Source of the DNA: Phycisphaerae bacterium
GTDB lineage: Bacteria > Planctomycetota > Phycisphaerae > Sedimentisphaerales > Anaerobacaceae
Length of the DNA: 64,000 bases
Direction of reading: 5' to 3'
Assembly: GCA_017993835.1 (NCBI GenBank)
Contig: JAGOLX010000020.1
Span: 1 to 64,000 of the forward strand
Positions 1 to 64,000 of the stretch are shown here, piece after piece. The position numbers were made by a program, and so were the translations under genes. How positions within the stretch are numbered: position 1 is the stretch's first letter; each line of letters begins with the position of its first letter. The notes beneath the pieces were generated by a model. It saw nothing but the letters and a program-made list of their open reading frames with translations. It searched no databases and was not told the origin of the DNA.

Positions 1-297
1 ATGGGCGGCGGCATGATGGGCGGCATGGGCGGCGGCATGATGGGCGGCATGGGCGGTGGCATGGGCGGCATGGGCGGCGGCATGATGGGCGGCATGGGCG
101 GCTAGGGCGGCGGCATGGGCGGCGGCATGATGGGCGGCATGGGCGGCGGCATGGGCGGCTACGGCGGCGGCATGGGCGGCGGCATGGGCGGCATGGGCGG
201 CGGCATGATGGGCGGCATGGGCGGCATGATGGGTGGCATGGGCGGCATGATGGGTGGCATGGGTGGCATGATGGGCGGCATGGGCGGCGGCATGATG
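1..297 (+). repeat. Gly-Met (GGM/GGMM) codon repeat in the secretin leader, with in-frame TAG at 103-105
   Basis: Near-identical 9-15 bp units of GGC GGC ATG with ATG ATG doublets run from the first base to about 297. They encode (Gly-Gly-Met)n with a Tyr at 160-162 (GGC TAC GGC). At 103-105 the equivalent position reads TAG in an otherwise identical context. Tracts like this expand, contract and assemble badly, so both the length and the stop codon are suspect. In protein terms it is a flexible, very Met-rich linker before the secretin domains. Confidence 0.9.
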
Positions 298-1455
298 ACC
301 GGCTACCAGAGCATGTCCATGGCCTATGGCCTGCGGGATTTGATCGAGCAGAGCATCGAGCCCGATAGCTGGTACGACCTCTCGGAGACCGGCGAAGGCA
401 CGATTACCATTTACCCGACGGAATCTCCGAAGAAGCTGGCTATCAGCGCGACGCCGGAGGTGCACAAGCAGATCGACGTCCTGCTCGACCAGCTTCGTAT
501 GTCGCTCGGGCATCAGGTGTCGATCGAGGCACGATATCTCGTCGTGACGGAGAACTTCCTGGAAGATATCGGGCTGGATCTGGACATGCAGTATGATTTC
601 GGCGGCAAGCTGGGCGTCGTGGGCTTCGGCCAGGGGTCCTCTGTGGTCAGTGCGCCGGCCGTCGCTACGGGAATCACAGGAAACCTCGGCAACCTCACGA
701 GCGAGAACCCGAGTGCCAGCATAACCGGCGGGTACGGCTCGGTCCTGGACGACCTGCAGGTGACGTTCCTGCTGCGGGCGACCCAGGCGAGGACTGATTC
801 GAAGTCCCTGGCGGCGCCGAAGGTGACGGTCTTGAGCGGCGAACAGGCGACCTTCAGTCTGTGGGACTCCATCTCGTGGGCACTGCCGCCGAATGAGACG
901 CAGGGCATCACCCCGACCAGCAGCGGCACGTCGACGACGACCACTACGACCACGCAGAACATGGGGTACATCCCGGTGGGAAGCACGCTGTACGTCACGC
1001 CGACGATCACCAAGGACAAGAAGTATGTCTTGCTGAACATTCAGACGATGCAGTCGGACCTGCTGCGGTTTGCCAAGCACGCGGTCGAGCAGGAGAATGA
1101 CGATGATGACGACGGCGGCGACACCGATTCGGGAGACTCCAACGATGTTGTCACCACGCACGTCGAGATGCCGGAAACGCAAACCGCGAGCGTCTCGACG
1201 CGAGTGAGTGTCCCCGATCGTGGGACGCTGTTGCTGGGCGGTCACAAGCTGGCGTCGCAGGTCGATAAGGAAGCCGGGGTGCCGGTTCTGAGCAAGATCC
1301 CCATTATCGGAGCCCTGTTCAGCAACCGCAGTCACACGCGAGATCAGAAGATCTTGCTGATCCTGGTCAAGCCGACGATCATCCTGCAGGAGGAGACGGA
1401 GCAGGAGGCCATCGCATCTCTGGAGGAGCCTCTGCTCAGTGGGACACGGCGGTAG
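115..1455 (+). CDS. Secretin-domain protein, C-terminal part (5' end outside window, upstream in-frame TAG)
   Basis: Probable outer-membrane secretin ring subunit (GspD/PilQ-like superfamily). After a Gly/Met-rich leader (about residues 1-62 of this frame) comes an N-domain-like stretch ending in KQIDVLLDQLR. The beta-rich secretin core follows, with VSIEARYLVV, ATQARTDSKSLAAPKVTVL and PVGSTLYVTPTI. The C-terminal signature is GTLLLGGHK followed by GVPVLSKIPIIGALFSNR, typical of secretins. A run of six Asp residues sits in a loop at about residue 327. The same frame is open from base 1 to 102 and is broken only by TAG at 103-105, so position 115 is not a natural start; it is simply the first Met after the stop. 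The real gene begins before the window. It lies 95 bp upstream of the giant protein gene, but that gene has its own promoter-like element. Family assignment is firm; whether the gene is intact is not. Confidence 0.85.
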   Translation: MGGGMMGGMGGGMGGYGGGMGGGMGGMGGGMMGGMGGMMGGMGGMMGGMGGMMGGMGGGMMTGYQSMSMAYGLRDLIEQSIEPDSWYDLSETGEGTITIYPTESPKKLAISATPEVHKQIDVLLDQLRMSLGHQVSIEARYLVVTENFLEDIGLDLDMQYDFGGKLGVVGFGQGSSVVSAPAVATGITGNLGNLTSENPSASITGGYGSVLDDLQVTFLLRATQARTDSKSLAAPKVTVLSGEQATFSLWDSISWALPPNETQGITPTSSGTSTTTTTTTQNMGYIPVGSTLYVTPTITKDKKYVLLNIQTMQSDLLRFAKHAVEQENDDDDDGGDTDSGDSNDVVTTHVEMPETQTASVSTRVSVPDRGTLLLGGHKLASQVDKEAGVPVLSKIPIIGALFSNRSHTRDQKILLILVKPTIILQEETEQEAIASLEEPLLSGTRR

Positions 1456-1501
1456 TTCAGAGAGATCGTGCGTTTGACGATATTCTGCATGCGAGGGGTA
1501 C

Positions 1502-1510
1502 TGCTATACT
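1502..1510 (+). promoter_or_regulatory. Extended -10 promoter element upstream of the giant gene
   Basis: TGCTATACT matches TGn-TATACT. A TTGACG lies at 1474-1479 but is 25 bp away, too far for a standard -35, so the extended -10 would have to carry recognition. Transcription would start about 35 bp before the ATG at 1551. Confidence 0.45.
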
Positions 1511-1550
1511 GTCAGTATGGACTTGGGCACAATTGAATGGAAGTAGGCAT

Positions 1551-4500
1551 ATGAAAGAGCAGATTCAGGAGCGACCCAGCGCCTGGCGGCTGCTGATTAG
1601 CTCAATGCTGATCGTCTGCGCGCAGGTGAGCCTGGCAGCGGCGGGTGAACTCTCCCTTTCCTCTTTATCGGACACGATCGGCCTGCAAGGCACGTCCTCA
1701 GACGGGGGCGGCGCCTTGCTGGTGCGTTTTGTGGACAGCGACACGGCTCCCCAGACCTGTCCGGACCTTCTGGGACCGCGCACACAGCGAGCCCGTCGTG
1801 CGGCGATCGCCAACGCGGTCGTCGAGGGCGCCGACGTGGCGACTCAGTACGACGAGGTCGTGCCGGGCTTGAGCCTGGTGACATTGCCGCAGGGGATCTC
1901 GCCCGCCGAGGCGGCGTTGCGGTTCACGGCCTGCGCCGACGTCCTATATGCCGAGCCCAACTACAAATATCAGCTCGATCGCACGCCCAACGACGCCATG
2001 TTCGCGCAGCAGTGGGCCCTGAACAACACCGGTCAGAGCGGCGGGCTCCTGGACGCCGACATCGACGCCACGGAGGCCTGGAACACCACGACCGGCAGCA
2101 AGGACGTCATCGTCGCGGTCCTGGATACGGGAATCGACCCCACCAATGCGGATGTGGCGTTGAATCTCTGGCAGAACAGCAAGGAGACGAAGGGCACGAG
2201 CGGCACCGACGACGACGGGAACGGCTACATCGACGACTTCAGCGGCTACAACTTCATCGGCGACAACACCGACCTGACGGATGAGGTCTACCACGGGACC
2301 TACGTCGCCGGCATCATCGGCGCGTACGGGAACAACCAGATCGGCATTGCCGGCGTCTGCTGGAACGTCGGCCTGATGATCTGCAAAGTGGCCGACGCCG
2401 ACGGAGTGAACCTGGATGCGGCGGTCGCCGCGGTCCAGTACGCGACCGCCTCAGGCGCCAAGGTCATCAACGCCTCCTGGAGCGGGCCGGCGTACAGCAA
2501 GAGCCTGCGGGACGCGATCGAGGCGGCCGGCGAGAAGGGCATTCTCTTCGTCGCTTCGGCCGGCAACGGCTCCGCGAACACGGATAATGTCGGTGCGCAG
2601 GTCTATCCTGCCGGCTACGATCTGTACAACATCATCTCGGTCATGGCGACCAACAGCCGGGACCAGATGGCTGCGACGACGAACTGCGGCCTGCACTCGG
2701 TGGACATCGCTGAGCCGGGCGAGGAGATCCTGAGCACGATGCCCATGACGGCCACCGATGTGATGACCGAAATCGGGCTGGCTCCGGAATATGGTACGCT
2801 CAGCGGAACCTCCGTCGCGGCACCCCACGTCTCCGGCGTCTGCGCGCTGATGCGGTCCAAGTCCGGCGCGCTGACCTACCACCAGATCAAGCAGATCCTG
2901 ATGCAGACGTCGGACAAGGTTGTGCCGGGTCTGTGCCAGTCTCACGGCCGCGTCAACGCGGCCAACGCGCTGGCCATGATCCCGACCGGCACCCTGGGCA
3001 GGGTGCTCAACACACGGGACGATCCGAACGACACTGCGAGCTTCTACACTTCGCTGCAGGAAGCCATCGACGACGCCAACGACGGAGACACCCTGATCGC
3101 CGAGGGCGGCACGACCGGCACCAAGCTCTTCCTCGAGCGGATCGACTTCAAAGGCAAGGCGATCACCGTCCGCAGCGGCAACCTTGCCAACCCCTCGGAC
3201 CCGACCCTCTATCCCGATACGACGGTCATCCTCGGCCTGGCCACCGAGGGATCGGTCGTGACCTTCGCCCATGGGGAAGGTCGTGACACCGTCCTGAAGG
3301 GCTTCACCGTCGCCTGGGGCGTCGCCGACTACGGCGGCGGCATCAGTTGCGTGGACGCTTCGCCCACGATCAGCGACTGCATCATCCGCAACAACCACGC
3401 CCGCCTGTACGGCGGCGGCATGGACTGCCTCGGCGGCTCGCCCGAGATCGTCGATTGCGTCATTCACGACAACGTCGCCTACGACGCCACCGCCTTTGGC
3501 GGCGGTCTGAACTTCCAGGACGCGGAGCCCACGATCACGAGTTGTACTATCCGCAATAATTCCTCCCAGGGCGCCGGCGGCGGTATCGCCTTCGCGAACT
3601 CCTCGGGCACGATCTTCAACAGCTTCCTGCTGAACAACTCCGCGGTCGGCGGCAGCGGCCAGATCGATCTGGACGCCTCTTCCCCGACGATCACGAACTG
3701 CACGATCCTCGTCGAGGACGGGACGCCGGCCCGCGACGGCGGCATCTGTGCCTTTAGCGGCTCTTCCCCGACGATCACCAACTGCATTCTCTGGGGCAAC
3801 GGCGACGATCTGTTCGGCTGCTGGGCGACGTACTCCTGCATCGAGGACGAAGACGGCGGCGCCGGCAACATCCACGCGCAGCCCAATTTCACCCAGGGTC
3901 CCAACGGCGTCTACTTCCTGAGCCAGACGGCTGCAGGACAGACCTTGGGCAGTCCCTGCGTCGATGCGGGCGATCCGAACACTGGAACTTCCGTGGCCGC
4001 CATGACCACGCGCACCGACGGCGTCGCCGACAGCGGCGCGCCCGACCTCGGCGCGCACTACACCGCCTTCGCGGCCTCCTACTATCCATTGACGGTCACG
4101 GTCATCGACGCCAACGGCGCGCCGGTGGACGCCAACGACGCCTGGGGCACGGTCGATCCGAACGCCGGGTCGTACCGCCTGTTCGAGGTCGTCCAGGTCA
4201 CCGCGAAAGTCAGAGACGGCTACCGGATCAAACGCTGGGTGGGCACGCCTGACGACACGCAGAAGGACTCTGCCCTGACGTTCACGGTCAGCGGTCCCAT
4301 CAACCTCCAGGTCGAGTTCGAGCCGGTCCCGCTGTACCGCCTGGTCACCCGCGTGGCGGGTCGGTGGAAGGTCGAAGGCAGCGATGAGAGCTGCGCGATC
4401 TCGCCGGACCACAGCCGGGGGGTGTATTACCGCGAAGGGCAGGTCGTGACTGTGACCGCGATCCCGGTGGGCACGTACATCATCGATCGTTGGACCGGGA

Positions 4501-7500
4501 CGGACAACGACGCCTCCTGGGCCCTTACGAACGCCGTGACGATGACCTCCGACAAAGAGGTGACCGTCAGCTTCACGCAGCCGCGGACCCTGATGGTTCC
4601 CGGCCAATACCCGAACATTCAGTCCGCGGTGGATGCCGCGAGAACCCACGGCGACTCGGTCGTGGTCAAGAGCGGCACCTACTACATCAAGCGGCCCATC
4701 AACTTCGGCGGCAGGGCGATCACGCTGAGCAGCTCGAACCCGGACGATCCGGCCTGCGTCGCTGCGACGGTCATCGACTGCGACGATCCGAACGTGACCG
4801 ATCCGGACCTGTTGGGCGAATGCCGTGCGTTCACGTTCGACAGCGGCGAGGGGACCGATTCGGTCATCGATGGCTTCACGATTCGCAACGGGAACGGTCA
4901 CGACGCAGGGGGCGATCCATACACCAGCCCCGGCACCGCGACCAACGGCACCACCGCCTACGGCGGCGCTATTGCCTGTTTCAACGGAAGCAGTCCGACG
5001 CTGTCCAATCTGATTATTCAGAACTGCAAGGCGTATGGCCAGCTCGGGGGGGCCGCCAGGACGACGGCGGATGCGCCGGATGCTGCTGCGGCGACGGCCG
5101 ATGCTGAGGAGGCGTTGGAGCAGGATCCGGACCCGGATCCGCGGGACCCGAATTCGACCGATCCGAACGCCCCGGCGGATCCGAATGCCGGCATGCCGGG
5201 AGCGAATGGCGCGAACGGCAATGATGGTGCGGCGGGTCAGGACGGCCAGGCGGGCGAGCCCGGCCTGGACGGCGGCACCGCTGGTTCCGCCTATGGCGGC
5301 GCTTTCTACTTCGACGCCAACAGCGCGCCGATCATTCTCAGTTGCACGATTACCGACTGCTGCGCCGTCGGTGGCGACGGCGGCGTCGGCGGCCAAGGCC
5401 AGGATGGTCAGGACGGTCAGACCGGCCAGGCCGGCCAGGATGGTCAGCAGGGCCAGAACGGCGGCGAGCCGGCGGAAGGCACCGATGGCGCCCAGGGCGC
5501 CGGCGGCAACGGCGGCAACGGCGGCGCCGGCGGCAACGGCGGCAAGGGTGGTGACGGCGGCAACGGCGGCAAGGGCGGTGACGGCGGTGAAGCCCTCGGC
5601 GGCGCCATCTACTTCGGACCCAACTGCCGACCCACGATCAAGTACACCACGATCCTGGGCTGTTTGATTCGCCAGGGCGTCGGTGCTGACGGCGGATCTG
5701 CCGGCGCCGGTGGCGCGGGCGGTGATGCCGGCGCGGGCGGTCTCGGCGCCGATGGCGGCGATGGCGAGCCCGCCGGAGCAGCGGGTGCCGACGGCGCTGC
5801 CGGCACAGGCGGCAACGGCGGCAACGGCGGCAATGGCGGCGCCATGGGTAGCAACGGCGCACGCTGCCTGGGTGGCGGCATCTACTTCGGCGAGAACTGC
5901 CAGGCGGAAATCTCCGACACGGTCGTCAGTGGAAGCTTTACTGACGTGGACGCGGCTACGGAGGTCTACCCCGGCGGCGCAGGCGGCAACGGCGGCGCCG
6001 GCGGCAGCGACGGCGGCAATGGCGGCAACGGCGGCAATGGCGGCGACGGCAACGCAGCCGGCGCCTTGGGCACGGGCGGTTCCGGCGGCGCCGGCGGCGG
6101 CGCCGGCGGCAACGGCGTTCCCGGCTTGACCGTCAGCTATCCCGTTCCGCTGGCCAACTACGGCGGCGGCATCTACTACGGCGAGGGCTGCTCCGTCGTC
6201 CTGACGAGATGCACGATCAGCAACAACACCGTCCACGAGGACAACGGCGGCGGCGAGTACTACAGCGACAACTGCACCACGGTCCTGACGAACTGCACGA
6301 TCAGCGGGAACATCGCGGGCACGGAGCCCGAGGACCCCAATTTCATCCTCGACGGCTATGCCCACGGCGGCGGCCAGGCCTTCGGCGTCGGCTGCTCGGC
6401 CACCATTGTCGGCTGCACCTACAGCGGCAACGTGGCGGAAGGCGACGGCGGCGGTCTCTACGTCTGGTATGAGTGCGACATCGACATCAACGACTCGACG
6501 TTCACCGGCAACGACGCCAACACGCCGCAGGACAGCGCCGGCGGCGGCATCTATGCCGGCGGCGTCCTCGACATCGACACGTGGACCTACTACAACGGCG
6601 GCACGATCCGCGTGCAGAACAGCACGTTCACCGACAACGCCGCGGCCTTCGGCGCCGGCATGTACTGGTACGGCAACGACGCCGACGTGCTCGTGGCCGA
6701 CTCGGCGTTCCGCACGAATACCGCGGAGCACGGCGGCGGCCTCTACTGGAACCGCGGCGCGCCGACGATCAGCGGTTGCGTCATTCGGGGCAACACGGCT
6801 ACCGGCGCCACGAGCACCGTCCTTACCGAGGACGTCGACGAGAACGATCCGAACGTGGTCAACCTCGTGGTGTCGAACACCGAGGCGGACTGCGGCACTG
6901 GCGGCGGTCTGCACTGCCTGGATTCCGACGCGCTCATCCAGAACTGCTACCTCAGCGAGAACATCAGCAACGGCACCGGCGGCGGCGCCTACTTCGCCAG
7001 CGGCCGGCCGATCGTGAACAACTGCCTGGTCAACGGCAACACGGCCGCCATCGGTGGCGGCGGCATCGCCTCTCAGTGGGATGCGGCGCCGACGATCAGC
7101 AACTGCACGATCGTCGAGAACGGAGCCTCGGACTCGAGCAACGGTTTGACCCGCGGCTACGGCGGCGGTCTGTTCTGCTCCTACGAGAGCCAGACCATCC
7201 TGATGAACAGCATCCTGTGGGGCAACACGGGCCGCTACGGCAGTCAGATTGCCATCGGCAGCAAGGACGACCCGACCTATCTGCAGTACCCCGCCGGTCT
7301 GACGGTGAAGTACTGCGATATCCAAGGCGGTCAGCCGGGTGTCCACATCGAAGGCGGACGCACCCTCAACTGGCTCGCGGGCAACCTCAGCAGCGATCCG
7401 TTATTCGTGGCCCCCTACTTCCTGAGCCAGGCCGCGGCGGGCCAGCCGCAGACCAGCCCGGCGGTGGATGCCGGCAGTGCCCTGGCCAGCCAACTGGGTC

Positions 7501-10500
7501 TTGATTCCGCCAGCACGCGAAGCGACAACGTCGCCGACGCGGGCCCGGTGGACCTGGGGTACCACTACATCGGCCAGGGCCAGTACCAACTGACCGTCAC
7601 CATCATCGGCGGCCACGGCACCGTGCAGCCGCTCGGAGGTCGCTACCACGAGTTGCAGACGGTGACCCTCACCGCGATCCCCGATCCGAACTACCGCGTC
7701 CGGGTGTGGACGGGCACCGACGACGATCCGGCTTGGGACGACAACACCAACACGGTGACCTTCAGCGGCAGCGACATCGCGGTCACGGTGGAGTTCGAGC
7801 CGGACCTCATCAACGAGCTGCTCGTGCCCGCAAACTATGCGACGATCGAAGATGCCGTCGCGGCGGCCGGGCAGGGCGGCACGAAGATCGTGCTCGCCGA
7901 AGGGACCCACACCGTCTCCTCCCCGGACGGCATCGATTTCGAAGGCAAGACGATCGTCATCACGTCGCTCGACCCGAACGATCCGAGCGTCGTTGCCAGC
8001 ACGATCATCGACGCCGCGGGCGACTCGTTCAGTCCTCGCCGTGCGTTCCACTTCCACAGCGGAGAGGACCCCAATTGCATCATCACCGGTGTTACGATCA
8101 CCAACGGCTACGTCCGCGGCGAGCGAGGCGCCGACGGCCGGTTCGGCGTCATTCAGCCCAACCCTTACGATGGGCTGCCGATTGATCTTTACGATCCGCT
8201 GAGGCCCCGCGCGGAGCGCGGCGCCGACGGGACCGGCGACTCCTACGGCGGCGCCGTCCTGTGCGAAAACGGCAGCTCGCCCCTGTTCCGCAATTGCGTG
8301 ATCACCGGCTGCATCAGCACCGGCGGCCACGGCGGCACCGGCGCGGAAGGCCAGACCACCACGCCGCAGCCCGACTATCCGACGGACTGGACTTATCTGC
8401 CGCCAGCCACGGCGGAAGATCCCGATCCCACTGAGCAGACCACCGGCGATGGGCAGTGGGGCGGCTACGGCGGCACCGGCACAGGCATCGGCCACGGCGG
8501 CGCCCTGGCCTGCCTCGACGGGAGCAATCCCCTCCTGATCAATTGCGTCTTCTCGAACAACACCGCCTACGGCGGCATGGGCGGCGACGGCGGCGATGGC
8601 GGCAACGGCAGCGGCGACGAGAGCTGGGGCGGCGATGCAGGCCACGCGATCGGCGACGGTCGCGGCGGCGCCATCTATTGCGGGACCGGTAGCGCCCCGG
8701 TCATTCGCAACTGCCAGTTCCTGAACAACTTCGCCCGCACGGGCGTCCCCGGCCTGGGTGGCGCCAGGGGCTCCGGAAACACGCTGGATGCCCCGTATGG
8801 GCCTGCCGACGACGGCAGCGACGGCCTCACGATCACGTACGGCGTGGCCACCGGCGGCGCGATCTTCTATGACTCCCAGAGCAGCGCAGACATTGTCGAC
8901 TCGAACTTCGTGACAAACCAGGCCTTCACGGCCGTCCTCGCTACCGTCGCAGGCGGCGTCTACTCCGAGATCCAGACCGATACGAAAGGCGGCGCCATCT
9001 ACGCCGTCTCGGGCTGTGCCATCGATTTGGATGGGTGCCAGTTCCTCAATCACAACGGCGGCGCCCTGTACATGGTCGCCCGGTCCGCGGCGGATGTCAA
9101 TGACTGCCTGTTCACGGGCAACGCGAGGAAGGACCGCTCCCTGACGGACTACATTGGATACACTCCCACGTCATCTCTGCTTACCATGAGCCAGGGGGCG
9201 AGCGCCGATGTCTCGACGACCTTCGAGGGCGGCGCCATCTACATGGGGGTCGGCTCCTCTCACTTCAACGTGACGAACTCCCAGTTCTTCGGCAACGTAA
9301 CCGACGATCGCGGCGGTGCGGTTCGCACCCGGTCCAACGCCACGGTCAAGAACTGCCTGTTCGGCAGCAACGAGGCCGCGAACATCGGCGGCGGATTCGA
9401 CGCCTACTATGAGAATGGCTATCCGGCGGCCAGCGCGATCCTGACGGTGAACTTCGAGCGATGCCTCTTCACCGGCAACCGCGCCTACAAGAACACCGAA
9501 GGCTGGGGTGGCGGCGTCTACCTCAAGGACGTCAACGCCGTATTCAACGATTGCAGCTTCGTCAACAACCGAGCCCGCAACGGCGCCGGCCTGACCGCCT
9601 CGGGCGGCGTTGTGACGTTGGCCCGGGCAGTGGTCCACGGCAACACCGCCATCGGCTCCAGCACCGGCGGCGACGTGGGCGGCGGTCTGCTCTTCGCCGA
9701 GACCCCGGCGACGATTACGGACAGCCGGTTCAGCAATAACGTGGTTCAGGGTGTCGACGCCGCCGGCGGCGCGATCTGCTTCTACGGCGGGTTCATCGAG
9801 CACGTGGTCAAGAACTGCCTGTTCACCGGCAACTCGTCGAATGCCTACGGTGGCGCGGTCTCCTGCACCGCCTATGCGACGCCCAAGATCAGCTTCTGCA
9901 CGTTCGTCGAGAACACCGCACGGACGCTGGGCGGCGCGATCTACACCGACTGGATGTCCGATGTCTCGGTCAACAACTCGATCTTCCAGGCCAACGACCA
10001 TCGCAGCATCGGGTCGGTGGACTCCGACGAGGACAACCGGATCGCCTGCTGCCTGTTCCACAATAACCCGGACGGCGACTACGGCCTGTACGACAGCGCC
10101 ACGGGACAGACCAGCCAGGCGGCGGGCGACAGTCTGGGCACGACCAACCTGACCGGCGACCCGCTGTTCGTGGCGGGTCCGCTGGGCGACTACTACCTCA
10201 GCCAGGTCTCGGCGGGCCAGACCGCGGACAGCGCGGCCCTCGACCAGAGCAATCTACTGGCCTCCGACAGCGGCATGGACCAGTACACCACGCGGACCGA
10301 CAACGGCCTGGACAGCGGCAACGCCGATCTCGGCTACCACTATCGCGATGCCACCGGGCTGCCCCACTACACCCTGACCGCGAGCGTCGGAGACGGCAAC
10401 GGGACCGTCGCGCCCACGAGCGGGACGTACTACGCCGGCACGCTGGTCGTGCTGACCGCGACGCCGGTCGCGAACTACACGCTCGCCCAGTGGACCGGCA

Positions 10501-13500
10501 CGGATGACGACGCGTCCACGTTGATGGAAAACCCCGTCATGATGTGGTCCGATCGCACGGTGGTCGTCACGTTCGCCAAGGCCCGGATCATTCGAGTGGA
10601 CGACAGCGCCTACCGCGGGAGCATCCAGCGGGCGATCGAAGACGCCAACAACGGCGACACCGTCGTGGTGCCGACCGGCACGTACAGTCCGCACTACATA
10701 GGCAACCTCTCTGCGCCGATCGTCATCGAAAAGGCCATCACGCTGACCAGCGAGAATCCGGACGACCCGGATTGCGTCGCAGCTACCGTTATCGATCACG
10801 TTCAGTTTATGGTCGCGACGACGGATGGTGAAGCGACCATCGAGGGCTTCACGATCACCAACCGCGATGTAAGCGCTATGCAAATCCTGAGTTGCTCGCC
10901 CACGCTGCGCAACTGCGTCTTCACGAACTGCCGGATACCTCGCACCGATAACCCGAACAACACAATTCCTGCGGACGATGGTCCCGACGGTGATCCTGCT
11001 TATGGCGGCGCCATAGACATCGAGGGCGGTTCGCCCACGGTTGTGGGATGCACCTTCAGCGGGTGCTCCGTCACGGGCGGCCGCGCAGGCGACGGCGACG
11101 GCAATGCCAACGGTCAGGGACATGACGGTGGCTGGCCCGGCTATGCCTACGGCGGCGCCGTCTACTGCGCCAGCGGCAGTCCGACGTTCACGAATTGCCG
11201 CTTCGTGGATTGCTATGCTCAGGGCGGTATTGGCGGCAAGGGCGGCAACGGAAACCCGGCGAACAACCCCCCGGGACGCGGCGGCGGTTTCATCGGTTCC
11301 GATGCTGAAGAGGAAGAGTATGCCTTGGAAACCGGGTGGAATGGCGAGTGGCTGTATGGTCCCTATATGGACTACTGGAAGTACAGCGGGTACGGCGGCG
11401 CCGTCTACTGCGAGTACGGCAGCTCGATCAGGTTCGTCAACTGCACGTTCGAGAACAACTACGTCCTCAGCGGGCTCAGCGGCATCGGTGGTGATTCGTT
11501 CGTTCCCGAACTCAGTCGAATGCCGGAGCAGCCGGTCGACATTGAATGCTTCGGCGGTGCCTTGTACGCAGGCTACAACAGCAGTTATGAGCTGGTGAAC
11601 TGCACGTTCAGTGGCTGCTGGGCGGAACGCGAATTCGATCCGAACGGCGTGCCGGGCGGCCCAGCCATCACAGGCACCGAAGTCCTCTATCCGGATGATC
11701 CGTACCTCGGCTACGGCGGCGCGGTGGCCATCGAGGAGTCCAGCTCGATCACGATGATGAACTGCACGATCGTCGACTGCAACGCCACGATCGGCGGCGC
11801 CATCTACGCGGCGGATTCCGAACTCGGCCTGGCCGACTGCAACCTGGCGACCAACACCGCCTATCACGGTGGGGCCGTCTACCTCGCCGAGGGGACGGGC
11901 ACGATCGACGGCTCGACCTTCTTCCGCAACGTCGCGGACTACGAGCCCAACGACGTGTACCGAATCTTCGACGCCAATCTCTACCAGGTGGGCACGATGT
12001 TCAGCAACGGCGGCGCCTACTTCGGCGTCACCTCGCCCGTGCAGATCCTCAACAGCACCTTCCGCGAGAACGAAGCCAGCGCCTCCGGCGGCGGTCTCTA
12101 CTTCACCGGCGCCGCGGAGCCGCTCCTGCAGAACTCCCTCGTGACCCGGAACAAGGCCGGTCGCGACGGCGGCGGCGTCTCCGCCAAGTGGTATGCCGAT
12201 CCCACGATCTCCAACTGCACCTTCACCGAGAACAAGGTCACCGGTGCGCTCGGAGACGATCCCGGCTACGGCGGCGGTCTCTACGTCTCCTATAACAGCA
12301 GCGCCACGGTGATCAACTCGATCCTGTGGGGCAACTTCGGAGTCGACGGCGCCCAGTTGGCGATCGGCAGCGGGAACGACGACGGCGTATACGCGTCCGG
12401 CGTGACGATGTCGTACAGCGACATCGGACCCGCGTTCGACCCGAACGACATGATCGATCCGCTCGCGACGGTCGCGAAGTCCGGCGTCCAGGCGGAAACC
12501 TCCGTCGGCGCGACCGCCGGAGGCGACGTCCTGATCGACTCCGCCACGATCGACGCCGAGCTCGCTTCCAAAGGCAGCGCCGCGGTCATCGTGACGCTCC
12601 ACGAGCCCGACGGACGCGATGCGGTCGATTGGAACAGCCGCGAGGCCGTGGTGCAGTTCCAGGCCCGGCTCGCCAATCGGCGGGCGACCGTCCTCAATGC
12701 CTTCCAGCCGGGCGAGTTCACCGCTCGCCAGACGTACGCGAACGTGGCCTCCTTCTCCGGCCAAGTGACCAAGGCCGGTCTGGACCGCCTGAAGACCAAC
12801 CCCTCGGTCCGGCACATCGAGCCGGTCCGCTACGCCAAACTGGCGATGCGCCAGGCTCTGGCTCTGGGCAACGCCCGGGAGATCCGCCACACCTACAACG
12901 GGCGGGGCATCTCCATCGCCATCGTGGACTCGGGTGTCGATTACACGCATCCGATGCTTGGCGGAACCGGCAACGCCGCGACGAGCACCTTCCCCAATGA
13001 GAAGGTGATCGGCGGCTACGATACCGCGGAGAACGACCCCGATCCGATGCCGGTGGTCGTGGCACACGGCACATGCTGCGCCGGCATCGCGGCCGGCGAA
13101 CTCGCCTCGGTCGAGGATTACATCGGCGGCGTCGCCTATGGCGCTCGGATCTACGCTCTCAAGATCGGAGCGGACGACGGGAACATCCCGACGGACGCCG
13201 CCCTGGGAGCTTGGGACTGGTGCATCACCCACCGCAATGACGATCCGGAACACCCGATCAAGGTCATGAGCAATAGCTGGGGCCTGAGCGTGGCGTTCGA
13301 CGACGCCAATGTGGCGGATGCCTATTCGCCGAGCATGGCGGTTCTGGCCGACACGGCAGTCAGCGTGGGCATCACGATCGTGGCGGCCTCGGGCAATGAG
13401 TTCTTCACCACGGGAATCGGCTGGCCGGCGGCCATGTCCAATGTGATCTCCGTGGGCGCCTTGTACGACGTGAGCGGTCTTGTGACGGACTACTCCAATG

Positions 13501-16500
13501 CGGCGGAGAACCTGGATGTCCTGGCGCCTGCCGACCCGGTCTACACGCCGGATATGGTCGGCGCCGCGGGCTACGACGCCGGCGATTACTTCCCATCCTT
13601 CGCCGGCACGTCGTCCGCCACGCCGTTCGTGGCCGGCTGCGTCGCCTCGATTCAACAGGCGGCCCTCGAACGGCTCGGCAGGTACCTCACTCCTGCCGAG
13701 GTCGAGGAACTCATCGAGACCACCGGCGACCTGGTGACCGACACGAAGGTGGCGATCACGAAGCCCCGAGTGAACCTCGGTGCGGCCCTGACGCTGCCCA
13801 GCGGTCCGCCGATCTACATCGGCGCCGACTGCGAGCTCAACGGCTGGCTGGCCGCGGAAACCGCGACGTACCCGACGTGGGATTCGACCCTGTGGGGCGC
13901 CGATGCCGGCGTCATCGTGGCCGATCCGTGCTTCATCTCCGGCTACTACCTGAGCCAGACGGCGGCGGGACAGGACTCGCAGAGCCCGGCGGTTGATGCC
14001 GGCAGCGACTCCGCCCAGACCATCGGCCTGGCGGATCGTACGACCCGCATCGACGGCGTCTTCGACGCCAACCGCGTGGACCTCGGCTACCACTACGCCG
14101 AGGCGGTGCCGGTCTATCAGTTGACCGTGACCGTGGTGGCCGACTCGAGCGGCCAGACCCACGGCGCCGTGCAGCCCGGCAGTGGTTCTTATCTGGAGGG
14201 TACGGAACTCGCTCTCAAGGCGGTGCCCGAGACGGGCTACTACCTGCAGGGTTGGTATGACGCGAACGATACGCTCCTGTCCCTCCGGCCCGAGTACAAC
14301 GTCGTCGTGGACGCGAACCGGGTCCTGCGAGTCCGGTTCCGTCTGCCCGAGGAGATCGTGGTCGGCAGCGAAAAGGCCACCGGGATTCAGGAGGCGGTCG
14401 ATTCGGCCGCCAACGGCGACACGATCATCATCTCGGCGGGCGTCTACAGCGGCTCGATCAACCTGCGCGGCAAGCAGATCCGTCTGACCAGCACGAATCC
14501 CGACGATCCTGCGGTCGTCGCTCAGACGGTCATCGACTGCGGCGCCTCGGGACGCGCCCTGATCTTCAACAGTGGCGAAGGTCCCGACACGATCATCACC
14601 GGCATCACGATCATGAACGGCGCCACCTTGCAGGAACCCGGCGCCGCGGTGTACATCGGCGCGGGCTGCAGCCCGACCTTCATCAACGTCATGATCAGCA
14701 ACTCGGCCGTCTCGTTCTCCAGCGGCGGCGCCGTCTACATCGGCGCCAACGCCAACCCGACGTTCACGAACGTGCAGATCGACAACTGCCACGCATGGAA
14801 CGCGATCGTTGTTGATACGGGCCAACCCTTCGGCGCCGGCAGTGCAGGCGCGGTTTACATCCACACCGGCAGCAGGCCGACGTTCACCAACTGCTCGTTC
14901 ACGAACTGCACGGCACTCGGCTACGGCGGCGCCATCTACTGCGGCCCGGACGGCCTGGCGACGTTCACGAACTGCCGGTTCACCGCCAATGACGCCAACG
15001 ATCGCGGCGGCGCGGTCTATCACGTGTCTGGAGCGGCCTCGAAGTTCGTCCAGTGCACCTTCTCGGAGAATGCGACGGACCTCCTCGGCGGCGCCGTGTT
15101 CTATGGTCGCGAATGCACCATCGAGGTGAGCGACTGCAACTTCACGGAGAACCTCGCCGACGAGAGCGGCGGCGCCCTCTACCTCAGCGACCAGTGCGCC
15201 GGCTCGATCGGCCGCAGCGTGTTCACGCACAACGACGTGAACGAGGCCGGCGGCGCGATCTACATGACCGGCAGCAGTATCGAGATCGCCGACTGCAACG
15301 TGGCCTACAACTCGGCCCATCGCGGCGGCGGCCTGTACTGCTACGATACGCCGGATTCGAAGATCCTGCGGTGCTCGATCAAACACAACGAGGTCCTGGG
15401 CGTCCAGCGGCAGTTCTTCCTGCCCATCGACGGCACGTCCGCTCCGATCTCGCCGACCGATCCGAACTTCGTGTACGACGTGAACGCGGTCGTGATCGAG
15501 AACGTTCGCGGCGGCACGGCGGCGGCCCAGGGCGGCGGCGTCTATGCCTACGCCGGTCCGGCGCTGATCTCGGATTGCCAGATCAGCCACAACGCGGCGG
15601 CCACCTCGGGCGGCGGTTTGTACCTGACGGCCGGCCGGTCCGATCTCCGGACCCTGTTCAACTGCCTGGTTACGGACAACTCGGCCGGCAGGGACGGCGC
15701 CGGCATCTCCTGCAGTTGGCAGGTCAACGCTCGAATCGCCAACTGCACGATCGGCAACAACTCCGTCAAGAGCCTCGCGGGAGAGGCGCTCGGAGCCGGT
15801 GTCTACGCCGGATACGGGTCCAACGTCGTCGTGACGAACTCCATCGTGTGGGACAACGTCAGCAGCGACAACGGCTCGCAACTGGCCGTCACGGGCGAGA
15901 CATCCAGCCCGTCCGCCATGCAGGTGACCTATAGCGACGTCGAGCCCAGTCCCGATCCCAGCGCCTCCGCGGTGGGTCTGGACATGGTCTTTGTGATCGA
16001 TTCGACGGACACGATGATCCCCTCCATGAGGTACGTCCGGGAGGCGGCGGCCAAGATCGCCAATGCGATCGACGCCAATGTCGCCGACTGCCGCATGGCG
16101 GTCGTGGACTTCCGCGACTTCAACGATACGGACCGAGCGGGCGGCGTCGCGACGGACTACCCGTACCGCGTCGTGACCCCGTTCACCGAGGACGTCGACA
16201 CGGTCGTCAGCGCGATCAACTCGGTCACCGCGGTGGCCGGCGCCGGCGGGCCTGAACTGGCGGAGTCGGTCTACTATGCCCTGACTCAAACGGCCGATGC
16301 CAATGACCTCGACGAATGGCGAACCGGGCGCGTGGCCCGCGTCGTCCTGCTGATTGGCGACGGCGTGCCGCACAATCCGGAACTCGTCGTGGGCTATCGG
16401 CTCAGCGATGTCGTCGAGGCCCTGTCGAGGGAGTCGAGCAAGAGGGTCCACACCCTCCAGATCGGCGAGGCCAACGACGTGCAGGCCTACTACGAGGCCC

Positions 16501-19500
16501 TGGCGAACCTGACCGACGGCGTTGCCGTGCAGGCGACGGATGCCAACGACATGACGGTGGAAACGGCCGCGGTCGTGGCGGGCATTCTGCCGCTCACGAG
16601 GGCCGGGTCGTCGATCTACGTGGCCGACGGCTCCACGCTGTCGGGCTGGAATGCCGGCACACAGACCTGGGACCCGAATCTGGGCAATATCGATGCCGAC
16701 CCGTACTTCCTGGCGGGCTACTACCTGGACCAGACGGCGGCCGGCCAGTCGCGTCAGAGCCCGGCGATCGACGCCGGAAGCGGATCGGTCGATCCGAATA
16801 GCAGTCTGGGCGCCCGCACCACGCGTGCCGACGGCGTTGCCGACTCCGGCACTGTGGACATGGGGTACCACTACGCCCAGGGTGTGACGCTCTATACGTT
16901 GACGGCCCAAGTGCTGCCCGACGCAGCCGACGGGTTGGTGCACGGCATTGTGACGCCTGCCATCTCCGTGGTGTACGAAGGCTCGACCGACAACGTCATC
17001 CGCCTGGAAGTGAAAGCGGAAGACGGCTGGCGGGTCAAGGCCTGGACGGGCACCGACGACGACACGTTGACCAGCCTGGTCAATTATGTGACGCTCACGT
17101 CGGACCGGCAGGTGACCGTCACTCTGCAACAGCGCACGGCCCGGGTCGTTACCGTGCCGGGCGACTACACGACCATCCAGGGGGCCGTCACGGCCTCCGA
17201 AGACGGCGACACAATCCTCGTCGATCCGGGTACCTACTACAGTGGATACGGCGACGTCGGCCTGATCATGAGCAAGGAGATCACCGTTACGTCCCGTAAC
17301 CCGGACGATCCGTGTGCGGTGGCCTCGACGGTGATCAGCGGCCCCGGCGGCATCGGCGGCAACACCTGGAGCCGCCTGGGCGTGGTGTTCACCGGTTCTG
17401 CGGGCCGGCGTACCGTGCTCAATGGCTTCACGATCGAGAACTTCGGCGGCATCGCCGATAACGGCGACGACGGAGATCGGGCCGGTGGGCATCCCAATGG
17501 CGAGGATGGCGTGCCGATCCAGGGTGCGGCCATGATCCTGCTGCCTGGCGCAAGCCCGACGATCAAGAACTGCGTGATCCGCAACAACTCCATCACCGGC
17601 GGCGACGGCGGCAACGGCGTCGCAGCCACGACGAGCCAGAACGCGGGTCGCGGTGGTTGGGGCGGTTGGGCTCGCGGCGGCGCGATCTACTGTGCGTCCA
17701 ACACCAATCCGTTGTTCGTCAACTGCACCATCGAGAACAACTCCGCGCAAGCCGGCAGCGGTGGCAACGGCGGCGCCGGCGTCGATAGCGGCGGTCTGGC
17801 CAACTATGGCGGCAACTACACTCCGTCCCTGCCCATCGACATCGATCCCGACAGGCTCGGGGCGACCGCGGTCGCGAAGGACCTGTGGAGGATCTGGGAA
17901 TGGGACTATGCCACCTACATTCAGATGGTCTTCGCGTCCGAGAGTGTCTCCCTCAGCGTGAGCAACGTGCCTTTGGGCGGTGGCTCGTACATCGGTGATT
18001 ACCGCTGGTACTCCGCCTACGGCGGCGGCGTCTTCATCGATGCCGCAAGCAAGGCCGAGTTCGTCGAGTGCACCCTTCGTGGCAACAGCACCGTCGGCGG
18101 CATGACCGGCCAGGGCGGCGCCCAGCCGCCGACCGGCAGGCTCACCGAGCCGTTGACCGCCTTCGAGGTGCCCAGCTACGGCGGCGCCGTCTACTGCGCC
18201 GCCGACACGGTGGTGGCGTTCCGAGGCTGCAACTTCGAGAACAATACCGCCTCGGCCGACTCCGGCAACTTCCGGTCGGATCCCTACGTCGGCTTCGGCG
18301 GCGGCGTCGCAGCCGAGTACTCCGCCAGCGTGTCCTTCGAGGACTGCAACTTCGTGGATAACGAAGCGGATACCGGCGGCGCCGTCTATCTGGCCGACGC
18401 GGTCGCAAGCCTGATGGACACGATCCTGGCGACGAACACCGCGATCCGCGGCGCCGGTGTGGCCGGCGTGGGCGGCGAGATCGGCATCGCCGGTTGCGAG
18501 GTGAGGAACAACATCGCCATCGTCAACGCCGGCGACGTTGCCGGCGACGGGGTCGTGGCCGCGGGTGCGGGCATCTTCTTCTCGTCTGCGAGCGGTACGA
18601 TCCAGGACTGCAACATCGCAGGCAACTCCGCCGACGGCTCCGGCGGCGGCATCTACCTCCGCGGGGAGGACAGCACGTCGATCGTCAACTGCCTCATCCG
18701 CGGCAACCTGGCGACCCGCGACGGCGGCGGCATCTCGACCAACTGGTATGCCACGCCGATGATCCGGAACTGCACGTTCTACGCGAATCAGTCCATCGAT
18801 CCGAACAACGACCAGGTGGGTCTCGGCGGCGGCCTGTTCTGCGGCTACTTCAGCGATGCCAACGTCGTCGATTGCATCTTCTGGGAAAACGGCGGCCGCC
18901 TCGGGACGGAACTGGCGGTCGGGACCGGCTTCGATCTCGATCCGCATTGCGGTACGCTCCGTGTGTCGTACAGCGACATCTTCGCCGGTCCGAACGACGT
19001 GTACGTCGATGTCGGCTGCACGCTGGTGTATGGCGAAGGCATCCTCCGCAAGGATCCGAAGTTCGTGGAAGGCCCGCTGGACAACTTCTACCTGAGCAAC
19101 AAGAGCCCGTGCGTCGATGCCGGCAGCAGCCTGGCCAGTGTGGTCGGAATGTCGCGGTACTCGACGCGAACGGACAGCGAGCCCGACACCGGAGTGGTGG
19201 ATATGGGATACCATCACGCGATCCTCGAGCCGTGCAAGTTCTGCGACCTCGTCTACGACGGCGAGATCACGTTCGAGGACTTCGCGAAGTTCGCCAGCCA
19301 GTGGCTCAGCACGGGCTGCTCTGCCTCCGATGGCTGGTGCAACGGCGCCGACTTCACGTTCGACTCGGCTGTCGATGCCTTCGACCTGGCCTTCTTCGCA
19401 GATTGCTGGTTGGTCAAGGACGAGACCGCTCCGCTGCCGAATCCGTCCGCGTGGGCAGTCGAGCCGTACATGGCCGACGATAGCGCCGCCCGGATGGTGG

Positions 19501-20357
19501 CCGTTGAGGCGGTCGATTCCTGGGGTTGGGATGTCGAGTACTACTTCGACTGCGTCTATGGCGACGGCCACGACAGCGGCTGGATTACGAGCCGGTCCTA
19601 CGTGGACAGCGGCCTGGCCAAGGGTGTCGAATACGGCTATCGCGTCAAGGCGCGTGACCTCTCGCCCTGGCGCAACGAGACCGAGTGGTCCGAAATCAAG
19701 ATCGCCGGAACCGCCGATAGGGTGGCGCCGACGCCCGAGCCGTACATCCAGTCGATCTCTGCCGTAGCGGGTTCCTATACTTCGATTACCATGGCGGCCA
19801 GGATTGCCTACGATGACAACGGCGTCCAGTACTACTTCGATGCCAACGAAGCGGACGGCGGCCACGACAGCGGCTGGATCGACAGCCAGGTCTACACCGA
19901 CGTGAATCTACCGCCGGAGACGACGCACTGCTACCGCGTCAGGGCCCGCGACCTCTCGGCCGCGAACAACCAGACCGAGTGGTCCGGCTGGATCTGCGCT
20001 ACGACGAATGTGGCGCCGGAGTCGGATCCCCCGACGCCCAGCCCGATGCAGTTCGATCCCAACGAGATGCCGCACGAGGTCTATGGCGGTCTCGGCAACT
20101 GGGACTACTACGCCGAGATGACGGCAGTCACGGCGACCGACCCCAGCGGCGGGGTACAGTACTACTTCCTGTGCGAAGAGCCCTACGATGATGAATATCC
20201 GGCTGGCTTCTCCAGCGGCTGGCAAGATGATCCGACGTGGTCCGTCCCGGTCGGTGGCAAGAACCGGAGTCTGCGGTTCAAAGTCAAGGCCCGTGACGTA
20301 TACGGCAATGAGACGGAGTACTCGGATTGGGCGAAGATGACTATCATTGGTCAATAA
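1551..20357 (+). CDS. Giant exported multidomain protein: two subtilisins, six beta-helix modules, VWA, dockerin-like, Fn3-like
   Basis: A 6,268-residue secreted protein. ATG 1551 is chosen over TTG 1533 because GGAAGTAGG precedes it at SD distance. Order: signal peptide (about 1-32); prodomain; S8 protease with Asp192, His248 (HGTYVAG) and Ser421 (SGTSVAAPH); six right-handed parallel beta-helix modules, each opening with an 'IQxAVxAAxxGDT' motif and the first five closing with InlB/Listeria-type repeats (WTGTDDD). Module 2 carries Gly-rich collagen-like loops (about 1219-1523). Module 4 contains an inserted I9 prodomain plus a second S8 domain (Asp3793, His3839, Ser4021; about 3627-4084). 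Module 5 contains an inserted VWA domain (about 4800-5019, MIDAS-like DSTDT). A dockerin-like segment (about 5894-5957) and three Fn3-like repeats ending in 'KARD.. ETEWS' finish it. Coils show Asn/Cys ladders (TFTNC, GGAIYC). Likely a cell-surface or extracellular protease/adhesin. A terminator follows. The protein family is recognisable; the substrate is unknown. Confidence 0.93.
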   Translation: MKEQIQERPSAWRLLISSMLIVCAQVSLAAAGELSLSSLSDTIGLQGTSSDGGGALLVRFVDSDTAPQTCPDLLGPRTQRARRAAIANAVVEGADVATQYDEVVPGLSLVTLPQGISPAEAALRFTACADVLYAEPNYKYQLDRTPNDAMFAQQWALNNTGQSGGLLDADIDATEAWNTTTGSKDVIVAVLDTGIDPTNADVALNLWQNSKETKGTSGTDDDGNGYIDDFSGYNFIGDNTDLTDEVYHGTYVAGIIGAYGNNQIGIAGVCWNVGLMICKVADADGVNLDAAVAAVQYATASGAKVINASWSGPAYSKSLRDAIEAAGEKGILFVASAGNGSANTDNVGAQVYPAGYDLYNIISVMATNSRDQMAATTNCGLHSVDIAEPGEEILSTMPMTATDVMTEIGLAPEYGTLSGTSVAAPHVSGVCALMRSKSGALTYHQIKQILMQTSDKVVPGLCQSHGRVNAANALAMIPTGTLGRVLNTRDDPNDTASFYTSLQEAIDDANDGDTLIAEGGTTGTKLFLERIDFKGKAITVRSGNLANPSDPTLYPDTTVILGLATEGSVVTFAHGEGRDTVLKGFTVAWGVADYGGGISCVDASPTISDCIIRNNHARLYGGGMDCLGGSPEIVDCVIHDNVAYDATAFGGGLNFQDAEPTITSCTIRNNSSQGAGGGIAFANSSGTIFNSFLLNNSAVGGSGQIDLDASSPTITNCTILVEDGTPARDGGICAFSGSSPTITNCILWGNGDDLFGCWATYSCIEDEDGGAGNIHAQPNFTQGPNGVYFLSQTAAGQTLGSPCVDAGDPNTGTSVAAMTTRTDGVADSGAPDLGAHYTAFAASYYPLTVTVIDANGAPVDANDAWGTVDPNAGSYRLFEVVQVTAKVRDGYRIKRWVGTPDDTQKDSALTFTVSGPINLQVEFEPVPLYRLVTRVAGRWKVEGSDESCAISPDHSRGVYYREGQVVTVTAIPVGTYIIDRWTGTDNDASWALTNAVTMTSDKEVTVSFTQPRTLMVPGQYPNIQSAVDAARTHGDSVVVKSGTYYIKRPINFGGRAITLSSSNPDDPACVAATVIDCDDPNVTDPDLLGECRAFTFDSGEGTDSVIDGFTIRNGNGHDAGGDPYTSPGTATNGTTAYGGAIACFNGSSPTLSNLIIQNCKAYGQLGGAARTTADAPDAAAATADAEEALEQDPDPDPRDPNSTDPNAPADPNAGMPGANGANGNDGAAGQDGQAGEPGLDGGTAGSAYGGAFYFDANSAPIILSCTITDCCAVGGDGGVGGQGQDGQDGQTGQAGQDGQQGQNGGEPAEGTDGAQGAGGNGGNGGAGGNGGKGGDGGNGGKGGDGGEALGGAIYFGPNCRPTIKYTTILGCLIRQGVGADGGSAGAGGAGGDAGAGGLGADGGDGEPAGAAGADGAAGTGGNGGNGGNGGAMGSNGARCLGGGIYFGENCQAEISDTVVSGSFTDVDAATEVYPGGAGGNGGAGGSDGGNGGNGGNGGDGNAAGALGTGGSGGAGGGAGGNGVPGLTVSYPVPLANYGGGIYYGEGCSVVLTRCTISNNTVHEDNGGGEYYSDNCTTVLTNCTISGNIAGTEPEDPNFILDGYAHGGGQAFGVGCSATIVGCTYSGNVAEGDGGGLYVWYECDIDINDSTFTGNDANTPQDSAGGGIYAGGVLDIDTWTYYNGGTIRVQNSTFTDNAAAFGAGMYWYGNDADVLVADSAFRTNTAEHGGGLYWNRGAPTISGCVIRGNTATGATSTVLTEDVDENDPNVVNLVVSNTEADCGTGGGLHCLDSDALIQNCYLSENISNGTGGGAYFASGRPIVNNCLVNGNTAAIGGGGIASQWDAAPTISNCTIVENGASDSSNGLTRGYGGGLFCSYESQTILMNSILWGNTGRYGSQIAIGSKDDPTYLQYPAGLTVKYCDIQGGQPGVHIEGGRTLNWLAGNLSSDPLFVAPYFLSQAAAGQPQTSPAVDAGSALASQLGLDSASTRSDNVADAGPVDLGYHYIGQGQYQLTVTIIGGHGTVQPLGGRYHELQTVTLTAIPDPNYRVRVWTGTDDDPAWDDNTNTVTFSGSDIAVTVEFEPDLINELLVPANYATIEDAVAAAGQGGTKIVLAEGTHTVSSPDGIDFEGKTIVITSLDPNDPSVVASTIIDAAGDSFSPRRAFHFHSGEDPNCIITGVTITNGYVRGERGADGRFGVIQPNPYDGLPIDLYDPLRPRAERGADGTGDSYGGAVLCENGSSPLFRNCVITGCISTGGHGGTGAEGQTTTPQPDYPTDWTYLPPATAEDPDPTEQTTGDGQWGGYGGTGTGIGHGGALACLDGSNPLLINCVFSNNTAYGGMGGDGGDGGNGSGDESWGGDAGHAIGDGRGGAIYCGTGSAPVIRNCQFLNNFARTGVPGLGGARGSGNTLDAPYGPADDGSDGLTITYGVATGGAIFYDSQSSADIVDSNFVTNQAFTAVLATVAGGVYSEIQTDTKGGAIYAVSGCAIDLDGCQFLNHNGGALYMVARSAADVNDCLFTGNARKDRSLTDYIGYTPTSSLLTMSQGASADVSTTFEGGAIYMGVGSSHFNVTNSQFFGNVTDDRGGAVRTRSNATVKNCLFGSNEAANIGGGFDAYYENGYPAASAILTVNFERCLFTGNRAYKNTEGWGGGVYLKDVNAVFNDCSFVNNRARNGAGLTASGGVVTLARAVVHGNTAIGSSTGGDVGGGLLFAETPATITDSRFSNNVVQGVDAAGGAICFYGGFIEHVVKNCLFTGNSSNAYGGAVSCTAYATPKISFCTFVENTARTLGGAIYTDWMSDVSVNNSIFQANDHRSIGSVDSDEDNRIACCLFHNNPDGDYGLYDSATGQTSQAAGDSLGTTNLTGDPLFVAGPLGDYYLSQVSAGQTADSAALDQSNLLASDSGMDQYTTRTDNGLDSGNADLGYHYRDATGLPHYTLTASVGDGNGTVAPTSGTYYAGTLVVLTATPVANYTLAQWTGTDDDASTLMENPVMMWSDRTVVVTFAKARIIRVDDSAYRGSIQRAIEDANNGDTVVVPTGTYSPHYIGNLSAPIVIEKAITLTSENPDDPDCVAATVIDHVQFMVATTDGEATIEGFTITNRDVSAMQILSCSPTLRNCVFTNCRIPRTDNPNNTIPADDGPDGDPAYGGAIDIEGGSPTVVGCTFSGCSVTGGRAGDGDGNANGQGHDGGWPGYAYGGAVYCASGSPTFTNCRFVDCYAQGGIGGKGGNGNPANNPPGRGGGFIGSDAEEEEYALETGWNGEWLYGPYMDYWKYSGYGGAVYCEYGSSIRFVNCTFENNYVLSGLSGIGGDSFVPELSRMPEQPVDIECFGGALYAGYNSSYELVNCTFSGCWAEREFDPNGVPGGPAITGTEVLYPDDPYLGYGGAVAIEESSSITMMNCTIVDCNATIGGAIYAADSELGLADCNLATNTAYHGGAVYLAEGTGTIDGSTFFRNVADYEPNDVYRIFDANLYQVGTMFSNGGAYFGVTSPVQILNSTFRENEASASGGGLYFTGAAEPLLQNSLVTRNKAGRDGGGVSAKWYADPTISNCTFTENKVTGALGDDPGYGGGLYVSYNSSATVINSILWGNFGVDGAQLAIGSGNDDGVYASGVTMSYSDIGPAFDPNDMIDPLATVAKSGVQAETSVGATAGGDVLIDSATIDAELASKGSAAVIVTLHEPDGRDAVDWNSREAVVQFQARLANRRATVLNAFQPGEFTARQTYANVASFSGQVTKAGLDRLKTNPSVRHIEPVRYAKLAMRQALALGNAREIRHTYNGRGISIAIVDSGVDYTHPMLGGTGNAATSTFPNEKVIGGYDTAENDPDPMPVVVAHGTCCAGIAAGELASVEDYIGGVAYGARIYALKIGADDGNIPTDAALGAWDWCITHRNDDPEHPIKVMSNSWGLSVAFDDANVADAYSPSMAVLADTAVSVGITIVAASGNEFFTTGIGWPAAMSNVISVGALYDVSGLVTDYSNAAENLDVLAPADPVYTPDMVGAAGYDAGDYFPSFAGTSSATPFVAGCVASIQQAALERLGRYLTPAEVEELIETTGDLVTDTKVAITKPRVNLGAALTLPSGPPIYIGADCELNGWLAAETATYPTWDSTLWGADAGVIVADPCFISGYYLSQTAAGQDSQSPAVDAGSDSAQTIGLADRTTRIDGVFDANRVDLGYHYAEAVPVYQLTVTVVADSSGQTHGAVQPGSGSYLEGTELALKAVPETGYYLQGWYDANDTLLSLRPEYNVVVDANRVLRVRFRLPEEIVVGSEKATGIQEAVDSAANGDTIIISAGVYSGSINLRGKQIRLTSTNPDDPAVVAQTVIDCGASGRALIFNSGEGPDTIITGITIMNGATLQEPGAAVYIGAGCSPTFINVMISNSAVSFSSGGAVYIGANANPTFTNVQIDNCHAWNAIVVDTGQPFGAGSAGAVYIHTGSRPTFTNCSFTNCTALGYGGAIYCGPDGLATFTNCRFTANDANDRGGAVYHVSGAASKFVQCTFSENATDLLGGAVFYGRECTIEVSDCNFTENLADESGGALYLSDQCAGSIGRSVFTHNDVNEAGGAIYMTGSSIEIADCNVAYNSAHRGGGLYCYDTPDSKILRCSIKHNEVLGVQRQFFLPIDGTSAPISPTDPNFVYDVNAVVIENVRGGTAAAQGGGVYAYAGPALISDCQISHNAAATSGGGLYLTAGRSDLRTLFNCLVTDNSAGRDGAGISCSWQVNARIANCTIGNNSVKSLAGEALGAGVYAGYGSNVVVTNSIVWDNVSSDNGSQLAVTGETSSPSAMQVTYSDVEPSPDPSASAVGLDMVFVIDSTDTMIPSMRYVREAAAKIANAIDANVADCRMAVVDFRDFNDTDRAGGVATDYPYRVVTPFTEDVDTVVSAINSVTAVAGAGGPELAESVYYALTQTADANDLDEWRTGRVARVVLLIGDGVPHNPELVVGYRLSDVVEALSRESSKRVHTLQIGEANDVQAYYEALANLTDGVAVQATDANDMTVETAAVVAGILPLTRAGSSIYVADGSTLSGWNAGTQTWDPNLGNIDADPYFLAGYYLDQTAAGQSRQSPAIDAGSGSVDPNSSLGARTTRADGVADSGTVDMGYHYAQGVTLYTLTAQVLPDAADGLVHGIVTPAISVVYEGSTDNVIRLEVKAEDGWRVKAWTGTDDDTLTSLVNYVTLTSDRQVTVTLQQRTARVVTVPGDYTTIQGAVTASEDGDTILVDPGTYYSGYGDVGLIMSKEITVTSRNPDDPCAVASTVISGPGGIGGNTWSRLGVVFTGSAGRRTVLNGFTIENFGGIADNGDDGDRAGGHPNGEDGVPIQGAAMILLPGASPTIKNCVIRNNSITGGDGGNGVAATTSQNAGRGGWGGWARGGAIYCASNTNPLFVNCTIENNSAQAGSGGNGGAGVDSGGLANYGGNYTPSLPIDIDPDRLGATAVAKDLWRIWEWDYATYIQMVFASESVSLSVSNVPLGGGSYIGDYRWYSAYGGGVFIDAASKAEFVECTLRGNSTVGGMTGQGGAQPPTGRLTEPLTAFEVPSYGGAVYCAADTVVAFRGCNFENNTASADSGNFRSDPYVGFGGGVAAEYSASVSFEDCNFVDNEADTGGAVYLADAVASLMDTILATNTAIRGAGVAGVGGEIGIAGCEVRNNIAIVNAGDVAGDGVVAAGAGIFFSSASGTIQDCNIAGNSADGSGGGIYLRGEDSTSIVNCLIRGNLATRDGGGISTNWYATPMIRNCTFYANQSIDPNNDQVGLGGGLFCGYFSDANVVDCIFWENGGRLGTELAVGTGFDLDPHCGTLRVSYSDIFAGPNDVYVDVGCTLVYGEGILRKDPKFVEGPLDNFYLSNKSPCVDAGSSLASVVGMSRYSTRTDSEPDTGVVDMGYHHAILEPCKFCDLVYDGEITFEDFAKFASQWLSTGCSASDGWCNGADFTFDSAVDAFDLAFFADCWLVKDETAPLPNPSAWAVEPYMADDSAARMVAVEAVDSWGWDVEYYFDCVYGDGHDSGWITSRSYVDSGLAKGVEYGYRVKARDLSPWRNETEWSEIKIAGTADRVAPTPEPYIQSISAVAGSYTSITMAARIAYDDNGVQYYFDANEADGGHDSGWIDSQVYTDVNLPPETTHCYRVRARDLSAANNQTEWSGWICATTNVAPESDPPTPSPMQFDPNEMPHEVYGGLGNWDYYAEMTAVTATDPSGGVQYYFLCEEPYDDEYPAGFSSGWQDDPTWSVPVGGKNRSLRFKVKARDVYGNETEYSDWAKMTIIGQ
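5206..6120 (+). repeat. Collagen-like / Gly-rich coding repeats inside beta-helix module 2
   Basis: Four Gly-rich blocks (about 5206-5280, 5367-5588, 5683-5852 and 5971-6120) are separated by ordinary beta-helix coils (GGAFYF, GGAIYF, GGGIYF). The first two show Gly-X-Y periodicity (GQDGQAGEPGLDGG, GQDGQTGQAGQDGQQGQNG). The others are GGNGGNGG/GGKGGDGG runs. At DNA level these are tandem GGCGGCAAC and GGCGGTGAC units. They look like loop expansions on successive coils of one solenoid. Confidence 0.88.
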
Positions 20358-20424
20358 CAGCGCCGACCGGCGTGTTTCCGCCGACGCAGTGAGGTCGGCG
20401 GGATAGTCGAAGAGTGGAAAGACC

Positions 20425-20454
20425 AAGCCCCGGGGCGACCCGGAGCTTGCTTTT
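20425..20454 (+). terminator. Rho-independent terminator after the giant gene
   Basis: Ten-base arms 20425-20434 and 20439-20448 pair with one C/A mismatch around a GCGA (GNRA) loop and are followed by GC then TTTT at 451-454. It lies between the giant gene and the convergent AroC-like gene. Confidence 0.75.
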
Positions 20455-20537
20455 GGGGCTGGTTGAGTCTACCGGAGGAGTGCTTGCTCAGGATCGCAAG
20501 CGAAGCTCACGACCGGCTGCGACTCGCACAGGGACTC

Positions 20538-21872
20538 CTACGCCTGCTCGACTCGGCTTCGGATCGCCTGGTATCCGTAGTGCATCATGAGGTGGTCGAG
20601 GATGACCAAGGCGGTGTAGTTCTCCGCGACCGGCCAGATCCTGGCGACGATGGTCGGGTCCCGGCGTGTGATGGCCGCGAGGGCCTTGTTCTCCAGCGTG
20701 TACTTGTCGATCGTCTGCTGCGGCCTGGCGATGGTCGGCGTTGGCTTGACCGCCAGGCGGACCACGATGGGCTGACCGGTGGTCAGGCCGCCGGTGATGC
20801 CGCCGGCGTTGTTCGACTGGAAGGCCACCCTGCCGTTCACCGCATGCATCTGGTCGTTGTCCTGGTAGCCGGTCATGTCCTTGACCGCGAATCCCGCTCC
20901 GACCTCGACGCCCTTGACGGCGCCGATGCCGAGCATCCGCCCGAGTTCCGCATCGAGCTTGGCGAAGACCGGCTCGCCCAGGCCGACCGGGACGCCCAGC
21001 ACGATGACCTCGACGACCCCGCCGGCCGAGTCGCCCATCTGGCAGATCCGGTTGCAGGCATCGACCATGGCCTGGGCGGCCTCGACATCCGGGCAGTTGA
21101 GAACCGGGTGTACGCCGTACCGCTCGCGGACCTCCTCGGGCGACATGTGCGGCGCCCTGTCGCGGATCTCGTCGATCTCGTTCTCCACCTGGGCCAGGAC
21201 CGCGGCCTTCTCCAGCAACCGCATGTCCATGTTGAGCCGACCCTTGACGTAGAGTTCCTGGTAGAACGGATCGAGATCCCGCCGCATGGTCTTGTAGTCG
21301 TTCGCGGATCGCAGGGCCGCCTCGTGCGGAATGTCAGGACAGCGAACGCCCGCGATCTCCTTGGCGTAAGCGAAGACCTCGATGCCGCACTTCCGAAGGA
21401 CCTTCTTAGCGACGCAGCCGGCCGCGACGATGGTCGAGGTATAGCGCCCGCTGAAGATGCCTGCGCCGATGGCGTCATCGTCCGGGCCGTACTTCACAAA
21501 ACTGGCATAGGACGCGTGGCCCGGACGGGGCGTGCGGTTCGTGTCCTGGTACTGCTTGATGTGGACGAAGTGGCGGTCCAGGTTCGGGATCAGGATCGTC
21601 AGAGGGGTGCCGTTCGTGTGGTTCTTGTTGCCTGCGTTTTCGATCGTGTCGGCGGCGTTCACGCCCGTGTAGATGATCGGCAGGTCCGGTTCCTTGCGCG
21701 GGCTGGACAGCTCGTCCGCGCCGGGCTTGCGAAGCAGCAGGTCGCCGTAGATCTCCTGCTCGGTCAGCAGAATCCCCGGCGGGACGCCCTGCAACATGCT
21801 GGTGAGTCCTTCCTGATATGAGCCACCCGCGACGGTGACTTGAAACAAGCGTCCGAGATGACATCCGAGCAC
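20538..21872 (-). CDS. Chorismate synthase paralogue with altered active site
   Basis: 444 residues, start GTG with AGGAG about 8 bases upstream. It clearly belongs to the chorismate synthase family: it keeps the second His motif RPGHA (about 116-120), KYG, the MGDSAGG stretch corresponding to DNDSVGG, NNAGGITGGLTTGQPI and AVKPTPTIARPQ. It has lost hallmarks that the neighbouring AroKC retains. The first catalytic motif FGESHG reads AGGSYQ (about 15-20, so Glu to Gly and His to Tyr). GGGRSSxRET reads AIGAGIFSGRYT (about 134-145). It is longer than the 350-390 usual for AroC, with extra residues around 45-75 and 155-240. It is the third gene after aroA and aroKC, 139 bp downstream on the same strand. 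It is probably not a standard chorismate synthase. It could be a regulatory or scaffold paralogue, or an enzyme with a different substrate. Confidence 0.85.
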   Translation of the reverse strand: MLGCHLGRLFQVTVAGGSYQEGLTSMLQGVPPGILLTEQEIYGDLLLRKPGADELSSPRKEPDLPIIYTGVNAADTIENAGNKNHTNGTPLTILIPNLDRHFVHIKQYQDTNRTPRPGHASYASFVKYGPDDDAIGAGIFSGRYTSTIVAAGCVAKKVLRKCGIEVFAYAKEIAGVRCPDIPHEAALRSANDYKTMRRDLDPFYQELYVKGRLNMDMRLLEKAAVLAQVENEIDEIRDRAPHMSPEEVRERYGVHPVLNCPDVEAAQAMVDACNRICQMGDSAGGVVEVIVLGVPVGLGEPVFAKLDAELGRMLGIGAVKGVEVGAGFAVKDMTGYQDNDQMHAVNGRVAFQSNNAGGITGGLTTGQPIVVRLAVKPTPTIARPQQTIDKYTLENKALAAITRRDPTIVARIWPVAENYTALVILDHLMMHYGYQAIRSRVEQA

Positions 21873-22011
21873 CGGTCACTCTCCTGTCAGAAGTCGATTC
21901 GTGGTTGCGGATTCCTGATTTGACTGCCTCGCAGTCGACAATCCCAAATGAAGAATCACACTCTACTATTAGAGGAAAACGCAGGAATTTGCAAGCAGAA
22001 CTTCGAGCGGG

Positions 22012-23619
22012 CTACCGGCGGTTCCAGTCGGGACGGAGACGGTCCTGCACCTCCCACGCGTCCAGCAAGGCCAGGGCCGCCATGCTCTCGATGACCGGAA
22101 TCACGCGAGGGACAATGCACGGATCGTGTCGGCCGTGTGTTTCGATGGGCTGGTTCCGCATTCCCGTGTCCAGCGTTCGTTGCGGCTTGGCAATGGAAGA
22201 CGTGGGTTTCACCGCGATTCGCAGGATGACAGGCTGGCCGGTGGAGATGCCGCCGGTGATGCCGCCGGCGTGGTTGGTGAGGAACCCGCCGTCGGCCATG
22301 TTGTCGTTCGATTGACTGCCTCGCATTCGCGTCAACTGGAAGCCTTCGCCGATTTCGATCCCCTTGATGGCGCCGATGGTCATGATCGCAGCAGTCAGTC
22401 GCGAATCCAGCTTCTGAAACACCGGATCGCCCAACCCCGCGGGCAGGCCGTGAATCTCAAGCTGCACGACGCCGCCGACCGAGTCGTTGTCCTCCTTGGC
22501 AGCGAGGATTGCCTGGACCATTCGCTCGGCCGCCTCCGGATCGGCACAGCGGACCGGATTGGACTCGATGGTTTCATAGTCGCATCGGTTCGCCGTGATT
22601 CCAGCGATTTCGACCGCGTGGGCGACGATCCGCACGCCTCGTTGGGTCAATTCCTGTCGCGCGAAAGCGCCCCCCAGGACGCGGCCCGCGGTTTCCCGAC
22701 CGGAGGACCGACCACCGCCGCGATGGTCGCGGAGGCCGTACTTGCGATAATAGGTGAAGTCCGCATGCCCTGGGCGAAAGAGGTTCTTGATCCCTTCGTA
22801 CTTGGAGGAATCGTGGTCCCGATTGAAGATCGCCATCGCGATGGGGGCGCCCGTGGTCTTGCCTTCGAACACGCCCGAGAGGACTTCCACCTGGTCCTTC
22901 TCGTCGCGGGGAGTGGTCACGGCGCTTTGGCCGGGCCGGCGACGGTTCAGTTGCGTCTGGATATCCTGGGCCGAGAAATCGATTCCCGGCCTGACGCCGT
23001 CGAGGACCGCGCCGATGGCTGGTCCGTGGCTCTCGCCGAAGGTGGTGACGCGGATGATGTCGCCGTACGTGTTGGCCGCCCGGCTGCGGATGGTCAGCTC
23101 CTCGACGATGTGTCCCATCGCGATCTGTGCGATCTGCTCGGGCGTCCTGTCCGTAGTGTCGATCACCGCGTCCGCGTACGGGCCGAGCAGTTCCGCGCGA
23201 TAGGCGACGTTCCTGTCGAGCTGGGTCCGGGCGTCCGGCCCGCGCAGCCAGGGCGGCAGGCCGTCCTGGGCGATTCGGCTCCACAGCGTCGTCGGATCGG
23301 CCGTCAGGTAGATGAGGATCGCGTTCCGTCGCAGGGCTCGTCGGCTGGCAGGGTCCAGCAGGCTCGATCCCCCGCAGACGATCAACTTCCAGTCCGTCTC
23401 GGCCAGCTCGATGGCGACCTTTCTCTCGACGGTGCGGAATTGCTGCTCCCCGTGCTCGATGAAGATCTCTCGGCAGGTGTGTTTCTCGCCGGTGTCTCGT
23501 TCGAAGCATTGTTCGATGAGACGATCCGTCTCGATTGCCTCCAGGCCGGTCAACTCCGCCAGCTTCGCCGCGACGGAACTCTTTCCCGCACCTTTGGGGC
23601 CGGCCAGAACGATCTTCAC
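22012..23619 (-). CDS. aroKC: Shikimate kinase-chorismate synthase fusion
   Basis: A 535-residue bifunctional enzyme for two non-adjacent shikimate-pathway steps. Residues 1-175 are shikimate kinase: P-loop GPKGAGKSS (7-15), Asp of ETDRLIE, VCGGSS, and the lid arginines around WLRGPDARTQLDRN. Residues about 183-535 are chorismate synthase with all signatures intact: TFGESHG (His198), RPGHAD (His285), GGGRSSGRET (301-310), DNDSVGG, RGSQSNDN and NHAGGITGGISTGQP. This would phosphorylate shikimate and later convert EPSP to chorismate; AroA, the intervening enzyme, is encoded immediately upstream. The GTG start overlaps the aroA TGA by four bases (GTGA), implying translational coupling. The bare symbol aroKC is my descriptive label for the fusion. 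Function is secure from motifs. Confidence 0.94.
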   Translation of the reverse strand: MKIVLAGPKGAGKSSVAAKLAELTGLEAIETDRLIEQCFERDTGEKHTCREIFIEHGEQQFRTVERKVAIELAETDWKLIVCGGSSLLDPASRRALRRNAILIYLTADPTTLWSRIAQDGLPPWLRGPDARTQLDRNVAYRAELLGPYADAVIDTTDRTPEQIAQIAMGHIVEELTIRSRAANTYGDIIRVTTFGESHGPAIGAVLDGVRPGIDFSAQDIQTQLNRRRPGQSAVTTPRDEKDQVEVLSGVFEGKTTGAPIAMAIFNRDHDSSKYEGIKNLFRPGHADFTYYRKYGLRDHRGGGRSSGRETAGRVLGGAFARQELTQRGVRIVAHAVEIAGITANRCDYETIESNPVRCADPEAAERMVQAILAAKEDNDSVGGVVQLEIHGLPAGLGDPVFQKLDSRLTAAIMTIGAIKGIEIGEGFQLTRMRGSQSNDNMADGGFLTNHAGGITGGISTGQPVILRIAVKPTSSIAKPQRTLDTGMRNQPIETHGRHDPCIVPRVIPVIESMAALALLDAWEVQDRLRPDWNRR

Positions 23620-24902
23620 GATGAACCTCTGATTTCCATGTTCGCCCCGAGCGCCTGCATCAGGTTGACGAACTCGGGGAACGTCACTTCGATTGCCTCG
23701 GCGGTCTCGATGGTGCAGGACGGGTCGAGTCCCATCGCCGCCAGGGACAGGGCCATAACGATCCGATGGTCGTTTCGCCCGTCCAGGCGCGCCGCCTTGA
23801 GCTTGCTATGGTGTACGACCAAACCGTCGGGCAGTTCTTCGACCCTGGCGCCCATTTTGACCAGTTCCTCGGCCATACACTTGATTCGGTCGGTCTCCTT
23901 GCTGCGTGCCTGGGGCACGTTGACGAGCCGGGTCGTGCCCTCGGCATAGGCGGCGGTGACGGCCATGGCCGGCAGGGCGTCCGGCGTGGCGTTCATGTCG
24001 ATGGTCACGCCGCGGAGCGCGGAGGCCTTGACCGTGATCCCGCCGGGACCGACCGTGATGTCGGCGCCCATGGCGCGAAGGTAATCGACGACCGCCTTGT
24101 CCGGCTGACTGTCCGAGAAATCGAGGCCCTGGAGGGTGACGCCGTCGCCGAAGAGGGCGGCTGCACACAGGAAGAACGTCGCGCTGGAGAAGTCGGCCGG
24201 CACGGGCAGATCATATGCCCTGTAGGTCTGGCCGCCGCGCATGTGAAACCGACGAAGCCCGTCGCTCTCGTACTGGATGCCTTGCTTGTCGAGCCAGTCG
24301 AGCGTCATTTGGACATACCCCGGCTCATTGAGCAGGGTGACCTCGATGTCCGTGTCGGACTGCGCCAGGGGAGTACACAACAGCAGGCTGGAGAGATACT
24401 GGCTCGTGAAGGCAGCGATGGAGGTCCGCCCGCCACCAAGCCCACCCGAGACCTGGACGGGGGCCTTGCCGTTGTTCTTCAGGCTGACGCACTTGGCTCC
24501 AAGGTCCTCCAGGGACTGCATCAGCGGCGCGATGGGGCGGCTCTGAATCTGGTCGTCGCCTGTGAAGGTCGTCGTCTCGCCCGGCCGGGCCAGAGCGGCC
24601 GAGCCCATCGCCACGCGGAGCGTCGTTCCGGAGTTGAGCACGTCGATGGTCTCTCGGGGCGGCGTGACCCTCCCGCCGAGGCCGGTCACCTTCCACGCCT
24701 TGTCGTCGCTCGTGTCGATCCGGGCGCCGAAGGCCCGGTAGCACAGGACCGCGGCCTCGGTATCGCCCGACCAGAGGGGATTGCGGATGATGCTGTCGCC
24801 CTGGGCCAGCGACGCGATGGCCACGGCGCGAATGGTGTGGGACTTCGATGCGGGGATCGCAACGGAACCTCGGAGCTGGGATCTTCTGGATACAAGCTGC
24901 AT
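23616..24902 (-). CDS. aroA: 3-phosphoshikimate 1-carboxyvinyltransferase (EPSP synthase)
   Basis: 428 residues, the usual length. It transfers enolpyruvate from PEP to shikimate-3-phosphate. Motifs seen: PASKSHTIRA near the N-terminus (PEP/S3P-binding Lys and Ser), LNSGTTLR in place of the commoner LGNAGT form, TGDDQIQSRPI, SSATFFLCAAALFGDG, MNATPDALPAMAV, and the C-terminal R(S)KETDRI plus DGRNDHRIVMALSLA. ATG is supported by GAGAGG six bases upstream and a good promoter (24942-24969). First gene of the aro operon, overlapping aroKC by four bases. Confidence 0.96.
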   Translation of the reverse strand: MQLVSRRSQLRGSVAIPASKSHTIRAVAIASLAQGDSIIRNPLWSGDTEAAVLCYRAFGARIDTSDDKAWKVTGLGGRVTPPRETIDVLNSGTTLRVAMGSAALARPGETTTFTGDDQIQSRPIAPLMQSLEDLGAKCVSLKNNGKAPVQVSGGLGGGRTSIAAFTSQYLSSLLLCTPLAQSDTDIEVTLLNEPGYVQMTLDWLDKQGIQYESDGLRRFHMRGGQTYRAYDLPVPADFSSATFFLCAAALFGDGVTLQGLDFSDSQPDKAVVDYLRAMGADITVGPGGITVKASALRGVTIDMNATPDALPAMAVTAAYAEGTTRLVNVPQARSKETDRIKCMAEELVKMGARVEELPDGLVVHHSKLKAARLDGRNDHRIVMALSLAAMGLDPSCTIETAEAIEVTFPEFVNLMQALGANMEIRGSS

Positions 24903-24941
24903 TATGACCTCTCTGAAACGCGAACCAGGGAATAACCCGAC

Positions 24942-24969
24942 AGTATATCACCGAATCGCGTGGAGTCAA
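24942..24969 (-). promoter_or_regulatory. Promoter of the aroA operon
   Basis: Read on the minus strand: -35 TTGACT (24964-24969), 16-bp spacer, -10 TATACT (24942-24947), placing the start of transcription about 30 bp before the aroA ATG. Confidence 0.65.
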
Positions 24970-25013
24970 GCCTGTGCGACGATCCTGTCATCCTGCGCGA
25001 TTGCGATCTCCCT

Positions 25014-25043
25014 TTGACGGGAGAGGCCTTGGCGCGGTAGAAT
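25014..25043 (+). promoter_or_regulatory. Promoter of the Tat-exported TIM-barrel gene
   Basis: TTGACG at 25014-25019 and TAGAAT at 25038-25043 with an 18-bp spacer, about 60 bp before the ATG at 25103. It is divergent from the aroA promoter. Confidence 0.5.
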
Positions 25044-25102
25044 GGAAACGTTGTCGGGGTGGTTCCCGAACGCCAAGCAGGCTTGTGAATGGGGACAGGA
25101 CT

Positions 25103-26116
25103 ATGGCCGAGAATCGGATCGATCGACGAGGATTCATCAAGAAGTCCGTGGCGACCTCCGCAGGCGTCGCCTTGGGTCTGCACAGTTTCGAGGAGCAGAA
25201 CCTGCTGGCCCAGATGGCCCAGGGCGCCGGGACCGGGGAGGCCGGCTCGCAGGGCGGGAACTCCAGAATGCCCTGCGGCCAGATCAAGAACCTCAAGGTC
25301 AGCCGGGTCTTCTGCGGCGGAAACCTCATCGGCGGATGGGCCCACAGCCGGGACCTGATCTACGTCTCCTCCCTGGTCAAGGCCTATCACACCGACGAGA
25401 AGATCTTCCAGACTTTCGAGCTGGCCGAGGAACTGGGGATCAACACGGTCCTGACGAACCCGGTGTCCGACCGGGTAATCAACCGCTACTGGAACGAGCG
25501 GGGCGGCAAGATCCAGTGGATCTCCGATTGTGCGGCGGGCAAAGACATCAAGGAGGGCATCAAACGCTCGGTGGACAGCGGAGCCCACGCGGTCTACGTG
25601 CAGGGGGGCTTGGCGGACCAGGCGATCCGGGATGGCAAGGTGGCGGCCGTCGGCGAGGCGCTGGAGTACATCAAGGAGTTCAAAGTCCCCGGCGGACTCG
25701 GGGCGCATGACCTCGAGACGGTCAAGGCGTGCGTCAACGCGGGGTTCCAGCCCGATTTCTGGGTCAAGACGATCCACCCGGACAACTACTGGTCCGCGAC
25801 GCCTGTGGAGAACCGCAAGGTGTTCGACGTGGTGGGGCCCGCGACCAATGAGCACGGCGGGTACCACGACAACATGTACTGTCGGAACCCGCAGGAGACC
25901 ATTGAGTACATGAAAGGGCTTAAGACGCCCTGGATCGCGTTCAAGGTCCTGGCGGCCGGGGCGGTCGAGCCCAGGGCGGGCTTCCAGTTCGCTTTCGAGG
26001 GCGGTGCGGACTTCCTCTGCGTCGGCATGTTCGACTTCCAGGTCCGCGAGAACGTGATCATCGCGCAGCAGGTGCTCTCGGGCAAGATCGAGCGAGCTCG
26101 CGCCTGGTGTGCATGA
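25103..26116 (+). CDS. Tat-exported TIM-barrel (aldo/keto reductase-like) protein
   Basis: 337 residues. ATG 25103 is chosen because ACAGGA precedes it and because it places a twin-arginine signal (DRRGFIKKSVATSAGVALG) right at the N-terminus; the longer frame adds 43 unlikely residues. The mature part has an alternating beta/alpha pattern with AEELGINTVLTNP, IQWISDCAAG, AHAVYVQGG, GLGAHDLETVKACV and PWIAFKVLAAGA, consistent with an aldo/keto reductase-like or related TIM barrel. I cannot see the full AKR catalytic tetrad, so enzyme activity is uncertain. This group seems common in planctomycetes as secreted proteins of unknown role. It would be a client of the TatA/TatC pair encoded at 31556-32839. 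Confidence 0.75.
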   Translation: MAENRIDRRGFIKKSVATSAGVALGLHSFEEQNLLAQMAQGAGTGEAGSQGGNSRMPCGQIKNLKVSRVFCGGNLIGGWAHSRDLIYVSSLVKAYHTDEKIFQTFELAEELGINTVLTNPVSDRVINRYWNERGGKIQWISDCAAGKDIKEGIKRSVDSGAHAVYVQGGLADQAIRDGKVAAVGEALEYIKEFKVPGGLGAHDLETVKACVNAGFQPDFWVKTIHPDNYWSATPVENRKVFDVVGPATNEHGGYHDNMYCRNPQETIEYMKGLKTPWIAFKVLAAGAVEPRAGFQFAFEGGADFLCVGMFDFQVRENVIIAQQVLSGKIERARAWCA

Positions 26117-26337
26117 GACTGTCAGTCGAAGCCGGCAGGTGTTTGCGTGCACAGACAGAGGGTCTGCGCGTCGGGGTGCGCAGGCTCTCCAGAGGACTTC
26201 CGACTCGCGGTACGTCACGGCCGCGTACTGCCGCCGACCGGGCGGAAATGGGCGATTGATTGACAAATTCGGGGGATGCTGGGCGGTATCGAGACGCCTC
26301 TCGCATCCCCCCATTTTTTGCGCGGTCGAAATTCGGT

Positions 26338-26366
26338 TTGACGACGAATCGAGTGGTTTGTACGAT
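26338..26366 (+). promoter_or_regulatory. Promoter upstream of the DUF362 gene
   Basis: TTGACG (26338-26343), 17-bp spacer, TACGAT (26361-26366). It lies in the 308-bp gap 26117-26424, where I see nothing else except an AT-rich stretch near 26310. It is about 58 bp ahead of the GTG start. Confidence 0.5.
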
Positions 26367-26424
26367 AGCCACAGAACCAAAACGGTTGGGACTCGGTGTC
26401 CGACCTCTTGGCAGGAAAGATACA

Positions 26425-27507
26425 GTGAGTTCGAGAGTCTATTTCATCCAGGCGTCGGTTCGCGAGGGGGAACAGGCGATTTCCCAGAAGGCCCGGGCGC
26501 TGTTCCGGGCCGGCGGGTTCGCGAGCTGCTTCCGTGAGAACGACTTCACCGCCGTCAAGGTCCACGTCGGTGAGGACAAGAACACCACATATGTCAAGGC
26601 TCCCTGTCTGAAGGGTCTCGTCGAGGAGCTGGTCTCGCTCAAGACCAAGCCGTTCATCACGGACACCAGCACCCTCTACACGGGGCGCCGGCACAACGCC
26701 ATCGACCATACGATCCTGGCGATCCGGCGGGGTTTCAGTGTCGAGGGGTTGGGGGTTCCTTTCATTGCCCCCGACGGCTTGTTCGGGACCGCGGAGACGG
26801 CCGTTCAGATCGACGGAGAGCTGGATCGGGAAGTTTTCATCGCGGCGGACATCGTTCGTTGCCAGTCGATCCTGTCCGTCGCGCATTTCACGGGCCACTG
26901 TGCCGCCTGCGTCGGGGCCACGCTCAAGACGCTCGGAATGGGCTGCGCGAGCCGCAAGGGCAAGATGCGACAGCACGCATCGCTCAAGCCGCGAGTCAAG
27001 GGGGACAAGTGCACGCGCTGCGGTGAGTGTTTCCGGCATTGCCCCGCCGACGCTATTTCGCTCGACGAGGTCCAGGCACACATCCACCAGGACAAGTGCA
27101 TCGGGTGCGCCGAGTGCGTGGCGGTGTGCCGGTTCGGCGCCGTCCAGTACGACTGGGGCCGGGAGAACTCGATCCTCCAGAAGAGCGTCGCCGAACATGC
27201 GCTCGGGGCGCTGAAGGGCAAGGAGGGACGGGCGGTCTTCTTCAGTTTTCTCCTGTCGATCACCAAGGATTGTGATTGCTTTGACCGACCCCATATGCCT
27301 ACAATGGTCGAGGATATCGGGATTCTCGCCTCGACGAATCCGGTGGCGGTGGATCAGGCGGCAATCGACGTGGTGGAGACCCGGGGCGGAAGGAAACTGC
27401 CCCAGCTCATCGGCAACCCGGAACTGGATTGGCGTCACCAAATCGAGCATGCGGTGAAGCTTGGCCTGGGCCAGGCCGAGTATGAGTGGGTCGAAGTGAA
27501 CATATGA
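26425..27507 (+). CDS. DUF362 domain protein with two [4Fe-4S] ferredoxin motifs
   Basis: 360 residues. GTG 26425 is preferred because AGGAAAG precedes it by about six bases; the longer frame (from 26260) runs through the promoter. The N-terminal half is DUF362-like (KVHVGEDKNTTYVKAP, FITDTSTLYTGRRHNAIDH, DIVRCQSILSVAHFTGH). In the middle are two bacterial ferredoxin motifs, CTRCGECFRHCPADAI and CIGCAECVAVCRFGAV, each CX2CX2CX3C. The C-terminus (GILASTNPVAVDQAAIDVV) is the second DUF362 block. It is cytosolic, with no signal peptide. DUF362 proteins are iron-sulfur proteins of unresolved function, possibly electron carriers. Followed 24 bp later by the S24-type regulator, so possibly co-transcribed. 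Confidence 0.88.
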   Translation: MSSRVYFIQASVREGEQAISQKARALFRAGGFASCFRENDFTAVKVHVGEDKNTTYVKAPCLKGLVEELVSLKTKPFITDTSTLYTGRRHNAIDHTILAIRRGFSVEGLGVPFIAPDGLFGTAETAVQIDGELDREVFIAADIVRCQSILSVAHFTGHCAACVGATLKTLGMGCASRKGKMRQHASLKPRVKGDKCTRCGECFRHCPADAISLDEVQAHIHQDKCIGCAECVAVCRFGAVQYDWGRENSILQKSVAEHALGALKGKEGRAVFFSFLLSITKDCDCFDRPHMPTMVEDIGILASTNPVAVDQAAIDVVETRGGRKLPQLIGNPELDWRHQIEHAVKLGLGQAEYEWVEVNI

Positions 27508-27531
27508 CGTTGCCGAAAGGGTGCAAAAGGT

Positions 27532-28308
27532 ATGTCACTGGGACAAATCATCAGAAGCAAGCGGGAGCAGTTGGATCTGACGTTGGATGAGGTCAGCAAC
27601 CGGGTGGGTTTTTCGAAGCCCTACCTGTCCACGATCGAGACGGGCAAGGTGAAGAACCCGCCGAGCGACGATCTGCTGACCCGGCTGGAGAAGGTGCTGA
27701 AGTTCGAGTCCGGCCTGCTGTTGCACATTGCCCATCTGGAGCGGATGCCGTCGGACATTCGGGGGGCGTACGAGTCCCGTGAAGCGGAGAACCAGAGGCT
27801 GCGTCAGATCGTGCGCAAACTCGCAGGCAAGCGAGTTCAGAGCAAGGAGATCAAGGACCTGCTGTCGCAGACGGGCGTCGGCGCCGACGACGGCAAATCG
27901 ACCATGTCGGCGGGCCGGCTGGTGCCGATCATCAACAAGGTCGCTGCCGGCTATCCGACGGATTTCAACGACCTGGACTACCCGGTGGGCATCGCCGATG
28001 ACTACGTCCGCTGCCCGGACCTGCACGACCCGAACGCCTTCGCGGTTCGCGTGGTGGGCGATTCGATGGAGCCCCGGTTCTTCGAAGGCGATATCGTGAT
28101 CTTCTCCCCCTCGCTCGACGTTCGCAACGGGGATGACTGCTTCGTCCGGTTCACGATGCCCCACGAGACCACGTTCAAGCGGGTCTTCTTCGAGGAGGAC
28201 AACAGGATTCGCTTGCAGCCGCGAAACGAACGGTACTCGCCGACCATCGTCGAAGGCAAGCGAATCGACGGCGTCTATCGGGCCGTGATGCGATACGAGA
28301 AGCTCTGA
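27532..28308 (+). CDS. XRE-family regulator with LexA/CI-type S24 C-terminal domain
   Basis: 258 residues. Residues about 6-60 form a Cro/CI helix-turn-helix (LTLDEVSNRVGFSKPYLSTIE). A short coiled stretch follows. The C-terminal half is a peptidase S24-like domain: cleavage-region KVAAGYP with the Ala-Gly pair, nucleophile Ser in VVGDSMEP, and general-base Lys in TTFKRVFF. The Ser-Lys dyad and the Ala-Gly site are all present, so RecA-stimulated or spontaneous self-cleavage is possible. This resembles stress-responsive phage-type repressors, but no phage genes are nearby. GAAAGGG lies about 10 bases before the ATG. Regulated genes cannot be told from the sequence; the adjacent DUF362 gene is the first candidate. 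Confidence 0.88.
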   Translation: MSLGQIIRSKREQLDLTLDEVSNRVGFSKPYLSTIETGKVKNPPSDDLLTRLEKVLKFESGLLLHIAHLERMPSDIRGAYESREAENQRLRQIVRKLAGKRVQSKEIKDLLSQTGVGADDGKSTMSAGRLVPIINKVAAGYPTDFNDLDYPVGIADDYVRCPDLHDPNAFAVRVVGDSMEPRFFEGDIVIFSPSLDVRNGDDCFVRFTMPHETTFKRVFFEEDNRIRLQPRNERYSPTIVEGKRIDGVYRAVMRYEKL

Positions 28309-28325
28309 CGAGCCCGTGGGCGGGG

Positions 28326-30479
28326 CTACTCGACAACGAACCACGTCGTGGAGTTCGGCGCCATCCGAAGCGGGATCGTCACATTGTACTCGCGGTTGAG
28401 CTTGTACCGCCGTGATTTGCCGTTGCGTTCGGCGATCCTCGCGGTGTTCGTCAAGCCGGTGTAGTAGAGAGGCAGCGTCAGTTCCCTCTTCACCTCGCGA
28501 TCCAGCGGATTGTGTATGACCGCCAGTCCCCTCGTCTTCAGTCGCGGATTGACGTGCAGGATGCAGTCGATGTCCCGGCCGTCGGGCCGGCGGACGTGTA
28601 CGATGTCCGAGTCCAGGATCGCGCGGTGCGCCCTGTAGAAATCAACCCACTTCTTGACGACTGTCTTCGTCTGGTCCGTGTCGTAGAGCCTGGGCCCGCG
28701 GTAGCAGGCCTGGACGCCGGAGGTGAAGTTCTGGGACAGGTGGGCCTCGTAGGCGTCGAGATGCTCCGAGAGCGGCTCAAGCGTGGCCGCGGCGCCGCCG
28801 CCCTGGTACTCCGTCAGGGGCACGAACATCCACCCCATGCTCGGCGCTTTCCACCAGGTGCCGTCGAAGATGTTCTGGCGTCCCAGGATAATCTGCCGCT
28901 CGCGGGGCAACGACCAGTTGACCTCGCGGTAGCCCATCCCGCTCTTGGTGGAGCCGGCCAGGAAGTACCAGTCGGGGACGTTCAGGTAGACGCCTCGCTC
29001 GCGGCACCATCGGTAGAAGTCCTTGATGACCTGCCATTGCTTCCACTGGGAGTCGTTCAGCCCGCTGTGGCCGGGATGGGAGGTCGAGGCGCAGACGTCG
29101 CCGGGATAGGAGCCGTCGTGCTCGATGATGTCGATCCCGGTGTGCTCGACGAAGGTCGTGATCCGCCGGAAGTACTCCCGACCCCACTCGCTGCACAGGC
29201 AGGGGGAGTTGCCGAAGATGGCGCCGCCGGTCTTGCCGGTCTGGGGATTGATGACATCGTGTTCGTCGCTGATTCTCCGGCTGGCCAGGAGCGAATAGCC
29301 GCCCAGCTCGATTCCTTTGCTGTGGGCGTAATCGACGAGTTCCTTGACCTGGTCCATGTAGGCCGGGTCGGTGTTCTCCATGTCGAACCCGCTGCCGAAG
29401 GTCATGATGACCATCTCGAATCCGACCTCCGCGCACTGATCGACTGCGAGTCGTACCGATTGGGGGTCCGCGTTGCGGACATGCATGATGATCGGATTCT
29501 CCGTGACCCAGGGGGCGACGGTGCGATACATTCGTCGGACCGCGAGGCCCTGGCGTTCCCGTTCGGTGCTGTCGTGGATCAGTTCGAAAGTCCGAAAAGA
29601 CTCGAAAGTCTGTCCCGGCTCGATGGCCACGTCCGGCCCCAGGGGCGGCCGGCACTGCAGCATCACGGGTGTCTTGCAGAGGTAGTTGACCTGCGTCGTG
29701 TACTGGGGGTCCGGCACCCAGTGTACGGTCTTGTTGGCCATCTGGGGGTCGTCGCCGCCGAAGGCGTAGTCGCTCTCGATATGGATGTCGGGCAGTTCCC
29801 AATGGTTGGGCTGGCCGACCAGCGATTCGTACTCGACCGCCGCGAGGATCTCGTTGACGAAGGTGTTCAGCCGGATCGCCTTCTCGCCGCCGTTTTGGAT
29901 TTCAAGCCACTTGGCGAGCAGGGGGATGCCCTCGTACATCTCATAGCACACGCGGACTGTAACACCGGGCAGTTGGCCCGAGGGCGGCTCGAACCGCAGC
30001 GTCAGCGAGGCGCCTGGAGGGGGCCAGGGCAGGTCGTCGCTGTACCGCTTGCGGTTCCAGGGGAAACGGGCTTTCGTCTCGCCGACCTCATAGCCGACGA
30101 AGTGGAAGGCGTTGGGATCGGCCGTGAGCGAATCGACCCACTCGGATCGCAGATAGGCGTAATCGACCTGGCCGAGAAGCCCGCCGACATGGAACATACG
30201 GCCGTCGATCTCGACCACAGCTTCCGGCTTGACCCCGCGCAGGATGGACTCACCGGTCATGAGGTTGTCGTAGGCGACGGTGGCGGCGCCGGGCTCCAGC
30301 CGGAAGGTCCGTCGGATCAGTCCGTTGCCGAGGACTAAGTCCTTTCCCTCATTGCAGGGGACGACCGTCACGGGCGTCTTGACCGCGGTCACCAGCCAGT
30401 CGGGTGTGTTCGAACCGGTGGCCTCCGCCTCCATTACGAGCAATCCCATCAGTGTCGCGACCACCCACGGTGTTTTCAT
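28326..30479 (-). CDS. Exported alpha-galactosidase-like glycoside hydrolase (GH36/clan GH-D-like)
   Basis: 717 residues. The start at 30479 is chosen over 30500 because GGCAGGA precedes it and it begins directly with a signal peptide (MKTPWVVATLMGLLVMEAEA). The N-terminal half is a large beta-sandwich of the kind that precedes the barrel in GH36 (GNGLIRRTF, LEIQNGGEKAIRLNTFVNE). A TIM barrel follows from about residue 330: FEMVIMTFGSGFDMEN, KGIELGGYSLLASRR, GIDIIEHDGSYPGD (a candidate catalytic Asp) and VYLNVPDWYFLAG. A C-terminal beta domain ends the protein. Substrate is not determinable; alpha-galactosides are the default guess. It ends 17 bp from the convergent regulator gene. Confidence 0.72.
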   Translation of the reverse strand: MKTPWVVATLMGLLVMEAEATGSNTPDWLVTAVKTPVTVVPCNEGKDLVLGNGLIRRTFRLEPGAATVAYDNLMTGESILRGVKPEAVVEIDGRMFHVGGLLGQVDYAYLRSEWVDSLTADPNAFHFVGYEVGETKARFPWNRKRYSDDLPWPPPGASLTLRFEPPSGQLPGVTVRVCYEMYEGIPLLAKWLEIQNGGEKAIRLNTFVNEILAAVEYESLVGQPNHWELPDIHIESDYAFGGDDPQMANKTVHWVPDPQYTTQVNYLCKTPVMLQCRPPLGPDVAIEPGQTFESFRTFELIHDSTERERQGLAVRRMYRTVAPWVTENPIIMHVRNADPQSVRLAVDQCAEVGFEMVIMTFGSGFDMENTDPAYMDQVKELVDYAHSKGIELGGYSLLASRRISDEHDVINPQTGKTGGAIFGNSPCLCSEWGREYFRRITTFVEHTGIDIIEHDGSYPGDVCASTSHPGHSGLNDSQWKQWQVIKDFYRWCRERGVYLNVPDWYFLAGSTKSGMGYREVNWSLPRERQIILGRQNIFDGTWWKAPSMGWMFVPLTEYQGGGAAATLEPLSEHLDAYEAHLSQNFTSGVQACYRGPRLYDTDQTKTVVKKWVDFYRAHRAILDSDIVHVRRPDGRDIDCILHVNPRLKTRGLAVIHNPLDREVKRELTLPLYYTGLTNTARIAERNGKSRRYKLNREYNVTIPLRMAPNSTTWFVVE

Positions 30480-30621
30480 AGTCCTGCCATCCTGTTTCAT
30501 TCGTACTCGTGCGTAACATGGGGAAACGGAAGACCGGAGTATACACAGGGGGAGGTCTCTGATCCAGGGGGATTGCCCCGAATGAGATTGTGGGGGGGAT
30601 TGACGTCGTGGTCGGGTGTCT

Positions 30622-31095
30622 TCAGGAGGCCGTGTTTGGGAGCAGCTTCTCTTCGAGTTCGTCGTCCAATCGGAACTCGCCCATCTCCTGGATTCGCTCG
30701 CCGGGGACGACGACGCGAGTGTAGTGTCTGGCCCACAGTTTCGTGGCGTCGTGGTAGCGGTTCAAGGCTGCCAGCAGGTCGCTCCTCTGCTTCTTGCAGG
30801 CAACCCCGTCGGGCTCGAAGTCCCTGCAACTCTGCGGCTTGTGCTCGTGGATCAGGCACAGGCGGCGGGTCATGTCGTAGAAGTAGCACGGGACAGGAGA
30901 TCGGGGACGGTCGGCGTCGTTGTGGGTGTACCATTCCACGACCTCGCGGAGATCTGCCGGAAGCCGGTCCAACTCGTCCTCTCGGAACGGAGGAATGCTG
31001 ATGAAGGCGCAGCAGACGCCGCATCGTTCGCACAGCCCGAGGGGGCTTTGCTCCTTCGCGACCCGATGCAGGTCTTTCTTCCATTTCGCACTCAT
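30622..31095 (-). CDS. YkgJ-family zinc/iron-chelating cysteine-cluster protein
   Basis: 157 residues. The start at 31095 is chosen because GAGGAA lies five to six bases upstream; an in-frame Met 24 codons earlier has no such support. Cys pattern: CERCGVCCAFI near the N-terminus, then a middle Cys (PCYFYD), CLIHEHKPQSCRDFEPDG and a further Cys. This is the CxxCGxCC...CxxCR layout of the YkgJ/UPF0153 family, thought to bind a metal cluster. Cytosolic. Precise role unknown. It lies 142 bp upstream of the glycosidase on the same strand. Confidence 0.85.
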   Translation of the reverse strand: MSAKWKKDLHRVAKEQSPLGLCERCGVCCAFISIPPFREDELDRLPADLREVVEWYTHNDADRPRSPVPCYFYDMTRRLCLIHEHKPQSCRDFEPDGVACKKQRSDLLAALNRYHDATKLWARHYTRVVVPGERIQEMGEFRLDDELEEKLLPNTAS

Positions 31096-31401
31096 GTCGT
31101 TCCTCGCACTCACCTTTCTGTGTTCGCCATCAGGTCGCCTATCTCGCCTGGACGGATGGACGCCCAAGGCCGCGACCAGTGGATGCTGCTCTCATCGGCA
31201 TTTGGCAGGTGAGTCTGTCGTGGGTCTGTCTCCGCGGTGGGCAAAAAGCCCGATTTCCAGGGCACGAACCGAGGCGACGTGGTCGGTCTGGCCCCGGGAG
31301 GATGCGAATATCGGACCCGATCTCGGACGGCCGGTGCAGAGTCGCCGGCACGGCGCCGACCGCAGGGCGGAACGCCGGCGGGGCATCGGCTGTTTTTTGT
31401 G

Positions 31402-31430
31402 TTGACGGAACCCCATCGGACCGGTATACT
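31402..31430 (+). promoter_or_regulatory. Promoter of tatA-tatC
   Basis: TTGACG (31402-31407), 17-bp spacer, TATACT (31425-31430): near-consensus sigma-70 type. It gives a roughly 120-nt leader before tatA. The remaining gap (31096-31401) shows nothing else I can name. Confidence 0.7.
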
Positions 31431-31555
31431 ACCTCTCAATGCGTCTGTAAGGGCGTCGCGAAGGCGCTACACAGCGGGGGCGAAAAATCCAGGTAGACTC
31501 CACACATTGATCTGTATTGGCGTTTCGACAGACGAACCGCCTCAAGGAGATGGCA

Positions 31556-31810
31556 ATGATTCAGTCGGTACATACGTTGGCGTTTCTCAGTATGCCGGGC
31601 CACACCGAATGGCTGGTGATCCTGGTCATCGCGCTGCTGATTTTCGGCAAGCGCCTGCCCGAGCTGGCCCGCAGCGTGGGCAAGAGCCTGACGGAATTCA
31701 AGAAGGGCATCAACGAGGCCAAGGAATCGACGGACGAACTCGTGGACGACGTGAAGAAGGCCAGTGATGATGCCGCGTCCTCCGGCACGAAGGATTCGAG
31801 TTCGCGTTAA
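31556..31810 (+). CDS. tatA: Twin-arginine translocase subunit TatA
   Basis: 84 residues. ATG 31556 is chosen because AAGGAG sits six bases upstream; the earlier ATG at 31550 directly abuts that SD. Short periplasmic N-terminus, then one transmembrane helix ([15 protein letters not shown]), the hallmark [16 protein letters not shown] amphipathic helix, and an acidic/hydrophilic tail. It multimerises to form the Tat translocation path. It lies 39 bp ahead of tatC. No tatB is visible, as is common outside Proteobacteria. Clients in this window include the proteins starting at 25103 and possibly 45215. Confidence 0.93.
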
Positions 31811-31849
31811 CTACCCGCAAGTCCGTCCCGTCTCGATTGTATCCGCGAC

Positions 31850-32839
31850 ATGGTAAAGATCAGGAAGAACCTCGATCCCAGCCAATGCACGATGTCCCTT
31901 GGCGACCACCTGGAGGAGCTCCGCGCCCGACTGATCCTGGCGATCTTCGGCCTGGCCATCGGGGCCGTCGTGAGCATGGTCTTCGGCACGCACATTCTGA
32001 GCTTCATTGAGCGGCCGTACGTCAAGGCAATGGGCAAGTGGCTCGATGGGGAGGAAACACCGCGGATCAAGTCCGAGATGACCGCGTTCACAGAGGTGTT
32101 CTTCCGGACTCTGACTGCCAACCTCGATCCCAACGCACCACAACTCGATCCGAGTCGAGTCGAGTTCCTCCGCAAGGTTTCTCTCGATGCCGTCGAGGCC
32201 TGGATCAAGGAGACACGAGCTGCGGCGGGCAACAATGAGCTTCCAACCTTTGCTCGTCTTCAGACGCTGGCCCCGGCCGAGGCGTTCGTCGCCTACATGA
32301 AGGTGTCGTTTATCGCAGGCCTGATCCTCACGTCGCCGTGGGTGTTTTATCAGATCTGGATGTTCGTGGCAGCCGGTCTGTACCCCGCTGAGCGAAAGTA
32401 CATCCACACGGCTATCCCCTTCTCCACGGCCCTGTTCGTCATCGGCGCGCTGTTCTTTCTCTTTGTCATCGCACCCCTGACGCTCGGGTTCTTCCTGAAG
32501 TTCGGCGACATCGTGGGTACGGCAAGCAACTGGACACTCCAGCGGTACATCTCCTTCGTGACGGTCTTGATGCTCGTCTTTGGCGTCGCATTCCAGACGC
32601 CGATAGCGATTTTCATTCTGGTCCGAACGGGTCTGGTCTCGATTGCGACACTGCGTCGCGTCCGGAAATATGTGATTTTGGGCATATTCATCGTTGCGGC
32701 CATAGCCACACCTCCCGATGTCGTTTCGCAGATCTCGCTCGCCATCCCGCTTTATGCCCTCTACGAGCTGGGTATCGTTCTGGCCCTCTTTGCCGAGAAG
32801 AAGGCCAAGGAGAAGATGGCGGAAACCACGTCGGGATGA
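31850..32839 (+). CDS. tatC: Twin-arginine translocase subunit TatC, with enlarged first periplasmic loop
   Basis: 329 residues against about 250 usual. N-terminal HLEELRARL motif, six membrane segments, and the conserved LYPAERKY (the Glu of the signal-peptide site, about 181), ending in IPLYALYELGI. The extra length lies between TM1 and TM2: about residues 57-140 form a hydrophilic, partly helical insert before the standard AEAFVAYMKVSF. The start codon lacks an obvious SD; an alternative Met at 31892 lacks one too. It forms the signal-peptide receptor with TatA. Assignment is certain; the loop is the unusual part. Confidence 0.94.
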   Translation: MVKIRKNLDPSQCTMSLGDHLEELRARLILAIFGLAIGAVVSMVFGTHILSFIERPYVKAMGKWLDGEETPRIKSEMTAFTEVFFRTLTANLDPNAPQLDPSRVEFLRKVSLDAVEAWIKETRAAAGNNELPTFARLQTLAPAEAFVAYMKVSFIAGLILTSPWVFYQIWMFVAAGLYPAERKYIHTAIPFSTALFVIGALFFLFVIAPLTLGFFLKFGDIVGTASNWTLQRYISFVTVLMLVFGVAFQTPIAIFILVRTGLVSIATLRRVRKYVILGIFIVAAIATPPDVVSQISLAIPLYALYELGIVLALFAEKKAKEKMAETTSG

Positions 32840-32887
32840 AGTCGGCTGTTGCAGGCGCGGTCTGGGACTTCGCGCTCTCGAATACGT

Positions 32888-32916
32888 TTGCAGCGGGGGT
32901 TGAGTGTGACTATCAT
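32888..32916 (+). promoter_or_regulatory. Promoter for a likely leaderless radical SAM mRNA
   Basis: TTGCAG (32888-32893), 17-bp spacer, TATCAT (32911-32916). The ATG at 32925 is only 8 bases past the -10, so transcription would start at or next to the start codon. No SD is present. Confidence 0.5.
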
Positions 32917-32924
32917 ATCGACTC

Positions 32925-34388
32925 ATGTTGACCCTCATCAATACGAATCGGATGGTGCCGCCCATTGCACCGATTGGTTTGGAGTACGTCGCGGAGGCGG
33001 CGGTCCGGGCCGGGATCGACGTGAGCCTCCTCGATCTGGCCCTGTGTACGAACCCGGAAGCTTTGCTCCGCGAGCATTTCGCCCGTTGCAGTCCGATGCT
33101 GATCGGGCTGTCGTTCCGCAACGTGGATGACTGCTTCTGGCCGAGCGCCCAGTGGTTCGTGCCCGGACTGGCTCAGCTCGTGCGGGACATTCGCGGGCTC
33201 AGCGATGCGCCGATCGTGCTCGGCGGCGTCGGATTCTCCGTCTTCGCCCGGCAAGTCGTCGAGTTCACTGGAGTCGATTTCGGAATTCGCGGCGATGGGG
33301 AAGGGGCCACGGTCGCTCTCTATCGACAGTTGCAGAACGGTCGTGATTTCGGCAGGGTCCCGGGACTCCTCTGGTGGAGCGACGGGCAGGTTCGCTGCAA
33401 TGAACCCGCCTGGCCTGCGGATCTTTCGCTGCCTGTGCGACGAACTCTGATCGACAACGCGACCTACTTCGCACGAGGCGGGCAGTGCGGCTTCGAGACC
33501 AAACGAGGCTGCAATCGCCCATGCATCTACTGCGCGGACCCGCTGTCGAAAGGAGTGGTGCCGAGGTCGCGAAAGCCCGTCGAGATCGCCGACGAGATCG
33601 AGTCCCTCTTGTCGCAGGGTGTGGATGTGCTCCATACGTGCGACGCCGAGTTCAATATTCCGCGAGGTCACGCGATGGCGGTCTGCGAGGAGCTGAACCG
33701 CCGGTCGCTGGGCGAGCGGGTGCGATGGTACGCGTACCTGGCGGTGACGCCGTTCGATGCAGAGATGGCGGCGGCCATGCGGAAGGCCGGCTGCGTCGGA
33801 ATCAACTTCACAGGCGACTCCGCCAGCGAGCGGATGCTCCGGACGTACCGCCAGTCACATCGACGCGAGGACCTGGCACATGCCGTTTGCCTGTGTCGCG
33901 AGAACGGGATGAAGGCGATGATCGATCTGCTCCTGGGGGGGCCGGGCGAGACTTTCGAAACCGCCGCGGAGACAATCGAGTTCATCAAGCGAATCGATCC
34001 CGATTGTGCGGGAACGTCGATGGGTATTCGCATCTATCCGGGCACCGGGATGGTGGACGCTGTGAAGGCGGAAGGTCCCCTCGAAACGAATCCGGGTCTG
34101 CGGCGCAAGTACACTGGCGAGGTCGATTTCTTCCGGCCCACATTCTACATTGCGCCGGGGTTGGGCCCGGAGCCTGCCCGGCTCGTCAAGGACCTGATCG
34201 CAGGCGACGAGCGGTTCTTCGAGCCGACGGCCGAGCAGCCGGACGCCGAGGCCACCGACCATAACTACAACGACAACACCGAGCTTGCCGATGCAATAGC
34301 CGCCGGCGCCCGCGGAGCCTACTGGGACATCCTCAGCCTGCTGCGCAGGAAGCACGAAGCACGAAACTCGAAATCCGAAATAGATTAA
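32925..34388 (+). CDS. Radical SAM protein with N-terminal B12-binding-type domain
   Basis: 487 residues. The N-terminal about 140 residues form a Rossmann-like cobalamin-binding-type domain (IAPIGLEYVAEAAVRAGI, DLAL, APIVLGGVGFSVFA, VDFGIRGDGE), without a clear DxHxxG motif. The radical SAM core follows: GCNRPCIYC (CX3CX2C), DAEFNIP, INFTGDSASERML, DLLLGGPGET. It probably carries out a B12-type radical methylation or similar reaction; the substrate is unknown. The gene ends in KHEARNSKSEID, encoded by a dispersed intergenic repeat (GAAGCACGAA...CGAAATCCGAA), so the last about 12 residues look like run-on into the repeat. Possibly leaderless. Confidence 0.85.
   Translation: MLTLINTNRMVPPIAPIGLEYVAEAAVRAGIDVSLLDLALCTNPEALLREHFARCSPMLIGLSFRNVDDCFWPSAQWFVPGLAQLVRDIRGLSDAPIVLGGVGFSVFARQVVEFTGVDFGIRGDGEGATVALYRQLQNGRDFGRVPGLLWWSDGQVRCNEPAWPADLSLPVRRTLIDNATYFARGGQCGFETKRGCNRPCIYCADPLSKGVVPRSRKPVEIADEIESLLSQGVDVLHTCDAEFNIPRGHAMAVCEELNRRSLGERVRWYAYLAVTPFDAEMAAAMRKAGCVGINFTGDSASERMLRTYRQSHRREDLAHAVCLCRENGMKAMIDLLLGGPGETFETAAETIEFIKRIDPDCAGTSMGIRIYPGTGMVDAVKAEGPLETNPGLRRKYTGEVDFFRPTFYIAPGLGPEPARLVKDLIAGDERFFEPTAEQPDAEATDHNYNDNTELADAIAAGARGAYWDILSLLRRKHEARNSKSEID
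34349..34384 (+). repeat. GAAGCACGAA / CGAAATCCGAAA dispersed-type repeat overlapping the radical SAM stop
   Basis: Contains GAAGCACGAAGCACGAA and CGAAATCCGAAA. The ten-base core AAATCCGAAA (34371-34380) recurs inverted at 34773-34782 (TTTCGGATTT), at the other end of the same 433-bp gene-free stretch 34389-34821. Confidence 0.55.
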
Positions 34389-34529
34389 AACCAAGAATGA
34401 TCCAGATTTTGACGAGCTCGTGCGCTGGTTGTTATCCCTCTGGCAGGCTCTGAACGGAGCGTGGCAGAGGGTGACAAAAACGCGGACTGACGCAGCCCGA
34501 TGTAAGGGACCAGACACACGTCGCGACTC

Positions 34530-34616
34530 TGTCATCGCTGCGTCAAGCAGGGATCCAGGAATCGTGGGACCCAGCGCGACCCGGAGAGTGGATTCCCGCT
34601 TCCGCGGGAATGACAG
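34530..34616. repeat. REP-doublet / MITE-like 87-bp element, copy 1
   Basis: Outer ends TGTCATCGCTGC... and ...GCGGGAATGACA are mutually inverted (TGTCA/TGACA). The right arm holds the palindrome ATTCCCGC-TTCC-GCGGGAAT (34592-34611). A second element with the same design and length lies at 60296-60381. It occupies the middle of the gene-free stretch 34389-34821. Confidence 0.7.
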
Positions 34617-34821
34617 GCGCGAGGCAGGCCCGGATTGGGGGTCGTGCCCGGCTTTGTGCGGGAATGTACGGAACCACACGACCCTTGTCACCCTCGTACA
34701 GATCATCCCCGATCCGTATGACCGAAATGCTGTCGCGTCACGGCAAGAGCGGTCGTGAGTCTTATGTGCTTGTTTCGGATTTGCGTTCCCGCTCCGGCGG
34801 AGGCGAGCTTCGGATTTCCGC

Positions 34822-36627
34822 TCACACGTCGGCGGGATTATGGGCCGGCTTTTTGGCGTTCCGCGAGGCCATGTACTCGACGATCCGCGTGTGCTTGGCC
34901 TCCAGGTGTTCGAGGTTGATATAGTGCTCTCGTTTGACCTTGCCGGTGGAGGTCTTGAGGAAATCGTCGGGGTGGATCTCGATGTTGTGGGCGGCGATCT
35001 TCTCGAAGCTGGAGAGGTGCTTGTTCCGCTGCTGGCAGTCGCGAATGCTCTCCCAGATGAGGTTCTTGACGAGCTGCGGCTGGGTGGCCAGTTCCTGTCG
35101 TGAGCGACCGGTGTGACTCTCGACGGCCTCCCACGCGGGCTGGACGAGGACGCGGACGGACTCCTCCATCAGGCCGCTGCTCTCTTCCCGCCGACTCGGG
35201 ACGACCAGGACGTCCTTGACGAACTGTGCCTCCGAGAGGGCCGTCTCAATGCGTTCGGGATTCACATTCTTACCGCCCGGCAGGATGATGAGGTACTTCT
35301 TGCGGCCGGTGATGTAGAGATTGCCTTCCTCGTCGAGATAGCCGAGGTCGCCGGTGTGGAGCCATCGGACGCCTTGTTTGTCCACGTCGATGACGGCTTC
35401 GGTGGCCTTGGGGTTCTTGTAGTATCCCCTGGCGATGCAGGGTCCGCCCAGGCAGATCTCTCCCTTCTGGCGAGCCGGGAGCGTTCGATTATTCTCATCG
35501 ACGACCTTGGTGACCAGCGTGCTGATCGGCTGGCCCACCGAGCCGATCCGGTCGATCCGCTCGTTGAAACCGTAGACAGGGGAGTTCTCCGTCGTGCCGT
35601 ACCCCTCGTACATTTTGAACCCGCGCCGCCAGAGGCTCTCGAGCACCCAGCGGGGCATGGGCGCCGCTCCGGACAGGAAGAACCGCACCTTCGTCCAGCC
35701 GAGCTTCCTTCGCAGCTTTCGGCCGACGTACCAGGGCGCGTAGCGGTCGAGCAGCCTGACGAGGCGACTCTGCTTCTTCTGCTTGTTGATTCCGTCTTCG
35801 AGTTTCTTGGCCAGCGTGGTGTACAGGGCCGGGATGGCGATGAAGATCGTGATGTTCCTGTCGCGGATTAGGTCGGCGACCTCGCGGTACTTGTTGGTGT
35901 AGATGTTCGTAGCGCCGGCCAGGAGGGCCAGGAGTTTGCCGACGGTCATGCCGAACGAGTGGTGCGGCGGCAGGATGTGCCCGAGGACGTCCGCCTCCGT
36001 CAGGTCCACCTTGCGGATCGAGCCCTGGAGATTCGCGATGAGGTTGGCATGGGTCAGTTCCACCTCGCGGGGATCGCCCGTCGTCCCGGAAGTACACAGG
36101 ATCACGGCGGTGTCGTTCTCTCTGACCTCCCGCGCGATTCTGTCCAGCGTCCCGGGGTCGGGAGCAGTGCGGTCGCAGAGCGGCTTGCCCGTCAGGATCA
36201 GGAGGCGGAGGTTCTTCGCATGGCAGAAATCGGCCAGTTCCCGCCGGGAGTCCTCCTCGCCGTAGTCGTCGGCCAGGACCAACGCCCGACAGTCCGTCGC
36301 CTCCAGATGGGTCATCACGCCGTGCGGACCCCGCTCCGGATCGATCAGGACCGGGATGATCCCCGCCAGGACCTCGCCCCAGAAGGCGATGTCCCAGTCG
36401 GCTCGGTTCTTGCTCACGATGGCAGCCTTGTCACCCCGCTTCAGGCCGGACTCGAGCGACAACCAGGTTGCGAAGCTCTCGGCCTGCGATCGCAACTGGG
36501 CGAACGTCAGCATGTCGTGCCGGTCGCCTCGGATCACCTCCACACACGTCTTGTCGGGGACAGTCACCCTGGCCAGGGACTGGTTGAACAGATCGATCAG
36601 ATTGCGGTATGTCGGGCCCATCTCCAT
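34822..36627 (-). CDS. AMP-dependent acyl-CoA synthetase (long-chain fatty acid-CoA ligase type)
   Basis: 601 residues; ATG with GGAG eight bases upstream. ANL-superfamily adenylate-forming enzyme. A3 P-loop motif ILCTSGTTGDPREVELTH (Arg replaces the common Lys of PKGV), A5 YEGYGTTENSP, A7 TGDLGYLDEEGNLYITGRKK, and A10-like STGKVKRE with the catalytic Lys near the C-terminus. Likely activates fatty acids with ATP and CoA. An insertion with basic residues (KKQSRLVRLLDRYAPWYVGRKLRRKLGW, about 281-308) may sit on the membrane, as in other long-chain ligases. No acyl-carrier-protein domain is seen. Monocistronic. Chain-length preference is unknown. Confidence 0.88.
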   Translation of the reverse strand: MEMGPTYRNLIDLFNQSLARVTVPDKTCVEVIRGDRHDMLTFAQLRSQAESFATWLSLESGLKRGDKAAIVSKNRADWDIAFWGEVLAGIIPVLIDPERGPHGVMTHLEATDCRALVLADDYGEEDSRRELADFCHAKNLRLLILTGKPLCDRTAPDPGTLDRIAREVRENDTAVILCTSGTTGDPREVELTHANLIANLQGSIRKVDLTEADVLGHILPPHHSFGMTVGKLLALLAGATNIYTNKYREVADLIRDRNITIFIAIPALYTTLAKKLEDGINKQKKQSRLVRLLDRYAPWYVGRKLRRKLGWTKVRFFLSGAAPMPRWVLESLWRRGFKMYEGYGTTENSPVYGFNERIDRIGSVGQPISTLVTKVVDENNRTLPARQKGEICLGGPCIARGYYKNPKATEAVIDVDKQGVRWLHTGDLGYLDEEGNLYITGRKKYLIILPGGKNVNPERIETALSEAQFVKDVLVVPSRREESSGLMEESVRVLVQPAWEAVESHTGRSRQELATQPQLVKNLIWESIRDCQQRNKHLSSFEKIAAHNIEIHPDDFLKTSTGKVKREHYINLEHLEAKHTRIVEYMASRNAKKPAHNPADV

Positions 36628-36778
36628 GTCGTCAACTCCACTTGATCTGTAGCCACAGCACGCGTATTGCTCATATCATAGAAGGAAACCGCCAGGAGGG
36701 AAGTGGAAAATCGTCGGTCTGCTCACACGCTCTGGAACCAGGCGCCCAGCAAATCGGCTGGCATGCCTGGGTGCCGGG

Positions 36779-36787
36779 TGGTATAAG
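36779..36787 (+). promoter_or_regulatory. Extended -10 upstream of the CorA-like gene
   Basis: TGGTATAAG (TGn-TATAAG), about 105 bp before the ATG. A GGC-rich leader with possible short stems follows, but no Mg-riboswitch architecture could be recognised. Confidence 0.4.
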
Positions 36788-36891
36788 AGCCGACGTAGAA
36801 TTCAGTCCTATCACGGTGGCTGGGCAGCTTCGGGTCTGGCGGCGCGCCCTGTGTTCTCGTCCGGCTCTTTCGGATCCAAAGGAGTACGCAG

Positions 36892-37830
36892 ATGCACAAG
36901 TGTTATGTGTTGGTGGATGGACAGTTGAGAGAAGGCGCCGAGGGAACGCCGCGGATCGATATCTATACCAACCCTGCTCCCGCAGAGAAAGAGGAGCTGG
37001 TCAGTGGCTGGAGGGTGGATGAACACGACCTGGCTTCCGCCCTCGATCCCGAGGAGGTCTCTCGCTTGGACGTGGAAGGCGAACGACTCTTCATCGTATG
37101 GAAACGTCCCAAGCACTTTTCTTTTCAGGAGGCCGCGAGTTTTGAGGTCGGTTCCATTGGGATTTTTCTCGAACGCGATCGGATGGTGGTCGTCCAGCCG
37201 GACGAGGCGCCTCTCTTCGAGGATCGCAGGATGCGACCCTACCGTTCGCTCAACGAGCTGTTCCTTCGGCATTTGCAGGGTTCTGTGAATCACTACCTCG
37301 GACACCTGCGCGCCATCAAGCAGGTATCGCGAGAGGCCGAAGTTCGACTGAGCAAGTCGATGGAGAATGAGGTGTTCCTCCAGATGTTCGCGCTCAGCGA
37401 GAGCCTGATTTACTACATCAACGCCTTGGAGGCCAATGCCGGCGTTCTGACACGTCTCCAGAACCTGGCTACCAGGTTGAGTTTCACCGCCGAGGAAATC
37501 GAGTTTCTCGAGGACTTGGCCATCGACAATCGTCAGTGCCAGCGACAAGCGGAGATATACGCGTCCGTCATGACGGGCCTGATGGATGCGCGAGGGAACA
37601 TCGTCAACAACAACATGAACGTCCTGCTCAAGAACCTGACGATCATCAACGTGGTGTTCCTGCCGTTGAATCTGATCGCCAGCATCGGTGGGATGTCCGA
37701 GTTTTCGCTCATGACGCAGGGGATTCCCTGGCCCGTCTCCTACTTCCTGTTCTGCGCGGCCATGGTCGCCCTCGGCGTTGCGACCTGGAAGGCGCTGAAT
37801 CGGCGAATTGAGCGACGAAAACCCGAGTAG
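36892..37830 (+). CDS. CorA-like divalent metal transporter with GMS in place of GMN
   Basis: 312 residues; ATG with AAAGGAG eight bases upstream. The N-terminal cytosolic alpha/beta domain is followed by a long helical region (HYLGHLRAIKQVSREAEVRL to MDARGNIVNNNMNVLLKNLT) and two C-terminal transmembrane helices (IINVVFLPLNLIASIGGM and VSYFLFCAAMVALGVATW). This is exactly the CorA architecture with a conserved DxRxNxVNNxMNxLLK stalk. The selectivity-filter motif normally GMN reads G267-M268-S269 (GGMSEF). It could carry Mg2+, Co2+, Ni2+ or Zn2+; the changed filter makes the ion uncertain, so I give no gene symbol. Confidence 0.9.
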   Translation: MHKCYVLVDGQLREGAEGTPRIDIYTNPAPAEKEELVSGWRVDEHDLASALDPEEVSRLDVEGERLFIVWKRPKHFSFQEAASFEVGSIGIFLERDRMVVVQPDEAPLFEDRRMRPYRSLNELFLRHLQGSVNHYLGHLRAIKQVSREAEVRLSKSMENEVFLQMFALSESLIYYINALEANAGVLTRLQNLATRLSFTAEEIEFLEDLAIDNRQCQRQAEIYASVMTGLMDARGNIVNNNMNVLLKNLTIINVVFLPLNLIASIGGMSEFSLMTQGIPWPVSYFLFCAAMVALGVATWKALNRRIERRKPE

Positions 37831-37870
37831 ACGCCTGTTGGTTTCACGCCTCGATGATCGCGGACTCGAT

Positions 37871-39601
37871 TCATCGCGGTCGTTTCGACCGGATCCAGGA
37901 CTTGACCTTGGCGACGGACAGAGTGTTGAGGATGTCGGTCTTCTGGGCCCAACCGCGTCCGGCGGTGGCGACGCCGAACGGCATGAGAGTCAGGCTGCTG
38001 GGGCTGTGGGCGTCGGTTCCCAGGGCAAGCCTGACGCCGGCCTCGACCGCCATTCGGCAATGGACGTCTTTGAGGTCCAGACGCATGGGGTCGCAGTTCA
38101 CCTCCAGAGCGGTGCCCGTCCGGGCCGCGTGCTCGATCACCGCGGCCATGTCCAGGTCCATCGCCTCTCGCCGGCCGATCAGTCGCCCTGTGGGATGGCC
38201 GATGCACGAGACGTAGGGGTTGTCCATGGCCTTGAGGGTTCGCAGAGTGACCCGTTCGCGGGTCCCTCCCAGCGCCGAATGGACCGAGGCAACGACCCAA
38301 TCCAGATCGGCCAGCAACTCGTCTTCAAAGTCAAGTCGGCCCTCCGCGAGGATGTCCACCTCCGCGCCCGCCAGGATCGCGGTTCCTTTGAGCTTCGCGT
38401 TAATCCTGTGGATCTGCTCGATCTGTCGGGCCAGACGTTCGGGCGACTGGCCGTTGGCGATGACCGTGGACTGCGAGTGGTCCGTGATGCAGAGAAACTC
38501 GTAGCCGAGGGATTTCGCGGCCAGGGCCATCTCCTCGATGGTGGCGGCGCCGTCGGTGGCGTTGGTGTGGGTGTGGAAATCGCCACGGATGTCCTGGAGC
38601 CGGACGAGTTTCGGCAGGGCGTGCTTCCTGGCGGCCTCGACCTCGCCGCGGTCTTCCCGCAACAGGGGTTCCACGTAATCCAAGCCGAGCTGGGCGTAGA
38701 TCTCGTCCTCGGTCGCCCCGGCGATCCGCTCCTCGTCCCGGAACAGGCCGTACTCGTTGAGCTTGAGCCCCGCCTTCACCGCGATCTCGCGGAGACGGAC
38801 GTTATGGGCCTTCGAGCCGGTGAAGTACTGAGCTGCAGCCCCGAAACTCTCGGGCGGCACCACGCGCACATCGACCTGCACGGGCGCCGCGTCCGTGCGG
38901 AGCAGGACGGAGGCCTTCGTCTCTCCGGCGCCGAGGACACGTTCGACAAAAGGGGCTTTCGTGAAGGATTGGAGGATTCCCTCGTTCGACGCGCTGCCGA
39001 CGAGGATATCCACGTCGCCGATGGTCTCCGCCCGACGGCGTAGCGAGCCTGCCGTCTGAACCGTGTCCACGCCTGGAAGCTGCTTGAGATAGGCGGTCAC
39101 GGCCTCAGCCGCGGCCATCGCCTGGTCCAGTCGGATCCGCCCGGCGGCCTGCGCGAGGAACTCGATGCCCTTGCGGATCGCCTCCGCTTTCTTGGGCCCG
39201 AATCCAGGGAGCGTTTCGACCAGACCCTCGTCGAGGGCCTTTCGCAGGTCGTCCAGGCTGCGGATGCGCAACTCGTGGTAGAACGCCTTGACCGTCTTGG
39301 GCCCGACGCCGGGGATGGTGAGCAGTTCCAGCAGAGAGGGCGGGATTCTGGTCAGCAGGTCGCGATGGGCCTGGATGGAACCCGTCTTGACGAACTCCTC
39401 GATCTTGGCCAGCGAGGATTTGCCGATCCCGGGGGTCTCGGCCAGTTCCCCGTTTTCGAGCAGGGTCGCCACGTCGGCAGGCATCTCGCCAAGGACGCGC
39501 GCGACCGTGCGATAGCTGTTGATGCGGAATCGGTCCTCGCCGAGGATCTCCATTACATCGGCCATCTGGCTGAAGATCGTACTGATTGCGGCGTTGTCCA
39601 T
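37871..39601 (-). CDS. polX: PolX-family DNA polymerase with C-terminal PHP domain
   Basis: 576 residues, the normal bacterial PolX length. N-terminal 8-kDa-like domain with two helix-hairpin-helix elements (ETPGIGKSSLAKI, TIPGVGPKTVKAFY, TLPGFGPKKAEAI). Palm motif: AGSLRRRAETIGDVDIL, giving the first two catalytic Asp, and QVDVR, giving the third. The C-terminal PHP domain carries metal-binding HTHTNATDG, ITDHS, EVDIL, VASVHSAL, HPTGR and GTDAHSP. Bacterial PolX enzymes do gap-filling in base excision repair and have PHP-dependent 3'-5' exonuclease or AP endonuclease activity. All metal ligands I can check are present. It is 16 bp downstream of the redox operon on the same strand. Confidence 0.95.
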   Translation of the reverse strand: MDNAAISTIFSQMADVMEILGEDRFRINSYRTVARVLGEMPADVATLLENGELAETPGIGKSSLAKIEEFVKTGSIQAHRDLLTRIPPSLLELLTIPGVGPKTVKAFYHELRIRSLDDLRKALDEGLVETLPGFGPKKAEAIRKGIEFLAQAAGRIRLDQAMAAAEAVTAYLKQLPGVDTVQTAGSLRRRAETIGDVDILVGSASNEGILQSFTKAPFVERVLGAGETKASVLLRTDAAPVQVDVRVVPPESFGAAAQYFTGSKAHNVRLREIAVKAGLKLNEYGLFRDEERIAGATEDEIYAQLGLDYVEPLLREDRGEVEAARKHALPKLVRLQDIRGDFHTHTNATDGAATIEEMALAAKSLGYEFLCITDHSQSTVIANGQSPERLARQIEQIHRINAKLKGTAILAGAEVDILAEGRLDFEDELLADLDWVVASVHSALGGTRERVTLRTLKAMDNPYVSCIGHPTGRLIGRREAMDLDMAAVIEHAARTGTALEVNCDPMRLDLKDVHCRMAVEAGVRLALGTDAHSPSSLTLMPFGVATAGRGWAQKTDILNTLSVAKVKSWIRSKRPR

Positions 39602-39617
39602 GCTGTGATTATAACGA

Positions 39618-42600
39618 TCATTCCATCCGCTTGTAGTGCTCGGCCTCCCGATTCGACAATCGTCCCTGCTCGATCAGGGTCCGCACCTGCCGAGCGTCCA
39701 GGTCGCGAGGCTGGCCGGCGGCACCGACCGCTGCGGCAGGTTCCTGCAGAATCTGGGGCACGGCGAGGCGCAACTGGCTGACGGAAAGCCCTGCGACGAA
39801 GACGCCAAGAAGGGCGGTCACGAGAACGAGCAGTCCTGCCGACACGCGCGGAGTGCCCGCTGAGACCGGCGTGCCCACGTGACGGCAGCGGTCGCAGTAG
39901 AGGCAGTCGAGATGGTCCGTGGCGGTCAGGCCGAACTCGCAGTGGCCGAATCCTTTCGGCGTGACCCATCGTCGCAGGAGGCGAATGCGGTTGAGCAGGG
40001 ACAGGAACGCGCCCGCAGGACACAGATAGCGGCACCAGAACCGAGTGTAGAACAACGACCCCGCCAAGGCGGCCCCTGCGACCATCGGCAACCACCTGGG
40101 CCAGTACGATGGGGCCGACCGCAGAGCGAAGATCGAGGTCAGCGGGTCGCCGGCGAGAGTCCGGCGGTCTCTCGCGATGAAGAAACCGACGACGAGGATC
40201 GTCAGCACGAGGTACTTGATGAAGCGGGCGACCCGCATTTCATTCCTCTCCGCCGCCGGTCGGAGCCGGCGCGGCAGCACATAGCCCAGCAGTTCCTGGG
40301 CCGCCCCGAAGGGACACAGATAGCCGCAATAGAGGTTCCCGAACAGCAGCACGAGAATCGGCACGCCCACGGCCAGTAGGAATGTGCCCGCGAGACCGGC
40401 CGCAGGGGTGTTCCACGAAAGCAGGGTGACGATCTGCTCCGTCGAGTACTGGGCGTTCAGTACGAGACCGCCCAGAATGAAGGTCAGGACGAGCACCACG
40501 GCTCGGCTGCGGGCGCCGCCTCTGTAGACCGCGACGAAGGCCAGGAGTGTGATCGCGGTCAGGTATAACGCCGTCGCGTCCGTCGCAATTCTCGGTTTGC
40601 CTGCACCTGAGCCGACGTCGGTCTGGAGAACCTCCGCAGCGAATCGCTGCGCCGACGTTCGCAGCGCAGCGAGGACCGCATCGGAACTGACGGTTGCCCC
40701 TGCGACCGCGTTCACACCTGCGAGGGGAGCAGACCCGAATAGTTCCTTTCCCCTGAGAGAGTCGAGCCAGCCGCGGAGCATTTCGACGTAGGACGGGGTC
40801 TCGTTGGATCGTGCGATCAGCAGGTCCGCCAGCTTGCCTGTGACATCGGCGCGGGCGACGATATTGAGCTTGCCGCCGAAGCCGCGGACCTCGGGGGCGA
40901 AATCAGCCGAACTGAGCAGGTAGCCGACCGGCTTCTCGTTCGCGTCGAGGATCGTGACATACTCCGCCTTCCTGCCGCTGTCTGCAAGGCTCACCGATGC
41001 GTGTTGCGTCCGCTGCTGGCCCGCCAATGCGGCGATGGCGTATTCCGGCAGCGCGGGCTCCATCCCGCTGTTCACCCGGGCCAGGATGTTCGATCCCAGG
41101 ACGACGCAGGCGGACAGGCCGAGCAATGTGTAGCCGACTCGTCTGATTCCCGCACCCCCGACGGGTGTGTCTGCGGTCGCTGAGCGCCAAACGCCTGCGA
41201 TTGCGGCGGGCAGGTTGGCCAGCAGCAGGCCGATGAGGACCAACAGCGAGATCCGAGTCCCGAGCACCGGGACCATCAGGAGGCTCGTCGCCAGGCCGCC
41301 GAGGCAGGCGCCGAGGTGGTCAGCGGTTTCGAGTCGACTGCCTGCCTGGCCGGGGTGGAGTCTCCCGGCGGCGAGCTGTGCTGCAGCGATAGGCCAGTAT
41401 CCGCCGCAACACAGACCCGACAGGACGAAGGCCAGCGCGAATACGCCGTGCCCGGATCGGAAGAGAGTCTCTCCATTCCCGGCCCAGGACCCGAACGAAC
41501 TGAACGCAAGGGCCGCCAGCACAATGGCGTGCGTCGGGAGGAGGGTGACGAGCAGAGCGTGTACGGGCCGACGTCCCGGCTGTCGAGCCAGGAGCCGACT
41601 GGCGAACAGACCGCCCGCTGTCAGGCCGGCCATGAACAGCGACGAGATCAGGCCGACGTGCAGGTACAGCGAGCCGAAGTGCGTCTCGTACAGGTACATC
41701 AACAGAAGGACCATCGCGATGGCGACCCAGCCGGTGGAGAAGACCAGGAAGGCGCTGTCGAAGCTTGATGGTCTCATGTCGGACCGTCGGTCCGCCATCG
41801 CGAGCGTCCGCAATGCAATGAAGACGAGGACCGGTACGAGGAAGGGCAGCCATCCTGCCAGCATCAGCAGCCTGACGAATCGCGTCACCGAGGCTCCGGA
41901 TTGTCGGGCCGCCAGCAGCAGGCCATAGAGGTGCGCCAGCGGACGCGAGTCCCGGTTGACCAGGAGTTTCGTCGGCAGATCGGCCTTGTCGTAGGCTCTC
42001 GTCGCCTGGGCGATCTGGTCGGGGAGATAGACGGACAGCAGGCCGGCGGGGGGGAAGATGCGTTGCGAGCCCTCCATCGAGGAGAAGCGGTCCCGAGCGG
42101 TCGCAGGGTCGTCGCTGAGATCCCGGGAGTCGGAGGCGATCAGCCAGGTCTGGTCGCCCGGCGCCAGGACCCTGTTCGAGAAGACCGCCGCCAACGTCGC
42201 GCGCGCGGAGGCCCCCAGGCTCGCCAACTCGGTTCCCAGGATGTTCTCCCCGCCGGCGATGCTCACGGCGACTACGCCGCCCGCGTGGAGCGAGGCCTTC
42301 AGGCGTTCGTAGAACTCGATGGTGTGATAACGGTTGAGTGTGGAGCCGGTCGCGTCGGGGATGTTCACCACGACGAGGTCGAAGCAATCCTTCGCATCAG
42401 CCAGGTAGCTGCGAATCTCGCCTTGGACGGGGTGGAACCGGCTGTCACGCACCGCGAACTCGTTCGGCAGGATCTCCAGCAGGCGGCTGGCGTACTCCGC
42501 GTCCGGATGGGCCCAAGCCAGTCGCTCGATCTGCGGCAGCATGAGGAGCCGATTGCACAGGGCCGGACCCGATCCGATCACCAGGATCTGTCTTGCCTTG

Positions 42601-43472
42601 GGGTTCTGGCAGAGGATGGTTGCTGCGATCCGGCCTGCCTGCTCCTCGTCGGGCAACGTTTCACAGACGCTGCCTTCCCGCATGGCGATCCACTGGCCTG
42701 CGTATTGGCCGTACAGGTATTCGGCCTGAGCGGTGAGGAATGCCCCCTGGAAGGCCTCGATGGGCAATAGCCTGCTCCATTTGGCCTGTTGCACCCGGCG
42801 TGTGGCGATGTTGTCGTATCCCATCAGCAGGACTGCTGACGCACAGCCCGCTACTGCCAGCGAAACAATCATCGCGACCCAGCGGCTCCCGCGGAGCGAG
42901 AACAGGCACACGATGACGACAGGCGCCGCCAGGACGAGAGCCATCAGAAGCGACACTCTCATCATGGACACGTGGCATGCGAGCAGGGCGGTGACCGCCA
43001 GACCTCCTGTGAAGCTGCCCAAGGCTTCGAGGACATAAACTCGCGAGACGGGCAGTGCATTTGTCTGCTCGACCCATCGGCAGGCGACGGGAAAGAACAC
43101 CCCGGTGACCAGGCTCACCGGTGCATTGACCGCCATCGACCACAGGACCATCGTCTGGATGGAGACCATCGCGTAAGGCGCGATGCCCGCCAGCTCGCGA
43201 ATCTGCACGGTCAACAGGAATTGGGCTGCAAACGCCGGGATGTACAGCAGGAACAGCAGCTCGATATGTCGCAGCAGGACCTCGGCAAAACGAGCCCACC
43301 GTCGGACCAGGGCCGCGCCGAGGCCCACCCAGAGGAACCACGAGCCGAAGAAGACGCCGACGCTGATGTCGTTGCCCTCGAACGAGGTGATGAACTCGCG
43401 GAACAGCAGGGTCTGGGCCGCGATCGCGACCAGGCCGTAGGCGACAATCATCATGCCACGGGCAAGTCTCAT
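39618..43472 (-). CDS. Giant membrane redox fusion: spermidine-synthase-like + FMN-binding + NosR/NapH-like Fe-S
   Basis: 1,284 residues. About 1-225 is a multi-helix membrane region followed by a Rossmann fold resembling spermidine synthase (QILVIGSGPALCNRLL about 295-310, DLVVVNIPDATG), a pairing seen in 'fused MFS/spermidine synthase' proteins. About 530-800 is a second multi-helix block. About 835-945 is an extracytoplasmic FMN_bind domain with the flavinylation motif NAVAGATVSS (921-930; predicted FMN-Thr927). About 960-1235 is a NosR/NapH-like membrane region with two CX3CP motifs (Cys1049/1053 and Cys1147/1151) and Cys1178/1190/1193/1196 that could hold further clusters. It would pass electrons across the membrane between a cytosolic donor and a covalently bound FMN. 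The start overlaps the upstream Memo-AMMECR1 stop by four bases (ATGA). No ApbE flavin transferase is encoded in the window. Confidence 0.85.
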   Translation of the reverse strand: MRLARGMMIVAYGLVAIAAQTLLFREFITSFEGNDISVGVFFGSWFLWVGLGAALVRRWARFAEVLLRHIELLFLLYIPAFAAQFLLTVQIRELAGIAPYAMVSIQTMVLWSMAVNAPVSLVTGVFFPVACRWVEQTNALPVSRVYVLEALGSFTGGLAVTALLACHVSMMRVSLLMALVLAAPVVIVCLFSLRGSRWVAMIVSLAVAGCASAVLLMGYDNIATRRVQQAKWSRLLPIEAFQGAFLTAQAEYLYGQYAGQWIAMREGSVCETLPDEEQAGRIAATILCQNPKARQILVIGSGPALCNRLLMLPQIERLAWAHPDAEYASRLLEILPNEFAVRDSRFHPVQGEIRSYLADAKDCFDLVVVNIPDATGSTLNRYHTIEFYERLKASLHAGGVVAVSIAGGENILGTELASLGASARATLAAVFSNRVLAPGDQTWLIASDSRDLSDDPATARDRFSSMEGSQRIFPPAGLLSVYLPDQIAQATRAYDKADLPTKLLVNRDSRPLAHLYGLLLAARQSGASVTRFVRLLMLAGWLPFLVPVLVFIALRTLAMADRRSDMRPSSFDSAFLVFSTGWVAIAMVLLLMYLYETHFGSLYLHVGLISSLFMAGLTAGGLFASRLLARQPGRRPVHALLVTLLPTHAIVLAALAFSSFGSWAGNGETLFRSGHGVFALAFVLSGLCCGGYWPIAAAQLAAGRLHPGQAGSRLETADHLGACLGGLATSLLMVPVLGTRISLLVLIGLLLANLPAAIAGVWRSATADTPVGGAGIRRVGYTLLGLSACVVLGSNILARVNSGMEPALPEYAIAALAGQQRTQHASVSLADSGRKAEYVTILDANEKPVGYLLSSADFAPEVRGFGGKLNIVARADVTGKLADLLIARSNETPSYVEMLRGWLDSLRGKELFGSAPLAGVNAVAGATVSSDAVLAALRTSAQRFAAEVLQTDVGSGAGKPRIATDATALYLTAITLLAFVAVYRGGARSRAVVLVLTFILGGLVLNAQYSTEQIVTLLSWNTPAAGLAGTFLLAVGVPILVLLFGNLYCGYLCPFGAAQELLGYVLPRRLRPAAERNEMRVARFIKYLVLTILVVGFFIARDRRTLAGDPLTSIFALRSAPSYWPRWLPMVAGAALAGSLFYTRFWCRYLCPAGAFLSLLNRIRLLRRWVTPKGFGHCEFGLTATDHLDCLYCDRCRHVGTPVSAGTPRVSAGLLVLVTALLGVFVAGLSVSQLRLAVPQILQEPAAAVGAAGQPRDLDARQVRTLIEQGRLSNREAEHYKRME

Positions 43473-45031
43473 GGCTCCTCACCGAACACGTCCGCCTGGA
43501 AGACCTGGAACGTCGCGCCCTGTTTCCAGGCGTCCGCGGGCAGGCCGGCCTTCGTGGACAAGTGCTGGAGCGTCGTCGCCAGGTCCCAGCCTTGTTCCGT
43601 CGCCACTTGCGGAAGGAAGACCGCGGAACGCCCGTTCTTCTTCAGAACCATGCCGTCGATGCCGATGCGGATGTCCTGGGCCGACGCAACCGACGTTGGC
43701 GGGGTGAGCGCGGAGATCTCGATCTTGATCTGGTCGCACTCGTCGCTCCTGAGTTGCTCGAATCGCCGATCCCCGAAGGCGGCGTAGATCGCATTGCCGA
43801 TCACCGCTTTGTACAGGGGGCGCTGGGGGAAGATGTCCCCGATGCAGCCGCGCAACTGCCCGTTCTTCTTGAGCGTGACAAACGCCCCCCTGGGCGGTTT
43901 CATTGACTCCGTCGGCGTGAAGTTCAGATCCGACAGCTCGGGGACCTTCCGGTTGTCCATCGCGTATCGAATGGTCCGGCGGGCCAGGTCCAGGAGCAGC
44001 TTCTTGTCCTCCGCGGTCAGCGGGGGTTGCTGAGCCTGCGTCGGCGGCGCAGGGGCGACGGTCCAGACACCGTGAAAGGCGACCGCCAGGTAACTGACGA
44101 AGTTCGTGTAGTCGCCCAATGCCTCGCCGGAGGTTGTGTACCGAAGCAACTCGACCTTCGTGTCCTTACCCAGGGTTTCCAGCAGCACGGCGATGGGCAC
44201 GCAGCCGCAGATTGTGGCATGAGCCTCGTCCCGGTAGTCCAGCAGGCCCTTGGCGTCGAGCTTGCTGATGAAATCGAACGCGCCCATGTCGAGCTTCTTG
44301 ATGTTCTGCGGGATGTTGTCCTTGAAGGGCACATACTGATACTGCGGCCCATAGTGCGTGAAATCGGAGCTGGCGACGACGAGCGTGTCGGCGTCGATCA
44401 GGCCCGCGAGGATCTTGCCTGCCTCCGCGACCGCTTCATGCGAGCACTGTCCCGCGATGATGGGGACGAGCTGGAAGTCGGTCAGCTTGTACTGGAGCAG
44501 GGGGATCTCGATCTCGACGCTGTGCTCTTGCTGGTGGGCCGCCGGGACGCTCTGGAAGAGCGGATACTCCAGCAGCTTGCCGATGAACGCGACGTCCAGG
44601 GGGATCTGCCCCAGGGGCGTCTCGTAGTGTGTCGCACGCGGCACGCTGAGCATGTCCTCCATCGGCAGGCGATGCGTCGGCCCGATCACCACGACCCGTT
44701 TGTAGTTCCGGCCCAGCGACTTGATTCCGCAGGCGGCGGTTGGGCCGGAGTAGGCATAGCCGGCGTGGGGGAGCACCAGCGCGATGACGTCTTGCTTCGG
44801 TTCGACCTGGGCCTTCGCCAGATAGTCCGCGATCTGTTTGCGGAGCTCGTTTGCGTCGCTGCTGTACCAACTCCCGGCGATGGAAGACTTCAGCACGACC
44901 TTTGTGTCCGCAGCCGCCAAGGGCGCTATGGGAGATCTGTTCACGGCGTGTCGGCCGATCACTGCCGCTGCGACGATCAGACAACATGCCAGCAGGATCG
45001 GACCGCCCGTCTTTCTCAATCTCGCGTTCAT
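43469..45031 (-). CDS. AmmeMemoRadiSam proteins B and A fused: membrane-anchored Memo-AMMECR1
   Basis: 520 residues. An N-terminal membrane anchor or uncleaved signal (about 10-27, ILLACCLIVAAAVIG) means the rest lies outside the cytosol. Residues about 45-330 are Memo-like: LPHAGYAYSG, GPTHRLPM, QEHSVEIEIPLLQ, ASSDFTHYG and HATICGC, retaining the His/His/Cys positions of the Memo metal/dioxygenase-like site. Residues about 345-515 are AMMECR1: PRGAFVTLKKNGQLRGCIG with the family LRGCIG hallmark. These two families and a radical SAM enzyme recur together as the AmmeMemoRadiSam system of unknown function. The upstream 60-residue gene ends 1 bp before this ATG, and the downstream redox giant overlaps it. 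It might process or load a cofactor on an exported partner; that is inference. Confidence 0.9.
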   Translation of the reverse strand: MNARLRKTGGPILLACCLIVAAAVIGRHAVNRSPIAPLAAADTKVVLKSSIAGSWYSSDANELRKQIADYLAKAQVEPKQDVIALVLPHAGYAYSGPTAACGIKSLGRNYKRVVVIGPTHRLPMEDMLSVPRATHYETPLGQIPLDVAFIGKLLEYPLFQSVPAAHQQEHSVEIEIPLLQYKLTDFQLVPIIAGQCSHEAVAEAGKILAGLIDADTLVVASSDFTHYGPQYQYVPFKDNIPQNIKKLDMGAFDFISKLDAKGLLDYRDEAHATICGCVPIAVLLETLGKDTKVELLRYTTSGEALGDYTNFVSYLAVAFHGVWTVAPAPPTQAQQPPLTAEDKKLLLDLARRTIRYAMDNRKVPELSDLNFTPTESMKPPRGAFVTLKKNGQLRGCIGDIFPQRPLYKAVIGNAIYAAFGDRRFEQLRSDECDQIKIEISALTPPTSVASAQDIRIGIDGMVLKKNGRSAVFLPQVATEQGWDLATTLQHLSTKAGLPADAWKQGATFQVFQADVFGEEP

Positions 45032-45032
45032 C

Positions 45033-45215
45033 TTAACCGCTCCATTTGGACTGCATTCGGATGTCGCCCATGGGCACGATGACGCCGGGGTAGTTCTTTG
45101 ACCGACCCGCCCGAACGATCCGGCGGGGCAGGACCCTGCGGCTCATCCAACCAACCCATCCGCCGACTACCGAGACTGCAATGCTGATGTGATAGAGGAA
45201 CTTTCGTCGTGTCAT
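45033..45215 (-). CDS. 60-residue Tat-signal-like small protein between the radical SAM and Memo-AMMECR1 genes
   Basis: ATG 45215 overlaps the radical SAM TGA (ATGA, 45212-45215); an in-frame ATG two codons earlier (45221) is possible. The N-terminus MTRRKFLYHI followed by a hydrophobic stretch SIAVSVVGGWVGW looks like a twin-arginine signal or signal anchor. A basic middle (SRRVLPRRIVRAGRSK) leads to a short tail with YPGV and a final SKWSG. It has no Cys. Its size and place inside a translationally coupled operon suggest a membrane or exported partner, or a substrate peptide of the radical SAM enzyme. Only operon structure supports it; I do not recognise a named family. Confidence 0.75.
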   Translation of the reverse strand: MTRRKFLYHISIAVSVVGGWVGWMSRRVLPRRIVRAGRSKNYPGVIVPMGDIRMQSKWSG

Positions 45216-46186
45216 TTCCATACTCCGCTGATTTCCCTTCCACAGTCGGGACAATGCCCGTCCTTCAATCGGTTCTGCAGCACGGTGAAGCCGACTCGCT
45301 GGATCAGGAGCTTCTTGCACCCTGGGCAATAGGTGTTCTCGCCCTTTTCACTCTGGCGATTGCCGATGTAGACGTACTCCATACCCTCGCTCATCGCGAT
45401 GTCCCGTGCGGATTCGAGGCTCTGCAACGAGGTCGGCGGCAGGTGACGCATCTGGTAGGTCGGATAGAAGCCGCTGAAGTGCAGGGGGGTCTCCCTGCCC
45501 ACGTTGTCCCGGACCCACTGAGACAGGGATCGCAGGTCCTCGGGCTTGTCGTTCAGCGTCGGGATGACCAGATTGATCACCTCGACGTGTATGCCCATCG
45601 ACTTGGCGACGACGATGGCGTTCTGGACCGGCTTGAGCGTTGCGGAACACACATCCCGATAGAACCCCTCGGACATCGACTTCAGATCGATCCTGACCGC
45701 GTCGATGTGCCGGAGCAGCTCTCGCCAGGGCCCCTCGTTCACATACCCGGCGGTCACGAGCACGTTTCGCAGCCCCGCCTCCTTCGCGAGTTTGGCGGTG
45801 TCGTACGTGTACTCATAGTAGACAATGGGCTCGGTGTACGTGTAGGCGATGGAGGGGCGGTTGTACTGTCGGGTCAGGGCCACCACCTTCTCGGGCGGGC
45901 ACGCATACGCCCGGCTCTCCTCCGGGTTGGCCTGCGAGATCTCCCAGTTCTGGCAGTTCTTGCAGTGGAGGTTGCAGCCGACGGTGGCCAGCGAGAGGAT
46001 CTTCGTGCCCGGCAGGAAGTGAAAGACCGGCTTCTTCTCGACCGGGTCGTCCGCGTTCAGCGAGCACGGGAAACCGTACACGACGCTGCGGAGCGTGCCA
46101 TCGAGATTGACGCGGACCCGGCACTCGCCGCTCTGGCCCGGCCCGATGATGCACCGCTTCGGACATAGCTCGCATTGGACCTTCAC
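45212..46186 (-). CDS. AmmeMemoRadiSam system radical SAM enzyme (PflA-like)
   Basis: 324 residues from GTG 46186. Upstream in-frame codons reach far further (to 47650), but a TATAAT promoter box overlaps the only nearby ATG at 46246, so translation must start below it; GTG 46186 is the best candidate. N-terminal CELCPKRC, then the SAM cluster motif CNLHCKNCQNWEISQ (CX3CX2C), TYTEPIVYYEYTYDTAKLAKEAG, RIDLKSMSEGFYRDVC, and two C-terminal CxxC pairs (CPGCKKL, CPDCG) that probably hold another cluster or zinc. Related to pyruvate-formate-lyase activases, but the partner is not PFL; this branch travels with Memo and AMMECR1. First gene of the four-gene operon. Confidence 0.9.
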   Translation of the reverse strand: MKVQCELCPKRCIIGPGQSGECRVRVNLDGTLRSVVYGFPCSLNADDPVEKKPVFHFLPGTKILSLATVGCNLHCKNCQNWEISQANPEESRAYACPPEKVVALTRQYNRPSIAYTYTEPIVYYEYTYDTAKLAKEAGLRNVLVTAGYVNEGPWRELLRHIDAVRIDLKSMSEGFYRDVCSATLKPVQNAIVVAKSMGIHVEVINLVIPTLNDKPEDLRSLSQWVRDNVGRETPLHFSGFYPTYQMRHLPPTSLQSLESARDIAMSEGMEYVYIGNRQSEKGENTYCPGCKKLLIQRVGFTVLQNRLKDGHCPDCGREISGVWK

Positions 46187-46237
46187 GTTTGGCCCCCGAT
46201 TCCACCATGGACGGCTCAGACTGCCGCGATCTCCATG

Positions 46238-46249
46238 GAACGCCATTAT
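46238..46249 (-). promoter_or_regulatory. Extended -10 promoter of the AmmeMemoRadiSam operon
   Basis: On the minus strand the sequence reads TGTGGTATAATGG: TGn-TATAAT, a consensus extended -10, over about 46244-46252. No good -35 at 16-18 bp. Because the ATG at 46246 is inside this box, it cannot be the translation start of the operon's first gene. Confidence 0.6.
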
Positions 46250-46298
46250 ACCACACCCGTGCTGGGGGAGGCGAGTTTGTCGGCATGGAACAGGATCC

Positions 46299-46328
46299 AC
46301 AGGACCTATCAGACAAACAGGACCTATC
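46299..46328 (+). repeat. 12-bp direct repeat ACAGGACCTATC in the divergent intergenic region
   Basis: ACAGGACCTATC at 46299-46310 and again at 46317-46328, 18 bp centre to centre (about two helical turns). It sits between the divergent redox operon and the phosphatase gene and could be an operator or a small dispersed repeat. Confidence 0.45.
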
Positions 46329-46332
46329 CTGC

Positions 46333-46361
46333 TTTCCACAGCATCCTTCAACACGTACAAT
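46333..46361 (+). promoter_or_regulatory. Possible promoter of the metallophosphatase gene
   Basis: TTTCCA (46333-46338), 17-bp spacer, TACAAT (46356-46361), about 45 bp before ATG 46406. The -35 is weak. Confidence 0.35.
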
Positions 46362-46405
46362 AGCAGACCACCAAGTTGATGGTGTCTCTGTATTTGGGAG
46401 GTCAC

Positions 46406-47596
46406 ATGGCAAGAGTGCGTTGGGTGTTTCCGGCTGTGTTTGTTGTCCTCTGCATCGTGGGGCTGCCTTGTGCCTTTGCGCAGGATACAGGCAAGCTGGA
46501 CATTGTCCACGGACCCTACGTTCAGGCGATCACGGAATCGTCGGCCGCCGTGGTCTGGTTCACGAACAAGAACTGCGTTTCCCGTGTCGAATATGCGCCG
46601 ACGGACGCCCCCTGTGACGGCAATGAAACGAAAGTCGCTTTCGCCAGCCATCACGGCTTGGTCGACGCGAACACCCGGTTTCACAGAATCCCCCTGATCG
46701 GCCTGAAGCCGGGGGGCAGGTACAGATACCGCGTCGTATCCAGGGAGATCGTGAAGTTCGATCCGTATGAGGTGGTCTACGGCGACACGATAGCGGAGGG
46801 ACCCTATCCCGTGCAGACCTGGAATCCGCAGAAGGCCGGCTTCTCCTTCTGCGTCGTCAACGATATCCATGAGAACGGCGACAGGCTCGATTCCCTGCTG
46901 AACCAGGTCCCGCTCGACAGGCAGGACATGGTGTTTCTCAATGGAGACATGATCGATCATTGGACTCGCGAGAATCAGCCGTTTGACGGATTCCTGGACC
47001 TCTGCGTGCGGCGTTTCGCACGGACCACTCCGATGGTCTACGTCCGAGGCAACCACGAGACCCGCGGTGCCCTGGCCAGGGGCCTTCTCGATTACTTCCC
47101 GACGCCCAACGGACGGTACTATCATGCCTTCCGGCATGGGCCCGTCGCATTTCTCGTCCTGGATTCCGGCGAGGACAAGCCCGATTCCAACAAAGAGTAC
47201 TCCGGTCTGGTGGACTTCGACACCTACCGCGCCGAGCAGACACAGTGGCTCCGGCTCGCTGTCCAGGACGAATCGTTTCGGGCGGCTCGGTACCGGGTGG
47301 TCCTGGTGCACATGCCGCCGTCCACGAATCCGCGGGCCTACGGGGCTTCTCAGATCCACACACTCTGGTCGCCCATCCTGAACGAGGCCTCTATCGATCT
47401 GGTCTTCTGCGGCCACACGCACCGTCTCGCCTGGATCGACCCGAACGAGTCGGCCAACCGCTATCCGATCCTCATCAATGCGCCCGACACGGTCGTCCAG
47501 GTCGATGTCTCGGATCGCCGGCTCGGTGTAACCGTCAAGAAGGCCGATGGCCAGGTCGTACACGAGGCAGTATTGAAACCCCGTTCCGAGGGCTGA
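46406..47596 (+). CDS. Exported purple-acid-phosphatase-like metallophosphoesterase
   Basis: 396 residues. ATG 46406 is chosen because GGGAGG precedes it by seven bases and it opens directly on a signal peptide (VRWVFPAVFVVLCIVGLPCAFA). N-terminal Fn3-like domain of the purple acid phosphatase type (GPYVQAITESSAAVVWFT to LKPGGRYRYRV), then a calcineurin-like phosphoesterase domain with every metal-ligand motif visible: VNDIHENGD, NGDMID, RGNHE, VLVHMPP and CGHTH. Likely a periplasmic or secreted phosphomonoesterase or phosphodiesterase. Divergent from the redox operon. Confidence 0.88.
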   Translation: MARVRWVFPAVFVVLCIVGLPCAFAQDTGKLDIVHGPYVQAITESSAAVVWFTNKNCVSRVEYAPTDAPCDGNETKVAFASHHGLVDANTRFHRIPLIGLKPGGRYRYRVVSREIVKFDPYEVVYGDTIAEGPYPVQTWNPQKAGFSFCVVNDIHENGDRLDSLLNQVPLDRQDMVFLNGDMIDHWTRENQPFDGFLDLCVRRFARTTPMVYVRGNHETRGALARGLLDYFPTPNGRYYHAFRHGPVAFLVLDSGEDKPDSNKEYSGLVDFDTYRAEQTQWLRLAVQDESFRAARYRVVLVHMPPSTNPRAYGASQIHTLWSPILNEASIDLVFCGHTHRLAWIDPNESANRYPILINAPDTVVQVDVSDRRLGVTVKKADGQVVHEAVLKPRSEG

Positions 47597-47671
47597 AGAC
47601 CTCGATAGCAGGTCCAAGCCATTGCGGCGTGTGGCGGATGATGGAACCACAAGTCCTTTTGTATAAACACC

Positions 47672-47700
47672 TTGCGTGCAGATGCCTCTTTGGCTATACT
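47672..47700 (+). promoter_or_regulatory. Promoter of the sigma factor gene
   Basis: TTGCGT (47672-47677), 17-bp spacer, TATACT (47695-47700), about 30 bp before ATG 47730. Confidence 0.6.
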
Positions 47701-47729
47701 AATGACATGGGTTCCAGTTGGGCGCAAGA

Positions 47730-48356
47730 ATGGAAAAAGACCCTCATGTGACAGAACAGGCCGCCGATGTGGCGCATCTAAATAGTGCTGAAGCGACGGA
47801 TGTGCCGTCCGACGTTTCACGCGAGCAGGATGTCGCCACGCTGGCAAAGCGGCTTCGGCATGGTGAGCAGGCCGCGGCGGTCGAGCTGGTGGACCACTAT
47901 TACCAGCGGATCTTCTTGTTCATGCGGGCCGTCGGACACGACCGTCAGATCAGCGAGGACCTGACGCAGGAGACGTTCCTGCGAGCTTGGCGTCACATCG
48001 GGCAGTTGCGCGACGGCAAGGCCCTCAACGGCTGGCTGTTTCGGATTGCCGGCAATGTTTCGCGACTGCACCGACGACGATGGAAGGGCAAGAACAGCGT
48101 CAGTCTCGACACGATCGAGCCCCCGCCGGGCGAGATCGACGGGTCGGTGACGGCTGGCCGGCAGGAGCAGCTCGACCAGGTGCAGCAGGCAGTCCAGCGG
48201 CTGCCCTGGAAGCTTCGGCAAGCGGTTGTGCTGCACTATATGGAACAACTGACGATCTCGGAAGCGGCGGACGCCGCCGGGATTCGCGAAGGGACGCTGA
48301 AAAGCCGTCTGAACCGTGGCTTGGCTGCTCTTAGGAAGGAAGTGCCGGACGAATGA
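47730..48356 (+). CDS. ECF-type RNA polymerase sigma factor
   Basis: 208 residues from ATG 47730; a TTG four codons earlier is less likely. Region 2: VELVDHYYQRIFLFMRAVGHDRQISEDLTQETFLRAWRHI (about 53-92) with the typical DLTQETFLRAW. Region 4: VQQAVQRLPWKLRQAVVLHYMEQLTISEAADAAGIREGTLKSRLNRG, the -35-binding helix-turn-helix. The first 35 residues are an acidic extension. It is followed 49 bp later by a membrane protein that is a natural anti-sigma candidate. Promoter targets are unknown. Confidence 0.9.
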   Translation: MEKDPHVTEQAADVAHLNSAEATDVPSDVSREQDVATLAKRLRHGEQAAAVELVDHYYQRIFLFMRAVGHDRQISEDLTQETFLRAWRHIGQLRDGKALNGWLFRIAGNVSRLHRRRWKGKNSVSLDTIEPPPGEIDGSVTAGRQEQLDQVQQAVQRLPWKLRQAVVLHYMEQLTISEAADAAGIREGTLKSRLNRGLAALRKEVPDE

Positions 48357-48405
48357 CGCGGCGGCAGGCGTTGTTATCGGAGTATCGGAAGGGATAAGGC
48401 CAATC

Positions 48406-48948
48406 ATGGGAACGCAGAGAATCGAGGATCTTCTGAAGGCCTTGGCCGTGCGCGGCATTGGACGTGCCCGACCCGGGCTCGCGCCCGAGATCAAGAGCCG
48501 CATACCAAACCGCCTGACCCCTCACCGAATGGACTCGGTCGGCATTCTGGCCGAGCTGAAGATCAGCCGACTCGCGGCGGCCGCGACCATCCTCGTCGCC
48601 CTCCTGGTGACCGGCAGCTTCTTTGGCGGGACCGACGCCATCGGCAAGCAGATGTATGAGGACAGCAAGCTGCTCCTCCAATACACGCTCGCAGGAGAGA
48701 ACGCCTGCAGAAGCCGGATTCTCAGCAGCCTGATGCAGTTCCGCGACGACATGGCCGCCCAGGGGCGCGAGGTCGTCTTCTACGGCGACCAGGTCGACTT
48801 CAAGAATCGCTACGCCATCGTGATGTACTGGAAGCTGTCCGAAGACAAGTATGGACTGGTCCTGGGAGACCTGTCCACCTGGACGGTCAGCAGCGACACC
48901 CTGATCCGTCTGCAGACGCACATGCTCCGAGAACGTGTGCGGAAGTGA
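48406..48948 (+). CDS. Single-pass membrane protein, probable anti-sigma partner
   Basis: 180 residues; ATG 48406 has AAGG upstream. Cytosolic N-terminus with a short basic segment (APEIKSRIPNRLTPHR), one transmembrane helix (ISRLAAAATILVALLVTGSFF, about 53-73) and an extracytoplasmic domain of about 105 residues (LLLQYTLAGENACRSR, VVFYGDQVDFKNRYAIVMYW). No ASD or zinc-anti-sigma HxxxCxxC motif is visible, so the anti-sigma role rests on position and topology. A perfect 6-bp hairpin (48950-48964) without a T-tract follows the stop. Confidence 0.65.
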   Translation: MGTQRIEDLLKALAVRGIGRARPGLAPEIKSRIPNRLTPHRMDSVGILAELKISRLAAAATILVALLVTGSFFGGTDAIGKQMYEDSKLLLQYTLAGENACRSRILSSLMQFRDDMAAQGREVVFYGDQVDFKNRYAIVMYWKLSEDKYGLVLGDLSTWTVSSDTLIRLQTHMLRERVRK

Positions 48949-48973
48949 CGCTGTCTCCGACAGCTCCTGCCTC

Positions 48974-49002
48974 TTGCATCCGTCGAGGGCGCCTGGTAAA
49001 AT
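48974..49002 (+). promoter_or_regulatory. Promoter of the pseudopilin gene
   Basis: TTGCAT (48974-48979), 17-bp spacer ending in TGG, TAAAAT (48997-49002), with an extended-10 TG. About 60 bp before the ATG. Confidence 0.6.
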
Positions 49003-49061
49003 AAGTAGACCGGTGGTCGAAGTGTCGGGTATCTGATCCATCTTCAGTGGAAGGAACTCTC

Positions 49062-49907
49062 ATGACCAGGCGCAGGGGTTTCACGCTCATTGAACTGCTC
49101 GTCGTCATCGCCATCATCGCTCTCCTGATGTCCATCTTGATGCCCGCGTTGTCGCGGGTGAAAAAGCAGGCCCAGTCCGTGACCTGCATGGCCCGTCTGA
49201 AGTCCTGGGGTCTGCTGTTCAAGCTGTACACCGATGACAATGGCGGCTACTTCAACGAGGGATGGGGCTACCTGCAGCACACCCAGAATGCGGGGAAACC
49301 GGAGGCATACGGGCTGTGGATGAACGCGCTGCGTCCCTACTACAAGGACGAGAAAATGCGCGTGTGCCCGACCGCCACCAAGGAGGTCTTGGGCGACACC
49401 GACTTCGGCACTTTCAAAGCGTGGTATCGCGACATGGAGAACCGCTACCCGATGGGCAACGAGGTCGCGGCGAAACACTTCGTCGGCAGCTACAGCATCA
49501 ACAACTGGACCAACTACAGCCCGACAGGTCGTGGGGGGGAACGGCCCGCGGCGAATTTCTGGAAGAACACACAGAATCTGGTGAAGGCCAACGAGGTTCC
49601 GCTGTTTGGCGACAACACCTGGCATGATGCGTGGCCCCTGCACACGGATGCCCCCGTGCAACATCCATTCGACTACGGATGGGGCAACAAAGGCAGCTCG
49701 GGAGAGATGAACCAATTCTGCATCGACCGCCACAGCGGCTGGACCAACCTGGCGTTCACCGACTGGTCCGTTCGCCACGTGGGACTCAGGGAATTGTGGA
49801 CCCTCAAGTGGCATCGGACGTATGTCGTCAATGGTCCCTATACCATCGCTGGCGGTGCTACGGACGACATGTGGCCCCAGTGGCTGCGGAAATACAGGGC
49901 GTATTGA
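49062..49907 (+). CDS. Type II secretion-like pseudopilin with planctomycete-type C-terminus
   Basis: 281 residues; ATG 49062 follows GGAAGGAA by six bases. Prepilin leader MTRRRG|FTLIELLVVIAIIALLMSILMPAL: cleavage after Gly6, methylated Phe, Glu5 of the mature protein. The globular domain is Trp/Tyr-rich. It ends with RHSGWTNLAFTDWSVRHVGLRELW followed by LKWHR, similar to the H-x-G...F-D-G-S-V-R sorting-like motif of planctomycete pseudopilins, except Trp for Gly in FTDWSV. It would be processed by PilD/GspO and may work with a secretin such as the one at the window start. Tail-to-tail overlap of 50 bp with the next gene on the other strand. Confidence 0.9.
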   Translation: MTRRRGFTLIELLVVIAIIALLMSILMPALSRVKKQAQSVTCMARLKSWGLLFKLYTDDNGGYFNEGWGYLQHTQNAGKPEAYGLWMNALRPYYKDEKMRVCPTATKEVLGDTDFGTFKAWYRDMENRYPMGNEVAAKHFVGSYSINNWTNYSPTGRGGERPAANFWKNTQNLVKANEVPLFGDNTWHDAWPLHTDAPVQHPFDYGWGNKGSSGEMNQFCIDRHSGWTNLAFTDWSVRHVGLRELWTLKWHRTYVVNGPYTIAGGATDDMWPQWLRKYRAY

Positions 49908-50652
49908 CCGCAGATTCCCTGCGCTGAGGGGGAGAAGGCAGACAGGCTCCAGAAGCGGCCGCAGGACAGAGAGACCGGATGCGCCCCATTGCCAGATGAG
50001 CGGCGGTTCGAACGTCCGGGTCCGCATCGCTGTGGGCGCGAAGATGCAGCGTGTCCAGATTGGATTCCACCGGGCAGACTCGCCCGAGCAACAGCCCGGC
50101 GAGGTACACCACGAAAGGGTCCGGCCGGGGCATTCTCAAGTGTTTGACCATCATTCCGACAACGGCCAGGACCGAGTGATGGGGCGCCTGCCAATTCTCG
50201 GACCTGGCCACAGGCAGCAGTCTCCACAGGCCCCGATGATGGTACGCATACAGCTCGTGCGGCATATCCGACGGGATGAAGAGCTTGTTGCGAACCAGGA
50301 TGTAGAATGGATAGACGCAGGGCGACGACTCCGGCGGGTCCTCCAGGCTCAGGAAGGCGCGGATCCCGCCGTACCAGGGGAGTCGATTCAGGCTCTCGAC
50401 AAGGGCCCAGCACAAGCCGGCGTTGTTCTCGATGGCCCGTCTGACTGCCTGGAACACCTGTTCGCATTCGAGTTCCAAGGCACAGAGGATCTCCAGGGCA
50501 ACGGGCGCCGATCCGTCGCGATCCAGGTCCTCGATGAGAGCGGCTTTCGATGGCGACTCCGTAAGCCGCTTCAGGGCTTTCTGGGTGACTGCGGACGGCC
50601 AGGGCGCGTGCCTCAGGCGTTGTGCGGCACGAGTCAGTTCGGCTGCGTGCAT
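49858..50652 (-). CDS. Hypothetical helical (HEAT-repeat-like) protein
   Basis: 264 residues. ATG 50652 is supported by AAGGAG six bases upstream. The chain is almost wholly helical with repeated amphipathic pairs (ALKRLTESPSKAALIEDL, APVALEILCALELECEQVF, PFVVYLAGLLLGRV, DPDVRTAAHLAMGRI), suggestive of HEAT/armadillo repeats. No signal peptide. The last 25 residues (after CPAAASGACLP) are Pro/Arg-rich and overlap the 3' end of the pseudopilin gene on the other strand, which may just be read-through to the next stop. Function unrecognised; a protein-protein interaction role is inferred from fold only. Confidence 0.6.
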   Translation of the reverse strand: MHAAELTRAAQRLRHAPWPSAVTQKALKRLTESPSKAALIEDLDRDGSAPVALEILCALELECEQVFQAVRRAIENNAGLCWALVESLNRLPWYGGIRAFLSLEDPPESSPCVYPFYILVRNKLFIPSDMPHELYAYHHRGLWRLLPVARSENWQAPHHSVLAVVGMMVKHLRMPRPDPFVVYLAGLLLGRVCPVESNLDTLHLRAHSDADPDVRTAAHLAMGRIRSLCPAAASGACLPSPPQRRESAVNTPCISAATGATCRP

Positions 50653-50994
50653 GGGTGTCTCCTTGTGTTCGCCCACAGGCGCTGGATCGGAACATCCCAC
50701 GCTGGAACCGGCCGGGCGGCGTTGCGGCGCTGCCCATTGCCATCCGATTCTGTCCTGTGTATCATGGTGTTCAAAAGAACCATTTTCACAAGGTAATGAA
50801 TACGGGTAATGATGTCAACGAACCTATGAAACACGCTGTGTAGGACGGTTACGGCGGACAGCCATGGAGTGGCGATATGGCTACCACGGTGACCATATTC
50901 GGAAAGCCCAAAAGCCACCGTTTGTTGTGTCGTGCAGCCAAATGGGAGACCCGCGGCTGTTCCGGAAGCCATAATCCGGGTATGGAGAGCCTTC

Positions 50995-52101
50995 ATGAAG
51001 GTGGAAAGTCGTCTCAAGGAAGTGCTGGCGGAACACGGTCTCGATCACCACGGGGTGATCCAGGAGATCGCTCAGGCGGTGGGTGTCAACCGGCACACGA
51101 TCGCCAAGCTGTACAGCGACCGTTCGCCGGGTGTGACGTTTGCTCTGCTCGGCCGACTGTGCAACTGGCTGGCGACGAACGGGGTGCCGGCCGACGAGCT
51201 GCCCGGCGCCCTGTTCGGCGCCGGGCGCGCCGCGCTCTGGACGGCCATCGCCCGCCAGGGGGGAGCGGTGACGATCTACCTGGGCGAGTACCAGTCAACG
51301 CGGGATGGCGAGGTCCTCTGGCGATGGATCTCCCGACGTGACGCCAGCGTCGCCAACCTGATCGTGCAGCGCCTTTCCGCGGGGACGGAGGGCGGATTGC
51401 CGGCGCCGCCGCTGGGATTCGAGTACATCCCCTTTCGCTACTCGCCCACGGATCACATCGTGGATCCGCGAGTCCTTGCCGAGGACATTCGACGGACGCA
51501 AGAGGTGTTCGAGCGGACCCGGCAGGGGGCCAACGCAGGCACCGCGATCCTCATCGGCAGCCAGCGAGTGAACTACCTGCTGGAGTTCTTCGTGGCGGAG
51601 CTGTTCGGGTGTCGTCCGTTCGTGGTTCCCTCGGACAAACCGTCGGTGCCTTTCTTCAACGTCTATCGGTCCAGCGACCACAACACGCCGAGCTGTTTCG
51701 GCGGGCGGGAGAATCCCTTCCGGTCCCGGGACAAGACGGTGCCGGGACTGCACTACCTCAATGACCAGGGCCGCTGGGAGACGTGCCCCTGGCTGTCCGA
51801 CCGGCAGGACGCTGGGATTGTCATTTCGCTCAAGGACCATCGGCGGGGCTCGCTGGTTCTGGCCATATTCGGTTTCTCCGGCTGGGCCACCGAGGCGATC
51901 GGCGGCCAGTTGGTTCTCAAGGAGGACCTGTTCTGGCCGCCCGCCGTGAAGCTCAAAACCCGCGAGATCGGCGTCTTCGTATGCCAGTTGACGCGTGACT
52001 CGTCGGACGAAGCCCGCGCAGAACAGGGGCACGTTCGGACCGGCGCCTGCGAGGTCATTGCCCTGGGGGAGAGAACGATCACGAACCTGCTGGGGCGGTA
52101 A
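50995..52101 (+). CDS. HTH-type regulator-like protein of unknown function
   Basis: 368 residues; ATG 50995 follows GGAGAGC by about seven bases. Residues about 1-75 contain an XRE-like helix-turn-helix (GVIQEIAQAVGVNRHTIAKLYSDRSPGVTFALLGRLCNWL). The rest (about 100-368) has no name I can give: it includes DGEVLWRWISRRDA, YLLEFFVAELFGCRPF, VIRSSDHNTPS-like Ser/His residues, and SLVLAIFGFSGWATEAIGGQL. It may be a ligand-sensing or transferase-like domain. The 342-bp gap 50653-50994 upstream holds only a weak imperfect hairpin near 50764-50784. A perfect inverted repeat follows the stop. Confidence 0.75.
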   Translation: MKVESRLKEVLAEHGLDHHGVIQEIAQAVGVNRHTIAKLYSDRSPGVTFALLGRLCNWLATNGVPADELPGALFGAGRAALWTAIARQGGAVTIYLGEYQSTRDGEVLWRWISRRDASVANLIVQRLSAGTEGGLPAPPLGFEYIPFRYSPTDHIVDPRVLAEDIRRTQEVFERTRQGANAGTAILIGSQRVNYLLEFFVAELFGCRPFVVPSDKPSVPFFNVYRSSDHNTPSCFGGRENPFRSRDKTVPGLHYLNDQGRWETCPWLSDRQDAGIVISLKDHRRGSLVLAIFGFSGWATEAIGGQLVLKEDLFWPPAVKLKTREIGVFVCQLTRDSSDEARAEQGHVRTGACEVIALGERTITNLLGR

Positions 52102-52106
52102 ATCGT

Positions 52107-52133
52107 GGGCTGCACCATAGGATGGTGCAGCCC
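52107..52133. terminator. Perfect 12-bp inverted repeat after the HTH gene
   Basis: Arms GGGCTGCACCAT (52107-52118) and ATGGTGCAGCCC (52122-52133) pair perfectly across a 3-nt loop. There is no T-tract on either side, so it is a transcript-ending or stabilising hairpin, or a protein-binding palindrome, rather than a textbook intrinsic terminator. It lies between convergent genes. Confidence 0.5.
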
Positions 52134-52224
52134 TGAAGGGAAGCGTCCGTGCAGAATTCTCGTCAGAGTCAACGTCGCGGGACCGTCCTTCCCTATGGCG
52201 GGTCGTCGCGACAGAGGGTTGTCG

Positions 52225-52803
52225 TCAGTAGATGATGGCCGTCGCTTCTTCGATCCTCCTGATGATTTCGCCGGGGTCGGAGGGATTCGAGACGTACCCA
52301 TCGAAGCCCTTGTGCATCAGGGCCACTGCTTCCTGGCTGCCCAAGGCATTCGCCAGGGCCAACACCTTGATTGTCGCGAGGTCTTCATTGGCCCGCAGGC
52401 TCGTGCAGATCGCATGGGCGTCGATGCCGTTGGTCAGGAGATTGATCAGGACCACGTGCGGCGAGAACTTCTGGGCGGCCGCACCGGCCTCGAAGCCGTT
52501 GTGTGCAACCAGGACGTCGTAGCCGCCTCGCCCCTTCAGAACGTCGATCAGGCCGTTGCCCGACTCCTCGTCACTGTCCAGGACCAGGACGCGGATCTTG
52601 CCGGCGGTCAGCGAGTCCGTCGGCATGTTGTTCGCCTTCATGAAGCGAACGAGCTCGCTGAGCGGGATGCGACGGTCCTTGCTGCCCGGGATGCGATAGC
52701 CCTTGAGCTGTCCGGAGTCGAACCACTTGGAGACCGTGCGAGGCGCCACGTTGCATATTCTTGCGACATCACCCGTCGTCAGTACATTCCTGCCTTTTGC
52801 CAT
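52225..52803 (-). CDS. Excisionase-type HTH protein fused to a degenerate response-regulator receiver
   Basis: 192 residues; ATG 52803 with AGGAA eight to nine bases upstream (the longer frame to 53061 is rejected). Residues about 5-60 are a MerR/excisionase-like winged helix (LTTGDVARICNVAPRTVSKWFDSGQLKGYRIPGSKDRRIPLSEL, then MKANNMP). Residues about 70-190 are a CheY-like receiver. The acidic start DSDEES is kept, but the phospho-acceptor Asp is Asn (VVLINLL), the switch Ser/Thr is Ala (VLALANA) and the invariant Lys is Asn (VSNPSDP). It therefore should not be phosphorylated and is probably a phosphorylation-independent regulator. Divergent from the DegT gene. Confidence 0.88.
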   Translation of the reverse strand: MAKGRNVLTTGDVARICNVAPRTVSKWFDSGQLKGYRIPGSKDRRIPLSELVRFMKANNMPTDSLTAGKIRVLVLDSDEESGNGLIDVLKGRGGYDVLVAHNGFEAGAAAQKFSPHVVLINLLTNGIDAHAICTSLRANEDLATIKVLALANALGSQEAVALMHKGFDGYVSNPSDPGEIIRRIEEATAIIY

Positions 52804-52932
52804 AAGTAGGATTCCTGAATAAGTCGATTGCTGCCGTACCGTCTTTCGACTCGAAAACAGGGGTCGTTTAGCTAGGGATGCAGATTTCGCGTCGGGCGTT
52901 CCGCACGTGTGCTCCGTTGTTCCTGCACGTCC

Positions 52933-52938
52933 TATAAT
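52933..52938 (+). promoter_or_regulatory. -10 element TATAAT upstream of the DegT gene
   Basis: Consensus TATAAT about 135 bp before GTG 53073, with no clear -35. It would give a long leader; nothing riboswitch-like was recognised in it. Confidence 0.4.
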
Positions 52939-53072
52939 GGACTCCGATGCCGGCTGTCTTCTCCGGCAGGTTGTCGGTCGGAATTCCGTCCATAATCCGA
53001 CGGAGACCTTGCGTGACCCCGCACGCGAGCCGATAGAGAGGGAAACTGGACGTGGATTCAAAGGAGATCGCT

Positions 53073-54194
53073 GTGCAGATACCGTTGTCGCGGCCGGACA
53101 TCACTGAACGGGAGATCGAGTGCGTCGTGGAAGTCCTGCGCAGCCCGAACCTGTCTCTGGGACCGATGGTGGGCCGGTTCGAGAACGCGTTCGCGGCGTA
53201 CCTGGGCCGACATCGGGCCGTCGCGGTCAACAGCGGGACCAGCGCCCTGTTCCTGAGCCTGCGGGCCCTGGGGATCGGCGAGGGCGACGAGGTCGTCACG
53301 ACGCCGTTCACGTTCGTCGCTTCGGCAACGACCATCATGATGACCGGCGCCAGGCCGGTGTTCGTCGATATCGACCCGGTGAGCCTGAATATCGACCCGC
53401 AGCGAATCGACGCGGCGATCACCGGACGCACCAAGGCGATTCTCCCGGTCGAAGTCTTCGGCAACCCGGCGGGTTTCGACCGGATCTGCGAGATCGCCCA
53501 GCGACGCGGTCTGCCGGTGGTCGAGGATAGCTGCGAGGCGCTGGGCTCGGCCCTTGACGGCCGCAAGGCCGGGACGTTTGGTGCCGCGGGCGTGTTCGGC
53601 TTTTACCCCAACAAGCAGATCACCACAGGCGAAGGCGGCATGATCGTCACCGACGACGACCGCCTGGCGGACTTGTGCGTCTCCCTTCGCAACCAGGGCC
53701 GCGGAACGAGCAGCGGCTGGCTGGCCCACGAGTGCCTGGGATACAACTATCGACTCAGCGACATCCACTGCGCCCTCGGCGTGGTTCAACTCTCGCGAAT
53801 CGACGAGATCAAGGCCCACCGGCGGCAGGTGGCCGAATGGTACCAGGAAATGCTGGCCGACGACGATCGGCTGATCGTCCCGCGGGAGGCACCCGGCTGC
53901 GAGATCAGTTGGTTCGTCTTCGTCGTCCAACTGGCCGAGCGGTTCGGCATCGAGCAGCGGGACCGGGTCCTTCAGGAGATGAGACGACAGGGCATTCAGG
54001 TGGGCAACTACTTCACCCCGGTGCATCTGCAACCCTTCATCGCCGGACAATATGACTATCGGGCGGGCGACTTCCCCATCGCCGAGTCGGCCGGCAGCCG
54101 GACGGTCGCGTTGCCGTTCCACAACCGCCTGACCCAGGACGAGGCCGCCGTCGTCTGCGGGACACTCAAGGCCATTCTCGACACCTGCCTGTGA
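53073..54194 (+). CDS. DegT/DnrJ/EryC1/StrS-family PLP aminotransferase
   Basis: 373 residues. GTG 53073 is chosen because AAAGGAG lies six bases upstream; the longer frame's GTG at 53052 would contain that SD. Motifs: IPLSRPDITE at the N-terminus, VNSGTSALFLSLRALGIGEGDEV, TPFTFVASATTIMMTGA, PVEVFGNPA, EDSCEALGS, the PLP-binding Lys in GFYPNKQITTGEGG, and ALPFHNRLT. These enzymes aminate keto-sugar nucleotides for surface polysaccharides or glycoproteins. No other sugar-nucleotide genes are beside it, so the exact sugar is unknown. Confidence 0.92.
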   Translation: MQIPLSRPDITEREIECVVEVLRSPNLSLGPMVGRFENAFAAYLGRHRAVAVNSGTSALFLSLRALGIGEGDEVVTTPFTFVASATTIMMTGARPVFVDIDPVSLNIDPQRIDAAITGRTKAILPVEVFGNPAGFDRICEIAQRRGLPVVEDSCEALGSALDGRKAGTFGAAGVFGFYPNKQITTGEGGMIVTDDDRLADLCVSLRNQGRGTSSGWLAHECLGYNYRLSDIHCALGVVQLSRIDEIKAHRRQVAEWYQEMLADDDRLIVPREAPGCEISWFVFVVQLAERFGIEQRDRVLQEMRRQGIQVGNYFTPVHLQPFIAGQYDYRAGDFPIAESAGSRTVALPFHNRLTQDEAAVVCGTLKAILDTCL

Positions 54195-54215
54195 CGGCAA
54201 ATCCATCCTCCCTTC

Positions 54216-54243
54216 TTGCATACCCGTGGTTTTATCGTACAGT
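54216..54243 (+). promoter_or_regulatory. Possible promoter of the 90-residue membrane protein
   Basis: TTGCAT (54216-54221), 16-bp spacer, TACAGT (54238-54243), followed by a leader of about 70 bp. Confidence 0.35.
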
Positions 54244-54318
54244 TTAAGTAGGGAATCACGGAGAACGGCCGGAGGGCCGGTCGACAAGATCCAGCGACGG
54301 AAGGGGGGAAATCGCCGC

Positions 54319-54591
54319 ATGGGCTGGAGAATGAAACTTGTTTCTCTGCTGATCGTGTACTGTGCCGGTTTTGCCACGGCCATCTACTGCCTGGCGCCGG
54401 CGCCTGAGCCGGGCGAAGGTCAGACGCCGCAACTGGCCAAGCTGGGCGGATCGATCGATTCGCAGCAGATCGTCAGGTCGGTGAACTGCGGGATCCACAA
54501 GTGCGTGGACCTCGGCAAAGAGGCCGCCGCGGACCTGGCCCAGCGAATCCAGAAACAGATCGACAAGGCACAGTCCAAGTCGGACAAGTAG
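54319..54591 (+). CDS. Small single-pass membrane protein, unknown function
   Basis: 90 residues from ATG 54319, with GGGGGGA about eight bases upstream. One N-terminal membrane helix (MKLVSLLIVYCAGFATAIYCL), a Pro/Gly-rich linker, then a soluble part with two Cys in NCGIHKC and a charged helix (AADLAQRIQKQIDKAQSKSDK). No homologue recognised. The 252-bp gap after it (54592-54843) shows nothing else I can support. Confidence 0.6.
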   Translation: MGWRMKLVSLLIVYCAGFATAIYCLAPAPEPGEGQTPQLAKLGGSIDSQQIVRSVNCGIHKCVDLGKEAAADLAQRIQKQIDKAQSKSDK

Positions 54592-54843
54592 CCGCCGACG
54601 TGTGACCTCGCCGAGGGTGCCTTGGGCGATCTTCGGATTCGAGATTCCGTCGGGTTGCGTTCTGAACGCGCCTGCCGTTGCATGGCGAGTCGAAGTCCCG
54701 TCAGTTGACGTGCAATCGCACGCCAATGCATCCCAGATTCCACGACATTTCTGATCATTGCGCTCTTGACCAGCCGACGCGTATATGCCTTTCTATGGGG
54801 AAAGATTTCTTCCAGTAGGCAGGTTCCTGGCAGGGGTGCGCAC

Positions 54844-55668
54844 ATGACGGACAGACACGGTTGTGACGAGAGGGAAGTCGGCCACTATACATGCCATCGG
54901 GTTGGCGAGAAGCTCGTCGTCGATGGCCGCCTGACAGAGGCGTGCTGGCAGAAAGCCCCGAAGTCGCCGCGATTCGTGGACATGGTGACCGGCGTGCCGG
55001 GCTTCCTGGACACCCGTATGGCGGCGCTGTGGGACGACGAGAACCTGTACATCGCCTTCTGGATCGAGGAACCCAACGTCCAGGCCCAACTCACCGAGCG
55101 GGACTCGCCCGTGTACTTCGAGAACGACGTCGAGCTGTTCATCGCGGGCCAGGACTGCTACTATGAATTCGAGATCAACGCGAGGGGGACCGTCTACGAG
55201 GTGTTCTACGTCTGGCAGGACGCCTACAAACGCGGGGGGTTCTCCGAGAAGGGGGAGTTCGATCTGTTGAAGCACCCCGTGGATGTCCTGGGCGGCTTCC
55301 AGGACGCCCTGCGGTACAAGAAGCACTCTCGCGGCCGGCGGTGGGCGTTCATGGACTGGGACTTCCCAGGGCTCAAGACCGCAGTACGGATCGACGGGAC
55401 TCTGAACAATCCTGTCACCGTGGATCGTGGCTGGACGGTTGAACTGGCCTTTCCCTGGTCGGGCATGAAGACTCTGGCCGAGGGTCGGTCTCTGCCCCCT
55501 CGCGACGGCGATGTCTGGCGGATGGATTTCTCTCGTTTCGAGGCCCTGCAGTACAACGGTCGGATGACCGACCCCTCGGTTGGCTGGTCCTTCAACAAGC
55601 ACGGCGTGTACGACTCTCACATCCCCGAGTGCTTCACTTTCGTGCACTTCTCCTCGGAGCCGGTCTGA
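54844..55668 (+). CDS. CBM9-like (carbohydrate-binding family 9-type) domain protein
   Basis: 274 residues from ATG 54844, which follows AGGGG by seven bases. One beta-sandwich domain fills most of the chain: LVVDGRLTEACWQKAP at the start (the 'VDGxxDEAxW' opening), MAALWDDENLYIAFWIEEP, FENDVELFI, YYEFEINARG, GWTVELAFPWSG, WRMDFSRFE. This matches the CBM9/DOMON-like family seen in many planctomycete carbohydrate-related proteins. No signal peptide is visible, so it is either cytosolic or exported by an unrecognised route. No catalytic domain is attached. Confidence 0.8.
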   Translation: MTDRHGCDEREVGHYTCHRVGEKLVVDGRLTEACWQKAPKSPRFVDMVTGVPGFLDTRMAALWDDENLYIAFWIEEPNVQAQLTERDSPVYFENDVELFIAGQDCYYEFEINARGTVYEVFYVWQDAYKRGGFSEKGEFDLLKHPVDVLGGFQDALRYKKHSRGRRWAFMDWDFPGLKTAVRIDGTLNNPVTVDRGWTVELAFPWSGMKTLAEGRSLPPRDGDVWRMDFSRFEALQYNGRMTDPSVGWSFNKHGVYDSHIPECFTFVHFSSEPV

Positions 55669-55741
55669 TCCCGACCCTGAGGACAGGCAGGCTCGCGTCC
55701 GCGGAAGGGATCGCTCGCTGGTGAATTCCGGTGATTTTGTG

Positions 55742-55770
55742 TTGAAACGACCGGGCAAATCGGTTATAAG
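55742..55770 (+). promoter_or_regulatory. Promoter of the SPOR-like / small basic protein operon
   Basis: TTGAAA (55742-55747), 17-bp spacer, TATAAG (55765-55770), about 85 bp before ATG 55856. Confidence 0.6.
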
Positions 55771-55855
55771 TAACGGGTTTAGTGTCAGGCCCGGAGATAG
55801 TCTGTAGCAGTCCGGGTCGGCGGATGGATTGGTGGCCGCTACGGAGCTGTCGGCT

Positions 55856-56899
55856 ATGAAGCGCTATACCGGACAGAAAGCGCTGTATGAGGCGATTAGT
55901 CGCTCTCGCGATAAAGCTAAGCAGCACAGTATCTTAGAGAAGCTGCGGCCGGTGCTCTCCAAGCCTCCGACGACGCCGAGCCAGGAGACCGGGCCGGCTA
56001 TGGCGCCGGAACAGACGGACCAGCCGCCTGTTCAGGAGTTGACTGAGCCCGAGGCCGTGGAAACGCCGGCAATCGAGTTGCCGCTGCAGGCGGAACCGGA
56101 GTTGGAATTGCCGCCTGAGCCGCTCTCGGAGATGTCGGCGGCGTCGGATCCGCGGGTGGAGCCGGCTGCGAAGCCGCGACCGCCTGAGCGGTTTATTCAT
56201 CCGGCGGCGCCGACCCCGGCCAGCGTTTGGCTTCGGCCCAGACCCGTGCAGTTCAACGAGGGCCGCATCGAGATTTCGATGCCGTACTACGTGGGCGCGA
56301 TCGCCGCGATGGTGTTCCTGGTGGTCGTTCTGGCGGCGTATCGGATCGGTCAGGGCCGCCAGGCTGTACCGGCCAACGAGGTCAGTGGGCAGGTCCGAGC
56401 GGCGGCCGACCCGTCGGGCACGATGGCGAGTCCGCCTGTGAGGACGCCGACGCAGAATACGGCGACGTCCAATGCGGATCGGCCGTCGACGAGTACGCCG
56501 GTGACGACGGGCGGCGCGCAGCAGGACGTGGCGCCGGCCAGGGTCCAGGGCGACAATTGCATCGTTCTGGCTCGGTCCAGGACGAAAGAGGATTTCGATC
56601 CGGTCGTGAAGCACTTTGCGGATCACGGCATTTCGGTCGTGTCGCTGCCGATCGAACTGATACGAAAGGTCCTTGCGGAACAGGGGTTGAACCCCGCCGT
56701 GCTGCCCTCCGGCGACGGGCACCTGCTGGTGACGACGGACTATTATAGCAGTGCGGATGTCGCGAAGACGAAACAAAGGATCGCTGAAGTGGGAAAACTG
56801 TACAAGGGCAAGGCCCCATCCGGCCTGGAATCGTTTGCCCCGAATTACTTCAGCGACGCCTATGGGATGAAGATCAGGCAAATAAAGGAGAAACAGTAG
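55856..56899 (+). CDS. Single-pass membrane protein with SPOR-like C-terminal domain
   Basis: 347 residues; ATG 55856 with GGAG about ten bases upstream (a TTG nine codons earlier is weaker). N-terminal KRYTGQKALYEAISRSRDKAKQHSILEKL is basic and helical. A long Pro/Glu-rich linker (about 35-125) follows, then a membrane helix (YYVGAIAAMVFLVVVLAAY, about 142-160), a Thr/Ser/Pro linker and a C-terminal domain of about 120 residues (CIVLARSRTKEDFDPVVKHFADHGISVVSLP to HLLVTTDYY). The last part resembles the babbaab order of SPOR (septal peptidoglycan-binding) domains. Stop TAG abuts the ATG of the next gene, so the two are surely co-transcribed. SPOR is a structural guess. Confidence 0.65.
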   Translation: MKRYTGQKALYEAISRSRDKAKQHSILEKLRPVLSKPPTTPSQETGPAMAPEQTDQPPVQELTEPEAVETPAIELPLQAEPELELPPEPLSEMSAASDPRVEPAAKPRPPERFIHPAAPTPASVWLRPRPVQFNEGRIEISMPYYVGAIAAMVFLVVVLAAYRIGQGRQAVPANEVSGQVRAAADPSGTMASPPVRTPTQNTATSNADRPSTSTPVTTGGAQQDVAPARVQGDNCIVLARSRTKEDFDPVVKHFADHGISVVSLPIELIRKVLAEQGLNPAVLPSGDGHLLVTTDYYSSADVAKTKQRIAEVGKLYKGKAPSGLESFAPNYFSDAYGMKIRQIKEKQ

Positions 56900-57187
56900 A
56901 TGTCCATAGACCCTTCTCTTAAGTTGAAGAACGCACTGGTGCGGCACCGCAACGTGTTGACGCGGGCCGAGCGGATTGACGTCCTCAAGGACGAGGAACG
57001 ATGGAACGAGGGCGACCCGGTGCTGGGTCTCCCGAAGGTGGCGCATCGCAAGAGCGCCGCAGGCAAGAAGGCCAAAGCGGAAGAAGCCGCTGCTGGAGCC
57101 GCTCCGGGAGCCGCCGCTCCTGGCGCAGCCGCCCCGGCGCCGGCCGCCGCAGCGCCCGCCAAGGGCGGAGCCAAGGCCGCCAAGTAA
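56900..57187 (+). CDS. PVC-type small basic protein with Ala/Pro-rich tail
   Basis: 95 residues. The core (about 1-55: MSIDPSLKLKNALVRHRNVL, TRAERIDVLKDEERW, PVLGLPKVAHRK, AAGKKAK) matches the 'small basic protein' family conserved across Chlamydiae, Verrucomicrobia and Planctomycetes and thought to be ribosome-associated. The last about 35 residues are a low-complexity Ala/Gly/Pro run ending in KGGAKAAK, beyond the usual Lys-rich end. The start is fixed by adjacency to the upstream stop and by GGAG within AAAGGAGAAACAG. This is one of the best taxonomic clues in the window. Confidence 0.88.
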   Translation: MSIDPSLKLKNALVRHRNVLTRAERIDVLKDEERWNEGDPVLGLPKVAHRKSAAGKKAKAEEAAAGAAPGAAAPGAAAPAPAAAAPAKGGAKAAK

Positions 57188-57254
57188 CTGCGGCGTCATT
57201 CCGCCCGGGGGATACTCCGCGGGCGGTTCGTGCATATTTCCGTTTGCCAGACCT

Positions 57255-57290
57255 GCGTGCCGAGCAACGATGCCCGGCACGCTTTCTTTT
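57255..57290 (+). terminator. Strong rho-independent terminator after the small basic protein gene
   Basis: Arms GCGTGCCG (57255-57262) and CGGCACGC (57275-57282) pair perfectly, followed by TTTCTTTT (57283-57290). It sits against the convergent ileS stop codon. Confidence 0.85.
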
Positions 57291-60150
57291 ATGCGCGAAC
57301 GACCTCAGCGCACCGCGCGCAGATGCTGGGGTGTTCGCTGTCCGTTCCCACGCTCGGCCAGTAGTTCCAGCACCGCTGACACTTCGGATGGGTGCTCTTG
57401 GCGGCCATCACGACGGTTTCGTCCGCGCCCTCTTCGAGCTTGACCTCGCTGACGATGCACAGGGCGGCGAACTGGCTCAGGCCGAACTCCTTCAGTGCTG
57501 CCGCATCGGGAGTCGTGCAGCGCATAGTGACCGCAGCCTCCTGGTTGCTGGCGATCACCTTGTCTTTCCGCAGGCCTTCCAGGACCCGCAGGACCTTGTC
57601 CCGCAGGGACATGAGGTACTGCCATTTGAGCTCCTGGCCTGCATAGTCGATGGCAGGATCGACCTTGGGCATGTGGGCCAGATGTACGCTCTCGCAATCC
57701 TCCGGCTTGGACTTCATCGCCTCCCATGCCTCCTCGGCCGTATGGACGAGGATCGGCGCGAGCATCCGCACCAGGGCGCTGAGGACCTCATACATCGCGG
57801 TCTGTCCGCTCCGGCGGGACAGGCCCTCCTTGGCGTCGCAGTACATCCGGTCTTTCAGCACGTCCATGTAGATGCTGCTCATCTCGACCGAGCAGAAGTT
57901 GTACAGCAGCGAGAACACGCGGTGATAGGTGAACTCCTCGTAGGCCGCGGTCACTTCCGCGATGAGCTTCTGGAGCTGCTGCATCGCCCACTTGTCGATG
58001 TCGAGCATCTGTTCGTAGGGAACTGCGTCCTTGGCGGGATCGAAATCGTTGATGTTGCCGAACAGGTATCGCAGGGTGTTGCGGATCTTGCGGTAGGCGT
58101 CCTGGGTCCGTCCGATCAGATCGTCGTTGCAGCGGACATCCTCCTGGTAGTTGACGCTGGAGACCCACAGGCGCAGGATGTCCGAGCCGTATTTCGTGAT
58201 CTCGTCCTGGGCGTTGACGTAGTTGCCCAGCGACTTGGATTGTTTCATGCCCTTCTCATCGACGGTGAATCCATGCGTGAGGACCCGCTGGAAGGGCGGT
58301 TTGGAGATTGCCCCCAGCGCCGGCAGCAGCGAGAGCTGGAACCAGCCACGATGCTGGTCCGAACCCTCTAGGTACATGTCCACCGGCACCGGCCAGCCCT
58401 CCCGCCGGGAGCAGACGCTGTACCAACTGCATCCGGACTCGAACCACACGTCGAAGATATTCTCCTCTTTTTGCAGCTCGTCGAGGTTGAAGCCCTCAGG
58501 CAGCTTGAAGTCGTCGCCCAGGATCTGTCTGGGCGTGTGGGTGAACCAACTGTCCGAGCCGTGCTGGCCGACGTACTTGGCCACCGCCAGGACCGATTCC
58601 TTCGTCAGCAGGACCCGCCCGTCGGGCATCGTGAAGACTGGGATCGGCAGACCCCAGCTCCGCTGGCGGCTGATGCACCAGTCGGGTCGCGATTCGAGCA
58701 TGCCAGCGATTCGCTTCTGACCCCAGGCGGGTATCCACTGCACGTGGTCGAGACTCTCCATCGCCATCTGGCGGAGGGTCCTGCCGGTGTCGGGCGACTC
58801 CTTGTCCACGCCCACGAACCACTGCTCCGTCGCTCGGAAGACCACCGGGTCCCGGCTCCGCCAGCAGTGGGGATAGCTGTGCGTGATTTGGCTCTGGGCG
58901 AAGAGCCAGCCGTGCTCCTGGAGCCAGCCGTTCACCTGTTTCTCGACCTTCAGGACGCTCTGGCCGCGGAGCCACTCGGGTACGGTGTCGTCATAGGTGC
59001 CGTCGTTATTGACCGGGGAGTAGACCGCCAGCCCGTACATCTGGCCTGCCATGTAGTCCTCCAGGCCGTGCCCGGGCGCGGTGTGCACCAGACCCGTGCC
59101 GTCTTCGGTCGTCACATAGTCCGCCAGGACCACCATGTAGGCGTCCTTGTCGGTCGGGTTGGTCTCGACGAAGGGATGCTTGTATCGCAGATCGTCCAGC
59201 GTGCTGCCTCGCACCGCCTTGTCGGCGACTGCGTACTGGCCCTCGGCGAGCCCGCCGGCCTTCACGACGGCCGGGAGCCGGTCCGTCGAGACGACGGAGA
59301 CGTACTTACGCCCGTCTTTCTCATAGCTGATCGTGGTATAGTCGAGGTGCGGATGGACCGCGACCCCCAGATTGGCCGCCAGCGTCCAGGGGGTCGTCGT
59401 CCAGATCATGAAGCAGACGCGGGCCTCTTTGGCCTGGTCTGTCGTGACGAGTCCCAGCTCGATCAGCCGCTGCACGGCCTCCTCCGTCGCAGGGAAGTTG
59501 ACGAAGATGCTGGGGGAGGCGACGTCCTTGTACTCCAGTTCCGCTTCCGCCAGGGCGGTTTCGCAGCCGACGCACCAGTGAATCGGCTTGAGCTGCTTGT
59601 AGACCAGGCCCTTGCCGACCAGTTCTGCGAAGACCTCCAGGATGCCTGCCTCGTAGGCGGGCTTGAACGTCAGGTAAGGCTCCTCGAAATTGCCGAATAC
59701 GCCGAGATCCTGGAACTGCTTGCCCTGGATCTTGACGTACTTGCCGGCGTACTTCATGCAGTCCTTGCGGATCTCGGGCTTGGACATCTCGCGGGCCTTC
59801 GCGCCCAGGTCGGTCATGACCTTCGACTCGATGGGCAGGCCATGGCAGTCCCAGCCGGGGATGTATGGCGCGTCGAACCCGGTCATCGTCTTGTACTTGA
59901 TCACGAAGTCCTTGAGCACCTTGTTGATGACGTGCCCCATGTGGATGTCGCCATTGGCGTAGGGGGGGCCGTCGTGCAGGATGTACAGCGGGCTACCCTT
60001 GCGGGCCTCGCGAATCTTCTCGTAGATCTTCTGCTGGGCCCACTGCTTTCGCATCTGGGGCTCTCGCTGCACCAGGTTGGCCTTCATGGCGAAGCTGGTT
60101 TCCGGCAGATTCACGGTATCCTTGTAATTGTGCTTGCTTTCATCCGACAT
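57289..60150 (-). CDS. ileS: Isoleucine-tRNA ligase
   Basis: 953 residues, normal for bacterial IleRS. Class I signature HIGH as GDIHMGHVINKVLKDF, with PGWDCHGLPIE. The CP1 editing domain is present (WTTTPWTLAANLGVAVHP, TAPGHGLEDY). The second signature reads KQSKSLGNY instead of KMSKS. The anticodon-binding domain and a C-terminal zinc knuckle (CQRCWNYWP, CARCAEV) follow. It charges tRNA-Ile. A good promoter (60186-60214) is present and no T-box leader is recognisable. Monocistronic, convergent with the small basic protein operon. Confidence 0.97.
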   Translation of the reverse strand: MSDESKHNYKDTVNLPETSFAMKANLVQREPQMRKQWAQQKIYEKIREARKGSPLYILHDGPPYANGDIHMGHVINKVLKDFVIKYKTMTGFDAPYIPGWDCHGLPIESKVMTDLGAKAREMSKPEIRKDCMKYAGKYVKIQGKQFQDLGVFGNFEEPYLTFKPAYEAGILEVFAELVGKGLVYKQLKPIHWCVGCETALAEAELEYKDVASPSIFVNFPATEEAVQRLIELGLVTTDQAKEARVCFMIWTTTPWTLAANLGVAVHPHLDYTTISYEKDGRKYVSVVSTDRLPAVVKAGGLAEGQYAVADKAVRGSTLDDLRYKHPFVETNPTDKDAYMVVLADYVTTEDGTGLVHTAPGHGLEDYMAGQMYGLAVYSPVNNDGTYDDTVPEWLRGQSVLKVEKQVNGWLQEHGWLFAQSQITHSYPHCWRSRDPVVFRATEQWFVGVDKESPDTGRTLRQMAMESLDHVQWIPAWGQKRIAGMLESRPDWCISRQRSWGLPIPVFTMPDGRVLLTKESVLAVAKYVGQHGSDSWFTHTPRQILGDDFKLPEGFNLDELQKEENIFDVWFESGCSWYSVCSRREGWPVPVDMYLEGSDQHRGWFQLSLLPALGAISKPPFQRVLTHGFTVDEKGMKQSKSLGNYVNAQDEITKYGSDILRLWVSSVNYQEDVRCNDDLIGRTQDAYRKIRNTLRYLFGNINDFDPAKDAVPYEQMLDIDKWAMQQLQKLIAEVTAAYEEFTYHRVFSLLYNFCSVEMSSIYMDVLKDRMYCDAKEGLSRRSGQTAMYEVLSALVRMLAPILVHTAEEAWEAMKSKPEDCESVHLAHMPKVDPAIDYAGQELKWQYLMSLRDKVLRVLEGLRKDKVIASNQEAAVTMRCTTPDAAALKEFGLSQFAALCIVSEVKLEEGADETVVMAAKSTHPKCQRCWNYWPSVGTDSEHPSICARCAEVVRA

Positions 60151-60185
60151 CTGATGGTCCTCGAAATCTCCAAAAAGAATCGCGT

Positions 60186-60214
60186 ATCATACGAACTCGG
60201 CGGCGTTCCGTCAA
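60186..60214 (-). promoter_or_regulatory. Promoter of ileS
   Basis: On the minus strand TTGACG (60209-60214), 17-bp spacer, TATGAT (60186-60191), about 36 bp before the ATG. Confidence 0.65.
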
Positions 60215-60295
60215 GGTCGCGTGCCGGCCTGCTGGGGGCGTGGGTGCAGGACCGCACTTGCTCGCGTGCAAGAGGGGTTCGCGAAGACCCTGGAT

Positions 60296-60381
60296 TGTCA
60301 TTCCCGCGAACGCGGGAATCCAGTTCCTGGGGCACGTCGCAAACCCCGGCAAATGGATTCCTGCTTGGCGCAGGAATGACA
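60296..60381. repeat. REP-doublet / MITE-like 86-bp element, copy 2
   Basis: Left arm TGTCATTCCCGCGAACGCGG (60296 on) and right arm ending GGCGCAGGAATGACA (to 60381) are mutually inverted, each with its own small palindrome. Same plan and length as 34530-34616. It lies in the 400-bp gap 60151-60550 between divergent ileS and the beta-helix gene. Confidence 0.75.
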
Positions 60382-60550
60382 AGGTCCGGGCGGCGTCTCG
60401 CCATCTGACTCGAGGCTGCGACTACGATCATGGACCCCATTGCAGAACGTCGGATGCGGGACGGGGAGGGTTGTGGTAGGATAGCCTCCCGGCCGGCGGG
60501 CGAGGTCCGCCAGGTGAAACTGTAGCGTTGGTGTTGGCAGGGTGTCTCGA

Positions 60551-62005
60551 ATGGGCAGGTCTTCATGCGTCATGTGTCTGGTGGTGGTCTGGCTCGCCAT
60601 GGCAGGGGAGATTTCGGCGACAGAGGTCGCGCAGCCGACGAGGAACTACTATGTCGATGCGATTCAGGGCGACGACGCCGCGGGCGGATTGACCCCCGAA
60701 ACGGCTTGGCGGTCCCTGGACAAAGTGAACGCGGCGTCGTTGCAGCCGGGCGACAGCGTCCGGTTCCGACGCGGCGGCCTGTGGCGCGGCCAGCTCGTGC
60801 CCCGCAGTGGCGACAGCACCGCCCGAGTGACCTACGGCGCCTTTGGAGAGGGGGCCAAGCCTGCCTTGGTCGGCTCGGTCGCGATGAACTTGCCCTCGGA
60901 TTGGGCCTGCGAGGGCGGCAGCATCTGGGCCACCACCGCTCGGAGCGACGACTCAACTGCTCTGTCCGTGGACGTGGGTAATATCATCTTCGATGACGGC
61001 GCGGACACCGGTGTGAAGAAGTGGAGCCGCGCGGATCTCCGGGAGGCGGGCGACTTCTTCTACGATGCCGCCGCCAGGCAGGTGAAGCTCTGGTCGAACG
61101 GCAATCCCGCCGACGCCCATCGCAGCATAGAGCTGGCCCTCAAGAGGCACATCATCGACCAGTCCGGCAAGAGCTATGTGACCTTCGAGAACCTGGCGCT
61201 GCGCTACGGCGCCGCTCACGGCATCGGCGGATCAGGCGTGCGGGGCATCGTCGTCCGCGATTGCGACCTGTCCTACATCGGCGGCGGCCACCAGCACACG
61301 AACGCCAGCGGGACGCCCGTGCGGTATGGCAACGGGATCGAGTTCTGGGCCAGTGCACGCGATTGCCTCGTGGAAGGGTGCCGGCTGTGGGAGATCTACG
61401 ACGCCGCACTGACCAACCAGGGCAGCGGAACGAACGTCCAGGAGAGTATCGTCTATCGCAACAACGTGATCTGGAATTGCGAATACTCGTTCGAATACTG
61501 GAATCGTGACGAGAGCAGCCGGACGAGCAATATCCGCTTCGAGCACAACACCTGCGTGGGCGCCGGCTTCGGCTGGGGACATCACCAACGCCCGGACCGC
61601 AACGGACGGCACCTGATGTTCTACGACAATAGCGCCGCGACCTCGAACATGGTCGTGTGCTACAACATCTTCAGCAATGCAACGGACAGCCTCCTGCGAC
61701 TGCACGGGCGCGACTGGACGAGCGCCCTGACGATGGACTACAACTGCTGGCATCAGTCGCAGAGGGCGATCTGGCTCTGGGGACAGACCTCCGTCGGGCC
61801 CGCGGAATTCGACGCATTCCGGCGGCAGCGGGGGTTCGATCTGCACTCGATTGTTGCCGATCCCGGGTTTGTCGATGCGAAGATGTGCGATTACCGATTG
61901 ACCGCGGACAGCCCGGCCCGAGGGCTCGCAGACAACGGCTCGCCCGCCGGGGCGATGCCTCAGCGACGGATGGAGACGACTTCTGGCGAAAGGGCGGACC
62001 CATGA
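60551..62005 (+). CDS. Exported right-handed parallel beta-helix protein
   Basis: 484 residues from ATG 60551 (AGGG about eight bases upstream; a GTG at 60542 is too close to that SD). Signal peptide to about SATEVA. The N-terminal NYYVDAIQGDDAAGGLTPETAW..LDKVN..LQPGDSVRFRRGGLW is the usual opening of planctomycete and Bacteroidota pectate-lyase-like beta-helices. Coils follow (YVTFENLALRYGAAHGI, GIVVRDCDLSYIGGG, CLVEGCRLWEIYD, SIVYRNNVIWNCEYSFEYW). No pectate-lyase catalytic Arg/Asp set could be identified. Probably a polysaccharide lyase, isomerase or binder. Its TGA overlaps the next ATG (ATGA), so it is coupled to an outer-membrane barrel gene. Confidence 0.8.
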   Translation: MGRSSCVMCLVVVWLAMAGEISATEVAQPTRNYYVDAIQGDDAAGGLTPETAWRSLDKVNAASLQPGDSVRFRRGGLWRGQLVPRSGDSTARVTYGAFGEGAKPALVGSVAMNLPSDWACEGGSIWATTARSDDSTALSVDVGNIIFDDGADTGVKKWSRADLREAGDFFYDAAARQVKLWSNGNPADAHRSIELALKRHIIDQSGKSYVTFENLALRYGAAHGIGGSGVRGIVVRDCDLSYIGGGHQHTNASGTPVRYGNGIEFWASARDCLVEGCRLWEIYDAALTNQGSGTNVQESIVYRNNVIWNCEYSFEYWNRDESSRTSNIRFEHNTCVGAGFGWGHHQRPDRNGRHLMFYDNSAATSNMVVCYNIFSNATDSLLRLHGRDWTSALTMDYNCWHQSQRAIWLWGQTSVGPAEFDAFRRQRGFDLHSIVADPGFVDAKMCDYRLTADSPARGLADNGSPAGAMPQRRMETTSGERADP

Positions 62006-62625
62006 GCGGACGGTGGATCGTGCTGGCGGCTTGCGCAGCGGTCGGGCTGAATCGGGCGGCGGCTGCGGCGGAACTGAAGGCGGTCGAGTTCACGCCGTTC
62101 TACGGCTACTGCTTCAGCGGCGACATCGAGGACGCCGACAGCGGCGAAGAATTCGAAATCGACGATTCCGCCTGCTGGGGTGCGATTCTGGACATCCGTG
62201 TGGGCGAGGCAACGCAACTGGAGTTCTTCGTGAGCCGACAGGAGACGGAACTGGAATCCGAAGGTGGGCTGTTCGCCGGCGAGACGCTCTCTGATCTTGA
62301 TTTGGACTACTATCACATCGGCGGGACGTACATCCTCGTCGATGGGCGGTGGCAGCCGTTCGCGGTCGCCACGGTCGGAGCCACGCATCTCGATCCCTCC
62401 ATCTCCGGGTCCGACTCGCTCACGCGGTTTTCGCTTGGTGTTGGCGGCGGGGTGCGGTTCTTTCCCACGGAGCACTTCGGCCTGTACCTGGCCGGTCGCG
62501 GCCTGTTCACCTTTGTCGGCACCGATACCTTCGTCGAAAGCGACTCCGGCTCGCTCACCGTAGAAATCGACGGCGGCGGTCTCTGCCAGGTTCTGCTCCA
62601 GGTCGGCGCGATTATCGCGTTCTGA
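62002..62625 (+). CDS. Outer-membrane beta-barrel protein
   Basis: 207 residues. ATG 62002 overlaps the previous stop (ATGA). Signal peptide SGRWIVLAACAAVGLNRAAAAA. The mature chain alternates hydrophobic and polar residues in about eight strands (VEFTPFYGYCFSGDI, ILDIRVGEATQLEFFVSRQE, YYHIGGTYILVDGRWQPFAVATVGATHL, TRFSLGVGGGVRFFPTEHFGLYLAGRGLFTF) and ends in a hydrophobic LLQVGAIIAF. This is the pattern of small OmpA/OmpX-like barrels. Role unknown; probably works at the surface with the beta-helix protein. Confidence 0.78.
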   Translation: MSGRWIVLAACAAVGLNRAAAAAELKAVEFTPFYGYCFSGDIEDADSGEEFEIDDSACWGAILDIRVGEATQLEFFVSRQETELESEGGLFAGETLSDLDLDYYHIGGTYILVDGRWQPFAVATVGATHLDPSISGSDSLTRFSLGVGGGVRFFPTEHFGLYLAGRGLFTFVGTDTFVESDSGSLTVEIDGGGLCQVLLQVGAIIAF

Positions 62626-62791
62626 CTCGCGGCGACTTTCGGCCATTGGGCGTGCCGGTTGTTCCGCAAGGTCGCCCAGTTCGGACAAATCGGCTTCAAG
62701 TTTGGCTGGTGGATCGACGTCGGTTACTGGCAACTGATTCTGTAGAGCTTCTCCGTCTGGACGGCATGACGGCAGTTACGCAGGAGGATTC

Positions 62792-63400
62792 ATGGCCAGA
62801 AACTATTTTCAGAAGAGAAGGAAACTGTTCAGTTGGCTGTTTGCCGCAGTCCTGGGCCTGTTGGCCCTGGTTTCTCAGAGTGCCTGGGAGGGCACCAGCA
62901 TTGTGAGCGATGTCTTCTTCGCTGCAGGGCTGGTGCTTATCGGTGTGGCCACTGTGGGCCGACTGTGGTGCTCCCTGTACATCTGCGGGTACAAGACGAA
63001 CACGCTCATCACGGTGGGTCCGTACTCTGCCTGTCGTAATCCGCTGTATTTCTTCAGCCTTTTGGGTGGTGTCGGGGTGGGACTGGCCAGCGAGAGCGTC
63101 ACCGCGGCGGCAATCATCCTCATCGCTTTCATGCTGTACTACCCGTTTGTGATCCGTGCAGAGGAGAGACGGTTGCGAGCCGTCCATGGCGGCGAGTTTG
63201 ACGCGTACGCTCGTCAAACGCCGAGATTCTGGCCATCGTTCTCGCGGCTCCGAGAGCCGGAGGAGTACACGGTCAGACCTCGCGTGTTCCGGCGTGGTGT
63301 CTTTGATGCGATGATTTTTGTTTGGATCGCGGGGATTCTGGAGATTGTGGAAGCTCTGCATGAATACGATGTGATCCCCACGTTCCTTCGACTATACTGA
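62792..63400 (+). CDS. ICMT/PEMT-like membrane methyltransferase
   Basis: 202 residues; the start follows AGGAGG. Several membrane helices (FSWLFAAVLGLLALVSQS, DVFFAAGLVLIGVATVGRL, AAIILIAFMLYYPFVI) and the family motif GPYSACRNPLYFFSLLGGVGVGL, followed by EERRLRAVHGGEFDAYARQTPRFWP. These are signatures of isoprenylcysteine carboxyl methyltransferase / phospholipid methyltransferase-like proteins. In bacteria the substrate is usually unknown. A C-terminal helix (FDAMIFVWIAGILEIVEAL) is added. Confidence 0.85.
   Translation: MARNYFQKRRKLFSWLFAAVLGLLALVSQSAWEGTSIVSDVFFAAGLVLIGVATVGRLWCSLYICGYKTNTLITVGPYSACRNPLYFFSLLGGVGVGLASESVTAAAIILIAFMLYYPFVIRAEERRLRAVHGGEFDAYARQTPRFWPSFSRLREPEEYTVRPRVFRRGVFDAMIFVWIAGILEIVEALHEYDVIPTFLRLY
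63393..63398 (+). promoter_or_regulatory. -10-like TATACT before the GH53 gene
   Basis: TATACT overlaps the last codons of the methyltransferase gene, about 62 bp before ATG 63460. No good -35. Confidence 0.3.
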
Positions 63401-63459
63401 CGCGCGGCGCACGGGCGACCCGCCCCACGAAAAGCCAATGAAGGAAGGAGGCCCTGGAC

Positions 63460-64000
63460 ATGAAGAGCGGATGTGGATTCTCAGTGTTGCTGTCGATGAT
63501 TGCTGGACTGGCGGGACCGCTGCGGGCGAGCGACTACGCGATCGGAGCGGACCTGTCGTTTCTTCGACAGGCCGAGCAGGGGGGCACGGCCTTCCAGGAC
63601 GAGGGACAGGCCAAGCCCGGCTTGCAGATCTTCAAGGATCACGGCTACAACTGGATTCGCCTGCGTCTGTTCCACACGCCGAACCGTCTGCCGAACAGTC
63701 TCAATTACACCATCGCACTGGCCCGGGATGCGAAGAAGCTCGGCTTCAAGTTCCTGCTGAATTATCACTATTCCGACACGTGGGCCGACCCTGCCAAGCA
63801 GTTCATCCCGAAAGCGTGGGAGGGCAAGTCGCACGAGGAACTCGTGCACGCGGTCTACGAGTACACGCAGGATACAATCCTGGCCTTCCGCGACGCCAAC
63901 GCCATGCCGGACATGGTCCAGATCGGCAACGAGATCAGCAACGGCATGCTCTGGCCCGACGGCAAGCTGCCCGACAACTGGGACAACCTCGCGGACCTGT
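63460..64000 (+). CDS. GH53 endo-beta-1,4-galactanase (arabinogalactan endo-galactosidase), 5' part
   Basis: The first 180 residues of a gene cut by the window end. ATG 63460 follows AAGGAGG. A signal peptide (CGFSVLLSMIAGLAGPLRA) precedes the GH53 barrel: YAIGADLSFLRQAEQGG, NWIRLRLFHTP, FLLNYHYSDTWADPAKQ and QIGNEISNGMLWPDGKLP. HYSDTWADP and the GNE motif with the acid/base Glu are diagnostic of GH53, which cleaves the beta-1,4-galactan of pectic arabinogalactan. The nucleophile Glu would lie beyond the window. It fits with the beta-helix and GH36-like genes as part of plant-type polysaccharide use. Confidence 0.93.
   Translation, partial: MKSGCGFSVLLSMIAGLAGPLRASDYAIGADLSFLRQAEQGGTAFQDEGQAKPGLQIFKDHGYNWIRLRLFHTPNRLPNSLNYTIALARDAKKLGFKFLLNYHYSDTWADPAKQFIPKAWEGKSHEELVHAVYEYTQDTILAFRDANAMPDMVQIGNEISNGMLWPDGKLPDNWDNLADL

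Follow-up and report, generated by a model that had tools for sequence, protein, structure and literature searches.

A giant protein of the Sedimentisphaerales with a recurrent module-end loop that appears to act as a socket for whole folded domains

Giant bacterial proteins are usually presented as strings of domains without visible purpose, and the 6,268-residue protein described here raises the question of whether such a chain is built to a rule. Its gene lies on the plus strand of a 64,000-nt stretch of DNA (the window, to which all coordinates refer; residues are counted from the ATG at 1551). The stop-free frame starts at TTG 1533 or ATG 1551 and ends at 20357; a GGAAG-like ribosome site stands ahead of the ATG and a predicted signal peptide after it. 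From this ATG to the stop the gene (1551..20357) encodes a product of 646 kDa with a pI of 4.2, and the original prediction of an uninterrupted 18.8-kb frame of 6,268 residues is borne out. Third-position GC stays at 0.80-0.90 along the whole frame. Two long open frames run antisense on the minus strand (10254-19865, 3,203 codons, and 2451-7346, 1,631 codons); these were rejected as genes and are regarded as codon-usage shadows, which arise because the sense gene is nearly devoid of TTA, CTA and TCA (9 of its 6,268 codons). No Rfam or tRNA match was found within the window. Self-BLAST of the protein returned the full-length self as its sole match and is uninformative on repeats.

Against its counterpart in a genome of the same genus (G073), the giant shows 75% identity and a dN/dS of 0.29 over 5,881 aligned codons, with part values of 0.23 for the catalytic domain of an inserted protease, 0.23 for a VWA domain and 0.07 for a dockerin-like module. 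Purifying selection therefore acts along the entire chain, and on this sequence evidence the frame is neither a chance opening nor a decaying fusion. A 631-residue query spanning the inserted protease (protease 2) and its flanks found full or near-full-length matches in about 15 further genomes from the window's taxonomic family and at about 30 loci in named records, all of them Planctomycetota MAGs and several labelled Phycisphaerae or Sedimentisphaerales. It also matched a single-contig (closed) genome from a different family of the same order (G102), which thus has the inserted protease as well. Most relatives are MAGs; the longest related frame reaches 12,792 aa (G016), and a module-end profile (A1) matches 145 of the 161 genomes of the order Sedimentisphaerales. 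These data bear on a danger that the original prediction had itself raised, namely that the gene is a mis-assembly of shorter paralogues, and on a further one, that several genes were merged by frameshift correction. The window does begin at a contig end, the genome is a 115-contig assembly, and the giant of one relative (G015) is broken into several frames; against this, orthologous giant frames occur in many independent assemblies and in the closed G102 genome, the order from the N-terminal protease (S8_1) to the dockerin-like and Fn3-like end is conserved, and the same genes flank the giant on both sides. We consider an artefact of this kind extremely improbable, and at the level of the giant's family mis-assembly is refuted as far as genome comparison can tell.

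The chain starts with a predicted signal peptide of about 31 residues, read by eye and cut after LAAA (1551..1643), followed by a prodomain-like region inferred from sequence and conserved in relatives (1644..1982) and by subtilase 1, an S8 protease with the triad D192/H248/S421 (1983..2993; PF00082, E about 6e-52 to 1e-51). The triad is kept in all 13 relatives compared and the oxyanion Asn in 12 of them, and this N-terminal type (S8_1) makes up a deep, distinct clade in the protease tree. In the G018 giant (residues 150-504) the oxyanion Asn of the N-terminal protease has become Asp, making it a possible pseudoprotease. The G059 giant carries at this end (residues 77-505) a protease of the type otherwise found inserted further along the chain (S8_2).

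Behind subtilase 1 come six modules, and Pfam and NCBIfam searches bear out the six beta-helix/InlB-like units that had been predicted, with Beta_helix in each of the six and Divergent InlB B-repeats in all except module 6. GG[AG]x and FxxN motifs recur in the helix rungs; GG[AG][ILVMF] occurs 59 times, compared with a shuffled mean of 7.3 and maximum of 15, and weak matches to PF02415 and TIGR01376 were also obtained. By plan, a module is a Pmp-type right-handed beta-helix that runs into a Q-like end, most often with an InlB-type repeat behind it. The end of the helix is marked by a motif that we call up (NSILWGN..G.QLA.G...YSDI), followed by a second, dn (IYV..GC.L.GW...GNI..DP.F..YYLSQTAAGQ..SPAVDAGS..TTRTDGV.D...VDLGYHY), after which the InlB-type repeat usually comes next. 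HMMs of both motifs were used together with Pfam to delimit the modules. Module 1 (2994..4583; PF13229, PF18998, dn HMM) comprises a beta-helix, a Q-like end and two InlB repeats, and module 3 (7812..10583) a beta-helix, an end lacking the socket motif and an InlB repeat; neither has an up motif. In module 2 (4584..7802; beta-helix with Gly-rich loops, InlB repeat) and module 6 (17139..19223; beta-helix, no InlB repeat) up and dn are separated by only 5-6 residues. The Gly-rich loops of module 2 (about 5190-6170) contain collagen-like GXY triplets and long GGX runs, and similar glycine-rich loops occur in relatives.

Modules 4 (10584..14345) and 5 (14346..17132), each a beta-helix with an InlB repeat and both also covered by structural models, depart from this pattern: between up and dn lies a unit of 461 residues in module 4, protease 2, and of 224 residues in module 5, the VWA domain. 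Both are inserted at the equivalent loop of these successive modules, between the last regular helix strand (YSDI) and the next strand (IYV..GC.L.GW). The view of the protein as beads on a string therefore needs revision, in that its parts are as described while its organisation is different, protease 2 and VWA being nested within modules. Hereafter we refer to this loop as the socket, filled in modules 4 and 5 and empty in modules 2 and 6, and to the inserted units as cargo.

The cargo of module 4 (12426..13820) consists of an I9-like prodomain (about residues 3675-3758) and subtilase 2 (about 3769-4081; PF00082, E about 1e-39 to 8e-39), although Pfam I9 gave no match in the giant protein. 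With D3793/H3839/S4021 in addition to the triad of subtilase 1, both S8 domains have the complete triads expected of them, and both match PF00082. Triad and oxyanion residues are invariant over 31 aligned inserted copies, and the prodomain is retained whole in every inserted protease. For the module 4 segment, 858 aa long, an AlphaFold model built with 31 sequences reached moderate confidence (pLDDT 75, pTM 0.57). The best structural match of its cargo is an unprocessed pro-subtilisin (3whi_B; Z 35.2, rmsd 2.7, 323 residues), pro-forms of Tk-subtilisin score Z 33-34, and the pro-subtilisin alignment covers model residues 266-672, from the prodomain through the catalytic domain. The cargo is accordingly modelled as, and predicted to be, a complete pro-subtilisin zymogen. 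The prodomain of subtilisin is cut off autocatalytically at its C-terminus. Since the inserted protease resembles unprocessed pro-subtilisins, its activation should leave an internal nick in the giant where the prodomain meets the catalytic domain; with a predicted site near residue 3,760, maturation would give pieces of about 3,760 and 2,500 residues, and the nick would fall in the middle of the giant, whose two halves might be kept together by the beta-helix. In Hydrogenedentota, Verrucomicrobia and Planctomycetota the relatives of protease 2 occur as free-standing proteins made of a prodomain and an S8 domain, and our protease tree neither supports nor contradicts a single capture of the socket protease from such proteins of these three groups.

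The VWA domain of module 5 (15942..16613), which had also been predicted, scores 34.5 bits with PF00092 (cut-off 23.8), and its modelled fold matches integrin beta I-like domains with Z 22. Its MIDAS-like site, starting at D4817, reads D-S-T-D-T as opposed to the usual DxSxS, with DTTGSM or DSTGSM in many relatives. The model of the module 5 segment, 610 aa long and built with 7 sequences, is of moderate confidence (pLDDT 66, pTM 0.51).

Searching 27 stretches of relatives, the named loci and a further 20 stretches, drawn from this family and others, with the up and dn HMMs yielded 157 distinct up-dn pairs, in which the domain counts depend on custom-built profiles. The gap is 3-40 aa (empty, median 8 residues) in 84 of the 157 module ends and 220-476 aa in 71, each of the latter with exactly one recognisable cargo; the remaining two pairs are profile miscalls. 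Five types of cargo were found: prodomain plus S8 (n = 37, 449-476 aa), VWA (n = 20, 220-273 aa), NIDO (n = 8, 239-272 aa; PF06119, E 8e-27), an SMP-30/propeller-like domain (n = 3, 300-323 aa) and choice-of-anchor L (n = 3, 257-263 aa; NF038133, E 4e-74). Wherever a domain of one of these types is complete and sequence is available on both sides of it, it sits in the socket, the one exception being the N-terminal S8_2-type protease of G059. Occupancy differs with position: hosts of the module-2 type are empty in 19 of 19 cases and last modules adjoining the dockerin-like/Fn3-like tail in 42 of 47, and some relatives (L201, G033) have no cargo at all.

Other domains are found elsewhere in relatives (DUF7901, caspase-like C14 and C39-like), and the idea of the socket as sole place of insertion was dropped; by these profiles it is the dominant, not the exclusive, one. 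DUF7901 is inserted in a loop of the second, module-2-type module (L043, 11678-12655, in G016; also in G018 and G034). The G107 and G103 giants have a caspase-like C14 domain between the InlB repeats and the next helix, while the G051 giant has a C39-like peptidase placed one rung ahead of the socket; the loci with extra peptidases are L196 (residues 1033-1430), L204 and L198. The C14 and C39-like domains are predicted to be further peptidases mounted on the same scaffold.

Does the cargo descend with its host module or move between modules? A tree of 150 host-module rows with the cargo excised, a quick tree with many weak branches, requires at least 28 changes of cargo type, compared with a possible minimum of 5 and a shuffled mean of 63; content therefore partly follows the hosts and has partly been swapped. 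Well-supported groupings include a VWA host and a propeller host as sisters (G016_9914 and G015_1641), a clade of G018 VWA, G015 VWA, G016 S8 and two empty modules, and a NIDO host of G024 with a VWA host. At the DNA level, G016 and G015 modules hold unrelated cargos between flanks that show 82% identity as far as the YSDI codon and 77% from the start of the GWD strand; within the G018 protein, a VWA-filled and an empty module share 78% DNA identity over the 850 nt up to the socket. Recombination through homologous module flanks would be the simplest explanation of these sequence patterns. Taken together, the census of 157 pairs, the host tree and the flank identities therefore point to this loop as a natural exchangeable domain socket.

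We put a probability of roughly two in three (about 0.68) on the reading that the giant is a secreted modular scaffold in which one module-end loop serves as a socket for whole folded domains, with cargos exchanged between homologous modules. Almost as probable, in our judgement, is its order-wide form, according to which the permissive loop of repeated Pmp-type beta-helix modules is a cassette site where whole domains, including a zymogen that nicks its host internally, are swapped by flank recombination. For this the module-end loop would have to tolerate the insertion of an entire folded domain. In the models of modules 4 and 5, rungs of short strands are followed by the cargo and then by one more short-strand rung, a secondary-structure pattern from which we infer that the chain, once past the cargo, rejoins the same helix by stacking its next strand on it; the structural matches listed concern the cargo domains only. 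Should the protein instead be an ordinary end-to-end mosaic, the socket would be a favoured linker between a beta-helix and a separate Q-like C-terminal domain. The dn half does occur without the up half in modules of types 1 and 3, it resembles the separate NCBIfam choice-of-anchor Q domain, and helix stacking across the socket is a prediction. Yet empty modules join the two halves by just those 3-40 residues with the strand pattern continuing, and both models place a short-strand rung right after the cargo. We regard the linker explanation as unlikely while giving it some weight, and the five-fold exchange at one site stands even if it is correct.

A different doubt concerns the cargos themselves, which might be inert spacers or decaying passengers with neither enzymatic nor binding role. 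Many sockets are empty, relatives without any cargo exist, and the MIDAS of the window is atypical, all of which would fit such passengers; the invariant triad and oxyanion residues of the 31 inserted proteases, the equally low dN/dS of both cargos in the window (0.23) and the prodomain that is never lost argue the opposite, and we find inertness very hard to believe. On the socket reading, the giant would function as a secreted protease/adhesin scaffold: the proteases would digest or process extracellular protein, and VWA, NIDO and related cargos would bind substrate or cells.

How the giant leaves the cell and where it stays are questions for its tail and its neighbours. Module 6 is followed by a dockerin-like module with two EF-hand-like loops (19224..19418) and by three Fn3-like repeats (19419..20354), a tail that would anchor or position the giant. 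Both segments had been predicted; on the window sequence alone they fall below Pfam cut-offs (13.1 bits for the dockerin-like module, cut-off 22.9, and no Pfam match for Fn3), while family profiles support both, with E 1.2e-5 to the CelS dockerin and E 1.3e-8 to titin Fn3. A dockerin match is present in 8 of 9 family members (best E 2.6e-6). No PF00963 (cohesin) match was found in the genome, which is 99% complete, so that the dockerin-like module is without a known partner and a role as cellulosome component was rejected.

A secretin gene that has lost its 5' end at the contig end lies 96 bp upstream on the same strand (115..1455; PF00263, E 6e-30). Its truncated start holds a Met-Gly-rich repeat (1-368), and the full secretin of G016 measures 1,049 aa. 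Of the 20 family members with enough sequence to test, about 19 have a secretin gene immediately ahead of the giant gene and in the same orientation, and in the other families examined no upstream secretin was found; the genome has 12 secretins and about 17 T2SSE genes. Because of the predicted signal peptide and this synteny, export would proceed via Sec and then via the type II-like secretin encoded next door. An autotransporter was rejected, the C-terminus having no barrel domain, and no autotransporter barrel, sortase signal or transmembrane anchor was seen in the giant. Of the surface-attached degradative or adhesive machine originally proposed, what remains is a secreted, degradative and possibly adhesive protein, in keeping with the signal peptide, two intact subtilases, the VWA domain, the dockerin-like module under very strong selection and the secretin upstream; surface attachment finds no support, with neither anchor nor barrel seen and no cohesin.

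On the other side, a convergent chorismate synthase of 444 aa (20538..21872, minus strand; PF01264, E 1e-93) has counterparts 41-471 bp downstream of the giant in about 20 relatives. A second chorismate synthase lies alongside, in a 535-aa fusion with shikimate kinase, the two together spanning 20538-23619 (minus strand), and EPSP synthase is next (23616-24902). The 444-aa enzyme is 73-92% identical in relatives, aligns to part only of the fusion copy and is possibly a paralogue whose role has changed. Farther away, the window encodes a Memo-AMMECR1 fusion protein (43469-45031, minus strand) adjoined by a radical SAM gene (45212-47650).

For this giant, then, a rule of construction is readable, namely a beta-helix scaffold with a single defined place at which five or more unrelated folds can be inserted. 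The rule lets thousands of residues in Sedimentisphaerales giants be annotated, and the socket, as a natural counterpart of engineered beta-helix display platforms, offers a ready site for domain display. It also raises the puzzle of a self-cutting protease that would mature inside another domain without leaving its scaffold. A literature search that covered few subscription papers and no preprints turned up no account, in Planctomycetota or elsewhere, of repeated modules in which unrelated folds share one loop as their socket.

Several known systems share parts of this design. Huge proteins are reported to be frequent in Planctomycetota, with dockerin domains over-represented (PMC11573180); the giant, from the same phylum, exceeds 5,000 aa and is dockerin-like at its end, and that survey's treatment of lengths and domain content describes no socket. 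The Ssp subtilase autotransporter likewise couples a subtilase physically to a secreted beta-helix (PMC9977779), secretion being predicted for the giant, but in Ssp a single subtilase is attached to a single short beta-helix of 248 residues and exported by a barrel, whereas here the zymogen sits inside a module of a far longer repeated scaffold and there is no barrel. Pro-subtilisin E and Tk-subtilisin zymogens (3whi, 2e1p) have the same prodomain and catalytic architecture (Z 33-35) and are free-standing, in contrast to a zymogen tethered at both ends inside another domain. Chlamydial Pmp proteins form a right-handed beta-helix of GGA(I,V,L)/FxxN repeats with protruding loops, and one Phycisphaerae protein with such repeats has been noted (PMC10715098). 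The giant has similar repeated GGA(I,V,L)-like/FxxN rungs and protruding loops; it lacks the Pmp middle domain and C-terminal barrel (no Pfam match anywhere), ends in dockerin-like and Fn3-like segments and adds InlB repeats and inserted catalytic domains, whereas the Pmp study reports loops and not domain sockets (PMC10715098). The closest parallel in principle is the SPATE autotransporter Hbp, whose beta-helical stem also bears side domains, which can be replaced by foreign proteins that are still exported (PMC3521207). That exchange was engineered at five sites of one protein exported by its own barrel, while the giant family would reuse one equivalent loop of its repeated modules naturally, for five or more unrelated folds. 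The individual parts are thus known, and it is the shared socket that appears to be new.

Follow-up and report, generated by a model that had tools for sequence, protein, structure and literature searches.

Can one turn of a repeated beta-helix act as a dedicated place for unrelated folded domains, and how would its contents have come to differ? The question is raised by a single open reading frame of 6,274 aa in the window, the whole stretch of 64,000 nucleotides analysed here, which forms the beginning of contig C68 in a 6.4-Mb planctomycete genome. The initial annotation had noted that a protease in module 4 and a VWA domain in module 5 of this frame lie at the same point of homologous modules, as if the helix had a 'cargo slot'. 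The slot finding lies entirely within this frame:

1533 to 20357 (+), giant open reading frame, in the order leader, N-terminal S8 protease, six beta-helix modules, C-terminal dockerin-like and Fn3-like segments
2100 to 2921 (+), N-terminal S8 protease, outside any slot (Pfam, E 1e-50)

Pfam identifies in the giant the N-terminal S8 protease, beta-helix regions, InlB-type (Flg_new_2) domains that stand between the beta-helix modules, a second S8 protease and a VWA domain, as well as Chlam_PMP motif matches. The helices are of the right-handed parallel type, as indicated by matches to Beta_helix (PF13229, E down to 1e-38) and by regularly spaced strands in the predicted models. The N-terminal protease belongs to a different S8 subgroup and scores only 37 bits against the profile of the slot S8 domains. 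Long glycine-rich loops (GGxGGxGG) lie between the helix coils of module 2 (about 4900-6050 of the window, +). Just downstream of the giant are two shikimate-pathway genes, for chorismate synthase (20541-21872, -) and EPSP synthase (23619-24902, -).

The slot and its surroundings comprise the following features:

7311 to 7380 (+), empty slot of module 2, YCDI-QGGQPGV-HIEGGRTL (end alignment)
10581 to 12425 (+), beta-helix of module 4, with the final strand VTMSYSDI
12444 to 13799 (+), insert of module 4, 452 aa, an I9-like prodomain and an S8 protease with catalytic Asp, His, Asn and Ser present
12900 to 13727 (+), S8 catalytic domain inside the module 4 insert (PF00082 over most of its length)
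13809 to 14102 (+), end of module 4, from strand IYIGADCELNGW to VDLGYHY
14124 to 14339 (+), InlB-type (Flg_new_2) domain between modules 4 and 5 (Pfam)
14349 to 15941 (+), beta-helix of module 5 up to MQVTYSDV
15960 to 16601 (+), insert of module 5, 214 aa, a VWA domain with a DSTDTM metal-site motif (Pfam, model and alignment)
16611 to 16880 (+), end of module 5, from IYVADGSTLSGW to VDMGYHY
18969 to 19034 (+), empty slot of module 6, YSDI-FAGPNDV-YVDVGCTL (end alignment)

The module ends were aligned without the inserts, as MAFFT put the flanks in the wrong place when the inserts were kept. Aligned in this way, the six ends are 32-50% identical over about 115-167 columns. Modules 2 and 6 pass, just as the initial annotation described, from YCDI (at 7311) and YSDI (at 18969) straight into a turn of just 5-7 residues, and their ends read 'LTVKYCDI-QGGQPGV-HIEGGRTLNW' and 'LRVSYSDI-FAGPNDV-YVDVGCTLVY', respectively. 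The filled ends read 'VTMSYSDIGPAFDP[452 aa]SGPPIYIGADCELNGW' in module 4 and 'MQVTYSDVEPSPDP[214 aa]AGSSIYVADGSTLSGW' in module 5, and both inserts are flanked by the same two aligned strands, YSDI or YSDV before and IYI or IYV after. The flanks are thus homologous and the two insertion points, rather than lying more than one coil apart, occupy one alignment column, which is more exact than a shared coil and bears out the claim that protease and VWA domain sit at the same point. The equivalence holds in four of the six modules (2, 4, 5 and 6), since modules 1 and 3 have diverged at the slot, lack a clear YSDI strand and are uninformative there. The GC content of both inserts (66.7%, compared with 65.9% for the whole frame) gives no sign of recent import.

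Taken alone, the module 4 insert matches Peptidase_S8 (Pfam, E 9e-40) and many solved subtilisins. Its I9-like prodomain has no Pfam I9 match, but the alignment of the insert model with pro-subtilisins takes in the prodomain and extends, for example with ProN-Tk-SP, over about 480 columns. The slot S8 domain has the Asp/His/Ser triad and the oxyanion Asn, and D168, H214, N324 and S396 (insert numbering) are invariant in 33/33 S8 inserts. The module 5 insert falls just below the Pfam cut-off for VWA_2 (E 6e-5), with the copies of relatives above it, and its predicted structure resembles VWA and integrin I-type domains, which identifies a VWA fold. It carries the DSTDTM motif, and the metal-site residues D20 and D140 are invariant in 20/20 VWA inserts. 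Because the active-site and metal-site residues are kept, both the S8 and the VWA inserts are probably working domains.

AlphaFold models were obtained for modules 4 and 5 (15 and 8 sequences; mean pLDDT 67 and 75, respectively). In both, regular coils lead to the YSDI or YSDV strand, followed by the insert and then by the short IYI or IYV strand; the flanking strands are at residues 607-611 and 1078-1080 in the module 4 model and at residues 523-527 and 756-758 in that of module 5. Confidence is good for the helix, moderate for VWA and poor for much of S8 and for the C-terminal ends, and the strands C-terminal to the inserts have pLDDT under 50. The predicted structures agree with the alignment in placing the inserts between equivalent strands, an agreement that stops short of proving that the rod continues past the insert.

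Relatives of this arrangement are widespread. Across several families of the order, the region of module 4 that comprises both helix and protease has full-length relatives that are 45-74% identical; there are also free-standing proteases of about 850 aa, in which the similarity is limited to the insert. The named relatives are metagenome-assembled planctomycetes assigned to Phycisphaerales, Sedimentisphaerales, Phycisphaerae or Pirellulales. Related open frames in the same family reach 12,792, 11,548 and 10,565 aa (G073:C56, loci L061 and L062; G074:C22, L066 and L067; G083:C19, L072 and L073). A joined-flank profile detected the module end in 147 of the 161 genomes of the order and, at a stricter threshold, in 130 of the 397 genomes sampled across the class.

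We surveyed the slot in giants taken from many of these genomes, with a separate profile for each flank, which gave both flanks in 196 of 320 module ends, the remaining 124 having no recognisable upstream flank. The distance between the flanks is bimodal: 128 of the 196 paired ends are empty (25 aa or less), 68 are filled (219-470 aa) and none has a gap of 26-150 aa. Outgroup families at class level contributed only three paired ends, all empty. Filled slots contain S8 (33), VWA (20), nidogen-like (8), choice-of-anchor L (3) and unnamed (3) domains and one other, so that the homologues do hold further unrelated domains at this place, between homologous flanks, in support of the cargo slot idea. 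The nidogen-like (NIDO, E about 1e-26) and choice-of-anchor L (E 4e-74) assignments are both strong. At least five unrelated domain families, as classified from their sequences, occupy the same loop across related bacteria.

Every match of the VWA, anchor-L and unnamed-domain profiles is inside the slot, as are 8 of the 10 NIDO matches, the other two being cut at locus ends. S8 of the slot type also forms the N-terminal domain of the giants L047 and L090 and exists as stand-alone proteins, and Pfam found no cargo domain outside the slot or the N-terminus in the giant of the window and in stretches of four others. The survey was keyed on both slot flanks, so rare inserts at other places could be missed.

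The unnamed domain, of 300-323 aa, is found at L076:3904-4872, at L076:7321-8274 and in the L148 slot (aa 1547-1846 of ORF L148_-2412_3177). It ends in ITE[FL]GGG and looks propeller-like by eye; the L076 copies have no match in Pfam or NCBIfam, and one copy has none in the PDB. A sixth slot content, of 284 aa (L158:4983-5834, -), has sub-threshold matches only, to DUF6923 and DUF7394.

To account for these observations, we propose that the final turn of the beta-helix, immediately ahead of the terminal strand, is a permissive loop. In one lineage of modules, as the sequences show, this loop is open and carries a whole folded domain. Conservation of the rod strands before and after the insert makes it probable, judging from alignment and predicted models, that the extra domain projects laterally from a stiff secreted rod and leaves it unbroken. 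The contents have been exchanged over time among at least five unrelated families, perhaps by recombination between similar flanks. The exported giant may present its protease and binding domains to polymers, cells or surfaces outside, and a change of content may retool it for new targets. To this explanation as a whole, of a permissive loop, one slot-bearing module lineage, exchanged contents and an exported display rod, we assign a probability of roughly 0.78.

Exchange of contents was read from the pairs of highest identity only, as the reciprocal-best-hit table of module bodies was too noisy. An orthologous module in two genomes of one genus contains VWA in G073 and the unnamed domain in G072, with flank identities of 69% over 561 aa before the insert and, on its far side, 68% over 231 aa. 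This pair, alike on both sides and different in cargo, is difficult to reconcile with the alternative that whole modules were duplicated or moved with ready-made cargo and that the cargo itself was never swapped. The nearest flank carries another cargo or none in 22 of 68 filled modules, which also argues against such shuffling, yet it carries the same cargo in the other 46, and trees with a single clade of S8-bearing modules (p-AU 0.142) or of VWA-bearing modules (p-AU 0.102) are not rejected. We regard module shuffling as conceivable but doubtful.

Another locus, L147 (aa 560-1500 of the ORF), was considered as an orthologous empty-slot module (73% identity) and rejected. Its upstream half corresponds to the S8-bearing module of L038 and its downstream half to the next, neighbouring L038 module. 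The locus thus looks like a fusion or a deletion at the slot, in which the stretch from one slot to the next seems to have dropped out, whether by recombination or through an assembly error. Such a fusion of neighbouring modules is compatible with shuffling. If it is not an assembly error, it may also hint at recombination between similar flanks as the mechanism of exchange.

A secretin gene lies directly upstream of the giant:

115 to 1455 (+), secretin (PF00263, E 6e-30), candidate export partner

This secretin resembles PilQ/GspD/MshL-type proteins, with TPR repeats in relatives. In 30 of the 52 loci with enough upstream sequence, most of them in the family to which the window belongs, a relative of it directly precedes the giant on the same strand. 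It is absent next to the giant in loci of families f2 and f7, so the pairing is not needed everywhere in the order, and no further T2SS genes were seen upstream in L053 and L055. Judging from gene order, the neighbouring secretin probably helps to export the giant in one family of the order, and the rods would lie outside the cell. No outer-membrane barrel family was found on the giant's C-terminus, which does not place it among the autotransporters (type Va). The match to the GC-type dockerin anchor NF041540 (E 0.017, 15.5 bits) is below the cut-off of 29, and this dockerin-like C-terminus could serve as an attachment point. We suggest that the giant is likely a secreted rod presenting interchangeable catalytic or binding domains.

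Alternatively, the giant may be a polysaccharide-degrading enzyme array whose helices are catalytic and whose inserts only process or dock, with no display rod. Helices of the pectin-lyase type are often enzymes. PL6 lyases are present among the weak fold matches, but Pfam finds no polysaccharide lyase family in the giant, only the generic Beta_helix, Chlam_PMP, NosD and DUF families, and we consider this role unlikely. One giant PVC protein has been interpreted as carbohydrate-degrading (PMC12057145).

The origin of the slot-bearing lineage was approached with a tree of the flanks (158 rows, 140 columns, poorly resolved), in which filled modules cluster with their contents mixed. A tree forcing all 59 filled modules together has a higher likelihood than the one obtained without constraint (p-AU 0.805). 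A longer loop following the slot ('GW...W') is also common to the filled modules and missing in the empty ones. Both observations speak against two independent insertions into one tolerant loop, each fixed by chance and without any slot lineage, an account that would suit a turn near the helix end and the many unrelated contents of the slot and that we nevertheless find quite improbable. The initial annotation had assumed that two unrelated domains each entered one site; the tree instead favours a single origin of the filled modules with the content changed later. We conclude from the flanks that the slot probably opened once and that at least four content changes followed. An artefact of metagenome assembly or alignment is very improbable, since the same junctions recur across several families, in dozens of genomes that were each assembled separately, with frames open throughout and bimodal gap lengths, although repetitive giant genes are hard to assemble and the named relatives are MAGs.

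More broadly, the slot may be a natural plug-in, a beta-helix module type having evolved one dedicated socket in which whole folded domains are swapped while the scaffold is kept, acting order-wide in planctomycetes to retool giant secreted proteins, many with their own secretin; we would give this wider view even odds. The slot offers a natural, much-replicated example of a scaffold position that takes unrelated domains of about 210-470 residues with frame and scaffold kept. Domain insertion, mostly known from single proteins or from engineering, becomes accessible to comparative study, and the slot junctions are naturally tested permissive sites for protein display. The slot also gives a handle on the function of giant proteins in uncultured planctomycetes.

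Among known systems, the chlamydial polymorphic membrane proteins have, to our knowledge, no comparable cargo slot. Their GGA[IVL]/FxxN beta-helix repeats are like those of the giant, with its Chlam_PMP matches, but they are autotransporters (PMC10715098). Subtilisin-like autotransporters likewise combine S8 with a beta-helical stalk; their S8 domain is described as N-terminal (PMC9289746), whereas here it interrupts a turn within a repeated module. Giant genes of PVC bacteria encode, as here, predicted extracellular proteins of very large size, one of which has beta-helix domains in tandem (PMC12057145, citing West-Roberts et al., bioRxiv 2023), but a domain slot is not described in the text available from that source. 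In the open-access literature we found no report of one helix turn holding such a range of unrelated domains. Hbp and the SPATEs of E. coli have, like the giant, a right-handed beta-helix stem bearing side domains that include a serine protease (PMC3521207, PMC9289746). The side domains of Hbp can be replaced by foreign protein with the stem intact (PMC3521207), and those of SPATE passengers are described in a review as highly conserved, d2 excepted (PMC9289746). Their protease, unlike that of the slot, is N-terminal and chymotrypsin-like (S6), with export through the protein's own barrel, whereas in the giants described here a single turn of the repeated module is taken by S8, VWA, NIDO or anchor-L domains, and there is no sign of an autotransporter barrel. 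Beta-helices with side domains were thus known already from Hbp and the SPATEs; the literature searched yielded no natural slot with contents as varied as these.

Follow-up and report, generated by a model that had tools for sequence, protein, structure and literature searches.

Introduction

Radical SAM enzymes depend on two supplies that are regarded as cytoplasmic, SAM and low-potential electrons, and we know of no extracytoplasmic SAM pool. In the AmmeMemoRadiSam system, such an enzyme (TIGR04337) is associated with Memo (TIGR04336), which has a human homologue, and with AMMECR1 (TIGR04335); to our knowledge, no reaction is known for AMMECR1 or Memo. In our literature search, five papers named the system, each a single time. 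AMMECR1 has been reported (PMC13386939) to rank among the strongest genomic markers for an anaerobic lifestyle. A passage of PMC7159879 cites Burroughs et al. 2019 as describing Memo-Ammecr1 systems; part of the neighbourhood considered here may have been noticed in that earlier work.

The locus described herein lies in a window of 64,000 nucleotides from a Phycisphaerae bacterium (contig JAGOLX010000020.1). It resembles AmmeMemoRadiSam in that all three components score above the curated cut-offs. Unlike the described system, Memo and AMMECR1 are fused and predicted to be exported, the radical SAM enzyme has had its N-terminus split off, and a twin-arginine (Tat) partner and a giant membrane protein are added; the AmmeMemoRadiSam homologues used as controls are signal-less and come without the SpeE/MFS module of the giant.

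Other parts of the locus have separate precedents. NosR, RnfG and NqrC, which are flavinylated by ApbE, likewise combine an FMN_bind domain carrying a GAT motif with a CxxxCP membrane domain, and ApbE is encoded near some of the loci; here, however, these domains are fused behind an MFS–SpeE transporter and tied to the radical SAM enzyme, Memo and AMMECR1, all three of which are absent from the main text of two flavinylation surveys (PMC8238504, PMC11334425). The membrane form of SpeE (PRK03612) is similar in fold and profile, but the domain found here falls below the family cut-offs, has its catalytic Asp replaced and is predicted to lie outside the membrane. SV2A and URAT1, MFS proteins with a large outer domain, superpose on the membrane part of the giant, whereas the insert here is SpeE-like and the sequence identity is 11–14%. 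In hitchhiker Tat export, known for Ni-Fe hydrogenases and formate dehydrogenases (PMC10924467), a signal-less Fe-S enzyme also stands beside a twin-arginine partner; in the present case that partner is a peptide of 50–80 amino acids, with which the enzyme would be co-exported. Our literature search did not find an exported radical SAM enzyme. Our proposal, to which we give a probability of about 0.6, is that the proteins of this operon form an AmmeMemoRadiSam machine outside the cytoplasm, tethered to a giant through which electrons, and probably also SAM, cross the membrane.

Operon Organization and Recurrence

The operon and its Tat context comprise the following genes.

45212..46186, minus strand: radical SAM gene of the AmmeMemoRadiSam family (TIGR04337), 324 aa, GTG start
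45033..45215, minus strand: gene of a 60-aa Tat-like protein, overlapping the radical SAM gene by 4 bp (ATGA)
43469..45031, minus strand: Memo–AMMECR1 fusion gene, 520 aa, after a 1-bp gap from the Tat-like gene
39618..43472, minus strand: redox-transporter giant gene, 1,284 aa, overlapping the Memo–AMMECR1 gene by 4 bp
31592–31810, plus strand: TatA, about 7 kb from the operon
31850–32839, plus strand: TatC, the sole one detected in the genome, about 7 kb from the operon

The coordinates, the three joints and the family assignments given by a sequence-only reading of this DNA were all confirmed. The order radical SAM enzyme, small Tat protein, Memo–AMMECR1 and giant recurs at about 20 loci in at least six phyla, and a search of 84,980 species genomes placed the giant at about 20 of the 80 nearest Memo–AMMECR1 loci. 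Within the phylum, where 197 genomes were sampled, the fusion directly adjoins five of six testable full-length giants. The coupling of Memo–AMMECR1 and the radical SAM enzyme to a flavin/Fe-S membrane giant, suggested by the sequence-only reading, is thus recurrent, and the neighbourhood survey contradicts the notion that these proteins almost never occur together; chance linkage is rejected by the same survey. The family to which the operon belongs is widespread and apparently undescribed.

The same genome additionally encodes a scattered, signal-less set of radical SAM enzyme, Memo and AMMECR1 (C9, C34 and C83, respectively). Apart from ApbE in a few cases, no conserved extra metabolic neighbour hinting at a substrate was found at the giant loci. 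DUF362 proteins are present in the Tat-class loci.

The Radical SAM Enzyme and Its Probable Export

The radical SAM enzyme of the window scores 352.7 bits against TIGR04337 (cut-off 220) and keeps the cluster motif CxxxCxxC, invariant across all exported members, as CNLHCKNC; its GTG start is supported by homologues that begin M-K-V/I-Q-C. It has neither a signal peptide nor the N-terminal EAxxY element, which is typical of the family and lies outside its formal definition. This element (EAxxYxxL, in the form EAxFYkkL) is missing from the split-class enzymes and is found in most cases on the tail of the giant or on a small TM anchor. In line with the split, the TIGR04337 match begins at model position 10–12 in most split members and at 1–6 in most others. 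In the structural model of a Tat-type enzyme, the EAxxY element (residues 41–50) reaches a pLDDT of 91, as against 56–64 for the signal and linker. The C-terminal tail of the giant is therefore proposed as a docking strand for the radical SAM enzyme on the outer face; the motif is not seen in every split locus adjoining SpeE/MFS, because several of them end at contig ends.

All 46 intact-start radical SAM genes adjoining SpeE/MFS bear an export mark: 25 encode a Tat or Sec signal themselves, and the other 21 have a split N-terminus with a small Tat or membrane peptide encoded next door. Cytosolic-type homologues have none (0/45). With 16 non-adjacent Tat cases entered as counter-examples, the Fisher test of this association gives about 1e-16, a value that overstates independence because the loci are kin and p is not corrected for relatedness. 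In all 16 genomes checked that have a Tat-bearing enzyme not adjoining SpeE/MFS, a SpeE/MFS gene lies elsewhere, one of them having partial matches only. Similarly, SpeE/MFS is present in 11 of 17 genomes with an exported Memo and no linked giant, compared with 2 of 21 genomes without an exported Memo (p 5e-4, likewise uncorrected for relatedness). Pfam TAT_signal matches only 9 of 36 of the enzymes, and three (L142, L145, L159) carry a CxxCH motif of the haem-c type between the Tat signal and the core. Although signal-less, the enzyme of the operon is most likely exported as well, a reading that draws on the small Tat protein encoded beside it and on the analogous sister loci.

The small protein begins with MTRRKFLYH followed by a hydrophobic stretch, and its twin-arginine signal is conserved in 21 homologues. 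It scores 15.1 bits with the standard Tat model, below the cut-off of 16.7, and TIGR01409 matches 6 of the 21 proteins. The C-terminal tail is conserved as YPG..PL....W[AS]G, and the 21-sequence alignment shows invariant or nearly invariant residues at the twin Arg and the final Gly alone. Homologues lie between the radical SAM and Memo–AMMECR1 genes in every complete giant locus, which rejects a chance open reading frame. We propose that this protein escorts the radical SAM enzyme through Tat. Neither the small protein nor the tail of the giant had been recognized as a conserved working part in the sequence-only reading.

The Memo–AMMECR1 Fusion

Memo spans residues 50–316 and AMMECR1 residues 348–516 of the fusion. 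The former is above cut-off for PF01875 and scores 240.8 against 26 bits for TIGR04336; the latter is above cut-off for PF01871 and scores 172.4 against 99 bits for TIGR04335. The MEMO1 metal ligands H49, H81 and C244 align with H89, H120 and C275, which are invariant in the family. Homologues carry a lipobox or a TM anchor, and the fusion is therefore likely to be membrane-anchored and to work outside the membrane, as had been suggested.

The Redox-Transporter Giant

The giant is composed of the following parts.

41073..43472, minus strand: residues 1–800, MFS-fold transporter (7 + 7–8 TM) with a SpeE-like insert (AlphaFold2, superposition)
41850..42803, minus strand: SpeE-like (spermidine-synthase-fold) domain, residues 224–541 (Foldseek, profile)
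40656..40883, minus strand: FMN_bind domain (PF04205) with GAT flavinylation motif, Thr927
39837..40445, minus strand: NosR/NapH-type membrane Fe-S domain with two CxxxCP motifs (PF12801 twice, NosR/NapH models)
39621..39701, minus strand: C-terminal tail, GQPRDLD...LSNREAEHYKRME, the EAxxY element absent from the radical SAM N-terminus

Residues 1–800, previously taken for a generic membrane part, are an MFS-type transporter with a SpeE-like insert. Their AlphaFold2 model has a pLDDT of 91.7 and a pTM of 0.92, and structural superposition of the membrane part gives Z 25.2 with SV2A (347 residues), Z 23.4 with URAT1 and Z 21.4 with NorC. The insert follows TM7 and is placed on the outer face by the positive-inside rule. 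It matches 1uir in fold (Foldseek E 8e-10; superposition Z 25.8) and the SpeE profile (E 2e-36), but does not reach the family cut-offs (PF01564, 18.6 vs 22.9; PRK03612, 48.8 vs 472). The catalytic Asp of D-x-x-D-P is Asn in the window and is replaced in 27 of 28 sequences, with Asp in the remaining one; the glycine loop is partly kept (second Gly in 19/28). An active aminopropyltransferase is unlikely, as the catalytic Asp is lost. This module, 60% of the giant and the broader partner, had been overlooked, and the protein cannot be described as a mere FMN/Fe-S fusion. Across genomes the exported radical SAM enzyme is tracked by the SpeE/MFS module rather than by the FMN/Fe-S half, and at one locus (L085) the module and docking tail are kept while FMN/Fe-S is absent.

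In the second half, FMN_bind scores 23.6 bits (cut-off 22) and is accompanied by two Fer4_5 matches; the NosR equivalog cut-off is not reached (43.6 vs 1000 bits). Thr927 is invariant among the homologues, where a pattern search for the GAT motif gave no match in L137 and a doubtful one in L151. ApbE adjoins four loci (L091, L097, L137, L142), and two ApbE genes are present in the same genome as the window. The positive-inside rule places the FMN domain and the C-terminal tail outside.

Proposed Mechanism and Alternative Readings

The operon, the identity of its domains, their conserved linkage, the Tat signals, the split N-terminus and the MFS and SpeE folds are supported by sequences and models; from them we infer export, docking, electron flow and SAM transport. 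The radical SAM enzyme would receive its Fe-S cluster before leaving the cytoplasm and would cross the membrane in folded form via Tat; the enzyme of the window, being signal-less, is probably carried along by the 60-aa twin-arginine protein. Outside, it would dock on the C-terminal tail of the giant, gaining its missing N-terminal element, and would sit beside the membrane-anchored Memo–AMMECR1. The giant is the likely electron supply: its NosR/NapH-like Fe-S and covalently flavinylated FMN domains would carry electrons outward for reductive SAM cleavage. The potentials of FMN_bind domains may not be low enough for that reaction. The MFS transporter and its catalytically degenerate outer domain would probably deliver SAM or remove its spent product, and SAM supply by this module is plausible. 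Slightly short of even odds, in our estimate, is the broader proposal of a radical SAM class working outside the cytoplasm, Tat-exported or peptide-escorted and completed by the docking element of a giant that exports SAM through MFS/SpeE and electrons through Fe-S/FMN.

The pathway suggested by the sequence-only reading, in which a cytosolic radical SAM product or a metal or cofactor is passed to an outer Memo–AMMECR1 fed with electrons by the giant, survives in part. The coupling is real, and so is the flavin/Fe-S giant; the export of Memo–AMMECR1 is likely, and the Memo metal ligands are kept. The handing out of a cytosolic product, however, is made unlikely by the Tat/Sec or split marks of the sister loci, and the pathway leaves the Tat signals, the split N-terminus and the SpeE/MFS module unexplained, which makes it quite improbable as a whole. 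Alternatively, the radical SAM enzyme could stay in the cytoplasm and modify the 60-aa peptide, a natural product-like or cofactor-like precursor that Tat would then export to Memo–AMMECR1 and the giant. The signal-less enzyme of the window, the 4-bp gene overlap and the conserved W[AS]G ending fit this idea; it is nonetheless improbable, given that sister enzymes with their own Tat signal need no peptide, that some exported members have CxxCH motifs, that the anchor bearing the EAxxY element lost from the enzyme is predicted to face outward, and that near-invariance within the peptide is limited to the twin Arg and final Gly.

It is also conceivable, if rather unlikely, that the MFS–SpeE part is a polyamine or nucleoside exporter or synthase unrelated to SAM supply, leaving the FMN/Fe-S half alone to serve the AmmeMemoRadiSam proteins. 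The SpeE fold is indeed near the aminopropyltransferases and the MFS fold suits drug or metabolite export, yet the near-universal loss of the catalytic Asp, the co-occurrence of SpeE/MFS rather than FMN/Fe-S with exported radical SAM enzymes, and the L085 protein argue against it. A mere coincidence of neighbourhood, or shared regulation without physical coupling, is hardly credible. A second giant of the same genome (C18) does adjoin a pheS-like gene away from Memo, which shows that a giant can stand unlinked; against this stand the adjacency in at least six phyla, the several gene orders among the recurrent loci, a split version at L071 and the complementary protein pieces.

Implications

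The system offers testable handles on the partners of Memo and AMMECR1 and on the place of their reaction: a split enzyme N-terminus, a small proposed Tat escort and a giant of its own. An exported radical SAM enzyme, if true, would overturn the assumption that these enzymes work in the cytoplasm only, and would imply a supply of SAM across the membrane.

The operon and its occurrence across genomes

The operon encodes a novel form of the AmmeMemoRadiSam system and comprises four genes:

45212-46186, minus strand: radical SAM enzyme (rSAM), GTG start
45033-45215, minus strand: 60-residue Tat-like protein
43469-45031, minus strand: Memo-AMMECR1
39618-43472, minus strand: giant, a 1,284-residue MFS/SpeE and FMN/Fe-S membrane protein

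Positions, strand and junctions (4-bp overlap, 1-bp gap, 4-bp overlap) match the sequence-only reading exactly, and TIGR04337, TIGR04336, TIGR04335, Memo, AMMECR1, FMN_bind and Fer4_5 all exceed their curated cut-offs in the operon proteins. An upstream ATG was rejected as the rSAM start: the extra sequence resembles no homologue, and homologues start with M-K-V/I-Q-C.

The proposed coupling of the giant to Memo-AMMECR1 recurs. Full-length giants occur at seven places in 197 genomes of the phylum, five of which directly adjoin Memo-AMMECR1 (the window, G017, G175, G129 and G047, the last counted with its giant broken across two contigs). The remaining two lie at a contig edge in G114 and near a pheS-like gene in the window's own genome, G000. 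The latter giant (L063, 8798-12628, minus strand; C18:66995-70606) is 35% identical, lacks the EAxxY tail and has no Memo nearby. The same genome also holds a scattered signal-less set, with rSAM, Memo and AMMECR1 each on a separate contig (L206, L064, L065; C9, C34, C83). In L188 and L189, rSAM, AMMECR1 and Memo are naturally fused in a single signal-less frame of 1,078 codons.

A wider survey drew on 84,980 species genomes and covered the 80 Memo-AMMECR1 loci that came nearest; these included full giants from Planctomycetota, Verrucomicrobiota, Hydrogenedentota, Bdellovibrionota, Myxococcota and Pseudomonadota; two loci (L106, L141) have another gene order, giant first. G010 carries a split version, in which an FMN/Fe-S protein, an rSAM and a SpeE/MFS protein adjoin Memo-AMMECR1, and in a second large set of loci a SpeE/MFS protein without FMN/Fe-S adjoins the rSAM. 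Since SpeE/MFS adjoins the rSAM with or without FMN/Fe-S, it is the core partner of the putatively exported system, to which the FMN/Fe-S half is a frequent addition.

Architecture of the giant

The FMN_bind and Fe-S motifs first read in the giant were borne out; residues 1-800 are more than a membrane domain and contain a spermidine-synthase-like (SpeE) domain inside a transporter, as found by profile and structure comparison. AlphaFold2 modelled residues 2-782 with high confidence (pLDDT 91.7, pTM 0.92). In this model the SpeE domain resembles spermidine synthases (1uir, E 8e-10; Z 25.8), and the membrane helices, seven of them N-terminal to this domain, align with MFS transporters along their full extent (SV2A, Z 25.2, 347 residues at 3.7 A), with further matches to URAT1 (Z 23.4) and NorC (Z 21.4). 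By the positive-inside rule across 28 homologues, the SpeE domain is predicted on the outer face, as are the FMN domain and C-terminal tail of the window's giant, the placement of this tail depending on one Fe-S-flanking helix added by eye. The aminopropyltransferase catalytic Asp is substituted in 27 of the 28 SpeE-like domains (Asn in the window); all 28 keep the SAM loop's first glycine, and 25 keep the acidic residue that follows strand 2. The Thr of the FMN_bind GAT motif, T927, is invariant among aligned homologues, and two CxxxCP Fe-S motifs follow C-terminally. ApbE adjoins L091, L097, L137 and L142, and two copies occur in the window's own genome.

Probable export of the radical SAM enzyme and Memo-AMMECR1

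An export mark is present on 46/46 intact-start rSAM genes adjoining SpeE/MFS versus 0/45 cytosolic-type genes, a comparison that ignores shared descent and for which L204 and L201 were judged by eye. The mark beside stand-alone SpeE/MFS is a twin-arginine signal, such as MDRRRFLTVAGNAFAALSPAAALLLAAGG in L070; no such signal occurs in the 30 top-scoring members of the family, in nine others or in six found by the other survey. Another 16 Tat-bearing rSAMs are not adjacent to SpeE/MFS, and all 16 queried genomes with such an rSAM encode SpeE/MFS elsewhere, one as fragments only. The Memo-AMMECR1 of giant loci carries a lipobox or membrane anchor. SpeE/MFS also occurs in 11/17 genomes with exported, unlinked Memo versus 2/21 without exported Memo, counts that likewise ignore descent and include lipoboxes assigned by eye in L108 and L123. 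A tree of 106 rSAMs requires five changes among the three states (own signal, split N-terminus, cytosolic type). CxxxCxxC is retained in every exported rSAM, and three (L142, L145, L159) carry a CxxCH haem-c-type motif between Tat signal and core; haem c attachment happens only outside the cytoplasm. Export of the rSAM/Memo-AMMECR1 pair is predicted with a probability of about 0.7.

Two further features of Tat-type loci were observed. In a Tat-type rSAM of L201 (~3300-3650, minus strand), an in-frame TGA takes the exact place of the third Cys in the N-terminal CxxC...C motif (CHVCPFD*FLE), reflecting either selenocysteine or a sequencing error. In L117, L120, L121, L124, L125, L127, L135, L139 and L152, DUF362 proteins, most of them Tat-tagged, lie between Memo-AMMECR1 and the Tat-type rSAM; they are possibly an alternative electron carrier.

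The small Tat protein and the split N-terminus

Every complete giant locus encodes, between rSAM and Memo-AMMECR1, a protein of 50-80 residues with a twin-arginine start and usually ending in W[AS]G or LAG. Because the window's rSAM is signal-less and sister rSAMs bear their own signal, hitchhiker export (PMC10924467) is the simplest reading; alternatively, the small protein may serve as a substrate of the rSAM. TatA and the genome's sole detected TatC are encoded at 31592-32839 (plus strand), ~7 kb from the operon.

The signal-less rSAMs of giant loci are missing the EAxxYxxL element found at the N-terminus of the family, their sequences opening with the first Cys motif. This element forms the giant's C-terminus (GQPRDLDARQVRTLIEQGRLSNREAEHYKRME) in about ten loci; in nine where the giant ends at the Fe-S domain, it lies on a small downstream protein with one transmembrane helix. 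L143 encodes a transmembrane peptide ending in LNPKEAKYYRVIEE immediately upstream of the rSAM, a second origin of the split state in the rSAM tree. In the AlphaFold2 model of the Tat-type rSAM of L136, the element sits within the fold (mean pLDDT 91 for residues 41-50, 98 for 51-60; signal and linker 56-64). Together these data argue, circumstantially but specifically, for docking of the rSAM on the membrane protein, with the missing piece supplied in trans. The SpeE/MFS protein of L085 (3419-6046, plus strand) carries this docking tail without FMN/Fe-S domains.

Proposed mechanism and significance

The giant would probably send electrons to the outer side, and, more tentatively, its MFS-SpeE module might transport SAM or a SAM product. 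The iron-site ligands of Memo are kept. Since AMMECR1 carriers are mainly anaerobic (PMC13386939), O2-dependent dioxygenation by Memo/AMMECR1 seems unlikely. If export holds true, no earlier example of a radical SAM enzyme acting outside the cytoplasm would be known from the literature searched, which did not include Burroughs et al. 2019 on Memo neighbourhoods.
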